Origin: Xanthostigma xanthostigma
Lineage: Eukaryota; Arthropoda; Insecta; Raphidioptera; Raphidiidae
NCBI GenBank assembly: GCA_963575645.1
Contig: OY754470.1
Coordinates: 27,324,501-27,388,500, forward strand
Length of the DNA stretch: 64,000 nucleotides
Reading direction: 5' to 3'
Below, piece by piece: positions 1-64,000 of the stretch (position 1 is its first letter; each line of letters opens with the position of its first letter). The position numbers were made by a program, and so were the translations under genes. The notes below the pieces were generated by a model that saw nothing but the letters and a program-made list of their open reading frames with translations, had not been told where the DNA came from and did no database searches.

Positions 1-134
1 TTTGGTTCATTTATAATATTTGAATAGCCCTAAAAAATATTTTTAAATAAATTGACATTAAACATTAATATAGTAGTATTACAGTTTTTATTAATTTCCA
101 AACAACAATCATGTGTTACATTTCCAAACAATAA

Positions 135-728
135 TCTTTATATATAAAAATTACGTGTCACATGTTTGTCCGCGATGAACTCCTAAACTACTGAACCGAT
201 TTTAAATTTGATTTGCACACCGTGTGCAATTCGACCCAACTTGAAAGATAGGATAGCTTACATTTCAATTTATAGTCGCAATATTATTTTATTGCAAATT
301 ATTTGTCTATTCCTTGACAGTCATAAATTATTATCTGTTGACTGGATTGAGTGAATATTCAATAGATGGCGCAACGTTTCATATAAGCTACAATTCAATA
401 GCATAACCACCACGTGTTGCTGAGGTTAAGGTATCGAGCACGACGGCGCAGCCGGAGTGCTCAGCTCCAAAGGATTCTAACAGATGGCGATACCTGTTGA
501 CTGGATTGAGTGAATATTCAATAGATGGCGCAACGTTTCTTATAAGCTACAATTCAATAGCATAACCACCACGTGTTGCTGAGATTAAGGTATCGAGCAC
601 GACGGCGCAGCCGGAGTGCTCGAATATATGTATATATTATCGCGTTAAAATAAAAACGCTTTTCGTGGAGACCAACTTTGCAGCGGTGGAAATCTACAAA
701 TTCGAGCGAAGCCGAACCGGGCCGCTAG
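135..728 (+). mobile_element. Complete small non-autonomous Helitron
   Basis: The element begins TCTTTATATATAAAAATTAC and ends CCGGGCCGCTAG, lying between A134 and T729. A 5' TC, a 3' CTAG and insertion between A and T are the Helitron hallmarks, and the start followed by a 'gaactcctaaactactgaac' segment resembles Helitron starts common in insects. It is 594 bp long and has no Rep/helicase frame, so it would depend on a partner element. Internally it carries a direct duplication (see next entry). The family assignment rests on the termini and the A/T insertion site; a 3' subterminal hairpin is only weakly visible (cgaagccgaaccgggcc). Confidence 0.7.
335..621 (+). repeat. Direct duplication, two 128-bp copies inside the Helitron
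   Basis: Copies at 335-462 and 494-621 (offset 159) are almost identical; visible differences are a/t in 'ttcatataag' versus 'ttcttataag' and g/a in 'gaggttaagg' versus 'gagattaagg'. Both run from 'ctgttgactggattgag' to 'gccggagtgctc'. The 31-bp linker between them is unique. Likely a tandem duplication within the element. Confidence 0.85.
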
Positions 729-782
729 TATATTTATATAATGACGTAACTGACGCACTTTAGGTTAATAATAATTATTATC

Positions 783-896
783 ATTAATTATTAGTTACCT
801 GATTATCGGGTACTTGGACAGGTTAAATAACATTTGAAAATCTAATATCTATTTACTTAACCTGTCCAGTACCTACCCGATAATCAATAATTAATA
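783..896. repeat. Imperfect inverted repeat (MITE-like hairpin)
   Basis: The arm 'cctgattatcgggtacttgg' reads back on the other side as 'ccagtacctacccgataatc'. Arms are about 40 bp with a short AT-rich loop. No coding content. A small non-autonomous hairpin element is the simplest reading. Confidence 0.6.
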
Positions 897-1139
897 AGTA
901 CTTAAAAAACTCGGGTCGCAGTGCGAAACCCTGCCGACAATATAGTGTATTTGCTTTTATAAGCAGTGTGGCTCTATTGTATGAACTTAACTTTGTTTTT
1001 GGACAAAATAAAAAAAATTACCCTCTAATACACCCCTTAAAACAACATTTTTTTACTTAATTTCAATACTACATACCAATTCAACATCTGTACCAAATTA
1101 TATACACCCTTCAGTATGTAAATCCATATCAGTAAACTT

Positions 1140-1420
1140 GCTTTTTCATAAAACTTGTAAGTCCGGTCCTGTCGGGCCGATTTTATTTAAATTTTAGCAG
1201 CACATTTCAATAATGACTAAAGGGTTAAATTTCAAATTTGAAGTGATTCTGAGAATTTTTTCCGTATTTTCGGGCCCGAAAACTTTTTTCAACCCCTAAA
1301 TACCACCCTTAACATGGCCCGATTGGGCCCATTTTAAATAGGCTTCGTGCGGTGATGGATTCCAACGTGTGGACCAAATTTCGTTTAAATCGATTAAGTC
1401 TGTCGAGAGTTATCGTGCTA

Positions 1421-1510
<90 letters not shown>
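1140..1510 (+). repeat. Possible non-LTR retrotransposon 3' tail ending in a (TA)n microsatellite
   Basis: A moderately GC-rich segment ('ggtcctgtcgggccg', 'aaatttcgtttaaatcgatt', 'gtcgagagttatcgtgctaac') runs into about 80 bp of pure (AT)n at 1427-1510. Insect RTE-like retrotransposons often end in such a segment plus a simple-repeat tail, but no reverse transcriptase is visible, so the assignment is tentative. The only open frame here is an artefact of the dinucleotide tract. Confidence 0.4.
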
Positions 1511-1513
<3 letters not shown>

Positions 1514-1689
1514 GATGTTCGCCCGTAATGGGGGGGCAAAACATTCAGTCCGGGCTAGCTTATTTTCAGCGGCGCTGGGGGTGGGTTCGTCAGTAATAGG
1601 CGGTTATCGAAACTTACCAAGGAACCGAAAAATAGACTTACCAGATTTTATAAAATTTTAGCATAAGGGAAGAGCAACTTAAAAGAGGT

Positions 1690-1800
1690 GTTATGCTCCG
1701 TTGAAATTTTATGGACGCCAGACTAATTCCCTGTGCTTGAGTCGTTGACAAGTGTTAGCCTCAGTTGTCAAGGAAAATGATAGGTTCGATTCCAAGTAAA
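1690..1800 (+). repeat. tRNA-like SINE relic
   Basis: A B-box-like motif, ggttcgattcc (1783-1793), closes a tRNA-like stretch with 'cctgtgcttgagtcgttgac' upstream. There is no convincing cloverleaf, so this is not called as a tRNA gene; an old tRNA-derived SINE head is a plausible reading. Confidence 0.3.
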
Positions 1801-2740
1801 CACAAAAAGTTAAATGAAAGAAGTTAATATAATTAGATAAGCAAAATATGTGGTGAACAATAATACCGGTTATAAAAGTAATAATGCCAAAATTTGACTT
1901 GAAAAAAAATAAAATATGACAAGTTGTATCAGTTTGACTGTAACTATTAGCTAAAAAAAATTTAAAATTATAAGTCATAGATGACTAGCAGTAATTGAGA
2001 AAATTAATATTGCTGTAAAATTGAATTATTAAATCGACCTGAATATTTCCGGAAATAATAGCTAAAAATTTGACCAATAAATAATAATACACAATAAATT
2101 AGAATTAGGTACGCTAACAGTATTATCGACAAACTTAATAAAAATGACTTAAGGAAAGCACTAGAAGCATACGCGAATACCTGAAAACATTATTTCGTAA
2201 AAATCTACAAGCGCAAAAAGAGAATTTTAATCACCAGGTATGTGAACGTACCTTATTCTATCACATAAACAACAAAAAATCCACCGTGTGGAACATATTA
2301 CACAAGCATATAATAATTAATAATCGTTTATACGGTTTTACGTATGATAGCAATAATGGTTCATCAAATATACACTTGAAATATTTTAGGCGATATTCAA
2401 CACATGCCAAAACAGCGTTAAAAGAAATATGATTTGATCTGTTATTGTTAAATGCACTGAAATCGATATTAAATTGAAATGCAAAAGATAAAAGTTATAC
2501 GTTAAATACAATCGCGAAAAGTACATTCAGAATTTTAAAACATTAACTTTAGAAATATACAATTCAGCTCACAAAAAAATTACGACTTTAAATTTTACAC
2601 TGTATAAAATTTTACACCACAGATTATGCAATTAAAAGTTATTCATGAAATAATTTTTTTTTTTAAATTTTTACTGGCAGCACGTTGAGATAAGAAAAGT
2701 ATAGAAAATACCTGAAAATACTTCTTACAGCGATAGAAGT
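1801..2740. other. AT-rich stretch with nothing recognised
   Basis: No homology, long frame or repeat structure recognised; short minus-strand frames here lack coding character. Confidence 0.5.
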
Positions 2741-2759
2741 TAAGATGCGGTAGAGAAAT

Positions 2760-2987
2760 CTAGATCACTACAGGTAACACCAGGGAAAAAGTTGACGTCC
2801 CAGTGAGATGATGTCGGACAGGAATATTTCTCAAACGAAATACGTGAAGATGCCCAATTGATGAACAGATGATCCAAAAACTTGCTACGAGAACGCCAGA
2901 TACCAAGACAATCGATAAACGCACACGAAAATTATAATTTTCTAAATCCGATACTAAACGACAACACGTGCCTTTAACACAACACAA
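2760..2987 (-). CDS. Unrecognised frame, possible exon with one membrane segment
   Basis: A 75-residue minus-strand frame begins MCCVKGTCCRLVSDLENYNF and contains a hydrophobic stretch (LSIVLVSGVLVASFWIICSS, roughly residues 24-43) that could span a membrane. GT dinucleotides near its end (after ...FSLVLP) could be a splice donor. The family is not recognised and no partner exon was found, so it may be chance. The upstream 3000-3150 segment is rich in CGATA/TCGATA motifs, which in insect promoters can be DREF-type sites; that link is inference. Confidence 0.2.
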   Translation of the reverse strand: MCCVKGTCCRLVSDLENYNFRVRLSIVLVSGVLVASFWIICSSIGHLHVFRLRNIPVRHHLTGTSTFSLVLPVVI

Positions 2988-3009
2988 ACGACACTTCCAA
3001 AAATGGCGA

Positions 3010-3150
3010 AAAAATGCGATACAACTACGTCTTTACTTTTTAAGACGGTAATGGCGATACAAAAAAATTCAATATTCGCCAGTCGATACAAAACGTTAAA
3101 ATCGATATTTTTTCGATACACGAAAGTCGAAACGAGACGATAATACGATC
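3010..3150. promoter_or_regulatory. Cluster of CGATA / TCGATA motifs
   Basis: gcgatac, ggcgatac, gtcgatac, atcgatat, ttcgatac and related words recur within about 120 bp. Insect DRE promoter elements use TATCGATA, so this could be a promoter for the frame at 2760-2987, but there is no expression evidence and AT-rich repeats could also give such clustering. Confidence 0.2.
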
Positions 3151-3582
3151 AAATTCTTCAAATTCTCAGTGGAGGCTCAGCAAATCACTCCATTTCAAAA
3201 TTTTTCTTCCGGACCTTTCTCTCCAGTCTGTACTCTCGCTACGCACAATACCGAATCATCATTTTTCAAAATTCCACGGCTTTTTCTTGCCAACTCTAAC
3301 TGTCTGTCCCTTTCTATTGCGTTTCAAAAACATGCCGTCTCTCTCGCACTCATTGATAAAAAATCTTTACTTTTATCAAAAATCATTCAATTTCGTTCAC
3401 AAAACTCGGACATGTTTTAATCAGAGCTCGCTTGACCTTGCGGAATGTCGAGCTACATATACAGGGTGAGCCAAAAGTTAACAAAATCAAAATTTTATAT
3501 AAGAATTTTTTATAAAAACGGAATCTCAATCCGGTCCTTTTTTAAGGGTTAAGGGCTTGTTTCGAAGGTCAAAAATAGCTTG

Positions 3583-3585
<3 letters not shown>

Positions 3586-3630
<45 letters not shown>

Positions 3631-3636
3631 TATATA
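3586..3636. repeat. (TA)n microsatellite
   Basis: About 50 bp of (TA)n with one interruption (tatacatata). It follows a segment starting 'acagggtgagccaaaag', a phrase typical of dispersed insect repeats. Confidence 0.8.
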
Positions 3637-4241
3637 AACATTTCCAAAAATGGTGCCAAACTTCTTAGAAACTTATGAAACGTCGAGAAATTTTGGTCCG
3701 ACCCCTAGGTCCCGCCATCCGACCGACGCCAATAGTGTAAGTGCCTTATGGCAAATACACTAATAACATGGACGAGAACAACAACCTTAATTATCATTAT
3801 TATTAATGACACACTTTAGGTCATTATATAAAATACCTATATCGTCGGTTTCTTAGTAAAAGTGACCAGGTCACCGACTTAAAATTGTTCAGTAGAGAGA
3901 TTTGAAGTTAATTGTTATTATCCATAATTCAGTGGATTATTATTAAAATTCATGACTGTCTATTATGAAAGCAATACCAAAGTAGAATCAGTTCGCAATC
4001 ATAATAAGAATAATTTCACATAATTTGACTTTTGAAAGGACTTAGTCATTTTTATTTGGTTGAAAATAAAATTCAATTACGACTTGGTCAAAAAGATAAT
4101 ACCTAGTAAGATTGAAAATATTTTATTTGTAATTTAATTATTACAAAATTTCGTCTTCGTCTGTTCCTGTTCCTCATTGTTTTCTGCGTCCAATGACCCA
4201 TGTGCCGCTGTCTGATTATTTTCCACCTCATTTTCCTCTTC

Positions 4242-4520
4242 TTAGTCTTTACCTATACTGCCTCCTAATGACTCATCATCTGAATTTTGTTCCGATGATG
4301 AATGTGGTTTATAAGCAGGGTCCGCATCTGAATCATATCCATCAAAATTCAAATCAATATTAAATTCAGCTTCAGGAATAAAAGAGAAACCAGGCACAGG
4401 TTCCATTATAGCATCCTCATGAGTATCAGTTTCCTTTAGATTCAATGAATTTTTACTGACAGATATTTCAGGAACGGAATGTTTTGTAAGATCTTTGATT
4501 GTGATTGTTTCGAGGATTGT
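4242..4520 (-). CDS. Exon 3 (terminal) of the gene inside the TIR element
   Basis: Acceptor TTTTGCTTCAG precedes 4520; the frame runs 92 codons to TAA at 4244-4242. With exons 1 and 2 the predicted protein is 185 residues. It contains the exon-2-like block, then an acidic tail (FDGYDSDADPAYKPHSSSEQ, NSDDESLGG). After the TAA the same frame stays open for about 35 codons of similar acidic composition (EEENEVENNQTAAHGSLDAE) before a second stop near 4140, so the TAA may be a recent truncation, or the exon may end at the donor-like GTAAAG just before it. Nothing in it resembles a transposase. Confidence 0.5.
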   Translation of the reverse strand, partial: TILETITIKDLTKHSVPEISVSKNSLNLKETDTHEDAIMEPVPGFSFIPEAEFNIDLNFDGYDSDADPAYKPHSSSEQNSDDESLGGSIGKD

Positions 4521-4742
4521 CTGAAGCAAAATAAATTAAAAATAATTTTCTATTTAATGTAATACCTACAATTTATTAATAAGCACATAAAAAATATTAT
4601 TATCTCGAAAAATGGAACATGGGATGTAGGATACACAATAATAGTTAATTGCAGTAAACTAGACAATGAATAATACCAATAATTCTAAAATGACAAAAAC
4701 AACTAGTTAAAAATTTCGTTAAAAATTGTCAAATTTACATAC

Positions 4743-4937
4743 CATTGCATCTAAATTTTGCCCCGATGGTAAATTTGGTTTATAAACAGGATCTGCCTCT
4801 GGATCACATGCACCACTTTGCAAGCCAAATTCCATCATAGTGGCTTCAGGAATTTCAGTTCCTTCAACATTCAATGAATTTTCACTGGCAGGTACTTCAG
4901 ATAATGAGTGTTTTGTGAAGTCTTGCAATGTGATTGT
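4743..4937 (-). CDS. Exon 2 of the gene inside the TIR element
   Basis: Acceptor TTTGCTAG precedes 4937 and donor GTATGT follows 4743, giving 195 bp or 65 phase-0 codons. It contains FTKHSLSEVPASENSLNVEG and DPEADPVYKPNLPSGQN. These match exon 3 (LTKHSVPEISVSKNSLNLKE and DSDADPAYKPHSSSEQN), so exons 2 and 3 arose by exon duplication. The peptide is acidic and probably disordered. Function unknown; resemblance to acidic D-x-D-P-x-Y-x-P segments of other insect proteins is only an impression. Confidence 0.55.
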
Positions 4938-5304
4938 CTAGCAAAGTAAATTAAAAATCTTTATTTAACGTAATACTATTAATAAACTCCTGGACAAAAT
5001 TAACACACCACTTTATTAAACTTACACTATTACAATATTAACTTGCAACTGGTATGTACATCTCTCTCCTGCCCTTCCAGACACGTCCACGTACGTCGGA
5101 GAATAAAGAAAGTAAAACAAAAATTATTGTCTCCGAAATATTTCAAAAAACATAGTGGTGCATTAATTTTTTTCAGGTATTTGGATGCACAAAGTAAAAA
5201 TCTTTGGGAAAATGCAGTAATAATAATCGTAACGAACTTAACAAAGAATGCGGTCTAAAGTTATTCAAAAATTACAAAGCCAGCAAGTCATAAACTTTAC
5301 TTAC

Positions 5305-5388
5305 CGATGTCGCATTTGAGACTTCAGCTTCAGATACACCCAGCCACTGTTTCTTACAGAGTTCAATAATTTTTTTACTCCGATTCAT
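5305..5388 (-). CDS. Exon 1 of the gene inside the TIR element
   Basis: Reading from ATG at 5388 gives MNRSKKIIELCKKQWLG and 11 further residues (28 codons), ending exactly at a consensus donor GTAAGT (5304-5299). The exon ends in phase 0, matching exons 2 and 3. The frame was chosen because the ATG, the donor and the phase of the next exon all agree. Lys-rich N-terminus, no signal peptide; the protein family is not recognised. It is below the size at which a simple ORF scan would report it. Confidence 0.55.
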
Positions 5389-5506
5389 TATTAATCACAA
5401 CGTTAACTAGTTAAAACTCAAGAATAAAGCAATGAAGAATAAACAACATAGGTTAAGAATCAACAAGACAGCTGTTTGTTCATTGTTGTAACTTTTAACA
5501 CATGCG

Positions 5507-5610
5507 ACCAAGTCCATAGCTACAGGACATGAGCAAATTTACCAGATTTCTCGCGAAGTAAAAATAACCAAGTCCATTGTTACAGGACATGGGCAAATTT
5601 ACCAGTAGAA
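5507..5610. repeat. Direct subterminal repeat, two copies, 61-bp spacing
   Basis: 'accaagtccat' plus 'tacaggacatg' plus 'gcaaatttaccag' occurs at about 5507-5546 and again at about 5568-5607. It lies just inside the right terminus of the TIR element and includes the recurring accaagtc word also present in the terminus itself. Likely part of the element's transposition sequences. Confidence 0.6.
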
Positions 5611-6217
5611 ATCTTTAATTGTCCCACATAGTCATATCGGAAATTTTTGTAGTGCCAACATAAAATTTGAATTTGGACATGAGCTTTTTATCCAGCCTAA
5701 ATGAGTGTATTTCCTATCACTTGGTCACAATAACTCATTTTAGACAAAAATTGGACTTGGTCACTTTTACTAAGAAACCGACGATATATTCTTATTAAAA
5801 GCTAGTAATTAAGATAAATAAAGACGAAATGTATTTTTTAATTTTGAAATAAAATCCTCTGGAACATAATATACTGCAGTTTCTCATTAAAATAAAATTA
5901 TTGTAAACAACGCTACCTATATAAATATCAGTGTTTACGTGAGGTCAGTAAAATTAAAGAAATACGTGTTCATGCTATTTCAATTAAAAAAAAAAAACAC
6001 TTTAACACTGTTTTCGAAGCGATTAAAAAATCATACCTTAACCCCAAATAAAGTATTCGGACGCAATCTAAAATCTGTCCATTTCGCTTACAAGCCCAAC
6101 TTGGACAGATGCTGTGTCAAAAACATAATGTCTATGGACAAGGGTTTGTCACAAACAGTAAACTGGGCTAATTGTCTTTACTCAATATGGCTATATCTGC
6201 AAAACATAAAATTGTTG

Positions 6218-6500
6218 AACTAATAAACCGAGAGAAAGATTTTTATTTACTGTATTATGTTTACAATGGCTAATGATAATCATTACGACTAAATTCCAAC
6301 TACAGCATATTTTTTCACTGAATTAGTTAAAGCATAATATTAAACAATTTTATTATAAAATTATAAAATATCGTTTAATATTATGCTTTCACTAATTCAG
6401 TGAAAAAATATGCTGTAGTTGGAATTTAGTTGTAATGATTATCATTAGCCATTGTAAAAATAATACAGTAAATAAAAATCTTTCTCTCGGTTTATTAGTT
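6218..6500. repeat. Near-perfect 283-bp palindrome
   Basis: Left arm 'aactaataaaccgagagaaag' (20-base core ctaataaaccgagagaaaga) returns as 'tctttctctcggtttattag'. Arms of about 135 bp include 'tgataatcattacgactaaa' and its complement; the centre is near 6359. It could extrude a long hairpin. No coding content. A third copy of the inner arm lies at 6763-6853. Confidence 0.85.
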
Positions 6501-6639
6501 TAAAATTAAGCAAGTCAGGCTAAATTGGAGAAAGTCTACATTCTTGTATAGTGTTGTTATTAAAATATTAGCTCTCGCAGGTAGTCGATTCTGCGGTGCA
6601 TTATGCTATATTATATGAGAGAAATCAAAAATTAACTGT

Positions 6640-6715
6640 CGTGAGCACAGTAGAGTAATGTAACTCAGCCAACGCGAATTTGGTTGTTTCGGGTTCAAGT
6701 CCCGACAGTGACATT
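6640..6715 (+). repeat. tRNA-like SINE relic between palindrome and third arm
   Basis: Contains 'gggttcaagtcccgacagtg' with a B-box (6692-6702). A related tail, 'gggtttgaatcccgacggta', occurs at about 18931, supporting a shared dispersed family and not a working tRNA gene. No A-box or acceptor stem was convincing. Confidence 0.35.
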
Positions 6716-6762
6716 TGAATTTTTCTTATATATAAAAAGCCTTCTAGAAAGTATTATGACGA

Positions 6763-6853
6763 TAAAATCGTTTAATATTATGCTTTCACTAATTCAGTGA
6801 AAAAATATGCTGTAGTTGGAATTTAATCATAATGATTATCATTAGCCATTGTG
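6763..6853 (+). repeat. Third copy of the 6.2-6.5 kb palindrome arm
   Basis: 'aatcgtttaatattatgc' through 'gattatcattagccattgtg' repeats the right arm of the palindrome with few differences, without its partner arm. It shows the palindrome belongs to a dispersed family and did not form locally once. Confidence 0.75.
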
Positions 6854-7742
6854 ATAAAATGGTTGCTTTTTTCAGATACGAGAGCTCATTAAATAAAAAT
6901 TCGTCTGCACACAATTTCCTTACTCTAGCATTTGTTGTGTAGCTAGAAGGCTATAACAGTCGGACAGGGATAATTGTGAGAACACTAAAATTCCTTTAGG
7001 TATGAAATAGAAATGAAAACACGAAGTCAGTATAGAGAAATGTCAATCATCTTCTTCAACAAAATTTTCAAAAGGCTGTAACTTCGTATCGGGGCGTCTA
7101 CGGACCTTTGAGCACTAAAACTTTTTTTCTTAGAATCGTCTAAGGAATTGCCTCTCGTAACTTCCGGTATCATTTTTAAACACCCTGTGTAGGTATACGT
7201 ATAAACTAACTGTGACGAACTTACAAAGCGATGTCTGAAGTAGGCATCTCGACGCGACTACCCGTATGTGTGACGTTGTCAAATAGAGAAACAGATAAAA
7301 ACTTTATATTCCCCACACTCTGTTTGTGTGAATGTGTGTGGTGCGTACATTAGAAACGTTTAATTAATTATCATTGAAGATACTGATTCATGTTTGATGA
7401 ATGTCCCTGATTACAAAATTGTAAATCATAACACTAAACACGTTCTTCAATAACTATATACGACTTTAAAGTTTATAAATCGTATGACAAAATCTAATAT
7501 AATTTTGTTTGCTGATAGTACAGCATTATTATCTACGAGGAATTAGTATTTAACTATTTATAATGATTTTTATTTACAAACTTATACAAGTGGAGTTAAT
7601 AAATACTCATAAGTAAAAATCTTGCAACTAGATTTTCATCATCTTCAAAATTCCCAATTGACCTGAAATTTTAGTCTTATGTAGTTCCGACGACAATACT
7701 TTATTCTGCCAGCTTAGTTATAACAGTATTTAAGTAATATCT

Positions 7743-8262
7743 ATATTCGCCGAACACTATTAAAGATAGAAGTTACTACAATAATAAAATATTTTGTCAT
7801 TTTGACTATACAGTATACTCCTTGCTCTTTTTGCTGAATATTTTGACGTTCACCCAAAAATTCGACCGAAGGCGTTAGTGTAAACGTCAAAAAAAAGTTT
7901 CACAAAATAATAATGTTTTATCCTAACCCAATTGCACACAAAACTTCCACTAACTTTAATGTTTTACATAACTATAATACACTTCACTAAAGGTTAATAA
8001 ACAACACATAAATAAATTCACAAGAGCAACTGTAGATATAATACTCTATGTTTATAGGTTAGGTATTATGATCTATGTGGCTGCCATTATTATTTTATCA
8101 GGCGAATAAATATGTATACCCTGGAAGTAAGACAGAATAGATGTATACCTGCGACAAACATAATTATGCTTGGTGAATTGAATTATCGATAATTTATTCC
8201 AAAGAATAGTTACCTGAAGAATAAATAAACTGAATAAATAACTACTTAAGATCGGTGAATAT
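7743..8262 (-). mobile_element. TIR element copy 1 (ATATTC(A/G)CCGA family)
   Basis: Termini are atattcgccgaacac on the left and, read on minus, atattcaccgatc on the right. The whole body matches 32806-33438 in the opposite orientation with scattered differences, including 'cactattaaagatagaag', 'aaaacattattattttgtga' and 'tatttattcgcctg'. Non-autonomous: the frames inside are short and not shared intact. Confidence 0.65.
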
Positions 8263-9120
8263 GGCCATAACTGTTTAAAAATTGAAAATATCTAATGCGG
8301 TGGGAGTCCGGGTGTCAATGGTGGGAGAACGTGTCTCTAGACGTTTTATGTGGTACGTATTATTAAAAGAATTTTTTTTAAACTTAAATATTATTCTTTA
8401 TTCAATTTCAGCAATATTGAAGTGGAATCGTTTTACAGTAAATTACTATGCTCTTGAATTAATTGCTTACATAACAAATGACATAATTAATCTATGTTTT
8501 TTTTTGTTATTGATAAATTGTTTATTTAAATGTTCCTAACAAACATATAGAATTAATTTAGCGATCATTGCATGTGAATGGCAGTATTTATTAGACTAAA
8601 AAATCTATTACACCGAAAAAATTGACCAGTTTACATATTTTCTACGATTTGAAACTTTTGTTATACTTTTGTGGATGTACAGATGAACCGTAAAATACTT
8701 TTTTGTAGAAAAAGAAACTTTAAAATAATTTCAAACCAAACCTGAAAACAAAATGATGAAAAATCACAAAAAAGCTTGAGATATATTTACGTGCGTAACA
8801 TGTAAAAGATAGCACAGCTGACAACAGGAAAAAAGTTTGTTAAAAACTCCTGAAAGACGATATTTTTTATTTCTATGATAATAAAAAGTCTGAAAAGTTT
8901 TAACAAACATATCTACTTTTCCGTATTATGCAAAATAATGTTTGTATGTAATTTGTACCGTTTTGTTGATAATTAAAAAAATGTTATTGTGTTACGTATA
9001 CTACGGAATGTTTTACTACTTTATATAAGGATTTCAAAAACTGATTGTGATTTAAAAATATCCTGCCTATTATCCGATAGATTGATTCCAACTTCAAAAT
9101 TATTGATATTAGACATATTA
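8263..9120. other. No supported gene
   Basis: An 85-residue plus-strand frame (8282-8539) starts MKISNAVGVRVSMVGERVSR but becomes low-complexity hydrophobic after 25 residues and has no recognisable relative. The rest is AT-rich without visible structure. Confidence 0.45.
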
Positions 9121-9155
9121 TAGTAAAGAATATAAAATCTCTGTTACCGCGTGAG

Positions 9156-9175
9156 GTGACACGGGTAGCGGCTAG
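9156..9175 (+). mobile_element. Helitron 3' end
   Basis: 'gacacgggtagcggctag' followed by T is a Helitron-type terminus (CTAG|T). The 5' end was not located. Similar ends are seen at 14746, 19520, 34190 (minus) and 40396 (plus). Confidence 0.4.
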
Positions 9176-9253
9176 TATTAAATAGTGTAAAAATTGCTAT
9201 TCGTTTTCATGATAATTATGTTATTACGTCATGTAAAAATTATTATGCTTTTC

Positions 9254-9690
9254 AGCTACCTAACTAATCTCTTTTTGACAGATCTACAAAACAAAAGAAC
9301 AGCTGATTTTGTTTATTTTAAAGATATTTCGGATACTATACTGTTTAAAAAAAGTGTTTACAAAATATTTTTGTAAAAATAAGTAGATAAAAAAACTGTT
9401 ATGAAAAATATACCATTATTAATAAAAACAACGTTATAGCATATCTCCCTGTGCAAGCGCCAATTTTCCCCTAAAGTAATAGGGCTATCAAGTATTCTGC
9501 CACAATTTTGTTTCAATCCGCTCATCCGTTTGACCTGTATTGTGCTCACACACAAACAGATGTGCAGACTTTTTCCAAAAATATGTTTCCTTGAATTCGA
9601 GAGACCTCAAAACGAAAAAATATTGTAAGATTTTGAGAAGTGATTTCTAACCTAAATAAGTACCATTCCCCACTAGTGGGTTGGACTGGT
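9254..9690 (+). repeat. Dispersed ~430-460-bp repeat, copy 1
   Basis: Runs from 'taactaatctctttttgaca' through 'gatctacaaaacaaaagaac' to an end containing 'accattccccactagtgggt'. Matches 40399-40862 (same strand) and 19062-19450 (opposite strand). The 3' end is a short hairpin, accattcCCCACnnGTGGGttggaatggt in the better copies. Minus-strand frames inside it are repeat shadows. Confidence 0.7.
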
Positions 9691-9699
9691 TCTCCCAGA

Positions 9700-10800
9700 C
9701 TAGGTATCTGGGAAAAAGAATATAGTTTTTAATACAAAATAATGATGCAAGCGAGAGACGTGCCGATTTTTTTCATTTATTGTGTAAGGCACAAAATGTT
9801 TTCCCTCGTGTCAGATGTCAAGAGAAAAAAAATCTAGGTCCTTGACTTTTATTTTAGTCGTAGCCTTAAAGAGATAATAATTTGAAGTGTCATTGAAATT
9901 TGTCATGTGTAATAAATAAAATTTCATGAAATGATTTCTGGAATGTTTAAGAACCAATTTTCGGAATCAAGAACTATGCATATCAAACATTGTATCAAAT
10001 ATGCAAATTGCATATCTGATGTGAATTATTAAAGGCCCCAACGACGAAATTAAATTTTTCGAAATAGCTCTGTAAAAATTTTATTATAAGTATGTATAGA
10101 AGAGGTAGGAAATAGGTGTTTATTATTTTTAAAATAATTACCCTTTCTCATAACGGAAAAGTTTACAAGAATATGAAATTCGTATACAACCACCTGGGGA
10201 CACATTCCATAATGTTCTACCTCGCTAATTTATATTAGCTTCTATAAATACTATATATTTTATTCTTCGTGTTAACTAGATTGTTTGCTTTCTTTAACGA
10301 AAATAATTTATTGTATTGCGCCAATATATCCTTATTTTATAATTCACTTTAATAGTCAACATGTAGTAGTAAAATATAAGATATATTAGATATCGTGTCC
10401 ATCGGGATTAATAAGAAAAATAGCAGGATTGTGGACAAAAAATTAGATTTATTAATGTACGACGTTTCGTCTATAGATTTAGACTTTTTAGCCCAGGATT
10501 ATTAGATTAAATTTAGCCAAAGATGTGAAATGCGTTATAACCAGCTGAATTTTTGTACATTTATTCTCTATAGGGTACTGAATAATTATTTAAAACTCCC
10601 CATCCCTCCCTAGCTTGCATCCTAAGATATACAGGATGTTAGGGGGAATTTCGATTTTAGGTGGGATTCGGATCAAAATTAAAATTTAAACATTTTATAT
10701 GACTCGGTCAGCTTATTGTCAATCAGTAACTAAGCTGCATATGCAATAAATGCATGGTCGATTAGTAAAAGAGCGTAAAATATAAAATAAATGAATATTT
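9700..10800. other. No gene or strong repeat recognised
   Basis: AT-rich. The only structured word is 'tacgacgtttcgtctataga' near 10460, whose complement recurs near 12830 ('tagacgaaacgtcgtac'), suggesting the two are parts of one inverted repeat pair flanking the 10.8-12.5 kb block. Confidence 0.4.
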
Positions 10801-10833
10801 ATTACTTATTATAAAAAGATCACATATTCAATT

Positions 10834-11345
10834 TAGGGTTGGGTAACTCAGATCTGAACCGGTTCAAAGAGCCGGCTCCGACAGAAGATCCGTGAGAGCC
10901 GGCTCACTTTTTTATGAACCGACGGCTCAACGGATCCGCATAATTCAGTGAAACACTTAACACACAGAAGCACTGTCAGCTCAAATGACTCATGCATCAT
11001 AATATGTCTGGCTATGGTACACACTATACGCACAGGCGGTACAAGCTTATTACAATGTTTTACTTAAGTCACAACTATTTAAGGTATTGTATTGCATATT
11101 GTAATATGCTTTCTGTAACATAGCAAGTAGCAACCTGTAAAACCCCGCCTTATAATATGTGAGTCAGTCACTGGCATAATATTAGGTGATATGATTGACT
11201 TGACTCAACTAACTCAGTAGCTCAGTTGACTCGAATAACATATTCAGAACTCGGCTCTTTTTGAACCGGTTCAGGGAGCCGCTCACATATGGGATCCAGA
11301 TGCAAAGATGTAGATCACTAAAAAGACCCGTTTATCTCATCTCTA
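10834..11345. mobile_element. hAT-type MITE (512 bp) with 8-bp TSD
   Basis: Termini TAGGGTTGGGTAACTC and, on minus, TAGAGATGAGATAAACG form an imperfect inverted repeat. Flanks attcaatt (10826-10833) and attcaatc (11346-11353) agree at 7 of 8 positions, as expected for an old hAT target duplication. Inside are GC-rich inverted words (gaaccggttcaaagagccgg; tttttgaaccggttcaggga). No transposase frame. It sits directly against the stop codon of the pseudogene to its right. Confidence 0.75.
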
Positions 11346-11347
11346 AT

Positions 11348-12340
11348 TCAATCATCATGTATAACATCAGGAGAATTTTCGCATGATTGACCAAGGCAAT
11401 GGTGGCACATCGCCGAGCACATTAAGTCTGCTTTCCGACACTCACACCAGCGTTCGCACACCTTCTTACAACCGCAGCTGATAAGATGTAGCAACTGATC
11501 AGGCGAAGGGGGCTGCTCTGTTGTTAGTGGAACTAAAGTTTGACCACGCTTTGTCCAACCCCATTCACAAGGTGGAACATCGTTTCCCATCCAGCGCTGC
11601 ACTTGTAAATAGACTCGATACGAGTGCTGCCGAGTTGCAGCTTTAGTAGGTGGCAGAGATGAGAGCTGAAAATTATCCTTTAAAGTTTGCTTGGCAACTG
11701 TCTGTTTGTACAAATAGTACCTCAGCTCATCCAAATCAAGTTTAAGATTAGATTTATTGTAGAGATGCAAAACAAATGCTTCCCCAGCTTGAGCTCGAAG
11801 TGCTCGTGAATATGCACGACCAGTAATCATATGAGCAACAGCATTTTTTGCATAAGTCGTAGCCTAAAGTTCTTCTATTCCACTACTCGACATAATATAG
11901 CCGACTGCACCCAAGAATGACATGATCGTATGGATAATGGAATCCACCTAGCAAAACAACTGTATCCTTTAAATCATCGTTGGATGGGCTTGCTACTATA
12001 TCCGTGGCTTTGGCATATAATGGCTGATCGAAAGTAATGATTAATGAAACAAGTATGTTGTTTAATTTTGTCACACTCAGATCGAACATATTTCAATGGG
12101 ATCCAAGTTGATGAAAGGAAGCAATGTTACATCACTGATCTCATATTTACTCTCAGACTGCAGACCTACCTGCATGTAATCATTCCAACTAGGTACTGGA
12201 GATGGATAAAGCCAATATCCGGAAATCCACAGATAGTTCAAAAATAAAGCTTGCATGGAAATCTTTTCATTTTTTAGTAAATCTACGTCTCGTACCTTGC
12301 CACTATCAAGCGAAAGATTACACAATAAACATTCATTCAT
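11348..12340 (-). pseudogene. Decayed multicopy-family gene with C-terminal CXC-like Cys cluster
   Basis: Three minus-strand frames join into one broken protein: SWNDYMQVGLQSESKYEISD, then ITFDQPLYAKATDIVASPSN and DTVVLLGGFH, then SFLGAVGYIMSSSGIEEL, a stop, and YAKNAVAHMITGRAYSRALR, continuing into the intact 160-residue C-terminal frame. The C-terminus has LISCGCKKVCERWCECRKAD followed by LMCSAMCHHCLGQSC, a metal-binding CXC-like cluster. I recognise this architecture from a large uncharacterised family expanded in arthropods and marine invertebrates, probably spread with mobile DNA; its function is unknown. Disruptions: a frame change near 12080, another near 11935 and an in-frame TAG near 11865. 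The hAT MITE begins 3 bases past its TGA. Confidence 0.6.
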
Positions 12341-12486
12341 TGTTGCTTAAGATATCGCAACACAAGCAAAACGAAAGATCCAGATCACAGGATTCACAGG
12401 TTATCACGGCGCTGTCGGCATATTCACGTAACGATCGCGGGGAGGGGTGGGGTCGTTGTATACGGTCACGCGTCATACCTTAAACC

Positions 12487-12511
12487 ACAGAACAGTAATA
12501 GGTACTGTTCT
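12487..12511. repeat. Small perfect hairpin
   Basis: cagaacagta / tactgttctg with a 5-base loop, downstream of the pseudogene. No poly-T tract follows; role unknown. Confidence 0.5.
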
Positions 12512-12519
12512 GTGCCTAA

Positions 12520-13720
12520 AACAATGCCATCGGATGACTAAATGTGCACTCTGACCGCCACACACAGCGCGCGTTAGTTAGGGGGTGAGAAGGGGGCGGA
12601 GGGCTGTATCTCGAGACGCAAGCGGCGGAGGCGCGGGGAGTGTAGGAATATTATTCGAGACGTTATTCTAAATACGTACGCAAGTTTTTAGCTGGTTATG
12701 AAGGATTTCATATCTAAAATCTAAAAATCCTGAGCTATTTGTTAATTGATATGGTTAGTAAATAATGTTTATTTTCCTGATTATTGTTTTGAATTTTCAT
12801 ATTGTACTTGAAAAAGTCTAAATTTATAGACGAAACGTCGTACCTTTGCTTCTCGGTAGAAAAAATGTGCAGATTTTTTTTTTGTTTAAAAATTTATAGA
12901 ATGTCCATAAGAATACTTTAGAGTTTAGTTATTATTCTATAATCGTATCTACAATCTTTTTAGTAGGCTGTTCGACAATAATAAAGATTTACAAAGAATA
13001 AAAACTGAATATTTATCTACAAAACAATTTTTTCTACCATTTATCCGCGTATATAAAATAAAACGTTTGAAGGTAGTTATTCGTCGGCTCTTTAGTTGGA
13101 TTTCTTCTCAAAAACATATTTTTCCCAGATATTTTTTCAAGCATATATTATGTATATTAAATAAATCGTCAATTTTGCATAAAATATTCTGTTAAAGTTA
13201 GTTTTTTTTTAGTATGCTAATGTCAAAGAAACTACTGATTATGTACATAATGAATGAAACCACCGAATAAGCCCACAAAATTTAATTGCAAATGAAGCAG
13301 CTGAATAGATTCAATAAATGACGTGATATTTCAGATTGAAAACTATAAAAATGAAATATTATCAATATAATTTCTTATCGTAGGCAATTTAAAATGATAT
13401 CGAGCAATAAATCTTTTAGCTATGACATAATAACCCATATAATATACTCGTCTGTAGTCGTCAAATATTCGTTTGACTGGAGTATGTTTTATAGTCTAAT
13501 CTAAAATCAAACAGCCGCAATGCGCGACTCTGCGCTTAGACTGTACACCTACATTTATCTCAATACTGATCGTATTCAAACTGCTATTTTGATAATAAAC
13601 GACGGGGTTCACTCGACTAAATACTCCGTTTACTCACTGTACTAGAGCTGATTAAAACAGAGAAAAATATTTTTTAATTATTCAGATATTATAGACGGTA
13701 GGAGCCAAGGTCATCAGCGC
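12520..13720. other. No gene recognised
   Basis: A short GC-rich patch (12540-12640) is followed by AT-rich DNA. Nothing else supported. Confidence 0.4.
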
Positions 13721-13725
13721 CAATT

Positions 13726-14060
13726 TTTAACCGACTTTAAAAAAGGGGAGATTCTATGTTCGACTCGTTTATTTTTTTCTATGTTTGTTCAGCCATAACT
13801 TTTCGAGGGATTAACCGATTTGAAAAAAATCGACGCCATTTTGTTTAGAATATTTTCATATTGGTACCATCAATTTTTTATAAAAATCGGCTTAGTCGTT
13901 TTTAACTGATTTTAAAAAAGGATATTTGTTTGTCACTTCAGTCATAGCTTTTCGAGGGGTTAAACGATTTGAAAAATTTCAATGCCATTTTATTACCGTA
14001 TTGGTAACATACAATTTTTATAAAAATCAGTCGTTTTTAACTGGCTTAAAAAAAAGCAAT
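13726..14060 (+). repeat. Two diverged tandem copies of a 'ttttaaccgacttt' repeat
   Basis: The first copy starts 'tttttaaccgactttaaaaa' and includes 'cataacttttcgagggatta' and 'aaaatcggcttagtcg'; the second starts 'tttttaactgattttaaaaa' with 'catagcttttcgaggggtta' and 'aaaaatcagtcg'. Period about 165 bp. This resembles 3' regions of non-LTR elements common in insects, without an RT frame here. Confidence 0.6.
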
Positions 14061-14745
14061 TTTTTTATGTGTAAAGTACACATTATTAACATATTCGTTA
14101 AAAACATTTTCTGTAATACGGATAAATAGTAAATATAGAAAAAAATATTTGCAGTTTTGTTTAAATACATTTTTTATGATTTAGTCAGAAATAATGTGTC
14201 AGAAATTTATTTTCTGTTCTATTTCTACTACTCTTGTGAGTTTAAAAAAGCAAAATTATAAGAAAAATGATTTTAGTTGCGAATATATATACTTATTTCC
14301 TGTGAGGTTTGGGTAGATAATGAAAGATATATTTATACCTACTACATGAAAAAATTACACTGATAGACATAGTTAAAGTAAGTTTAATTATTGAATTAAT
14401 TTATGCATCGTAAAGTTTTGTCTTCTTGCGAAGTTTAAGCAGCTCAAAAGGAAATCAGCTATTCCGCGAACATTAGAATAATAATTTTCATTTAATATGC
14501 ATTATATGATGCTCTTAACCTATAAAATAGGAATTTACCATTTTCCTAAAAGTCACAATAAAAACACAGTTCATAATATTTCCTGACTCGCAAACCTTGT
14601 GAGTTGTGACTAACCGTATATAATATTTTAAGCATAAACTCACAATAGGTTCGTTATTTACAAACTGAACCAAAAATATGCTAATTTTAAAACTTTAAAG
14701 GGTCGTCATTTCAAATTCGAAAACACATTTTTGTTATATTTATAA

Positions 14746-14765
14746 CTAGCGGGTGCCAAACTGTA
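14746..14765 (-). mobile_element. Helitron-like 3' end, minus strand
   Basis: On minus, 'tttggcacccgctag' precedes T. Consistent with a CTAG|T Helitron terminus; the 5' end was not found, so the call is weak. Confidence 0.3.
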
Positions 14766-14985
14766 AGATTTAAGATTAATACATAGTCTTCCTCTCTCCC
14801 TGTTTCTCTCTCTCTCTGGAAACATTATATTGATCTTCCCATCTACGCAACAGAACTATCAAACTGATCGTCATATTTTTTTATTGAGTTTTTCATATAA
14901 AAATCCCATCGAAATTTCTGACTTTTCTTTAAGGCAGAAAGGAAAGAAAAATATTTTTGTATTTAATGAAATCACCTAGGGTGTG

Positions 14986-15298
14986 TTTGGAAATACAACC
15001 CAGTATACTAGTCAGTGTTAGTGACGTCATGAATTGACGCCATACTGTTGATTTGTTCCGAAATATACTGGCCAGCGCGTTGACGTATTATTATTTCCCT
15101 CGTCCGCCAAAAGTGATTGTTTACTTTGTTGAGAAGACATTATTGGAAACAACAAATAATAAAACAAAGTCCGATCCACACACGCACGATTAAATATTTA
15201 TGCTACGTCATACCTGTCTCGCCAGTACAATATGGCGGCACAACAGTGCAATTATGGCGTCATTAGCACTGGCCAGTATACTGGATTATATTTCGGAA
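14986..15298. mobile_element. TIR MITE (about 313 bp)
   Basis: Left 'ggaaatacaacccagtatac' matches, as reverse complement, right 'gtatactggattatatttcg'; homology continues inward through 'gtcagtgttagtgacgtcat' versus the complement of 'atggcgtcattagcactggc'. A further internal copy of the terminal word ('ccgaaatatactggccagcg') lies at about 15058. No coding content. Confidence 0.7.
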
Positions 15299-15719
15299 GG
15301 TCTCTTTATTTAAACAAAGTCTGTAAGAATAGGTAACAGCCTACTTTGTAGCAGCAGATATTACGTATGTATAAATGGTAGCTCACTGCCAAGCGCACGA
15401 CCCTTATTATTTTATTAGACCGCGTCTGAGAATGGCGACGACGTAAAAACGTGCAGTAACCGTCAATTCCCCGCTTACTTCAACACTCCGCCACTGCGCG
15501 ATCCCAATATTTCGTTGGAGGCTCTTAAAATTGGGTGCTGTTGAATGTAATGACGATATTCCAATGAGTATATTTAGATCGCATTTCTATCTAAGTTTTT
15601 TAACTGTTCAATAACAATTTTGTCCACTTATGGCATCCTATATTTCTATTGAAGTACAATTTTAATTTAAAAAAATATTTTTTTAAATGACACAAGAAAT
15701 TCCACTGCATAAAAATGAA

Positions 15720-16003
15720 ATAAATAATAAAATAAATAAAAAAAAATAATATACCAAATTTTTAAAACGTATTAAAGACTATAAAATATTTTTTTTAACT
15801 TGTAGGATTTGAAACGAAAAACAGGGGGCGCATTATACGTTTTGATTTTTTCATCGATAGCTATGCTCTCTACACTTATAAACTGTCGCATGCGCCCCAC
15901 GTTGTTCGTTTCAGTGCTACAAGTTAAAAAATTGTTTTATAGTTTTTTAGTTCATTTTAAAAACGTGGTATTATGAAACAAATTTTTATTTATCTTATTA
16001 TTT
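15720..16003. mobile_element. Long imperfect palindrome / MITE
   Basis: The arm 'ttaacttgtaggatttgaaa' plus 'cgaaaaacagggggcgcat' pairs with 'atgcgccccacgttgttcg' plus 'tttcagtgctacaagttaa'. The outer AT-rich arms also pair (aaaactataaaac / gttttatagtttt type). Centre near 15862. No gene. Confidence 0.65.
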
Positions 16004-16019
16004 TCTTTTTTTTGGTATT

Positions 16020-17640
16020 GCGAGTGCGAAATGTTGCAATTGATTTTAAATACTTTCGTGTGATAAACGGGACCATTTCTATTTCAAAAATATTAACATT
16101 AAATATAGTATAATAAAGAAATCGTTTGTAACGGCTAGTAGGTATTAAATATTATTTTTTTTTTACGTGAATGTGGACAATTAAACAAGTTAAACTATCG
16201 TTCCTTAGGCAACTGGAATATAAATACAATAAAATATTACAAAAGTTCATAATACATTTTTTTAAATATTACCTAGACATCAATCCCAAACTTTCAGCCC
16301 TTGTGGTGTAATTCACTATTCCCGTCCGTCGAAAACAAACGTCTTGCATAAACTGGGTGCAGTTTTATTACATATACTATATATATAGTTATATAATATG
16401 ATCTACAGACTACACGCATATAAGTATATAAGGATTACATGAGTTACCTTTTCTGCAATAGACACATAACGCTGTTTCAGCATATTTTTGTTCGGTTCAA
16501 TGTACATAGGATAGACGGACGGATGATGGGGTAAAAGCGGGCAAGTAGCGTTATCCTGAAGATGACGCCACCTCTAAATTCTTATTCTGTCAACGTCTCT
16601 TTCTTGTTTCTCACAACAAACGAACTTCGATGGATTTAGGCAAATCCTTTATGGATTGCAGTGCTGGATCGCTGCTACCTGAACCTCCTCCTTGTTTTAC
16701 GGACAATCTTTCCATTTTTAACCGGAAATGGTCCTTATTTACGCAACACTAGTTATACAGTTACACTTCTAAATTATGAACTTGGACGTTGAATAAAATA
16801 ATTTATATTTGACGGTTTAATTTATGCACTACTTTGCTGTAGGTGTTTTAATTTTCAAATAAATAATTGAGAGCCAATATAAACAAAATATAGCTTATTA
16901 AAAAAGTGGAGGTGAGCTTGATAGCTCGGAGACGCATCCACTAAATGAAAAAACACTACACTAATTCTCTTCTCCCTTGATTCCCTGCAACTTTTGTACG
17001 AAAACTTCGGGTTTTCAAAAGCCGCCTTGTATATATTTGACTTAGAAAAAATAGAGTAAATGTAATATATGATTCTGTCAACAATAAATTTAACATTTCA
17101 CTGTACTAAGATTAGAAAGGTTTCTAGTTAAACCCAATTCGTTTTTCTGCTCCTACAAATTTTTAATATTGAAATTTATTTCGAAATGAAACGCATGCAT
17201 GAAAAAACCTGAAACCTATATTCGTGTGAATGGGATAGTTTTCAAACGAATATTTTTTATTGATTTACATTTGCGAATGGACAAGTCTGAAATTTACAAC
17301 ATAATAGAAATTAATTAACTCTCTAGTAGGCGTTTAAATCACAATAAAAGCAGCGGGAGTCTCCGTTTCGAGAAAAATGGACTACCGGGCCACTATAGTG
17401 ATTCACGCTTCTATTGAAAGGTTAAAAAAGGATAATGCCATGAGTAGAAACGAGGAGCATGCGGGTACCGCTCGTTAGTATGTGTGCACAATAATTTGTC
17501 AACGGCTTTGATTAGTACCCTATATATTCTGTAGAGTCGATTTCAAAGCAACCACACATATAAACATTTGCGAATGTGTTGTTTAATATTACACATTAAA
17601 CAATATACAGGCCGTTTATATCACCCATTTTTTACCCAAC
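16020..17640. other. No gene recognised
   Basis: AT-rich with a short (TA)n near 16375-16395. No splice-supported frame or repeat partner seen. Confidence 0.45.
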
Positions 17641-17707
17641 AGAATGTCCTGTTTTCAGAGCTGTGCAATGCACAGAACCCAAGGAGATTATACTAATCCG
17701 ACGGCCT

Positions 17708-17798
17708 CGAACTGCGCACTGTATACCTGACACCTTTATTCCACGAACTGCGCACTGTACAAAAGACCATAAAAAATCACAGTACACGAACTGCGCAC
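17708..17798 (+). repeat. Three copies of cgaactgcgcac
   Basis: Exact copies start at 17708, 17744 and 17787 (spacings 36 and 43). The reverse complement gtgcgcagttcg occurs at 18685-18696, so the set brackets the FLYWCH exon like subterminal repeats of a roughly 1-kb element. Confidence 0.7.
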
Positions 17799-17836
17799 CA
17801 GGCAATTATAATAATAATTATGTATGATCAAAGGAA

Positions 17837-17980
17837 AGAAAAATAAAACTTAACAGCTCTGCAAGTTTTAAAAGCACAGCGCCAAAACGACTCGCCATTT
17901 TTTAAAACCTTCGAAAAGGAAAACTTTACACCTTCCAAAACCAGAACTTCGTTTCCTCTTTCACTAAAAACGGGATTCAT
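17837..17980 (-). pseudogene. Orphan FLYWCH zinc-finger exon
   Basis: From ATG at 17980 the minus strand reads MNPVFSERGNEVLVLEGVKF, then SFSKVLKNGESFWRCAFKTC and RA. The pattern hydrophobic-x-G-x-x-F-x-F, then F-W-R-C and K-x-C-x-A, is the first half of a FLYWCH zinc finger, which binds DNA and occurs both in host regulators and in transposon-encoded proteins. The His-containing second half is absent; a GTTAAG just after the A codon could be a splice donor. No partner exon was found, so it is a lone exon or a relic. Its position between inverted cgaactgcgcac repeats suggests mobile origin. Confidence 0.5.
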
Positions 17981-18684
17981 AATGAATTTCAGACGCTGAA
18001 GTAACTTTAGCAAGACTTTACTACAAGCACCTCCACAAAACAAATCTGAAGAACAATTGAAAAATATGAACATTTCCATCAAAAGTAAATGCACATCTAC
18101 CTGACAATGCGAAGATAAACCAATTGAGAAAAGGGATTAATAATAATTATTTTTGTAAATACCAGCAATTGGGCTTTTGAATGAAATTTTTTTTGTCATG
18201 AATGGAAAGATCGTATATAAGTTTTATAACAAAACTATTTTTCTTTTTTTTATTTTCGTTATAATTCAAAAGTTATATCAAATTAAAAATAAATTTTTGT
18301 ACCCAGTTCCGAGAACGCGCCGACATTTCCCGAACATAATGTGACGTCATAATGTTTTAGTCAATACACATTAGAAGCCATTGATAGTATACTGCGTATA
18401 TACATTTTACCATTATGACGTCACAACTGTCAAAAACAATTTTAGTGCGTTTGCAGTCACGTGATTTTTTAATATTTTATCAATTTTAAATTGCTTATAA
18501 TTAATTTAAAAAAAGTTTTTTGAAAGTTTTTCGCATCGATTATCAATATTATTTATAATAAAGTTTTAAAATACAATAAAAAAATCGATAATTATTTTTT
18601 TTTCAAAAGCCTAATTGGACTAGTGCGGAATTAATGTTAAGTATTACAGGTAATAAAACGAAGCCTCATTAAAAGATTAAGAAA

Positions 18685-18696
18685 GTGCGCAGTTCG
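18685..18696 (-). repeat. Inverted partner of the cgaactgcgcac repeats
   Basis: gtgcgcagttcg, followed by a related 'ccacggactgcac' at about 18708. Marks the likely right side of the element holding the FLYWCH exon. Confidence 0.5.
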
Positions 18697-18819
18697 TCAC
18701 CCCGTCCACGGACTGCACAAGCTAGTGCAAGGAACGAGAATACTGGATCGAGTGATATAAGAGATTGGGAGATAGCACAACAAGCCGACTTCCCTTAATT
18801 AAATAATAATAAATAAAGT

Positions 18820-18955
18820 GCTTGAATAGGTGCTACAAGCGGTTAGCTTCTGTGCTTTGCCCAGCAATGATTGTTCGGATATGTCATTGTACAAGGTAAA
18901 TGATAACTCATTCGCCGCAATAGTGCAAATTTCGGGTTTGAATCCCGACGGTAAC
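18820..18955 (+). repeat. tRNA-like SINE relic
   Basis: Contains 'gcggttagcttctgtgc' and ends 'gggtttgaatcccgacggta'. It shares that tail with the relic at 6640-6715. Not a functional tRNA by eye. Confidence 0.35.
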
Positions 18956-19061
18956 ATTGTCAGAAAATATATTTTTTTCTCTATTCTATTGTTACAGTAA
19001 CAATGTATGTCTCATACCAACAATAGCGAACTATGTGCTATGCATTTGTATATTTTTATTT

Positions 19062-19450
19062 TTTACCATTCCAAACCACAAGTGGTACCAGATTACGTCA
19101 AAATTTACAATATCTTTTCATCTTGAGGCCCCCCGAATAAAAAAAAACTTATTTTTGGAAAAACTCTGTGCGTCTGTTAGTCTGTGAGCACGATACAGTT
19201 CTAACAGATAAGCGGATAGAAATCAAATTTTGGGAGGATGTTTGGTATGCAAATATGAAGAGCCCTATTGTTTTTGGGAAAATCATAGCATGCGCAGAAA
19301 AGATTTGCTATAACAGTGTTTTTTTATATAATAATGGTATACTTTCCATAACGGCGTATTATTCTATTTATTTTTTCCAGAAAGTTTCGTTAAATTTTTT
19401 TTTTGTAAACTTAATAGTCAGAAATAAGCCAGTTAAGCATGCTTTAATTA
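19062..19450 (-). repeat. Dispersed ~430-460-bp repeat, copy 2
   Basis: Starts (plus) 'accattccaaaccacaagtg' and ends 'gccagttaagcatgct', the reverse complement of the family start. Carries 'tgtctgtgagcacgatacag'-type words also seen near 9540 and 40710. The 105-residue plus-strand frame over it is repeat-derived. Confidence 0.7.
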
Positions 19451-19519
19451 ATATTTGCATGACGGGAAACATATTATGTAAGTAGCCATGGCAAAGAATA
19501 GCAGATATCATATTGAATA

Positions 19520-19545
19520 CTAGCCACTACCCGCGTCACTTCACA
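19520..19545 (-). mobile_element. Helitron 3' end, minus strand
   Basis: On minus, 'gaagtgacgcgggtagtgg' ends CTAG before T, like the end at 9175. The rest of the element would extend rightward; its 5' end was not identified. Confidence 0.4.
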
Positions 19546-19731
19546 CGATATCAGTTTTATTTTATTATACCTATTATATCGAATATCAATATTTTTGGTC
19601 CCGTTGCCCAATTGGATTTTTTTTAGTAGGTACGCTGAAAAAAATCAAATTTAAAATGATTCATCTTGTATTTTTGGTACGTATTTAGAAGAAGATGGAC
19701 ATGTTTTTAATTACTACATAATGTCAATTGA

Positions 19732-19914
19732 TGGAATTTGTCAGTCTCTGTGACTGATGTTTGTGGTAAAAATAATGAAAAAAATCCATTAACCCTAATC
19801 CAGGATGAACTGAAAAACGTTAACGATCATTTTAATTTGGATTCTGAATTGAAAAGTTCGTGCGACACTGTTGCATTGTACATATTAACCAATGTAATCA
19901 TCATTGATGAGTGA
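19732..19914 (+). pseudogene. Unrecognised coding-like fragment
   Basis: A 60-codon frame without an ATG start reads TDVCGKNNEKNPLTLIQDEL, KNVNDHFNLDSELKSSCDTV and ALYILTNVIIIDE to TGA. Composition is protein-like and unlike the AT-rich surroundings, but I do not recognise the family and see no splice acceptor that decides the start. Could be an exon or a transposase relic. Confidence 0.25.
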
Positions 19915-20419
19915 GCATCGGAGTATACAATCCACCCAAATAATTACTCTAGCTGAACTTTCGTTAGATATCGGCTGTATATATTGTGTGTTAACGTATA
20001 ACATATTGGGTGGCCAAACAAACTACCGAGTATTGATGGAGATTTAATTTTGTTCAGGAACAATTGAAAAATTAGCATTACCAGAGTATCGCTTGCGGCC
20101 AACGTTTCCAAAATTATATTTTCATCCACATGACCTCAATGCAAGTTGAGATGGTAAAAAATATTTTAATATATATATTATGATCATTAAATCATGAATA
20201 TCTACAGATTTTTTTTAATTTAAAAATATCATAAAACAGTATTTTTGATAAAAATTTGTTGTTTCTGAATACATATTGTTCCTCAACCAAATTAAACTCT
20301 TTATCAATACACATTTTTGGAACAAAACTACTACTAACAAACTAATGAGTAGGTATTTAAAAAGTTTTTGAAAATTCGGTGACTGTGACTTCCGTTAGAT
20401 TAGACCAGAAGGAATGAGG

Positions 20420-20895
20420 TAGTGATGTGTCGCTCCTGAGCGAGTCGTTCATAATGAACGACTCCTTTCTCGGAGCGAAGCAAGTCGCTCTTTTTTTGTG
20501 AATGACTCACTCCGAGCGCCATTGCTCTGTCCTGAGTTGCTGTTCTGTACAGCATTCGCACATTTACAGAGCGCACACAGCACAGTCCACAGAGACAATA
20601 AACATTATTATTGTTAAGCTTTTATTATACTTTATAGTTTATCCGAATTCCGAAATGCGAATAATATAAGATCAGTATTATATTAAAATGAGCTCAGAGC
20701 TGAGTGTGTATTGCGCTGTGCAATTCTTAGTGACTCATGAGCATGCATGATGACAGTTCACACCTCTGCAGTCTGCACTCTTGTGTAGTGTGAACTGTCT
20801 AGTGTCGCTCCTTTGAACGACTCCCTCTGAGCGACTCTTTTTAGTGAGTGGAGCGCACGGAGCCAACTCCCAATAGTCATGTTGACACATCACTA
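20420..20895. mobile_element. hAT-like MITE (476 bp)
   Basis: Termini tagtgatgtgtcgctcc and, on minus, tagtgatgtgtcaacatg. Internal clusters of gagcgactc / gagtcgttc words pair between halves. Flanking 8-mers (gaatgagg, agacaacc) do not match, so the TSD is lost or the copy is rearranged. The TAGTGATGTG terminus is shared with the MITE at 53241. Confidence 0.6.
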
Positions 20896-20899
20896 AGAC

Positions 20900-22150
20900 A
20901 ACCCTCACCCACACAACACTCTTAATAATAAATCTGTTGTGTAACTTTAAGTCCCCGTTAAACAGTCCGATTCTTTGGAGGTGTTCTTTCAGAGCACAAT
21001 GTCCTATCAATAGGCCTACCACACGAGACGAAGATAAGACGTCAATATTAGAATTAAACTTAATTATTTATTTATTATAGTCATAGCGTTCCCGTACACT
21101 ATTTTTAATATCTATCATAATTCTGTGACATTTTGACTTTTAAAATAAAAACGTTCCCGATTTCAAATTCTTTAATAGAAGATTTCGATCAGCAATAGAA
21201 AACCTCATATGAATAAATTAAAGGGATATAGCTTTGTTCTGATTTTTTGCTCCCCGCAACTCAGTGAAAAAAATCCATATCAATGTTGTTAAACTGCAAC
21301 TGATCATTAAATGATGTAATGATAAAACATAGAATAATAGAAATGACACATTAAAGTCATTTGTAATTGATGTTATCAATGCATAGACACAATAAAAGAA
21401 AGTTTTAAATGAGCAGAGTCAGTTTTATTATTTTCCCTTTTCTATGAGCCCAACATTTGTTAACGTTGCGATTGTCAGTCTGTAGCAGCCAAATTACCGT
21501 GGAGACCACGCGAGTATTGTTTTCATATTTTCGAAAGCAGAAATCTGATAATATTTTTTCCACCACCCGACCATTCAAAGTACAGTCATATTCACGGCTC
21601 ATAATTAAGCTGTATTTGTAAACCATGTTAATTATATATTTCAGCTATAACACAGTTAATCAGCTTATCGTGAAAGCAATCAATTCCAGTTGTATTATTT
21701 TTTATTTCACAGCATCCGATTGAAGATTAGATGGGATTGTTTTGATATTTAATGCTTGATAAAATGTAGATAGCATATCTCTGATGAAATTTAATTCAAT
21801 TTAAATCCGATCCATTGAAGTGATTTAAGTGTAGTTCAAGAAACCGATAGAATGATAGGATTACCTTTTTTGAATACATGACTAATTTTTATGCTTGTTA
21901 ATTTAATTATTTTTTCTAAATAAATATTACTCGCTATGTAAATGTAAAGTATTTTTGTGCGACTTGAAAATATATATTTATTCTAATCTTGTAGTACCAC
22001 AAACGAAAACGCTATAATAACGTCGACTATAATTTGTAATCTCTATCTGTATACGAACCGAACAAATGTGGACTAGAAAAAATCGAAATAACTTTTGTTC
22101 AAATTGAATTAATATTTCAAAATGTTATCTAAAAAAACTTTAGGCGTTAA
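20900..22150. other. No gene recognised
   Basis: A 73-residue minus frame (21405-21626) reads plausibly but has no recognised relative or splice support. The rest is AT-rich. Confidence 0.4.
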
Positions 22151-22157
22151 AGCTTTT

Positions 22158-22362
22158 TTTCCAAATGAAAAGATATTGTAAAATTTTTGAAAAGTGATTT
22201 TTGACCTAAACTAGTACCATTCCCCACTTGTGGGTTGGAATGGTAAAAATATGTTTTTTGGATTCGGGGGACCTCAAAACGAAAAGAATAGTAAATTTTT
22301 TGAAAAATGATTTTTGATCTAAACTGGTGCCATTCCCCACTTGTGGGTTGGAATGGTAAAAT
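22158..22362 (+). repeat. Two tandem 3' ends of the dispersed hairpin-ended repeat
   Basis: 'ccccacttgtgggttggaat' occurs at about 22222 and again at about 22337, each preceded by 'gatttttgacctaaac' / 'gatttttgatctaaac'. So only the last ~110 bp of the family is present, twice in a row. Confidence 0.75.
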
Positions 22363-22369
22363 GTTATCA

Positions 22370-24430
22370 ATAGTTTATGAACGTATGGAAGAGAAAATAT
22401 CAATGGAAAATATAGATTTTCAAAGGTTGTGCAGTGTATTAGTGTGTAGCCACTATTGCTGAACATATATATTCGAAACCATTGTGAAAAATAATTGTCT
22501 TTGAATTATTCATTCGGTGAATTAATGATTGTAGAATGTGCTATCCCCTGCTTGCGAAATACGTGAGAGGCTTGGCTGAAGCTGAACGCACACGGGAAAG
22601 AAACATTAAGATTGCTGAACGATTTCCATGTCATGAAAATCACATCGCTAGATAACCATTGAGTGAGTTATCGTATTTTGTATTTCCTTTGAAATTAAAG
22701 AGAAGGCAGTATTTTTTTTTAAGAAGAGGTTTCTTTAAATTTGTAGGGCTAGAAAGAAACTTTACAGTCCGGTTTTGCTAGACTTAAAATATAATTTTAA
22801 ACGGTTTGCTAAAAAATCAAAAGTGGCCCAAAAGTTTAAATGAATTAATCCGCCTGACAAATTAACTGTCGACACAATTAAATAAGTTATTCTTGCTGCT
22901 GTTGTCTCTCACTTTTGAACGAGTTTTAAAACTGTGTTCATATTATCATGAGATTTGTTTTCATGCGTTTAATACCTAATAAATAGAATTGAACACAGTC
23001 TACGAAGTATAAATGACGCATTTGATTATGACAGACCAGTCATTCTAAATGTTTCAGCTGTTTACCGTTATACAGCAAACCAAAATATGTAAAAAATCGG
23101 AAATTTTCCGTAGAATTCAATGCTGTATTTTTAAAACAACTGACAGTGATGGGTCTTACCGAAAATTGGGGCCAAAGTTGGTCAAAAACTGTTTTTTGCG
23201 TTTTTAAAAAAAAATATTCTTTGGATTGAGAAAAGTTTAATACAAAAGTTATAGAATTAATTATTACGGATCGATCTGGCTTGGTCCGATGTTAAAAAAT
23301 TCGAAAATGGAGTGGCAATTATTAAAAAACCGTTAATAATCGCTGTTTTTTGAAACGCTTGTATCTCTTTGAAAAAAAAATAACCTTTAAGCGATACTTG
23401 GTGAAAGTGTAGCCCTTTGCAATCCAAACAAAAGCGTTTTTGAAAATTTGAAAAATAATGAAAAGTTTTTGCAAAAACCGATTTTTTCGAAAAAAAAGCA
23501 TTTTTTTTTATTGCCAATAAGTCATAAACCCGTGAGTTTTTATAAACGTTTTGGGGCTTACAATTTTCTTTAATAGTTTCCGTAATGTTTGCGATTACTG
23601 CGCGCCTTTTTAATTGATCGCTAATGTGCGAAAAATCAGTCGAAAAATCGGTATTTTTTTCTATTTCATGAGTATTAAAATCAATTGGTGAGGCGTTACG
23701 CTCCACCGCGTCAAGTGTGGCGTTACGCTCGTCCGCTTCAAAAGAGACAAACATATATATCTGTAGAATTTCACGTGCGAAAGAATGAGATGGAATACAT
23801 AACACAGCGTATCTAAGGAGTAAACTCCAGTCGTGCGTCGGAGCTGACACACACACAGACACTTTTTTGTCTAGGGTACGTTTCAGTGCAATATAAAAAC
23901 AAGTAACTTTTCTAAGCTTATAATAACATTTTGTTTGTTCGGTATGCGTTTATTTTGCAAACCAGTAATTCCCTATAGCAGATGCCTTATACATATACAT
24001 CATACTATATCTGCGTAACAAAGGAACATTTTAATTTGTTCTCGGCTATATAATACAAATAAATTACTCATTAAATACATTCTGTTAATTACACATTATT
24101 TAAACAAGAAATGTTTTGTAATGGAGACGCCTTAATAATGTAAACGAGTTAAAAATATAAAAAGTTACTCGACTAATTCGAGCGCTTTTTTTAATTCAAC
24201 GCTTCTTGTGTAATTACAGAATTATTTAATTAACAATCGTCAGGCGTGAGTTTCGATTTTTATTCTGTTTGAATATAAAAGAATAAGAGCTATACATAAT
24301 ATAACCTCAAAAAAAAACATTTACAATGTAAACTTGAAGTTCGTGAGTGCGATAAAAATAAAAGAAAGAAAAAAGTTAATCGTAAGTACTTATTTATTAC
24401 AAATTCGTATAAAATAATTTTATTCTGAGT
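22370..24430. other. No supported gene
   Basis: Contains a 201-codon minus-strand frame (23257-23862) over a repeat-like region; see the rejected list. The remainder is AT-rich. Confidence 0.4.
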
Positions 24431-24438
24431 ACACTCTC

Positions 24439-24976
24439 TGTAACGATTAGCCTTGGACTTTTTCGGATAAGCTCACGTAATCGTCTCGTAATATAATTTA
24501 AAATAAATTTTAATAAAATTAATAAACAATTTAAAATATTTATTTTGAATGTTTTATTATAAAATTGTTGTTAACAAGATATCTTAGAATGTACACACAG
24601 AAAATTTCTGATATGTTAAAGTGATTGGAATTGACAAAGTGAAAAATAATCCATTAAACGACACATACAAAAAGAAATTTGGATCGGTAGATCACCAAGT
24701 ACTCCAGATTCTCCCTGATGTGATTTAAAAGAAATATTTCAACACTTTTTCACAGCTTATTTTTAATACATCCTATTTCAACCTTTTAAAACCTACTGCC
24801 TTTTTTCAGACAAAAAAACATATTTTGTTTCTTTATTTCACGGCGTCGTTCAACATGCCAAAACCAAAATTGACACGCGCCGTGACAAAACAAATAGACA
24901 AGTACAGTAAATACCCAATTCTAATTATTACCTCTAAACTACGTACAATGTAATATAAAAGTTTTGAATCGTTACA
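24439..24976 (-). repeat. 3' LTR
   Basis: 538 bp, TG...CA with 10-bp inverted ends. Read against the other LTR by eye, no difference was found. An AATAAA lies on the minus strand within it, near 24540. Confidence 0.9.
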
Positions 24977-24989
24977 TGGCCCCCCCAGC
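24977..24989 (-). promoter_or_regulatory. Polypurine tract
   Basis: On minus, GCTGGGGGGGCCA abuts the TGTAACG start of the 3' LTR. Just upstream, agcggttcat and atgaaccgct form a small inverted repeat. Confidence 0.8.
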
Positions 24990-25082
24990 GGTTCATACGA
25001 ACAATTTTAGAATAAAGAAATGCATGGAGGATGAACCGCTTAAATAAATGGGAATTATGTACTACTACCTGGAATTTTACGA

Positions 25083-25880
25083 TAGACGTGTGTCGATCGA
25101 TCATTTCTTGCGACCCGGGTCGATCGCGACCCACAGGTTAAGTGATCGTATCACAATGTTTCGATCGTTTGATCGATCAGCTTGTACCTATTAGACGTGT
25201 GTCGATCGAACATTTCCTGCGACCTAGGTCGATCGCAAGCTACAGGTTAGGGGATAGTATCACAATGATTCGATCGTTCGATCGGCTGTCTGAGTACCTA
25301 TTTCATTTCTATACGAGTTACCATTAACCTGTTAATGTAATTTTCTGCGCTAGCTTGTTTGTACGAAAGAAAAACTTACCATTGAACAGAACAATGAGGC
25401 TTTTATTTAACTCAACTCAAATTACTTATATAAAATAGATAATGAGATACGATAAATTAACACCAAGTAGGTATTTTAAGATTAAATTAATGTTTATATC
25501 TATTTTATGACACTATAGGTTATGATTAAGAAATAAAACTTGAGAATTTTTTTCGGGTTTTAAAGAACTTCTTTTTGCACTTATTGTCATTCCAGCTTTG
25601 GAAAAAAATCGTTCGCATGGTACAGATATTGTAGCATTCATTCAAGTGATTGTTGTATGTTATTATGACTCACGAGTCACGACTCTACCATAGAAATTCA
25701 TCATTCAATCACTCGGTCACGCTCTGTCATCTATTCCCTGTGGCTCTTTGGTTGCTATTGAGCTGACGATCGACTCGAGACCGAACGATTGGATCTTGTG
25801 AGATTCAGTGATTCAATCACTCAGTCACGGGTGGTGATCGAATCAAAACGATTCGATCAATCGCGATCGACACACGTCTA
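25083..25880. mobile_element. hAT MITE (798 bp) inside the LTR element, perfect 8-bp TSD
   Basis: Termini TAGACGTGTGTCGATCG and its complement; flanks ttttacga on both sides (25075-25082 and 25881-25888). The left terminus is tandemly duplicated: a second TAGACGTGTGTCGATCG starts at 25192, period 109. Rich in gatcgatc palindromes. No transposase. The perfect TSD shows insertion into the retroelement interior. Confidence 0.9.
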
Positions 25881-26273
25881 TTTTACGAAGATTTACCACA
25901 TTGAATAAAATACTAATCTTCTTTTACACGTACTATATAAGATATTAAAAAAAAAACATAAAAATTTCAAAACAATTAAAAAATAAATTAGTTAATCAAT
26001 CTTTTCAACTGAAAACAATATAAAATGTTCGAAGAATTTTCAACTATAAAAAAAACAAGTGTGTTTATATTTACTGCAAAATATAAAATAAAGATCTGTG
26101 CATTTAGATGTTCAAAGACAAAATTTAACTAAATCATATCACAATTTATGCACAGTCATAGCGCGTCATAGTAAAATTTAATTATGAACTATGACTGTCC
26201 ATACTTCCGCTTTAAGTTCTTTATGCACCCGATAAGAATGCACATTTACACAAACAATTGACTATCTACTTAG

Positions 26274-27069
26274 TTACTGTTGTTGCAGGGGTTGTTGATT
26301 AGCGTAAAAGGGATTAGGCACTGCTGCGCCCGTATTAGGAGCGAAGTTTTGAGATTGCATCGTTTGTTGAGCCATCACAAATTGATTCTGAGGCGGCGAA
26401 ACAAATGTCGATTGGTTTTGAAAAGCTTGCTGCGGTTGCGAGGAAGCTTGCAAGTTTGTCGGATAAACTGGAACTTGAAATGCTTGTTCCTGAACTTGAA
26501 AGCCAGGAATTGCCCCTGTCGGAGCGTAATTTGCTTGAAATGTGGTTTGTTGCATCGGAGCATTACCGTATAATGCCAATATGCTATCTTCAGTTAATTT
26601 CGTCTCTTCTTTTTCGGTCGGAGTCGGTTGATTAAAGAAACTTTCTTCTTCGCTTTGAACTTTCGCGTTTTCGACACTGGATTTGTCGTCTTCTTTATCC
26701 CAATTTACTTTTGGCAGTGCCGGAGGCACCCATTCTCTGGCGATATACTATTTATGTTCATATTTCGCGCGCACAAATGACTCTAAACTAGAATCGTTCT
26801 GAGAACGCCAGAAATGGTCGGGCAAATTTGCTTCGTAAACAGCCCAAACACGACTGTTGCCCATCTGTTGAGATATATGTCGATGTCCATGTATCCAGAT
26901 TCACTGATTTTACTTTCAAAATATGAACGTCGAGATTTCTATGTATTCCTGCACATCCTATACATAAAAACACACCTATGTTCCACGATGCCCAACGAGG
27001 ACCTTTTGTATCGCAATCGACACAATATTTATTATCCTCATCTCTTAACAAATCATTTAGTAATTGATT
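26274..27069 (-). pseudogene. SMAP-type ArfGAP retrocopy, frameshifted
   Basis: SMAP proteins are ArfGAPs that stimulate GTP hydrolysis on Arf at endosome/Golgi membranes and bind clathrin. The minus strand reads [20 protein letters not shown], with the C-x2-C-x16-C-x2-C zinc finger intact (CVDC ... CIGC) and the GIHRN arginine-finger motif present. It continues [12 protein letters not shown] small deletion near 26870 shifts the frame; after it come [20 protein letters not shown] and [14 protein letters not shown], then an in-frame TAG (26750-26748), then YIAREWVPPALPKVNWDKED. The tail ends TEDSILALYGNAPMQQ ... NPFYANQQPLQQQ and a normal stop. No introns, so it came from mRNA. N-terminus incomplete. 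Not functional as an ArfGAP. Confidence 0.85.
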
Positions 27070-27161
27070 TATAGTTAATTGATTTAATAATAATTATTGA
27101 TATTAGTATTAAAATGTCCAAAATGTCACTTGGTGTTAGTCTGAATAATTTCCGAGGTCCA

Positions 27162-27179
27162 GTCTTTTTTCGGGCGCCA
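27162..27179 (-). promoter_or_regulatory. Primer-binding site
   Basis: TGGCGCCCGAAAAAAGAC on minus, two bases from the end of the 5' LTR. The first nine bases match primer sites complementary to Lys-type tRNA 3' ends; the A-run is a departure. Confidence 0.75.
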
Positions 27180-27181
27180 AA

Positions 27182-27719
27182 TGTAACGATTAGCCTTGGA
27201 CTTTTTCGGATAAGCTCACGTAATCGTCTCGTAATATAATTTAAAATAAATTTTAATAAAATTAATAAACAATTTAAAATATTTATTTTGAATGTTTTAT
27301 TATAAAATTGTTGTTAACAAGATATCTTAGAATGTACACACAGAAAATTTCTGATATGTTAAAGTGATTGGAATTGACAAAGTGAAAAATAATCCATTAA
27401 ACGACACATACAAAAAGAAATTTGGATCGGTAGATCACCAAGTACTCCAGATTCTCCCTGATGTGATTTAAAAGAAATATTTCAACACTTTTTCACAGCT
27501 TATTTTTAATACATCCTATTTCAACCTTTTAAAACCTACTGCCTTTTTTCAGACAAAAAAACATATTTTGTTTCTTTATTTCACGGCGTCGTTCAACATG
27601 CCAAAACCAAAATTGACACGCGCCGTGACAAAACAAATAGACAAGTACAGTAAATACCCAATTCTAATTATTACCTCTAAACTACGTACAATGTAATATA
27701 AAAGTTTTGAATCGTTACA
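27182..27719 (-). repeat. 5' LTR
   Basis: 538 bp, same ends and same length as the left LTR, identical as far as read. Followed on the right by the tctc target duplicate. Confidence 0.9.
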
Positions 27720-27724
27720 TCTCC

Positions 27725-28430
27725 AAGCGTGATACCAGTTATTTTTGTTGCATTTACGAATGTCAAGTCTACTTTGTTAATGTTTCTCGTTGAGGATATC
27801 ACTTATTTTTGTTTTATTGGTTTAATATTTGTATATGATCTTTTTATGTGAAACATCTATTGGCGCGTCTTGGTAGTAAAACGTCACGGCAAACGGCGTG
27901 ATGCTCTCCCCCTCTCCGCCGCCGCTCTTAACGCTGTTGGATCACTTTCCTAAAGTTTCTCAGGGGTTCCGCGGTGAGAGACGAGGTACCAAAACCGTAA
28001 ATTTTGGGCGTACACTTTTATTGCGATGTCTCTCTCCAACATCGCCTCGTCTCATTTCGCAACACAAATGGACTTATGATATAGGGTAAAGCCGTGAAAT
28101 ATGATTTTATTTAGTACTTAGATAGACAATCGAAAACGATCATATTATTGAAGTAAAAATCTCTGTGCATTAGTACCTACGTATTATGGAACGCTCTGAG
28201 AATACTATTGAGAAGGATTACAGGCGGGGAAATAAAAAACGACTCAGGTTATGAGTTCCTCGGAAAGCGAGGGAAGGTTTTCTCAGAAAAAAATAGCAAA
28301 CATGAAAAAATCTTCTTTATAATAAAAAAAATAATTATTTGAAAATGTAATAGCTCAAAACTTTGCTTCTGTTTCTAAAATAATATAGAAATTGAAATCC
28401 AGAACGAGGCGGTTTATCTAAATACAGCTT
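27725..28430. other. No supported gene
   Basis: A GC-richer patch at 27890-28070 gives a 63-residue plus frame (MMLSPSPPPLLTLLDHFPKV...) with no recognisable relative. Confidence 0.4.
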
Positions 28431-28432
28431 AG

Positions 28433-28507
28433 GAAATTGACGGAGACGTAATTGTTGAACAAACGAATGAAAATGTTACAAATTATGACCTGATAGATAC
28501 TGATAAG
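28433..28507 (+). CDS. Possible small exon
   Basis: Between an AG at 28432 and GTAATA at 28508 the frame reads EIDGDVIVEQTNENVTNYDL then IDTDK without stops. Borders and composition are exon-like, but it is short, has no partner exon and no recognised family. Confidence 0.2.
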
Positions 28508-28740
28508 GTAATATTTTTTTTTAATAAATTAGTTGCAACTAGCAATAGCGCATGCCCGCGATCTAATATCAAAGAGGATCTCAAAAGACCCTTCCATTTC
28601 TTTTTGCAATGTATATTTCTTTGGGACCCTAATGAGTGCAATGCGAATACTGCCACAACTGTTATTTAGTAGTATCGTGAAAGCATAACGCCCAAATAAA
28701 ACTAACAGACCGTACAGATGAACAATATCTTTTTTAGCTT

Positions 28741-28815
28741 CAAACCGAAAAATATTGTAAAATTTTGAAAATTAAGTTTTGACCTAAATTAGTACCGTTG
28801 CCCACTCGCAGAGTT
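28741..28815 (+). repeat. Diverged fragment of the hairpin-ended repeat
   Basis: 'accgaaaaatattgtaaaat' and 'ttttgacctaaattagtacc' followed by 'gcccactcgcagagtt' is a decayed version of the family 3' end. Confidence 0.55.
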
Positions 28816-29296
28816 AAAATTGTAAAATACTAAAAGCAGACTATTGTTTTATTTGCAAATTGCAGCTATTACAATATTTTTTATGTACCTATTGGTTCGA
28901 CAGTCCGAGCATCCCGTCACACGTATAACCTGAGTAATTATAGTGTGTGTGTGTGTATACGACACACAATCACAATATATAGTATGTATGTTGTATACGC
29001 ATGATAAGTATTATATAAGATTTGAAAGAAACAAATTGTATGGAATGCATACAAATAGCTGCACTGTGTCAATAATCATCGGTTGAAATGCAACACGTAC
29101 CTACATCAAATTCTTATTATTCACACTTAGCAAATTTTCAGAAGGAAAAATATGTATTTTTTTTTTTGCTTAAAAATGTTCGAAATATTATGTGAAATAT
29201 GCCTACAAAATTTCAATACGATAATAGTAAGATATAAATAATTAGAATATACAATTCATACAACATAAAACAAAAGAAGTTTTGCCGGATATTCTT

Positions 29297-29686
29297 CAAT
29301 AAATAAAATTATTGACCAATTTTTCAGACAAATATATTAACAAAAAATATAAAAATTAATACATTAACGTTTCGGTCCGGATTTGGAGCTTCTTCAGAAC
29401 TGATCTAAAAAATATAAAAATTAATTAATAATCAGTTTCTAATTGATTTTTGAATAAAATTCGCTTAAAGTTTTTAATTATCAAATATTGAAAAAATAAT
29501 AAGAAACATTTTTTTATAAATTTTTTTCAAAAACCAATTAGAAACTAATTATTAATTAATTATTATAATTTATTTTAGATCAGTTCTGTAGAAGATCCAA
29601 ATCCGGACCGAAACGTTAATGTATTAATTTTTATATTTTTTGTTAATATATTTGTCTGAAAAATTGGTCGATAATTTTATTTATTG
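29297..29686. repeat. 390-bp hairpin element A
   Basis: Left 'caataaataaaattattgac' returns as 'gataattttatttattg' after long arms that include acgtttcggtccggatttgg and its complement ccaaatccggaccgaaacgt. The cassette 'ctgnagaag ... ccggaccgaaacgt' recurs at 31805-31860 and 34377-34415. Confidence 0.85.
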
Positions 29687-29715
29687 ATTAATTCAATTAT
29701 ATTACTTAATTTTTA

Positions 29716-30228
29716 TTAGAAGATTAAGAAGGAAGAATCCTGGTGGCATAGGATCGATGAAAAAAGCAAATACTGAAGATTTTTATTGCATTTTTATTAT
29801 CTGACGCTTCGGCACACTTTATGCCATCTTCGGAGAATCAATGCTGTCCATTTTTTCAGTATTATTGTTATGTATAAAGTAAATTAAAATAAAAATTGTC
29901 ATCAAAGGTATTAAATTACTATTTATCTTGAAAGAACGAATAGATTTTTACTGAAAACTGTATAAATGTGTCTGTTACTTGTATAAAGTTATAACTTTAT
30001 ACAAGTAACAGACACAGATAAATAGTAATTTAATACCTTTGATGACAATTTTTATTTTAATTTACTTTATACATAACAATAATACTGAAAAAATGGACAG
30101 CATTGATTCTCCGAAAATGGCATAAAGTGTGCCGAAACGTCAGATAATAAAAATGCAATAAAAATCTTCAGTATTTGCTTTTTTCATCGATCCTATGCCA
30201 CCAGGATTCTTCCTTCTTAATCTTCTAA
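29716..30228. repeat. 513-bp hairpin element B
   Basis: Arms run from 'ttagaagattaagaaggaag' to 'cttccttcttaatcttctaa'. The core near 29970-30015 is a perfect palindrome (gttacttgtataaagttat / ataactttatacaagtaac). Carries 'tcctggtggcataggatcga' and a gaaacgtcag cassette, both shared with element C at 35653. The arms differ at a few bases, so it is not a sequencing fold-back of one strand. Confidence 0.85.
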
Positions 30229-30239
30229 CAATTGAACAG

Positions 30240-31790
30240 GATCATCATCTCTATAAATTATTAGAGTTTTCTTTCACAATCTTAATTTTTATATTTATCT
30301 ACTCTTATAGTTTTTAAAAAAGATATGATGATCTTTTGCAAACATTTTTTTTTTGAACCCTCTCTCATGAGTTGAAAGTGTAATCAAAATATTTTTTTCC
30401 GCTTTATAGTTTAATTGAGTGGGGTGTATTTCTTAAAATGCAATAGAAATGTTATAAGAAACGAAGAATTTGCTTTAAAATTTTTTATCCAAAAGCCCCA
30501 CCTCCAATTTCTAAACTATCCATACAAAAAATTATAGAAAAATTCTTTAGTTACTACTTTCAATCAAAATTACACGATATGAAAACAAAACGGTCCTGAG
30601 GTAGGATTTTTTAACACAAGCAAATCTTTATGTTAAAATGTATCAAATTTTGACAGATATCAACAAGAGCAGTTTGCAACTATTCGTGAGAATATTTTTA
30701 TAAATATATTATCGTCGTACGAATACAACGAAACCTAGCATGTGCGTTCCCAACACGTGATTGACATTTTTTTAAATATAAAATCTGAATACAGAAATTT
30801 AAACATATTATTCGATGTTTGACACCACTTTCCTCTACTATTTACAAAAGCGTTTGTCGTAATATTGCATTCGAAGGCGGAGTTAAATAGCAGTTTGAAA
30901 TTATTGTCACCAGTTGCCGCTACACCACGATGCAAAAAAACGCCATTGCAAGGGTACCGCTTGCAATAGATTACACCATTTTTTTGGAAATATTCGAGAA
31001 TTTTTTGAACTTTTTCGAAAAAGGAAGGTTCACTTTAGGTTTCTGACGGAACAGTTTTATCAAATAAGTATTAATAAAGCTGTAGTGTGACTTTGAAAAT
31101 TATCATTTTTCGCGCAATTATTTGTCAATTTTTTTCTAGAAAATCATTCATTAATTAAAAAAGTACTCCGCTAGGAACCGAGATTGGTCTTTTATCTTCC
31201 TTATAAAAAAATAATTTTTGCAAAATGTTGACTAATAAGTCAATAATCAATTGGGAGCCAAAGCCCTATTTCATGTGTAATCTCAGAGCGTTCCGACAGC
31301 CTTAACTCCCTTGTGTGTGTTACGCGCACGTATACTAGTATACTATACACTGTGTGAGCTGTGTATTGCGTGTGCCTTTCTATCCGACTATAGTACCTAT
31401 ACTTGTTTTTAACATGACAGGGAAAAATTTAGTAATAGGGTGAAATTTAGTTACTAAAATTTTTCTTAAATGTATGTTTCACGTCCGGGATGACTATTTA
31501 AAAAAAATTAATAGTCACATTTGCACAACGATCAAAAACCGTCAGCAAACTTTCAACGCATGCGCATTTGTAGAGAAGCAAAAACAAAAATTGTATCCTG
31601 TTGACCGTCATTATTGATTTTATTGATAGTAACTCATCAATTGGTTTTAACATTTCATTACATTGTAATTGAGAGTATTTATTACTCAAATCTATTTTTG
31701 GTGCTTACGTGTATATGACTACTTATTATAAAATTGTTTGATATAATTTTTTCATTAATATTTTGAAAATTCAAATTGAATTCTATTAGA
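30240..31790. other. No gene recognised
   Basis: AT-rich; short frames at 30735-30935 and 31498-31689 (minus) are not supported. 'gacagggaaaaatttagta' near 31420 recurs in the 36.5-36.7 kb repeats. Confidence 0.4.
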
Positions 31791-31796
31791 AACTAA

Positions 31797-31935
31797 TAAA
31801 TAATTTTTATATTTTTAGCTCAATTCTGAAGAAGCTCTAATCCGGCTAAAACGTCAATCTATTGAATTATAATTTTAAATTTTGTCAATAAGTATATTGT
31901 CTGAAAAATTGATCGATAATTTTATTTATTAGTAT
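31797..31935 (+). repeat. Single-arm relic of hairpin element A
   Basis: 'ctgaagaagctctaatccgg', 'taaaacgtcaatc' and 'gtctgaaaaattgatcgata' match one arm of 29297-29686 with many changes. Confidence 0.65.
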
Positions 31936-31949
31936 TTATTATTGCTTAT

Positions 31950-32800
31950 TAAAAATGTAAAAACTAATTCCGCGAAGATTTATTATGAGATGCGTTAATG
32001 ATTTTTGTACAGAATTCTCCGTATTTAAAATACCAAATTTGAAATTAATTGATTCATAAATTAATTGATCAAAGACCCAAGCTCACTAAAGAAACCGTTT
32101 ATTTAGGTAGTAAACTCGTGTAGATTTTCTTCAATTGATATTGTAATAGAAGAAACCCTGAATTACAGACTTTTCTACTGTCAATAACTTGATAAATACC
32201 TACAATTAATATTTTAATTAATGTCATAAAATCAAATGCTTGTAATAAACAAAATATCATCCCTTTCTAAAATTTTATTTTCCGATTTATATGAATATTG
32301 ACAAACTAATAAAAAAAGTTACACGTTTCGTAATATAAATTTTATAGTTGAATAAATTAAATCAACAAAATCGAATTAATTGAATTTATTCATTTTAAAA
32401 TCGGTTCAGTTAATCAACGAATATACGTAATTTATATTGAAAATAATATACGCCTCAATAAACTGTAATTGAAAACGTGTTTTAATCGCAAAATATGAAT
32501 TTATAACTCCGTATAATTTTATTAACAACTCTCCCCTCCCCCTCACTTTCTTCACCTCGTTCCATATCTCAGTTTTCAATAAAGTTTTGTTAAGTTGTTT
32601 AAAGAGCTGTCGTTCAAAATGACGGAATCAATTACGATACATTATAACAAAACATTATATAACATCGTCAACAGGTAAATTCGAACAGTGAATTCATTCA
32701 GTTTTTATGACAAATTATGTACCGGGTGTTTTCAACAACCCAACCGTAAAAACGCTACCTTTTGTTAATGGGTTAATATATTAGATTTATAATTTATGTA
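31950..32800. other. No gene recognised
   Basis: AT-rich; nothing supported. Confidence 0.4.
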
Positions 32801-32805
32801 TGGCC

Positions 32806-33438
32806 ATATTCACCGAACGTATGTACTTATTTATTCGGTTTATTTGATCTTCAAGTATAGCTATTCCTCTGAATAAATAGCGACATTTCAATTAACCAAA
32901 TATAATTATGTTTAATACAGGTATAAATCTATTCTGTCTTACTTCCAGGGTATACATATTTATTCGCCTGTATAAATATATAAATATAATTCGAGGGTAT
33001 AAAATATTTATTTGTCTGATAAAAAATAATGGCTGCCACTTAGATCATAATACCTAACTTATAAACGTGAACTATTATATCAACAGTTTGCTCTTGTTAA
33101 TTTATTTATGTGTTGTTTATTAACCGTTTGTGAAGTGTATAGTAGTGTAAACTACATTAAAGTTAGTGGAATTTTTGTGTGCAATTTCTGGATTAGGATA
33201 AAACATTATTATTTTGTGAAACTTTTTTTAACGTTTACACTAACGCAATCGGTCGGATTTTTGGGTAAATGTGAAAATATTCAACAAAAACAGGAAGGGT
33301 AAAGTGCAGTGTATATTTTATTCTTTAACTAACTTTTCTACCTGATATTTTTTTGGTAAATTAAAAGTAAATTTTATTCTATGAATAAATTTGTTACAAG
33401 ATTAGTAGCTTCTATCTTTAATAGTGTTCGGTGAATAT
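32806..33438 (+). mobile_element. TIR element copy 2 (ATATTCACCGAAC family)
   Basis: Termini atattcaccgaac on both sides as inverted repeats. The body is the reverse complement of 7743-8262 with divergence and about 110 bp more sequence. A 64-residue frame (33108-33302, MCCLLTVCEVYSSVNYIKVS...) lies in shared sequence but is not intact in copy 1, so it is not called as a gene. Confidence 0.65.
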
Positions 33439-33536
33439 TGGCAGTAGACATTGAATTTAAAGTTCGACAACCAGCGGAAGACGTTTTCATCTCAAAAAAA
33501 AAAATAATAAAAAACTTCCTAATTGGTAGTGATGAG

Positions 33537-33687
33537 CATAGCAAAACCAAAATCAAGACTGAGAAAGTCCTTGGTATCTGACTTGGTATTGATCTTGCTA
33601 ATTTAATTATGGTCTTGGTTCTGATCTTACGAAAAAGTAAGAACAAGCCCAAGATTGCAAGATCAAGACCAATTTTGCTCATCACTA
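33537..33687. mobile_element. Small hAT-like MITE (151 bp)
   Basis: Termini tagtgatgagcatagc and, on minus, tagtgatgagcaaaatt. Interior made of short 'gatcaagacc / ggtcttggtt' words. No matching 8-bp flanks seen. Confidence 0.55.
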
Positions 33688-33921
33688 GTGGACGGCCACG
33701 ATGGACTTGAAACTGACCAAACAAGATGAATTCGTATTGTATTATATAATAATTATTGTTACATATTAACTATTATCAAAATTCAAAAAGTGACTCGTCA
33801 TTATAGCACGGTTCGATTAATGGAGAGCCAAAGGAATGTGACAATGTAACGAATACTCAGTCCATGCATCAAAATATCGCTTATATTACATTGTGAAATG
33901 TTAAAGTGGATGACTGACTTC

Positions 33922-34035
33922 TTAAATTTTCAACATGCGGTATAGTTCAGGCCACAATACTTTCCAAATTGCTTTTTTGACGTATTGATCACCAGCATTC
34001 GGAATATCACCATTAACCACATGTTGATATATCAA
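33922..34035 (-). pseudogene. Possible transposase fossil
   Basis: Minus strand reads YQHVVNGDIPNAGDQYVKKA then IWKVLWPELYRMLKI and stop. The W-K-x-L-W-P pattern recalls C-terminal parts of Tigger/Jerky-type transposases, but only about 35 residues are present and this is not firm. Confidence 0.25.
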
Positions 34036-34189
34036 CAGAAAAAATGAAAAGATATAAATAATCAATGAAAGTACATATTTAACATAGGTAACACGATAAT
34101 GATGCCTTTTATGTATTCTTTTTTATAACGTTTCTATTTGATAATTTGTGAAATAGACGCTATATTTATTGGAATTATTATTATAGGTA

Positions 34190-34215
34190 CTAGCCTTTAC
34201 TCATGACTTCGCTTG
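34190..34215 (-). mobile_element. Helitron-like 3' end, minus strand
   Basis: On minus, 'agcgaagtcatgagtaaagg' then CTAG before T. Matches the pattern of the other ends; 5' end not found. Confidence 0.35.
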
Positions 34216-34372
34216 CGTTCCTATTAACCATATTATTAAGTTTTCTTAATTATTTTTTTCAAAATCAAATTTTGCAAAGAAAATTTAAATTATGTATAGG
34301 TACATTTTTACTTAATTTTAATCTAATACTTACGTACTAATGTACAAAATATATTTTTATATTCTTTTAGTA

Positions 34373-34470
34373 TTAAAAATTCTGATGGCGGTCCAAATTC
34401 AGACTGAAACGTAAATTGATAATTGATATAAATAAAGCTAAGTCTGAAAAATCAATCGGAAATGTTATCT
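34373..34470 (+). repeat. Second single-arm relic of hairpin element A
   Basis: 'ctgatggcggtccaaattca' followed by 'gactgaaacgtaaattg' and 'gtctgaaaaatcaatcgg'. Confidence 0.55.
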
Positions 34471-34797
34471 ATTTGACTAAGTTATCTTTGGTATACAAAA
34501 TATCTATCAAAAACACCCGCAAAAATACGAAATTACAGTCACGCCCGTTAGCATTTTATACAAAAGTTCTTCAACGTCCATAATATTGGATGATATTTTC
34601 CATCGGATGTTGATAACATGTTGTTAAAAAGAAAATGGAGAAATTGGAAAATTAGTGCAGAATCAAGTAAAACAAATGAAAAAATAGTAACTGTAAGTTT
34701 GACTTCTGTAGTGAACAGAAACATGAGAAAAGTTATTATTAACGCATTGATGTTATTATACTGGATGTTTATTATTATAGTCTAAACCAGTGATTCT

Positions 34798-35076
34798 CAA
34801 CCGCTGTGCCGCGAAATTCTTAAAGTGATCCGTCAAATTTTAGAAAATTATAATGATTTTTTTAATTACGAGTAAAGTTTAAATTAAAGAAAAGTATATG
34901 AATATGTTAAAATTATTAAATAATATAATATAAAAAGTAAATGTACAAATTATTTTAACAGGAATAGGTATTTAAATCCATAAAACTATTTTACACAGCG
35001 TATTATAGGTAGGTAAAGAACTTTTGAACTTTTCTTGTGCTGCCAAATTTTGAGACAAAAAGATTAAGAATCACTG
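34798..35076. mobile_element. hAT MITE (279 bp) with 8-bp TSD
   Basis: Termini cagtgattctcaaccgctg and, on minus, cagtgattcttaatc. Flanks gtctaaac (34790-34797) and gtttaaac (35077-35084) differ at one base. Terminal wording (CAGTG-ATTCTCAACC) is that of a widespread animal hAT MITE group. Confidence 0.8.
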
Positions 35077-35512
35077 GTTTAAACTCTAAAGCTATCAATG
35101 AAGGGAAATGATGAGAAAATTATCTAGTAACTCTTGGAATAGGGCGCTCATAAATAACAAATCAATCCGGCGATCGAACTAACTAGTTATCAATGATTAT
35201 TATTATCATTTTAGAAATGATTACAATCTACATAAAGAAATGCAAGCAATTAAAAGTTACTAAATAATAATAAAAGTAATGTTTTAACACACATTTTCAT
35301 CTTTTAAAAGAAATAACATGATGCTGCTTCTTGTTAAACGGAGAAGAACGTATTCAAATGTATGCCATTATATTTAAACGACGTATTTTCATATTATTAT
35401 GTAGTCGGCGTTGCATAATATATGTGCACAGACAACATTGTGCAGTTGCCATTTACTTTACGTGAAGCGATTATCATATACAATATACATTATACAACGT
35501 GTTTAAAGAAAT

Positions 35513-35643
35513 GGTATATTATACCACAAGGACCGAAAGTGTGATATCCTTGCCCTGTTCGCCATGATGCCCTCGGCTTTGCCTCAGGCATCATGGCGCG
35601 AAGGCAAGGATATCACATTTTCAACTAGTGTGGTGTATACTAT
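35513..35643. repeat. 131-bp hairpin D
   Basis: 'gtgatatccttgccctgttc' plus 'gccatgatgcc' pairs with 'ggcatcatggcgcgaaggca' plus 'aggatatcac'. A second, looser copy lies at 36239-36345 (gcactgcccgtcatg ... catcatgatgcgcagt). Confidence 0.75.
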
Positions 35644-35652
35644 TTTTCTTTT

Positions 35653-35856
35653 TGGAAGATTAAAAGGATGAATCCTGGTGGCATAGGATCGATGAACTAA
35701 GCAAATACTGAAGGTTTTTTTATTGCATTTTATTGTCTGACGTTTCGGAAATCTTTATACCATCTTCGTCAGACAATAAAATGTAATAAAAAAACCTTCA
35801 GTATTTGCTTAGTTCATCGATCCTATGTCACCAGGATTCATCCTTTTAATCTTCCA
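35653..35856. repeat. 204-bp hairpin element C
   Basis: Arms from 'tggaagattaaaaggatgaa' to 'ttcatccttttaatcttcca', nearly perfect, sharing 'tcctggtggcataggatcga' and the 3' flank 'ctataaattattagagtt' with element B. The loop, read on minus, is ctgacgaagatgg ... ccgaaacgtcag. Confidence 0.85.
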
Positions 35857-36238
35857 ACATTTAAACAGGATCATCGTCACTATAAATTATTAGAGTTATT
35901 TTTCACTATTTTTCTTCATACCTCGGTCGTAAGCACGCATATTAAAAACATTAATTACTTATTAAGTACACAAAAACACAGATAAATTCGAAGCAAGAAG
36001 CTTTGAGGTTATACGTAAAAACACGAATGACAGCTGTTCGCGACTATTAGCTAAAATGTAATAGGGTTGCTATGGAAACCACATCTAAACAACAGTTGAT
36101 TGGTTGTTTTTGTTTTTTTCTACCACCCGAACGTACGAACTTCTCGCATTGGTGCGTGTAATCCCACCAAAAAATAAATGTAAGACTTTCTGCCTTACAA
36201 TTGATGCCGAAAGTATGCACTTTCGATCGAGGTGTGAA

Positions 36239-36345
36239 GTAGGTAATAGTATATTGTACCACAAGGGCAGAAAATTAGAGATTCTTGCACTGCCCGTCAT
36301 GTTGCTCGAGTCGAGTCGAGGGCATCATGATGCGCAGTTCAAGGC
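36239..36345. repeat. Hairpin D, second copy
   Basis: 'gtatattgtaccacaaggg', 'gcactgcccgtcatg' and 'catcatgatgcgcagt' match hairpin D. It overlaps a 156-codon plus frame (36104-36574) which is therefore suspect. Confidence 0.5.
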
Positions 36346-36534
36346 TCTCAAATCTTCTGCCAAGGCTACCAACAAAATAGAGATAGACACCCTCTTCGCG
36401 TACGCTTCTAATAGCTCTAATTATGCTAATCTCAACTTCTTTTATTTTGAGGTTAAACATCTAATGGCGCATTTGTTTGAAATTAAAACCGTGCAATTGG
36501 CACGACACTTTTATGTGAGGACGTTACGTTTGTG

Positions 36535-36725
36535 CGTTGGATTAAACATGGATTTAGTTGAAGGCAAGATCTAAATAACAGGGATAAATTTAGTTAATAG
36601 TATTTCGTTAGATGACAGCGCGTGACGCTTTCATTGTGTATGCGTTGGATTATAACTTGCATCTTGTTAAAGGCGGCAACTAGATGACAGGGCAAAATTT
36701 ACCTACTAGAATTCCGCTTAAAATA
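36535..36725 (+). repeat. Direct repeat, two diverged copies
   Basis: 'gcgttggattaaacatggat' plus 'aacagggataaatttagtta' is repeated as 'gcgttggattataacttgca' plus 'gacagggcaaaatttaccta', about 110-115 bp apart. Confidence 0.55.
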
Positions 36726-36739
36726 TTTTATCCCTCGAC

Positions 36740-38200
36740 GGCTCATATTTTTTTAAAATTCATTTGGATAAATTATTAGCTTGTAAACTTAAAACTAGTT
36801 TTTTGGGACATTAATTAAAACTTCCTAATAGAAATTCTGATTAAGTCACATTGTATATTTTCATTTGCTTCGTGCGTTGGTATAATATTTTAGACCTGCG
36901 GAATATTATTAAAAAATAACAATGTGCAAAGATAATACTTGGTGTGTGTACCGGAGAAGTAGGTACAACAGTGGATCTCTCTACAGGGATTATCCGTGGA
37001 ATAAACATAATCAGTACGGTGAAACCTTTTACAAATTATAATAATTACCGCTCTTTAGAGTAGTATTAAAATTAATGAAGACTAAGGCGCTTCGTTTATT
37101 AAGAAAAAAAAACGAATGCTATGACATTTAATGTCTATGCATTTATGGGGAATTATTGGTAGATTAAAGTTAATATTTGGACATGGATTATGTTCATCTG
37201 GTTTATTTTGTTTAGTTTCATTAAGTTATGAGCAAAGAAATAGTCGTAGTTTTTATTATTAATTAATAAAAGTAGGATAAATTTTATACCTAGTTTGTGT
37301 TTTTGATCATTTTTATTGAGAGATCTTCTAATATAACTGCTCCTCCTTAGGATGAAATAATAGATCTATATTATTACTGATAATAATTTCCTTTTTAAGT
37401 GCCTCTTATTCTTTATTTTTATATTCTTATAATCAGCATGGAATAGTTTATTCTAGAATGTTTAGATTTTCTAAAAAATTTATTAGAGAATATTGCACAT
37501 ACCGCTAAACTATAGCGATATGTGCTTTATAATCGCTTTGTGCGTCAGGGCTGACTTTCGTTCATATAAGAAGTTATATCTAAGTGAATTTCACACGAAA
37601 TCCATTCAAATTGAAGCCTTTTGAAAAGAGGAGATTCTGATCTATAAAACTGAACCATTTTTAAATCAATTCGAGTTCATAAATACTATTAAAATTGTAA
37701 TTGAAAATTACAAACAGCAGTTGTCGGTTGGTCTGTCCGACTTAGGTATACTCACACTGTGATTTAAAAGAGCTTTTGTGAACCTCCCCTTTTTAGTAGG
37801 AGAAAAGGCTTTTTATAAACGTAACTACATTGCTGGGAACTGACTTCCACACTTCATCAGGTCAGAGAAAACGTCTATTCAGATATTCTTTGGAAAAAAC
37901 TGCTTCACATGGGCAAGTTTATTTTACATAAACGATATTTACCATCCTGAATCTTAACTGTTAAACCCTGGCGCGCTTCGAGTATACTATCCTAGGTTCA
38001 CTGTACATTCATTACAGTTTAATACAAAAATATTAGAAACATGCAATTTCTTTGAAGTTAAGAATTAAAATAAAAAAAATATAATACTTACATAATACAC
38101 ACAGCCGTTGCATTGAGTAGACGGAGTTGAAAATAATATTCCATTTAACCAGTGGTGTAGCTGAATATTTCAGGGTCCATCGTCCTAATCACATCACTAG
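36740..38200. other. No supported gene
   Basis: A 39-codon plus frame at 36922-37041 (MCKDNTWCVYRRSRYNSGSL...) has protein-like composition but nothing supports it. The rest is AT-rich. Confidence 0.35.
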
Positions 38201-38209
38201 AAACTAGAA

Positions 38210-38742
38210 CAGAGGTTCCCAAACTTTTTTGTCTCGTAGACCACTTGCCATGATTTTCGGTTTTGGGTAGACCCCCTGCTTATCTGATATTGATTTTTTG
38301 CAAATTCATTAATTTCAAATGTGTTTTTGACAACCGCTATAGTGCTACTTACTTTGAACGATTTAAATTTATAACGGTAGTGAAATGTGGTGTGAAATGT
38401 TTAGTTTTATACATTTACTAATTAGATTTAAATTAAACGAATCAAATTAAAATTTACTTTCTGTTACATAAAATAACTAAGCAAAAAATAAATGCTTTTA
38501 GTGTGAGGAATGAACCTAATGCTTTAATAATAAATTTTCAACATTTGGCATCAATTTAGTTAGTTTTAATATTAAATCTCTTCGGTTTACGATGTCCAGT
38601 TTGTTTCTTTTTTTGTTAGGAGATTCACTATCGTTCCCCATTTTCATTTCATAGACCCCCAATTTTTTTCCCGCTGACATGGACCCCTTGCAAGTTGTCG
38701 TCAACCCCTGGGGGTCGATATAGACCACTTTGGGACTCACTG
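38210..38742. mobile_element. hAT MITE (533 bp) with 8-bp TSD
   Basis: Termini cagaggttcccaaactttt and, on minus, cagtgagtcccaaagtgg. Flanks aactagaa and atctagaa match at 7 of 8. Contains 'agaccccctgc' and 'catagacccccaattttttt', wording known from widespread animal hAT MITEs. The minus frame at 38516-38740 is a shadow. Confidence 0.8.
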
Positions 38743-38899
38743 ATCTAGAACATTAGATTGTACTCACACAAAACAAATTATTGTTCTACATAGATAAAGA
38801 TCATTTTTCGGATTAAACTTTGATAAAAATGCGTAGAAAAATGTTGTTTCGTATGGAAAACTATACAAAAAACGATTTTAAATATATGAATAAGTTGTG

Positions 38900-39490
38900 G
38901 ACCAAGTGATAAATAGGACGTTATTCATAATGCCCGGGCAGTTTGAAAAATGCCCAATATGAGAGGACAGTGTGATAAAAACTATTCAAATAATTAAATT
39001 GACCGGACATTATGAATAATGCCCTTCACCTATCAGGCAGAATATTAAAAAGATATTTTTATTAAATTATTTTAATGTTGACATGCATTATTATTAGGTA
39101 TAAAATAATTATGGTAGAAAGGTACAAATAGTACTTAGTAACAAATTAAAAATATAAAACGAATATTAGTTTTTTTTAAGATAATCAGTCTTAAATTAAA
39201 AATATGTTTTTTGGCTTCGGGGGACCTCAAAACGAAAAAATATTGTAAAATACGCTCTGTTATGAGCAGGGGATGAGTTGCGTGCTCTGATTGGCTAGTG
39301 CGTATCACATATTTGTCTCTACTCCCCACGTCTTGCCAAATGTACTTAAATTATCAAATTTCCCAACAATCACATAGCAATATTCATAATGACCGGGCAC
39401 TGTGATAAATAATGAAGTCTTACTGATTACTTATTACATGGCCCGATTTGACTTGTCATTATTCACATTGCCCTGATTAATCACATAGTC
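38900..39490. repeat. Clusters of short 'cataatgnccgggca' modules
   Basis: Modules such as attcataatgcccgggca, gaccggacattatgaataat and attcataatgaccgggcact occur at 38920-39025 and 39385-39480, in both orientations, bracketing a fragment of the hairpin-ended repeat (39196-39250). Looks like subterminal repeats of an element about 0.6 kb long. Confidence 0.5.
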
Positions 39491-40380
39491 CATAAAATAT
39501 ACACTGTTTCAATCGATCAATTATTTTTCGAGCAGGATCGATTTAAAACTCTCATATGGAGAAATATTGTGTCAAATCAGATTTTCCGACAATGGTTTCT
39601 GCAACTGGGCATAATTGCAAAAATTCACTCCACACATAATATTGTTTTTTTCTATTTAAATATTGAAGTTTTTATAATTAGTTTCTTTTAACCTTAAATA
39701 CACGAAATGAATCTAGCTTAAACGTTACATTATAATTTTTAAGCTCAAATCTTCTCGTTGAAAAAGTCTTCAAGAGGTAAATGTATATTTTAACTGACGG
39801 ATTAAAATCTTAGTGAAACTTGTGCCATCACGTGAATACTTAGCATGAATGTTAATATAATCCTAGATCTAAATTATATAATTTTCATAATATCCCGGTT
39901 TAATTCCTTTAACACTTGGAGAAATCCGGTATGTAAAGAGATTTCTATGACTGTTAAGGTTAACTTCGAACACGAGACATAAGGAAAATATAATATTCGC
40001 GCCTGAAATATTAAAATTCAGACGTCGTGGTATAATATGCATAATTGACTATGAATATAGCAATAAATATTATTCTCCTCGGTAGGTTCGTCTTTTATAA
40101 TACTGAGGCAGTGGAAATAACCAATCAAAATCCTAATTTTCCCTTCTGAGTAATCCCTTCTGCATAGTTTGTACTAATGCACAGTAAAACAAATTTTACC
40201 ACCTTCAAAAGACTTAATTAAATATTTTCTGAAAATAAGAATTATCATTAAAAAAAATTATGCGAGTAGAGGTAATGGCAACACAACCAAATTTACACCA
40301 TTTTGGACGTGAAAACAAAAAAGAGAAAACGCTTCGGGAACTTCCATAGGCTTTTGAATATAAATTAAAACAATTAATTA
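39490..40380. other. No gene recognised
   Basis: AT-rich, nothing supported. Confidence 0.4.
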
Positions 40381-40398
40381 AACGGGTAATGGCTAGTA

Positions 40399-40862
40399 TG
40401 CTTAACTAATTTATTTTTGACAGATCTACAAAACAAAAGAACAGTTGATTTATTTTTATTTTCTAAATATTTCCGAAACTATAAAGTTTAGAAAAAAAAA
40501 TTATTACAAAACTTTCTTGAAAAAATAAATAGCATAATAAACCGTTATGAAAAATATACCATTATTATATAAAAAATGGCATTATAGTATATATTTCTTT
40601 TGCGCATGCGCCGATTTTTCCCAAAAACAATAGACCTCTTCATATTTACGTACCAAACACCCTCCCAATATTTGGTTCCAATCCGTTTATTCGTTTGATC
40701 TGTATCGTGCTCACAGACAAACAGACGCACAGAGTTTTTTCCAAAAATATGTTTTTTTTAGATTCAGGGAACTTCAAAACGAAAATATATTGTAAAATTT
40801 TGAAAAACGATTTTTGACCTAAACTAGTACCTACCATTCCCCACTTGTGGGTTGGAATGGTA
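40399..40862 (+). repeat. Dispersed ~460-bp repeat, copy 3 (most complete)
   Basis: Runs from 'tatgcttaactaatttattt' to the hairpin end 'ccccacttgtgggttggaat' plus 'ggta'. It starts directly after a Helitron-like CTAG (40393-40396). Minus-strand frames at 40545-40837 are shadows shared with the other copies. Confidence 0.75.
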
Positions 40863-41190
40863 ATAGAATAATTTGACCTCAGATATTTCAGAAATAATTA
40901 ACTCTATATCCTGGCACTTTACTGCTTATAATGATGTCGAAAAAATATAGGATGCTATTTAAAATATAAACGTTGGATGCCAATGATTCGTTACTTATGT
41001 CGGATTGCGTCCCCATATTAATTATTCAATCCTTCCAATATTTCAACTTTTAACTAAAAAGGTAAAACAATAAGCTGCGTGAAAACTTTTCGCGTAAACA
41101 CCTGTATAAACGTAGTTATACAGCATCAGATATATAGGACAAGTCGTTACTATGTGATCACAGAGACTGTTATTCCAGTTACACAAAAAC

Positions 41191-41573
41191 CACAGTGAAA
41201 AATCATTGTGACTTTGTCACGTCGATCCCGACCAAGCAAACACTCGGTCGGACGTTACGTGTACGTCGACTACTCGGTTAGAGCGACTGTCGTGATTGCG
41301 GAGACATGGAACAACATACATTGCTTTGGAATGTAGTTACCTCTTGTCAGATCACAGTGATCATTATAGACGGCTGATCACGCCGAATGCCACCCGACCG
41401 AGCAAACAGTCGGTCGGACGTTACATCGGCGTTAGTCGGCTACTCGGTTGAAGTGACCGTCGTGATTGCGGTGACATGGAACAACATAATTATGTTACTT
41501 TGAAACGTAGTTACCTCTTGTCAGATCACAGTGATCATTTTAGACGATTGGTCACAGTGATTTTTTCATCGTG
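41191..41573. mobile_element. TIR element with two internal direct repeats
   Basis: 'cacagtgaaaaatcattgtg' and, on minus, 'cacgatgaaaaaatcactgt' form the ends. Inside, 'gcaaacactcggtcggacgt' ... 'acctcttgtcagatcacagt' occurs twice, about 170 bp apart. No TSD found. Confidence 0.55.
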
Positions 41574-42041
41574 AAGTTATTTATTCGCCAACTCTATACA
41601 TCATAACTGATTGCAGTAAAAGAATGAACCAGTTCCGAACATATTATATAACTGTACCGAACAAACAATAGATTGCACTTTTTCGTTTTTTTAAACTATT
41701 TTTTAAAGTTTTACTGAATTCACCAACTTTGATGGAAGCACTATTGTTTGCTACTCAGTCCTCATTTCAACTGTAAATAATATTTATGCTGGTAAGAAAC
41801 TTGGCGCATGTAATTAATCGATGCCTGGAAAAGTTTTTTATGACTGCATCATTTTTCATTTTCAAATAAATCGACTAAATTGAATTATTGCACTATTCTA
41901 ATGTGTAAATTTTAATTCCAATTTTAATATAAAGAAGATAGTGGTATACTTTCTAAAAGCATACTTGTCTTGATTTAGTTTTCATTATCCATTTAATTTG
42001 TATCACATTTTGTAAAGAAACCTAAAAAACACACCACCGAC

Positions 42042-42845
42042 GGCTCCGTGAAACCAGCCGCAACTTTGTTAGCCGCATGGACCAAAATGGGTGGGCTGGT
42101 TTGTGCTTCGTTTGTGCCCTTTCCTGCTTTAAAAATTTTCGTTCCTGCTTTTAGCGTTTCCGAGAAAATCGAAAATTTTATAACTGCGGCCAGGATCACG
42201 CCAGCCGCAACTTTTTTGATTTTGTAATTTTTTTACTTGCGGCTGGTTTGTGCTTCGTTTGTGCCCTTTCCTGCTCCAAAAAAATTCGTTCCTGCTTTTC
42301 GCGTTTCCGAGAAAATCGAAGAAATTTTAGCTGCGGCCAGGTTCACGCTAGCCGCAACTTTTTGGAATTTGTACATTTTTTACTTGCGGCTGGTTTGTGC
42401 TTCGTTTGTGCCTTTTCCTGCTTAAAAAAATTTCGTTCCTGCTTTTCCCGTTCTCGAGAAAATCAAAAAAGAAAATTCGGTAAGCGTGAAGTTAGCCGCA
42501 ACTTTGTTAGCCGCACGGACCAAAATAGGTGGGATGGATTGAGCTTCGTTTGTGCCTTTTCCTGCTTAAAAAATTTTCGTTCCTGCTTTACGAGTTTCCG
42601 AGAAAAATACGAAAAAAGAAAATGCAATTCTACACTGACCGGCACAAAAAACGCAACACCTAAAATGATGACCAGTTTAGAATTGCAATAACTTTTAAAC
42701 GTATCGCTCGACTTGAATGAGTTTTTTTTTATTTGAAAGGTCTATGCTTTGTCAATATTTCTGTAAGTGCTCTGCTCATTTTGGCGCTCTTCCATTTCGG
42801 CTGTAAAGAATAACGCTAATGCTCGTTTTCCCCATACACATTGAA
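42042..42845 (+). repeat. Left terminus with four ~147-bp repeats
   Basis: 'ggctggtttgtgcttcgttt' begins units at 42094, 42241 and 42388, with a variant at 42532 (spacing 147, 147, 144). Each unit has 'gttcctgctttt', 'tccgagaaaatcga' and 'gccgcaacttt'. Because 147 is 49 codons, a repeat-derived 147-residue frame stays open; it is not a gene. A ~200-bp linker joins the satellite array and begins 'cactgaccggcacaaaaaac'. Confidence 0.85.
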
Positions 42846-45800
42846 ATCTGTGTTTTTGCATATTCTCTACTTGCAGCTCGAAAAACTGTTTAGAACTGCT
42901 AAAGTATTATGACGCGGCTGATTAGTGCCTACTATGGAAAGTTTCCTGCCTTCATAATATGTTCGAAATATTTAACCCTTTCTAGAGAAAATCGACATAT
43001 TCTAATATATCTGTGTTTTTACTTATTCTGGACGTGCGGCTCGAGAAACTGTTTGGAACTGCTGATGTATTATGACGCGGCTGATTAGTGCCTACTGTGG
43101 AAAGATTCCTGCCTTCATAATATGTTCGGAAAACTTAACCCTCTCTGGAGAAAATCGACATATTCTAATATATCTGTGTTTTTACTTATTCTGGACGTGC
43201 GGCTCGAGAAACTGTTTGGAACTGCTGATGTATTATGACGCGGCTGATTAGTGCCTACTGTGGAAAGATTCCTGCCTTCATAATATGTTCGGAAAACTTA
43301 ACCCTCTCTGGAGAAAATCGACATATTCTAATATATCTGTGTTTTTACTTATTCTGGACGTGCGGCTCGAGAAACTGTTTGGAACTGCTGAAGTATTATG
43401 ACGTGGCTGATTAGTGCCTACTATGGAAAGATTCCTGCCTTCATAATATGTTCGGAAAATTTAACCCTTTATAGAGAAAATCGACATATTCTAATATATC
43501 TGTGTTTTTACGTATTCTGGACGTGCGGCTCGACAAACTGTTTGGAACTGCTGAAGTATTATGACGTGGCTGATTAGTGCCTACTATGGAAAGATTCCTG
43601 CCTTCATAATATGTTCGGAAAATCTAACCCTTTTTGGAGAAAATCGACATATTCTAATATATCTATGTTTTTACGTATTCTGGACGTGCGGCTCGACAAA
43701 CTGTTTGGAACTGCTGAATTATTATGATGCGGATGATTAGTGCCTACTATGGAAAGATTCCTGCCTCCATAATATGTTCGGAATATTTAACCCTTTCTAA
43801 AGAAAAACGACATATTCTAATATATCTGTGTTTTTACGTATTCTGGACGTGCGGCTGGACAAACTGTTTGGAACTGCTGAAGTATTATGACGTGGCTGAT
43901 TAGTGCCTACTATGGAAAGATTCCTGCCTTCATAATATGTTCGGAATATTTAACCCTTTCTAAAGAAAATCGACATATTCTAATATATCTGTGTTTTTAC
44001 TTATTCTGGACGTGCGGCTCGAGAAACTGTTTGGAACTGCTGAAGTATTATGACGCGGCTGATTAGTGCCTACTATGGAAAGATTCCTGCCTCCATAATA
44101 TGTTCGGAATATTTAACCCTTTCTAAAGAAAATCGACATATTCTAATATATCTGTGTTTTTACTTATTCTGGACGTGCGGCTCGAGAAACTGTTTGGAAC
44201 TGCTGAAGTATTATGACGCGGCTGATTAGTGCCTACTATGGAAAGATTCCTGCCTTCATAATATGTTCGGAAAATTTAACCCTTTGTAGAGAAAATCGAC
44301 ATATTCTCATATATCTGTGTTTTTACGTATTCTGGACGTGCGGCTCGAAAAACTGTTTGGAACTGCTGAAGTATTATGTTGCGGCTGATTAGTACCTACT
44401 ATGGAAAGATTCCTGCCTTCATAATATGTTCGGAAAATTTAACCCTTTTTGGAGAAAATCGACATATTCTAATATATCTATGTTTTTACGTATTCTGGAC
44501 GTGCGGCTCGACAAACTGTTTGGAACTGCTGATGTATTATGACTCAGCTGATTAGTGCCTACTATGGAAAGATTCCTGCCTTCATAATATGTTCGGAATA
44601 TTTAACCCTTTCTAAAGAAAATCGACATATTATAATATATCTGTGTTTTTACTTATTCTGGACGTGCGGCTCGAGAAACTGTTTGGAACTGCTGATGTAT
44701 TATGACGCGGCTGATTAGTGCCTACTGTGGAAAGATTCCTGCCTTCATAATATGTTCGGAAAACTTAACCCTCTCTGGAGAAAATCGACATATTCTAATA
44801 TATCTGTGTTTTTACTTATTCTGGACGTGCGGCTCGAGAAACTGTTTGGAACTGCTGAAGTATTATGACGTGGCTGATTAGTGCCTACTATGGAAAGATT
44901 CCTGCCTTCATAATATGTTCGAAAAATTTAACCCTTTATAGAGAAAATCGACATATTCTAATATATCTGTGTTTTTACGTATTCTGGACGTGCGGCTCGA
45001 CAAACTGTTTGGAACTGCTGAAGTATTATGACGTGGCTGATTAGTGCCTACTATGGAAAGATTCCTGCCTTCATAATATGTTCGGAAAATCTAACCCTTT
45101 TTGGAGAAAATCGACATATTCTAATATATCTATGTTTTTACGTATTCTGGACGTGCGGCTCGACAAACTGTTTGGAACTGCTGAATTATTATGATGCGGA
45201 TGATTAGTGCCTACTATGGAAAGATTCCTGCCTCCATAATATGTTCGGAATATTTAACCCTTTCTAAAGAAAAACGACATATTCTAATATATCTGTGTTT
45301 TTACGTATTCTGGACGTGCGGCTCGACAAACTGTTTGGAACTGCTGAAGTATTATGACGTGGCTGATTAGTGCCTACTATGGAAAGATTCCTGCCTTCAT
45401 AATATGTTCGGAATATTTAACCCTTTCTAAAGAAAATCGACATATTCTAATATATCTGTGTTTTTACTTATTCTGGACGTGCGGCTCGAGAAACTGTTTG
45501 GAACTGCTGAAGTATTATGACGCGGCTGATTAGTGCCTACTATGGAAAGATTCCTGCCTCCATAATATGTTCGGAATATTTAACCCTTTCTAAAGAAAAT
45601 CGACATATTCTAATATATCTGTGTTTTTACTTATTCTGGACGTGCGGCTCGAGAAACTGTTTGGAACTGCTGAAGTATTATGACGCGGCTGATTAGTGCC
45701 TACTATGGAAAGATTCCTGCCTTCATAATATGTTCGGAAAATTTAACCCTTTGTAGAGAAAATCGACATATTCTCATATATCTGTGTTTTTACGTATTCT

Positions 45801-48800
45801 GGACGTGCGGCTCGAAAAACTGTTTGGAACTGCTGAAGTATTATGTTGCGGCTGATTAGTACCTACTATGGAAAGATTCCTGCCTTCATAATATGTTCGG
45901 AAAATTTAACCCTTTTTGGAGAAAATCGACATATTCTAATATATCTATGTTTTTACGTATTCTGGACGTGCGGCTCGACAAACTGTTTGGAACTGCTGAT
46001 GTATTATGACTCAGCTGATTAGTGCCTACTATGGAAAGATTCCTGCCTTCATAATATGTTCGGAAAATTTAACCCTTTATAGAGAAAATCGACATATTCT
46101 AATATATCTGTGTTTTTACGTATTCTGGACGTGCGGCTCGACAAACTGTTTGGAACTGCTGATGTATTATGACGCGGCTGATTAGTGCCTACTATAGAAA
46201 GATTCCTGCCTTCATAATATGTTCGGAAAATTTAACCCTTTATAGAGAAAATCGACATATTCTAATATATCTGTGTTTTTACGTATTCTGGACGTGCGGC
46301 TCGACAAACTGTTTGGAACTGCTGAAGTATTATGACGTGGCTGATTAGTGCCTACTATGGAAAGATTCCTGCCTCCATAATATGTTCGGAAAATTTAACC
46401 CTTTTTGGAGAAAATCGACATATTCTAATATATCTATGTTTTTACGTATTCTGGACGTGCGGCTCGACAAACTGTTTGGAACTGCTGATGTATTATGACG
46501 CGGCTGATTAGTGCCTACTATAGAAAGATTCCTGCCTTCATAATATGTTCGGAAAATTTAACCCTTTATAGAGAAAATCGACATATTCTAATATATCTGT
46601 GTTTTTACGTATTCTGGACGTGCGGCTCGACAAACTGTTTGGAACTGCTGACGTATTATGACGCGGCTGATTAGTGCCTACTATGGAAAGATCCTGCCTT
46701 CATAATATGTTCGGAAAATTCAACCCTTTATAGAGAAAATCGACATATTCTAATATATCTGTGTTTTTACGTATTCTGGACGTGCGGCTCGACAAACTGT
46801 TTGGAACTGCTGAAGTATTATGACGTGGCTGATTAGTGCCTACTATGGAAAGATTCCTGCCTTCATAATCGGTTCGGAAAATTTAACCCTTTATAGAGAA
46901 AATCGACATATTCTCATATATCTGTGTTTTTACGTATTCTGGATGTGCGGCTCGAAAAACTGTTTGGAACTGCTGAAGTATTATGTTGCGGCTGATTAGT
47001 ACCTACTATGGAAAGATTCCTGCCTTCATAATATGTTCGGAAAATTTAACCTTTTCCAGAGAAAATCGACATATTCTAATATATCTGTGTTTTTACTTAT
47101 TCTGGACGTGCGGCTCGAGAAACTGTTTGGAACTGCTGAAGTATTATGACGCGGCTGATTAGTGCCTACTATGGAAAGATTCCTGCCTTCATAATATGTT
47201 CGGAAAATTTACCCTTTCTAAAGAAAATCGACATATTCTAATATATCTGTGTTTTTACTTATTCTGGACGTGCGGCTCGAGAAACTGTTTGGAACTGCTG
47301 AAGTATTATGACGCGGCTGATTAGTGCCTACTATGGAAAGATTCCTGCCTTCATAATATGTTCGGAAAATTTAACCCTTTATAGAGAAAATCGACATATT
47401 CTAATATATCTATGTTTTTACGTATTCTGGACGTGCGGCTCGACAAACTGTTTGGAACTGCTAAAGTATTATGTTGCGGCTGATTAGTGCCTACTATGGA
47501 AAGATTCCTGCCTTCATAATATGTTCGGAAAATTTAACCCTTTTTGGAGAAAATCGACATATTCTAATATATCTATGTTTTTACGTATTCTGGACGTGCG
47601 GCTCGACAAACTGTTTGGAACTGCTGATGTATTATGACGCGGCTGATTAGTGCCTACTATAGAAAGATTCCTGCCTTCATAATATGTTCGGAAAATTTAA
47701 CCCTTTATAGAGAAAATCGACATATTCTAATATATCTGTGTTTTTACGTATTCTGGACGTGCGGCTCGACAAACTGTTTGAAACTGCTGATGTATTATGA
47801 CGCGGCTGATTAGTGCCTACTATGGAAAGATTCCTGCCTTCATAATATGTTCGGAAAATTTAACCCTTTATAGAGAAAATCGACATATTCTAATATATCT
47901 GTGTTTTTACGTATTCTGGACGTGCGGCTCGACAAACTGTTTGGAACTGCTGATGTATTATAACGCGGCTGATTAGTGCCTACTATGGAAAGATTCCTGC
48001 CTTCATAATATGTTCGGAAAATTTAACCCTTTATAGAGAAAATCGACATATTCTAATATATCTGTGTTTTTACGTATTCTGGATGTGCGGCTCGAAAAAC
48101 TGTTTGGAACTGCTGAAGTATTATGTTGCGGCTGATTAGTACCTACTATGGAAAGATTCCTGCCTTCATAAAATGTTCGGAAAATTTAACCCTTTCCAGA
48201 GAAAATCGACATATTCTAATATATCTGTGTTTTTACTTATTCTGGACGTGCGGCTCGAGAAACTGTTTGGAACTGCTGAAGTATTATGACGCGGCTGATT
48301 AGTGCCTACTATGGAAAGATTCCTGCCTTCATAATATGTTCGGAAAATTTAACCCTTTATAGAGAAAATCGACATATTCTAATATATCTGTGTTTTTACG
48401 TATTCTGGACGTGCGGCTCGAGAAACTGTTTGGAACTGCTGAAGTATAATGACGCGGCTGATTAGTGCCTACTATGGAAAGATTCCTGCCTTCATAATAT
48501 GTTCGGAATATTTAACCCTTTCTAAAGAAAATCGACATATTCTAATATATCTGTGTTTTTACTTATTCTGGACGTGCGGCTCGACAAACTGTTTGGAACT
48601 GCTGATGTATTATGACGCGGCTGATTAGTGCCTACTATAGAAAGATTCCTGCCTTCATAATATGTTCGGAAAATTTAACCCTTTATAGAGAAAATCGACA
48701 TATTCTAATATATCTGTGTTTTTACTTATTCTGGACGTGCGGCTCGAGAAACTGTTTGGAACTGCTGAAGTATTATGACGCGGCTGATTAGTGCCTACTA

Positions 48801-51800
48801 TGGAAAGATTCCTGCCTTCATAATATGTTCGGAAAATCTAACCCTTTTTGGAGAAAATCGACATATTCTAATATATCTATGTTTTTACGTATTCTGGACG
48901 TGCGGCTCGACAAACTGTTTGGAACTGCTGATGTATTATGACTCGGCTGATTAGTGCCTACTATGGAAAGATTCCTGCCTTCATAATATGTTCGGAAAAT
49001 TTTACCCTTTATAGAGAAAATCGACATATTCTAATACATCTGTGTTTTTACGTATTCTGGACGTGCGGCTCGAGAAACTGTTTGGAACTGCTAAAGTATT
49101 ATGACGTGGCTGATTAGTGCCTGCTATGGAAAGATTCCTGCCTTCATAATATGTTCGGAAAAATTAACCCTTTTTGGAGAAAATCGACATATTCTAATAT
49201 ATCTATGTTTTTACGTATTCTGGACGTGCGGCTCGACAAACTGTTTGGAACTGCTGATGTATTATGACTCAGCTGATTAGTGCCTACTATGGAAAGATTC
49301 CTGCCTTCATAATATGTTCGGAAAATTTAACCCTTTATAGAAAAAATCGACATATTCTAATATATCTGTGTTTTTACGTATTCTGGACGTGCGGCTCGAC
49401 AAACTGTTTGGAACTGCTGATGTATTATGACGCGGCTGATTAGTGCCTACTATGGAAAGATTCCTGCCTTCATAATATGTTCGGAAAATCTAACCCTTTT
49501 TGGAGAAAATCGACATATTCTAATATATCTATGTTTTTACGTATTCTGGACGTGCGGCTCGACAAACTGTTTGGAACTGCTGATGGATTATGACTCAGCT
49601 GATTAGTGCCTACTATGGAAAGATTCCTGCCTTCATAATATGTTCGGAAAATTTAACCCTTTATAGAGAAAATCGACATATTCTAATATATCTGTGTTTT
49701 TACGTATTCTGGACGTGCGGCTCGACAAACTGTTTGGAACTGCTGATGTATTATGACGCGGCTGATTAGTGCCTACTATGGAAAGATTCCTGCCTTCATA
49801 ATATGTTCGGAAAATTTAACCCTTTATAGAGAAAATCGACATATTCTCATATATCTGTGTTTTTACGTATTCTGGATGTGCGGCTCGAAAAACTGTTTGG
49901 AACTGCTGACGTATTATGACGCGGCTGATTAGTGCCTACTATGGAAAGATTCCTGCCTCCATAATATGTTCAAAATATTTACCCTTTCTAAAGAAAATCG
50001 ACATATTCTAATATATCTGTGTTTTTACTTATTCTGGACGTGCGGCTCGAGAAACTGTTTGGAACTGCTGACGTATTATGACGCGGCTGATTAGTGCCTA
50101 CTATGGAAAGATCCTGCCTTCATAATATGTTCGGAAAATTCAACCCTTTATAGAGAAAATCGACATATTCTAATATATCTGTGTTTTTACGTATTCTGGA
50201 CGTGCGGCTCGACAAACTGTTTGGAACTGCTGAAGTATTATGACGTGGCTGATTAGTGCCTACTATGGAAAGATTCCTGCCTTCATAATATGTTCGGAAA
50301 ATTTAACCCTTTATAGAGAAAATCGACATATTCTCATATATCTGTGTTTTTACGTATTCTGGATGTGCGGCTCGAGAAACTGTTTGGAACTGCTGAAGTA
50401 TTATGACGCGGCTGATTAGTGCCTACTATGGAAAGATTCCTGCCTCCATAATATGTTCGGAATATTTACCCTTTCTAAAGAAAATCGACATATTCTAATA
50501 TATCTGTGTTTTTACTTATTCTGGACGTGCGGCTCGAGAAACTGTTTGGAACTGCTGAAGTATTATGACGCGGCTGATTAGTGCCTACTATGGAAAGATT
50601 CCTGCCTTCATAATATGTTCGGAAAATTTAACCCTTTATAGAGAAAATCGACATATTCTAATATATCTATGTTTTTACGTATTCTGGACGTGCGGCTCGA
50701 CAAACTGTTTGGAACTGCTAAAGTATTATGTTGCGGCTGATTAGTGCCTACTATGGAAAGATTCCTGCCTTCATAATATGTTCGGAAAATTTAACCCTTT
50801 TTGGAGAAAATCGACATATTCTAATATATCTATGTTTTTATGTATTCTGGACGTGCGGCTCGACAAACTGTTTGGAACTGCTGATGTATTATGACGCGGC
50901 TGATTAGTGCCTACTATAGAAAGATTCCTGCCTTCATAATATGTTCGGAAAATTTAACCCTTTATAGAGAAAATCGACATATTCTAATATATCTGTGTTT
51001 TTACGTATTCTGGACGTGCGGCTCGACAAACTGTTTGAAACTGCTGATGTATTATGACGCGGCTGATTAGTGCCTACTATGGAAAGATTCCTGCCTTCAT
51101 AATATGTTCGGAAAATTTAACCCTTTATAGAGAAAATCGACATATTCTCATATATCTGTGTTTTTACGTATTCTGGATGTGCGGCTCGAAAAACTGTTTG
51201 GAACTGCTGAAGTATTATGTTGCGGCTGATTAGTACCTACTATGGAAAGATTCCTGCCTTCATTATATGTTCGGAAAATTTAACCTTTTCCAGAGAAAAT
51301 CGACATATTCTAATATATCTGTGTTTTTACTTATTCTGGACGTGCGGCTCGAGAAACTGTTTGGAACTGCTGAAGTATTATGACGCGGCTGATTAGTGCC
51401 TACTATGGAAAGATTCCTGCCTTCATAATATGTTCGGAAAATTTAACCCTTTATAGAGAAAATCGACATATTCTAATATATCTGTGTTTTTACGTATTCT
51501 GGACGTGCGGCTCGAGAAACTGTTTGGAACTGCTGATGTATTATGACGCGGCTGATTAGTGCCTACTGTGGAAAGATTCCTGCCTTCATAATATGTTCGG
51601 AAAACTTAACCCTCTCTGGAGAAAATCGACATATTCTAATGTATCTGTGTTTTTACGTATTCTGGACGTGCGGCTCGACAAACTGTTTGGAACTGCTGAA
51701 GTATTATGATGCGGATGATTAGTGCCTACTATGGAAAGATTCCTGCCTTCATAATATGTTCGGAAAATTTAACCCTTTTTGGAGAAAATCGACATATTCT

Positions 51801-51811
51801 AATATATCTGT
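42846..51811 (+). repeat. Left satellite array, 163-bp monomer, about 55 copies
   Basis: Monomer landmarks in order: gaaaatcgacatattctaat, gtgtttttac(g/t)tattctgg, acgtgcggctcga, actgtttggaactgctga, attatgacg(c/t)ggctgatt, agtgcctactatggaaagat, cctgccttcataatatgttc, ggaaaatttaaccctttat. The 163-bp spacing was measured at 42928, 43091 and 43254. Variant monomers form a nine-unit higher-order repeat: 43254 to 44721 and 43716 to 45183, each 1,467 bp. The first monomer is diverged. Frames such as 48818-49027 are shadows. Confidence 0.95.
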
Positions 51812-53921
51812 ATTTTTTATTATGCTCTTGAGCAAGTAGTCTTTACAAGAACATACTTACTTTAGGGAATTTTTTAACATTACCCAATTCGTATTTGTAT
51901 TTGTTCTAAATACTCCTGAGTATTTTTGCAAGCGTATATTTGCTTTAGAATTTTTTTTTTTTAATTGGCTAACCCTATATACGTACCTATATATATATAC
52001 TTGCTTAAAAATGTTTTTTATACATATCACTTAGAAGTTTTTGTATTGAAATTTCAAATACATTATAAATATTTGTATTTGTAGTTAAATACTTTATAGA
52101 AGGTATATATTAATCGATGTTAAATTGAAAAACATTGATTTTTTCGATACATTGACTAAAAGTAATGCTTTCTTATTGCAATGTTCTCCACGTTGTTTCC
52201 TATTATTGTAAAGAATAATTCAAAATTTAAAAATATAAAATGTTTGGAGTATTATTTAAAATTAACTGTCTTGTATATTGAAAAAACCCAATCCGCGCGG
52301 TGATTACTTGACATCAAAATATCAAAAAAATACTATTTAATTTCTTTCTGACCTTTTGTTTTCCAAGAATTAAGATTTGCTTCAACTAATTGTACCTAAA
52401 TATAGGTATAATTATTATATTTATATTGAATATTGGTACATAAATGTATTTTGTACTCCTTGCTGTAGAATATCTCTATATTTGAAAATATTGACGTTTT
52501 TTTCGATTATTTTACAACGTCGATTTTCTTCAGTCGATATTTTTTTTAAATTTTGCGCACCCTTAGTATATACAGTAATATTGTTCATTTTAAAATGCTG
52601 ACACAATAAAATTTTGTTATCGCATAAAGACAACACACAATATATTACCTACGCAAGATGCTTACGGTCATTGACCTGTTAGTGCATGGGTGTAGCTTTT
52701 CGATCAGTTCATTTCTGAAAGTTGGTTAATGCATAATAATAATATAGCAACAATGTGATACAATTCACGCTTTTTCTAATAGGTATAATACTGTCTACTA
52801 AATTATTTTTTTTAGAATGTTCAGGACCGTATCCAGCACTGCTCTTTTAAGAGATAATTTTTTTCGAACAGTACTTTAATTTTCGTGGTGCACTATTTAA
52901 AAATGAAAAAAAAGATCACCCAACCCAAGGTTAATTATTGTGCTATTTTGTATTTTTCATTCATCACTTTTTATTTTTTTTTCTTATTCTAAAATATTTG
53001 GTAAAATGTAATCAACAAGTCGATATGAATATACTGTGTGTGTAGCAACCGAAAATAGCCGATGGAGCAATTACACTTGAAGTCTGATTAACTAAAAGGT
53101 TGTTCAGAGAAATATTAGATCCAGAAATACTGAAATTTTGTATAGCACTGAAAACATTCGTAGCTGTGTACCAATTCCCGAATCACGACGTCATAGCTAC
53201 GATAAACTGTCTCTTGCGTTTGTTGTTTATTTGTTTAAACTAGTGATGTGCCGGATCGTTAAAAATGCATATCCGCGAATACGGATCTGAATACGGATAT
53301 TTGGTTTCAAGATCCGCGGATACAGATACGGATATTTGGTTTCAAGATCCGCGGATACGGATCTTAACTTTCTTAGAGTACGCGGCGGTAAATATTGCAC
53401 ATCGACCTTTGGAAAGAGACTGTTATGGGAAAAAGTTATTGACTTCTTTAAGAGTTAACTCTCATAACAGATTCCAGAGATCGATGTGCAATATAAAGAT
53501 AGTTTTTTATTAGTACCTTTGAGTTATGTACTATTGGTATGGTACTCACTACGATAAATTTTTGCAATATAAAGGTTCCAAATACGATTTTAAGAAAAAT
53601 AATCTGAATGGAATTTAACAGTTTTTCATTATTACCTAATCACCTTTATATATAAAATTTCATCTATGAATTGAAAATTATTAAGGAAAAAAGTTTCGTA
53701 AAAAATCCGCCATAAAACTAACGGATACGGATACGGATCTTTCTTCTCCCTCGGATATCCGCGGATACGGATACGGTTATCCGGCACATCACTAGTTTAA
53801 ACTGATTTATATGTCTTACTGTAAAGTACGTATAAATAAATGTTGCTAACTTGGTTTTAATTGATTTAATAGCTTCCATTTTCCTTATATTCCTGACAAA
53901 ACTATAAAACATAGATTTTAC
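51812..53921. other. Central spacer of the foldback element
   Basis: Unique AT-rich sequence with no transposase or other recognised gene; frames at 52377-52636 are short and opposed. It contains the hAT MITE at 53241. Both arrays stop at the same place in the monomer (just after cgacatattct), as if the two arms once shared one inner boundary. Confidence 0.75.
53241..53794. mobile_element. hAT MITE (554 bp) in the spacer, perfect 8-bp TSD
   Basis: Termini TAGTGATGTGCCGGAT and its complement; flanks gtttaaac on both sides (53233-53240, 53795-53802). Rich in 'gatccgcggatacggat' words at both ends. No transposase. Confidence 0.9.
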
Positions 53922-56900
53922 AGAATATGTCGATTTTCTCTGGAAAGGATTAAATTTTCAAAAAATACTATTAAATCAGGAATCTTTCCATAATAGGCAC
54001 TAATCATCCGCATCATAATACTTCAGCAGTTCCAAACAGTTTCTCGAGCCGCACGTCCAGAATAAGTAAAAACACAGATATATTAGAATATGTCGATTTT
54101 CTTTAGAAAGGGTTAAATATTCCGAACATATTATGGAGGCAGGAATCTTTCCATAGTAGGCACTAATCAGCCGCGTCATAATACTTCAGCAGTTCCAAAC
54201 AGTTTCTCGAGCCGCACGTCCAGAATAAGTAAAAACACAGATATATTAGAATATGTCGATTTTCTTTAGAAAGGGTTAAATATTCCGAACATATTATGAA
54301 GGCAGGAATCTTTCCATAGTAGGCACTAATCAGCCACGTCATAATACTTCAGCAGTTCCAAACAGTTTGTCGAGCCGCACGTCCAGAATACGTAAAAACA
54401 TAGATATATTAGAATATGTCGATTTTCTCCAAAAAGGGTTAAATTTTCCGAACATATTATGGAGGCAGGAATCTTTCCATAGTAGGCACTAATCAGCCGC
54501 GTCATAATACATCAGCAGTTCCAAACAGTTTGTCGAGCCGCACGTCCAGAATACGTAAAAACACAGATATATTAGAATATGTCGATTTTCTCTAGAAAGG
54601 GTTAAATTTTCCGAACATATTATGAAGGCAGGAATCTTTCCATAGTAGGCACTAATCAGCTGAGTCATAATACATCAGCAGTTCCAAACAGTTTGTTGAG
54701 CCGCACGTCCAGAATACGTAAAAACACAGATATATTAGAATATGTCGATTTTCTCTACAAAGGGTTAAATTTTCCGAACATATTATGAAGGCAGGAATCT
54801 TTCCATAGTAGGCACTAATCAGCCGCGTCATAATACATCAGCAGTTCCAAACAGTTTGTCGAGCCGCACGTCCAGAATACGTAAAAACACAGATATATTA
54901 GAATATGTCGATTTTCTCTACAAAGGGTTAAATTTTCCGAACATATTATGAAGGCAGGAATCTTTCCATAGTAGGCACTAATCAGCTGAGTCATAATACA
55001 TCAGCAGTTCCAAACAGTTTGTCGAGCCGCACGTCCAGAATACGTAAAAACATAGATATATTAGAATATGTCGATTTTCTCCAAAAAGGGTTAAATTTTC
55101 CGAACATATTATGAAGGCAGGAATCTTTCCATAGTAGGTACTAATCAGCCGCAACATAATACTTCAGCAGTTCCAAACAGTTTTTCGAGCCGCACGTCCA
55201 GAATACGTAAAAACACAGATATATGAGAATATGTCGATTTTCTCTACAAAGGGTTAAATTTTCCGAACATATTATGAAGACACGAATCTTTCCATAGTAG
55301 GCACTAATCAGCCGCGTCATAATACTTCAGCAGTTCCAAACAGTTTCTCGAGCCGCACGTCCAGAATAAGTAAAAACACAGATATATTAGAATATGTCGA
55401 TTTTCCTTAGAAAGGGTTAAATATTCCGAACATTTTATGGAGGCAGGAATCTTTCCATAGTAGGCACTAATCAGCCGCGTCATAATACTTCAGCAGTTCC
55501 AAACAGTTTCTCGAGCCGCACGTCCAGAATAAGTAAAAACACAGATATATTAGAATATGTCGATTTTCTTTAGAAAGGGTTAAATATTCCGAACATATTA
55601 TGAAGGCAGGAATCTTTCCATAGTAGGCACTAATCAGCTACGTCATAATACTTCAGCAGTTCCAAACAGTTTGTCGAGCCGCACGTCCAGAATACGTAAA
55701 AACACAGATATATTAGAATATGTCGTTTTTCTTTAGAAAGGGTTAAATATTCCGAACATATTATGGAGGCAGGAATCTTTCCATAGTAGGCACTAATCAT
55801 CCGCATCATAATAATTCAGCAGTTCCAAACAGTTTGTCGAGCCGCACGTCCAGAATACGTAAAAACATAGATATATTAGAATATGTCGATTTTCTCCAAA
55901 AAGGGTTAGATTTTCCGAACATATTATGAAGGCAGGAATCTTTCCATAGTAGGCACTAATCAGCCACGTCATAATACTTCAGCAGTTCCAAACAGTTTGT
56001 CGAGCCGCACGTCCATAATACGTAAAAACACAGATATATTAGAAAATGTCGATTTTCTCTATAAAGGGTTAAATTTTCCGAACATATTATGAAGGCAGGA
56101 ATCTTTCCATAGTAGGTACTAATCAGCCGCAACATAATACTTCAGCAGTTCCAAACAGTTTTTCGAGCCGCACATCCAGAATACGTAAAAACACAGATAT
56201 ATGAGAATATGTCGATTTTCTCTATAAAGGGTTAAATTTTCCGAACATATTATGAAGGCAGGAATCTTTCCATAGTAGGCACTAATCAGCCACGTCATAA
56301 TACTTCAGCAGTTCCAAACAGTTTGTCGAGCCGCACGTCCAGAATACGTAAAAACATAGATATATTAGAATATGTCGATTTTCTCCAAAAAGGGTTAAAT
56401 TTTCCGAACATATTATGGAGGCAGGAATCTTTCCATAGTAGGCACTAATTAGCCGCGTCATAATACATCAGCAGTTCCAAACAGTTTGTCGAGCCGCACG
56501 TCCAGAATACGTAAAAACATAGATATATTAGAATATGTTGATTTTCTCCAAAAAGGGTTAAATTTTCCGAACATATTATGGAGGCAGGAATCTTTCCATA
56601 GTAGGCACTAATCAGCCGCGTCATAATACATCAGCAGTTCCAAACAGTTTGTCGAGCCGCACGTCCAGAATACGTAAAAACACAGATATATTAGAATATG
56701 TCGATTTTCTCTAGAAAGGGTTAAATTTTCCGAACATATTATGAAGGCAGGAATCTTTCCATAGTAGGCACTAATCAGCCGCGTCATAATACTTCAGCAG
56801 TTCCAAACAGTTTCTCGAGCCGCACGTCCAGAATAAGTAAAAACACAGATATATTAGAATATGTCGATTTTCTCTATAAAGGGTTAAATTTTCCGAACAT

Positions 56901-59900
56901 ATTATGAAGGCAGGAATCTTTCTATAGTAGGCACTAATCAGCCGCGTCATAATACATCAGCAGTTCCAAACAGTTTGTCGAGCCGCACGTCCAGAATAAG
57001 TAAAAACACAGATATATTAGAATATGTCGATTTTCTTTAGAAAGGGTTAAATATTCCGAACATATTATGAAGGCAGGAATCTTTCCATAGTAGGCACTAA
57101 TCAGCCGCGTCATTATACTTCAGCAGTTCCAAACAGTTTCTCGAGACGCACGTCCAGAATACGTAAAAACACAGATATATTAGAATATGTCGATTTTCTC
57201 TATAAAGGGTTAAATTTTCCGAACATATTATGAAGGCAGGAATCTTTCCATAGTAGGCACTAATCAGCCGCGTCATAATACTTCAGCAGTTCCAAACAGT
57301 TTCTCGAGCCGCACGTCCAGAATAAGTAAAAACACAGATATATTAGAATATGTCGATTTTCTCTGGAAAGGGTTAAATTTTCCGAACATTTTATGAAGGC
57401 AGGAATCTTTCCATAGTAGGTACTAATCAGCCGCAACATAATACTTCAGCAGTTCCAAACAGTTTTTCGAGCCGCACATCCAGAATACGTAAAAACACAG
57501 ATATATTAGAATATGTCGATTTTCTCTATAAAGGGTTAAATTTTCCGAACATATTATGAAGGCAGGAATCTTTCCATAGTAGGCACTTATCAGCCGCGTT
57601 ATAATACATCAGCAGTTCCAAACAGTTTGTCGAGCCGCACGTCCAGAATACGTAAAAACACAGATATATTAGAATATGTCGATTTTCTCTATAAAGGGTT
57701 AAATTTTCCGAACATATTATGAAGGCAGGAATCTTTCCATAGTAGGCACTAATCAGCCGCGTCATAATACATCAGCAGTTTCAAACAGTTTGTCGAGCCG
57801 CACGTCCAGAATACGTAAAAACACAGATATATTAGAATATGTCGATTTTCTCTATAAAGGGTTAAATTTTCCGAACATATTATGAAGGCAGGAATCTTTC
57901 TATAGTAGGCACTAATCAGCCGCGTCATAATACATCAGCAGTTCTAAACAGTTTGTCGAGCCGCACGTCCAGAATACGTAAAAACATAGATATATTAGAA
58001 TATGTCGATTTTCTCCAAAAAGGGTTAAATTTTCCGAACATATTATGAAGGCAGGAATCTTTCCATAGTAGGCACTAATCAGCCGCAACATAATACTTTA
58101 GCAGTTCCAAACAGTTTGTCGAGCCGCACGTCCAGAATACGTAAAAATATAGATATATTAGAATATGTCGATTTTCTCTATAAAGGGTTAAATTTTCCGA
58201 ACATATTATGAAGGCAGGAATCTTTCCATAGTAGGCACTAATCAGCCGCGTCATAATACTTCAGCAGTTCCAAACAGTTTCTCGAGCCGCACGTCCAGAA
58301 TAAGTAAAAACACAGATATATTAGAATATGTCGATTTTCTTTAGAAAGGGTAAATATTCCGAACATATTATGGAGGCAGGAATCTTTCCATAGTAGGCAC
58401 TAATCAGCCGCGTCATAATACTTCAGCAGTTCCAAACAGTTTCTCGAGCCGCACGTCCAGAATAAGTAAAAACACAGATATATTAGAATATGTCGATTTT
58501 CTCTGGAAAGGGTTAAATTTTCCGAACATATTATGAAGGCAGGAATTTTTCCATAGTAGGTACTAATCAGCCGCAACATAATACTTCAGCAGTTCCAAAC
58601 AGTTTTTCGAGCCGCACATCCAGGATACGTAAAAAGACAGATATATGAGAATATGTCGATTTTCTCTATAAAGGGTTAAATTTTCCGAACATATTATGAA
58701 GGCAGGAATCTTTCCATAGTAGGCACTTATCAGCCACGTCATAATACTTCAGCAGTTCCAAACAGTTTGTCGAGCCGCACGTCCAGAATACGTAAAAACA
58801 CAGATATATTAGAATATGTCGATTTTCTCTATAAAGGGTTGAATTTTCCGAACATATTATGAAGGCAGGATCTTTCCATAGTAGGCACTAATCAGCCGCG
58901 TCATAATACGTCAGCAGTTCCAAACAGTTTGTCGAGCCGCACGTCCAGAATACGTAAAAACACAGATATATTAGAATATGTCGATTTTCTCTATAAAGGG
59001 TTAAATTTTCCGAACATTTTATGAAGGCAGGAATCTTTCTATAGTAGGCACTAATCAGCCGCGTCATAATACTTTAGCAGTTCCAAACAGTTTGTCGAGC
59101 CGCACGTCCAGAATACGTAAAAACACAGATATATTAGAATATGTCGATTTTCTCTATAAAGGGTTAAATTTTCCGAACATATTATGAAGGCAGGAATCTT
59201 TCCATAGTAGGCACTAATCAGCTGAGTCATAATACATCAGCAGTTCCAAACAGTTTGTCGAGCCGCACGTCCAGAATACGTAAAAACATAGATATATTAG
59301 AATATGTCGATTTTCTCCAAAAAGGGTTAAATTTTCCGAGCATATTATGGAGGCAGGAATCTTTCCATAGTAGGCACTAATCATCCGCATCATAATACTT
59401 TAGCAGTTCCAAACAGTTTGTCGAGCCGCACGTCCAGAATACGTAAAAACACAGATATATTAGAATATGTCGATTTTCTCTATAAAGGGTTAAATTTTCC
59501 GAACATATTATGAAGGCAGGAATCTTTCCATAGTAGGCACTAATCAGCTGAGTCATAATACATCAGCAGTTCCAAACAGTTTGTCGAGCCGCACGTCCAG
59601 AATACGTAAAAACATAGATATATTAGAATATGTCGATTTTCTCCAAAAAGGGTTAAATTTTCCGAACATATTATGAAGGCAGGAATCTTTCCATAGTAGG
59701 TACTAATCAGCCGCAACATAATACTTCAGCAGTTCCAAACAGTTTTTCGAGCCGCACGTCCAGAATACGTAAAAACACAGATATATGAGAATATGTCGAT
59801 TTTCTCTACAAAGGGTTAAATTTTCCGAACATATTATGAAGGCAGGAATCTTTCCATAGTAGGCACTAATCAGCCGCGTCATAATACTTCAGCAGTTCCA

Positions 59901-61250
59901 AACAGTTTCTCGAGCCGCACGTCCAGAATAAGTAAAAACACAGATATATTAGAATATGTCGATTTTCTTTAGAAAGGGTTAAATATTCCGAACATATTAT
60001 GGAGGCAGGAATCTTTCCAAAGTAGGCACTAATCAGCCGCGTCATAATACTTCAGCAGTTCCAAACAGTTTCTCGAGCCGCACGTCCAGAATAAGTAAAA
60101 ACACAGATATATTAGAATATGTCGATTTTCTTTAGAAAGGGTTAAATATTCCGAACATATTATGAAGGCAGGAATCTTTCCATAGTAGGCACTAATCAGC
60201 CACGTCATAATACTTCAGCAGTTCCAAACAGTTTGTCGAGCCGCACGTCCAGAATACGTAAAAACACAGATATATTAGAATATGTCGTTTTTCTTTAGAA
60301 AGGGTTAAATATTCCGAACATATTATGGAGGCAGGAATCTTTCCATAGTAGGCACTAATCATCCGCATCATAATAATTCAGCAGTTCCAAACAGTTTGTC
60401 GAGCCGCACGTCCAGAATACGTAAAAACATAGATATATTAGAATATGTCGATTTTCTCCAAAAAGGGTTAGATTTTCCGAACATATTATGAAGGCAGGAA
60501 TCTTTCCATAGTAGGCACTAATCAGCCACGTCATAATACTTCAGCAGTTCCAAACAGTTTGTCGAGCCGCACGTCCAGAATACGTAAAAACACAGATATA
60601 TTAGAATATGTCGATTTTCTCTATAAAGGGTTAAATTTTCCGAACATATTATGAAGGCAGGAATCTTTCCATAGTAGGCACTAATCAGCCACGTCATAAT
60701 ACTTCAGCAGTTCCAAACAGTTTCTCGAGCCGCACGTCCAGAATAAGTAAAAACACAGATATATTAGAATATGTCGATTTTCTCCAGAGAGGGTTAAGTT
60801 TTCCGAACATATTATGAAGGCAGGAATCTTTCCACAGTAGGCACTAATCAGCCGCGTCATAATACATCAGCAGTTCCAAACAGTTTCTCGAGCCGCACGT
60901 CCAGAATAAGTAAAAACACAGATATATTAGAATATGTCGATTTTCTCCAGAGAGGGTTAAGTTTTCCGAACATATTATGAAGGCAGGAATCTTTCCACAG
61001 TAGGCACTAATCAGCCGCGTCATAATACATCAGCAGTTCCAAACAGTTTCTCGAGCCGCACGTCCAGAATAAGTAAAAACACAGATATATTAGAATATGT
61101 CGATTTTCTCTAGAAAGGGTTAAATATTTCGAACATATTATGAAGGCAGGAAACTTTCCATAGTAGGCACTAATCAGCCGCGTCATAATACTTTAGCAGT
61201 TCTAAACAGTTTTTCGAGCTGCAAGTAGAGAATATGCAAAAACACAGATT
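53922..61250 (-). repeat. Right satellite array, 163-bp monomer, about 45 copies
   Basis: Same monomer as the left array in reverse orientation. About 1.63 kb (ten monomers) shorter than the left array. It mirrors the left array for the outer ~1.7 kb of monomers, then variant order differs. The innermost monomer is the most diverged. Frames such as 57526-57765 are shadows. Confidence 0.95.
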
Positions 61251-62053
61251 TCAATGTGTATGGGGAAAACGAGCATTAGCGTTATTCTTTACAGCCGAAA
61301 TGGAAGAGCGCCAAAATGAGCAGAGCACTTACAGAAATATTGACAAAGCATAGACCTTTCAAATAAAAAAAAACTCATTCAAGTCGAGCGATACGTTTAA
61401 AAGTTATTGCAATTCTAAACTGGTCATCATTTTAGGTGTTGCGTTTTTTGTGCCGGTCAGTGTAGAATTGCATTTTCTTTTTTCGTATTTTTCTCGGAAA
61501 CTCGTAAAGCAGGAACGAAAATTTTTTAAGCAGGAAAAGGCACAAACGAAGCTCAATCCATCCCACCTATTTTGGTCCGTGCGGCTAACAAAGTTGCGGC
61601 TAACTTCACGCTTACCGAATTTTCTTTTTTGATTTTCTCGAGAACGGGAAAAGCAGGAACGAAATTTTTTTAAGCAGGAAAAGGCACAAACGAAGCACAA
61701 ACCAGCCGCAAGTAAAAAATGTACAAATTCCAAAAAGTTGCGGCTAGCGTGAACCTGGCCGCAGCTAAAATTTCTTCGATTTTCTCGGAAACGCGAAAAG
61801 CAGGAACGAATTTTTTTGGAGCAGGAAAGGGCACAAACGAAGCACAAACCAGCCGCAAGTAAAAAAATTACAAAATCAAAAAAGTTGCGGCTGGCGTGAT
61901 CCTGGCCGCAGTTATAAAATTTTCGATTTTCTCGGAAACGCTAAAAGCAGGAACGAAAATTTTTAAAGCAGGAAAGGGCACAAACGAAGCACAAACCAGC
62001 CCACCCATTTTGGTCCATGCGGCTAACAAAGTTGCGGCTGGTTTCACGGAGCC
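61250..62053 (-). repeat. Right terminus, mirror of 42042-42845
   Basis: Carries the same four ~147-bp units and linker in inverse order; no difference from the left terminus was noticed. The 147-residue minus frame 61404-61847 is identical to the left one, which confirms arm identity but not a protein. Confidence 0.9.
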
Positions 62054-62069
62054 ACCACCGACCATTATT

Positions 62070-62980
62070 AATTTTTAAATGAAGCTCAGTTACCTGTCAT
62101 TTCTTGAAAAACTAAATAAACCCATTCGTAAATCTTCAAGTTTTACTTGAAAAAATAAATGTGTTATCAATTCTTAAAGTTTTAATTTCAAGGAATTACA
62201 GATGAACAATCATTTGGTTAAACTGATTTTAGAGGACATTCTACAAAATAACATTTTGGTAAAGTTCTCCGTTGAATATGTTCGCTTATTTTTTGACAAT
62301 AGAGTAATGGCTGGTTTACACAGTGCGAGCTGACGTACGAGTCGGTCTGCCGAGTAGCTGCAGTACGTGTCTTACGAGTTACTCGCACGTGTGAGTTTTA
62401 CAGTCGCTTTAACATTTTTTGTTTTCACTCGCCTAGCGCCTGACAGCAGCTCGCACATCACTCGCATCGTTCATCGCATTCGGCAGTAGCTCGCCAGGCA
62501 GTTTTTTTAATCAATCACGAAATCCAGTCTCACACTGCGTTTGAAACCTAGCAAGTATCAAGCAACAAACCTAGCGCCAAAACCAACCTTGTGGGCACAT
62601 TTCAATTAATATAAAATCATATGCCTACATAATTACCATGTTTCTAAATAAAATGATTTGAAGGGAGTGCGCCCTCTCCCTAAATACGCCGATGAGTGTT
62701 ATATCATAATTAGAATACTATCGATTCAGTGAATAACATAATTTATTAACTTATTTAATATATTGACATTATCAAAAAAACATTGTAATTGTAATATTTA
62801 TGAAGAATGTTAGTTATAGTTTAAGAATTTAAACAGCATTAATATTAGTGAAGTAAACAATTATAATATTTTTAGAAAAAAAAAACAGTTTTTAAACATA
62901 GAAATACAATCTGGCGGTAAGTTTAGAGGTTTAGCCATTGGTTCTACGGAGCGGTAAACCTGCGACGATTGAATAGATCC
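62070..62980. other. Intergenic / 3' UTR stretch
   Basis: Contains a patch (62310-62560) rich in ctcgca/gagctg words with weak inverted ends (ggtttacacagtgcgagctg versus ggtttcaaacgcagtgtgag on minus), perhaps a MITE. A minus-strand AATAAA at 62747-62742 could serve the gene to the right. Confidence 0.35.
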
Positions 62981-62984
62981 TGAA

Positions 62985-63055
62985 TCACTGACGAGGGTCT
63001 GTTTTTTGTGAACAATTTTCCGAGACCTGGTTCGGGCAATTATTGCTTTCATTCA
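62985..63055 (-). CDS. Terminal coding exon of the right-edge gene
   Basis: Acceptor TTTGTGTTTCAG ends at 63056. Joined in phase 1 to the upstream exon (G|TG) it reads VNESNNCPNQVSENCSQKTD PRQ and stops at TGA (62987-62985). Another frame stays open for 63 codons from an internal ATG, but joining the upstream donor in that phase meets TGA at once, so the shorter frame is preferred. A possible poly(A) signal lies at about 62745. Confidence 0.4.
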
Positions 63056-63323
63056 CTGAAACACAAAAAATAAAATGAATCACTAGATTGTTTTTCTATT
63101 TCAAAAATATTTCGTTGTACATTTAAATAGCATATTTTTTGTAATCATTTACTTATGGATATAAAATATTTGGAAGATATTAATTATAAGTTACGTTCAT
63201 AGACGCACCAACCACTTTTAAGGTAGCAAGGCTTTTCAAAAAGTGGTGAAATGAAATTAAAAATGAATCTATGTTCCTCTCAAAATAGACACAATAAAAT
63301 GTTTTCATAACCTAATATTGAAT

Positions 63324-63533
63324 TTAAAGGCCGCTGTACACGAGGCTGGATTTACTGTTAGATTTGACTGCTAGTTGTCTAGCGCTGGTGTCCTTGATTG
63401 TTTTCATGTGCCTCTACACAGCCCCTGTTCTAATTTTAAAATCTATCTTGTGATTTCATTTCCAGCCTCGTACCAAGCCTGCCGGTCAGCAGAAGTCCAA
63501 GCAGTGTTTTCAGCCTCTGTGCAGCGGCCTTAA
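63324..63533. mobile_element. TIR MITE (about 210 bp) in the intron
   Basis: Ends aaggccgctgtacacgaggc and, on minus, aaggccgctgcacagaggct. TTAA is present at both borders (one extra A on the left), which would suit a TTAA-targeting element. It lies between the two exons of the edge gene. Confidence 0.65.
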
Positions 63534-63654
63534 GTTATTCTTTTTCATATCCAACTAGATCATGTCGGAAAATATATCCAATAACTATATATTATTATGA
63601 TTTAATTGTTTATTACTTTATTATGAACTTATAATCCAAAATATTATAACTCAC

Positions 63655-63922
63655 CCAAATTAAATGTTGAAATTTTTACGCACTGAAGGGTACAACGATC
63701 ATTTACGTCAATTATCACTAGATAAGTCCGCTCTTCCACTTGATTCATGCTGGGTGACCTCTTGGTAACATATATTAAGCGAGTATATTTTTGATGACGT
63801 GATAAATGATACACATGAACCATCTTGACAATTATTCTGAGCTTCAAAGTATGATGTATTGTCTCTAACGATGTACTAACTATACTGATACATTTACTAG
63901 CTCCTATCTCTATATAAATCAT
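63655..63922 (-). CDS. Internal (or first) exon of an unrecognised host gene
   Basis: The minus frame contains LETIHHTLKLRIIVKMVHVY, HLSRHQKYTRLIYVTKRSPS, MNQVEERTYLVIIDVNDRCT and LQCVKISTFNLG, ending at a strong donor GTGAGT (63654-63649). Composition is that of a folded globular protein and unlike the surrounding repeats, and the following acceptor and stop fit in phase. The true 5' limit is unsure: the ATG at 63922 could be a start, or an acceptor such as ATCAG near 63893 could open the exon. No family recognised. Confidence 0.45.
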
Positions 63923-64000
63923 TTTTGAAACTTTATTTTAGGCACAGGTAGATAAGTGATTTGAAACTATAGACACAAATCTTTGTTTCAAACGAATGTA

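What the first reader, a model, noticed from the sequence alone, without database searches (positions are those of the whole stretch)
42042..62053. A 20-kb foldback transposon whose arms are satellite DNA
Seen: a 9-bp TSD (accaccgac), 18-bp-plus identical inverted ends, two arms with mirror-exact termini, and about 100 copies of a 163-bp monomer arranged as two opposing arrays. Known: FB-type foldback elements have TIRs made of tandem repeats and a 9-bp TSD, but their repeat units are short. A foldback element with full-length satellite arrays as arms would show satellite DNA being moved, and perhaps founded, by transposition.
Basis: partly seen in the sequence, partly recalled or inferred. 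Interest (0 to 1): 0.88.

Follow-up and report, generated by a model that had tools for sequence, protein, structure and literature searches.

The report
Jumping gene with satellite-DNA arms
This 20-kb stretch is one copy of a mobile DNA element, probably in an insect, whose two mirrored arms are long runs of satellite DNA; dozens of copies have landed around the genome, and one pair of copies shows that the satellite runs travel with the element.

Summary
Window 42042-62053 (20,012 bp) lies between perfect 9-bp duplications (ACCACCGAC). Its arms are inverted: an 804-bp end domain, then 55 and 45 head-to-tail 163-bp monomers, around a 2.1-kb non-coding centre. The outer 1,815 bp of the arms are identical.

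The window's own genome (623 Mb) holds 57 + 57 copies of the terminal 27-mer. Of 44 convergent pairs checked (8.0-29.8 kb), 39 have perfect, all different, 9-bp duplications, 1 has 8 of 9, 4 have none; mispaired flanks gave 0 of 2,000. All 12 elements read in full have opposing satellite arrays (65-122 monomers).

Two copies 374 kb apart are the same 29,824-bp element in opposite orientation: 2 mismatches, unrelated flanks, different 9-bp duplications. So a whole satellite-armed unit has transposed. Copies with near-identical centres differ widely in array length and order.

Best reading: a recently active, non-autonomous foldback family, probably moved in trans by a Mutator-like transposase (53 MULE matches in the genome, none inside 46 element intervals). 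Closest precedent: Tetris of Drosophila virilis, whose complete copies have far shorter arrays. Not settled: the transposase, the host's name, and whether the satellite exists outside the elements.

The parts
42033..42041 (.). left 9-bp target-site duplication ACCACCGAC
   Evidence: read directly
62054..62062 (.). right 9-bp target-site duplication ACCACCGAC
   Evidence: read directly
42042..62053 (.). whole foldback element, 20,012 bp
42042..42845 (+). left end (flanking) domain, 804 bp, with 147-bp tandem units
   Evidence: found about 100% identical at the 40 scored places of 305 candidates in the genome
61250..62053 (-). right end (flanking) domain, 804 bp, inverted and identical to the left one
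42846..51817 (+). left satellite array, 55 monomers of 163 bp
53922..61249 (-). right satellite array, 45 monomers of 163 bp, opposite orientation
43156..44622 (+). left monomers 3-11, first copy of a 9-monomer duplication (matches right monomers 3-11)
   Evidence: coordinates derived by me from the anchors
44623..46089 (+). left monomers 12-20, second copy of the 9-monomer duplication (also matches right monomers 3-11)
   Evidence: coordinates derived by me from the anchors
51818..53921 (.). centre, non-coding; longest stop-free stretch 88 aa
   Evidence: same centre at C5:12198877-12200291 and, with a gap, at C1:34319820-34321065
53241..53794 (.). nested 554-bp element with inverted ends TAGTGATGTGCCGGAT and 8-bp duplication GTTTAAAC (hAT-like, by recall of end and duplication type)

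Best explanation
A recently active family of non-autonomous foldback DNA transposons whose arms are satellite arrays. Shown: near-identical 804-bp ends, opposing 163-bp arrays, non-coding centres, 9-bp target-site duplications at many sites, and intact transposition of one 29.8-kb array-bearing element. Inferred: a transposase made elsewhere in the genome, most likely Mutator-like, recognises the ends and cuts and pastes the whole unit. Inferred with moderate support: the monomer grew out of the element's own 147-bp end repeat. Inferred from array comparisons: arrays change length and order quickly by unequal exchange or template switching, and one half of an element can be copied onto the other, which helps to keep the outer arms alike.
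For: Window element: perfect 9-bp TSD, outer 1,815 bp of arms identical. Terminal 27-mer at 57 forward and 57 reverse places, 0 for the reversed control; the 100 places listed, of 114, are all exact. TSDs: 39 of 44 pairs perfect and all different, 1 at 8/9, 4 without; mispaired flanks 0 of 2,000. 12 of 12 fully read elements have a + array left and a - array right, 65-122 monomers, 67-83% of the element. C2:20371989-20401812 and C2:20745925-20775748: 29,824 bp each, 2 mismatches in opposite orientation, flanks unrelated, TSDs CATGATGAG and CTTACTCTC, same two nested insertions. Ordered runs of up to 11 monomers (<=1 difference each) shared between elements at different sites; 30 of 180 arm pairs have runs of 5 or more, against at most 1 in each of 100 order shuffles. 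Seven elements share a 3.09-kb centre 0.16-1.23% apart, 52 singleton (28 of them in one copy) against 3 shared substitutions, as in a burst. Monomer against three 147-bp units: scores 146, 145, 170; best of 1,000 shuffles 117, 116, 122; best of 1,000 host windows 139. One element's 4.56-kb centre is a palindrome about its midpoint with halves 99.8% identical, not seen in four others tested the same way. MULE transposase domains exist in the genome (53 matches).
Against: No transposase with these ends: 0 of 53 PF10551 matches lie in or within 1 kb of the 46 intervals formed by the 100 listed termini (14 termini were not listed), and two MULE loci read do not have the ends. Four of 44 pairs lack a TSD. 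Monomer origin is not supported by a strict local alignment (26 against a maximum of 34 in 500 shuffles) or by nhmmer, which ranked a shuffled sequence first. Monomer positions that agree with the end repeat are not better conserved, so binding-site function has no support here. Arm-to-arm likeness is uneven: in 3 of 10 elements the two arms share no ordered run of 4 or more, and the identical outer stretch runs from 260 to 1,815 bp, the window being the highest of 12. Array change without transposition also happens or cannot be excluded, so for most single copies I cannot say how much of the array arrived by transposition. The 12 elements read in full have both ends among the best-scoring 40, a biased sample. 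No raw reads were available.
Confidence: 0.88

Rival explanations
1. Short-armed elements inserted, and each array then grew in place after insertion; long-armed elements do not themselves move.
For: Copies with 99.55-100% identical centre pieces have left arrays of 33, 39 and 55 monomers, so arrays do change fast. The Tetris authors suggested that larger arrays may have disrupted transposition.
Against: Two 29,824-bp copies with 74 + 48 monomers are identical but for 2 bases at two sites with different TSDs. Ordered monomer runs are shared between sites. Of 46 intervals none is shorter than 8.0 kb.
Confidence: 0.06
2. Inverted segmental duplication or palindromic amplification of a satellite locus, not transposition.
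For: Long palindromes and satellites often arise by such routes (established knowledge); 4 of 44 pairs lack TSDs; one centre is a palindrome.
Against: 39 of 44 pairs have perfect, different 9-bp TSDs exactly at the same termini; the ends are constant.
Confidence: 0.02
3. A pre-existing host satellite was captured by a foldback transposon, rather than arising from the transposon's own end repeat.
For: A strict alignment and a profile search do not show homology of monomer and end repeat; MITE capture of an existing tandem repeat has been proposed for Xenopus (PMC12628747, passage seen).
Against: Permissive alignments of the monomer with the end domain beat all shuffles (300; 1,000) and all of 1,000 host windows; GCGGCTG, TTCCTGC and GAGAAAATC stand in the same order and close to the same spacing (alignment).
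Confidence: 0.25
4. The transposase is not Mutator-like (P-, Merlin- or other type).
For: Galileo, of the P superfamily, also has foldback-like arms (PMC3688188, passages); no autonomous copy was found here.
Against: 9-bp TSDs and long arms fit MULEs (8-10 bp; PMC5225508, passages), Tm1 and FB4; MULE genes are present in the genome.
Confidence: 0.2

Closest known systems
Tetris foldback element and its TIR-220 satellite, Drosophila virilis and D. americana (PMC4079207; parts 1-4 of 6 read)
   Same: End domain, then tandem repeats of satellite size, then a non-coding middle; 8-10 bp TSDs; no transposase found; tandem unit partly similar to the end domain (37 bp at about 80%).
   Different: Three structurally complete Tetris copies, arms up to 1,735 bp, three or four repeats in the arm described. 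Longer TIR-220 arrays (up to 66 copies in assembled contigs) and arrays flanked by two end domains were seen by sequence and fibre-FISH, but not as sequenced full elements with TSDs. Here 44 pairs of 8-30 kb were checked, 12 read in full with 65-122 monomers, and intact transposition is shown for one pair. No sequence comparison with Tetris was made.
FB / FB4 of Drosophila melanogaster (PMC8277862, passages only)
   Same: Repetitive long inverted arms, 9-10 bp TSDs, non-autonomous, thought to be MULE-related.
   Different: Arms about 700 bp there, against about 4.5-14 kb in the elements read here.
Tm1 Mutator/Foldback family, Meloidogyne (PMC3169594, passages only)
   Same: Composite inverted arms with tandem repeats, 8-10 bp (mostly 9) TSDs; has a coding member.
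   Different: 13-15 bp repeat units; elements of 1.1 and 2.6 kb in the passages seen.
Galileo, P superfamily, Drosophila (PMC3688188, passages only)
   Same: Arms with internal tandem repeats holding extra transposase-binding sites.
   Different: Arms a little over 1 kb; P-type transposase; TSD of 7 bp (recalled).
TCAST transposon-like elements, Tribolium castaneum (PMC3411249, passages only)
   Same: Satellite monomers in opposite orientation form part of the inverted ends.
   Different: At most 1.2 kb, about one monomer per side, 3-bp TSD in some copies (mariner-like).

Membership tests
Foldback (FB-type) transposons | long inverted arms built of tandem repeats | tested here: met
   12 of 12 elements read in full
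Foldback (FB-type) transposons | 9-bp target-site duplication | tested here: met
   39 of 44 pairs perfect, 1 at 8/9, 4 without
Foldback (FB-type) transposons | variable, usually non-coding middle between the arms | tested here: met
   two unrelated centre types plus a palindromic variant; longest stop-free stretches 88-105 aa in five centres
Mutator-like elements (MULE) | 8-10 bp TSD and long inverted ends | tested here: met
Mutator-like elements (MULE) | transposase of MULE type linked to the same ends | tested here: inconclusive
   53 PF10551 matches in the genome, 0 in 46 intervals; 2 loci read, ends absent; 14 of 114 termini not listed
Tetris | end domain, satellite-sized tandem repeats, middle; 8-10 bp TSD | tested here: met
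   paper features
Tetris | sequence homology of the ends | not tested
   no Tetris sequence was fetched
Satellite DNA | kb-long head-to-tail arrays of a >100-bp monomer | tested here: met
Satellite DNA | large arrays in heterochromatin, independent of a transposon | tested here: inconclusive
   genome-wide monomer count not answered; chromosome position not testable
TCAST-like / mariner elements | 2-3 bp TSD | tested here: not met
   9-bp TSDs

The most novel reading that the evidence does not exclude
A satellite that lives as a transposon: its arrays are founded from the element's end repeat, amplified inside the arms, and spread as 8-30 kb mobile units. Long arrays would be favoured at the level of transposition, for instance because each monomer carries an end-like module that recruits transposase, so this satellite grows by jumping better and not by drift in heterochromatin.
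Probability: 0.3. Interest if true: 0.9.

Novelty: new variant of a known kind. Interest (0 to 1): 0.78.

Why it matters
How satellites arise and reach new sites is an old question. Here a satellite and its vehicle are caught in one unit, at tens of sites in one assembly, with base-level proof for one pair that a 29.8-kb unit with 122 monomers moved intact. That goes against the suggestion that long arrays stop foldback elements from moving (Tetris paper). Because ends and centres are nearly constant while arrays differ, the copies form a natural clock for comparing array turnover with point mutation, and a ready system for testing whether array length affects transposition.

Tried and rejected
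Outside relatives: exact patterns from the monomer, end repeat and end domain gave 0 matches in viral contigs, and the end repeat gave 0 in genome contigs. Host naming by two window proteins gave only weak leads: best named hit Aromia moschata, 50% over 38% of the query; 11 unnamed or hypothetical hits for the ArfGAP-associated frame. 'Probably an insect' rests on that and on the general look of the sequence. Sub-threshold Pfam matches of the spurious frame at 42155-42688 were set aside.

Rejected: selection on the end-like core of the monomer (those positions vary more, 0.045 against 0.025). Monomer origin, mixed results told in full: strict local alignment negative (26 against 34 in 500 shuffles); an ungapped test was just positive (47 against at most 44 in 150 shuffles), two permissive gapped tests positive (23 against 17 and 247 against 159 in 300 shuffles), nhmmer negative (a shuffle ranked first); positive. 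Rejected: pairing C3:25804540 with C3:25826162; that left end sits in satellite sequence and the flanks do not match, so it was dropped before the count of 44. C10:23467502-23484468 was listed but its TSD not read. Seven listed termini had no listed partner (C1:34312647, 39224344, 43452799, 62830427; C2:24985823; C7:29331870; C12:12241381) and were not counted; 14 of 114 termini were not listed. TSD-less pairs could not be matched to each other's flanks as exchange products. A first distance-to-consensus printout was out of phase and is replaced. The 'other anchors' column was not used.

Not finished: genome-wide monomer count, reading more MULE loci and the remaining elements.
Full report
What is in the window. 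Positions 42042-62053 (20,012 bp) are flanked by ACCACCGAC on both sides, and that string occurs nowhere else in the window. Reading inwards from either end there is an 804-bp end domain with 2.6-3.6 copies of a 147-bp unit, then a head-to-tail array of 163-bp monomers: 55 on the left, 45 on the right, in opposite orientation. The first 1,815 bp of the two arms are identical. The centre (51818-53921) has no stop-free stretch over 88 aa and holds a nested 554-bp element with an 8-bp duplication. The element has no similarity to the rest of the window.

The arrays inside this copy. Monomers differ on average by about 5%. Left monomers 1-11 match right monomers 1-11 in order (mean 0.45 differences of 163). 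Left 12-20 match right 3-11 again (a 9-monomer duplication in the left arm), and left 27-37 match right 18-28. Shuffling the monomer order gave runs of at most 5 in 1,000 trials. So the arms were alike as ordered arrays over long stretches, and one has changed since.

Relation of monomer and end repeat. With permissive scoring the monomer aligns to three 147-bp units at 146, 145 and 170, above all of 1,000 shuffles (117, 116, 122) and all of 1,000 host windows (139); earlier permissive and ungapped tests also beat their shuffles. A stricter alignment (26 against a maximum of 34 in 500 shuffles) and a profile search, where a shuffle ranked first, do not show it. I take common origin as likely but not proven. 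Positions shared with the end repeat are not better conserved among monomers, so there is no sign here that they are under selection.

A family in the same genome. The window lies in a 623-Mb assembly of 28 contigs. The 804-bp end was found at about 100% identity at all 40 scored places, of 305 first-look candidates; these are the best matches, so identity is biased upwards. A count of the terminal 27-mer with up to 2 mismatches gave 57 forward and 57 reverse, 0 for the reversed control; 100 of the 114 places were listed, all exact. From those 100 I formed 46 convergent intervals of 8.0-29.8 kb, one of them a nested cluster on C3 and one not tested for TSD; seven termini had no listed partner. 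Of the 44 tested, 39 have perfect 9-bp TSDs, all different, one has 8 of 9, four have none. Mispairing the 30 flank pairs gave no match of 8 or more in 2,000 draws.

Structure of 12 elements read in full, the window's included. All 12 have one array on each side in foldback orientation, 65-122 monomers in all, 67-83% of the element. The outer stretch over which the two arms are identical runs from 260 to 1,815 bp. Among the 20 ends of the first ten, end domains differ on average by 0.3 of 804 bases, at most 2. Seven share a 3.09-kb centre at 0.16-1.23% difference, with 52 singleton (28 in one copy) and 3 shared substitutions, the star pattern of a burst; the two 29.8-kb copies have a 97.4-97.9% version of it. 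The window's centre belongs to a second type, found also at C5 and C1 and partly in C8:33362925-33376671. In four centres of the first type the longest stop-free stretch was 105 aa. The 3.09-kb centre contains an imperfect inverted repeat of its own (88% similarity within its second half). One element (C3:24190466-24211330) goes further: its whole 4.56-kb centre is a palindrome, halves 99.8% identical over 2,235 bp, and four other elements split at the midpoint show no match at the same threshold. One half was copied onto the other.

Do arrays travel? Yes, in at least one case. C2:20371989-20401812 and C2:20745925-20775748 are both 29,824 bp. One is the reverse complement of the other with 2 mismatches. 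Their flanks are unrelated and their TSDs are CATGATGAG and CTTACTCTC. Both carry 74 + 48 monomers and the same two insertions in the shorter array: an element of roughly 1.3 kb with inverted ends and a retroelement with reverse transcriptase and integrase domains. More widely, elements at different sites share ordered monomer runs of up to 11; 30 of 180 arm pairs have runs of 5 or more, against at most 1 in each of 100 shuffles.

Arrays change fast. The window, C5 and C1 copies have centres 99.55-100% identical over the aligned pieces but 55, 33 and 39 left monomers, with only 12-16 ordered matches per pair. Across ten elements, monomers at the same rank from the outer end match in 57% of comparisons at rank 1, falling to near the random level of about 2% by rank 18 or so; from the inner end only the last monomer stands out, at 14%. 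Among the seven elements with the shared centre, arms of one element share more order (0.43) than arms of different elements (0.29-0.36; shuffled about 0.2), but in 3 of 10 elements the two arms share no run of 4 or more, and for many arms the best match is in another element. I infer unequal exchange or template switching within arrays, with outer parts kept alike by conversion or recent descent. Template switching in repetitive FB4 ends has been proposed for Drosophila (PMC8277862, passages).

Mechanism and what moves it. The 9-bp TSD, long arms and fixed ends fit cut-and-paste by a Mutator-like transposase acting in trans. MULEs make 8-10 bp TSDs (PMC5225508, passages), and Tm1 foldbacks with a coding member mostly make 9 bp (PMC3169594, passages). 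The genome has 53 MULE-domain matches, several as repeated open frames of 422-799 aa. None lies in the 46 intervals, and two loci read lack the ends, one of them being a MULE with repetitive arms of its own. So the transposase step is inferred.

Compared with what is known. Tetris has the same plan on a small scale, and its authors proposed foldbacks as a source of satellites and that larger arrays may have disrupted transposition (parts 1-4 of 6 read). The present family differs in size, in the number of complete copies with TSDs, and in showing a long-armed unit transposing intact. In nine literature searches I saw, in the listings, no report of sequenced foldback elements with arms of tens of satellite monomers bounded by TSDs; that library lacks most subscription papers, and I opened only seven papers, most as passages.

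Limits. No reads, no second individual, no named host, no outgroup. The genome-wide monomer count did not complete, so the satellite may also exist elsewhere. Thirty-two of the 44 TSD-tested intervals were read only at their ends, or in part.

Noticed in passing
window 24439-27719: An LTR element on the minus strand: two 538-bp identical direct repeats (24439-24976, 27182-27719) with TG..CA ends, 4-bp duplication TCTC, primer-site-like TGGCGCCCGAAAAAAGAC and a purine tract; inside, no long gag/pol frame was seen but an apparently intronless, frameshifted ArfGAP (SMAP-like) coding copy (PF01412, 2e-26). It looks like a host transcript carried by an LTR retrotransposon.
   Followed up: partly
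window 53241-53794: Nested 554-bp hAT-like miniature element with 8-bp duplication GTTTAAAC inside the foldback centre.
   Followed up: partly
L057 (G000:C1:39077700-39082700): A MULE with a 422-aa open frame between inverted ends that are themselves internally repeated (400-542 and 3681-3814): a second, coding foldback-like family in the same genome, with no detected similarity to the end domain studied.
   Followed up: partly
G000 contig C10, about 8.8-16.3 Mb: 34 of 53 MULE-domain matches are on contig C10, 31 of them between 8.8 and 16.3 Mb, while only 1 of 46 foldback intervals is on C10.
   Followed up: no
G000:C3:25802284-25826162: Nested cluster: one terminus sits inside satellite DNA of the same family, so the element seems to insert into its own arrays.
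   Followed up: partly
G000:C2:20745925-20775748 and C2:20371989-20401812: Both copies carry a retroelement with a 1,070-aa reverse transcriptase/integrase frame inside an array: the foldback moved another element along with it.
   Followed up: partly
G000:C1:21705268, C1:23909876, C7:20088014, C9:25468477: Four convergent pairs without TSD; possible sites of ectopic exchange or rearrangement; no swapped partner found among the flanks compared.
   Followed up: partly
window 6210-6507, 29296-29687, 29716-30231, 35652-35857: Several near-perfect palindromes (88-94%) of 200-520 bp outside the element, perhaps other hairpin-type repeats.
   Followed up: no
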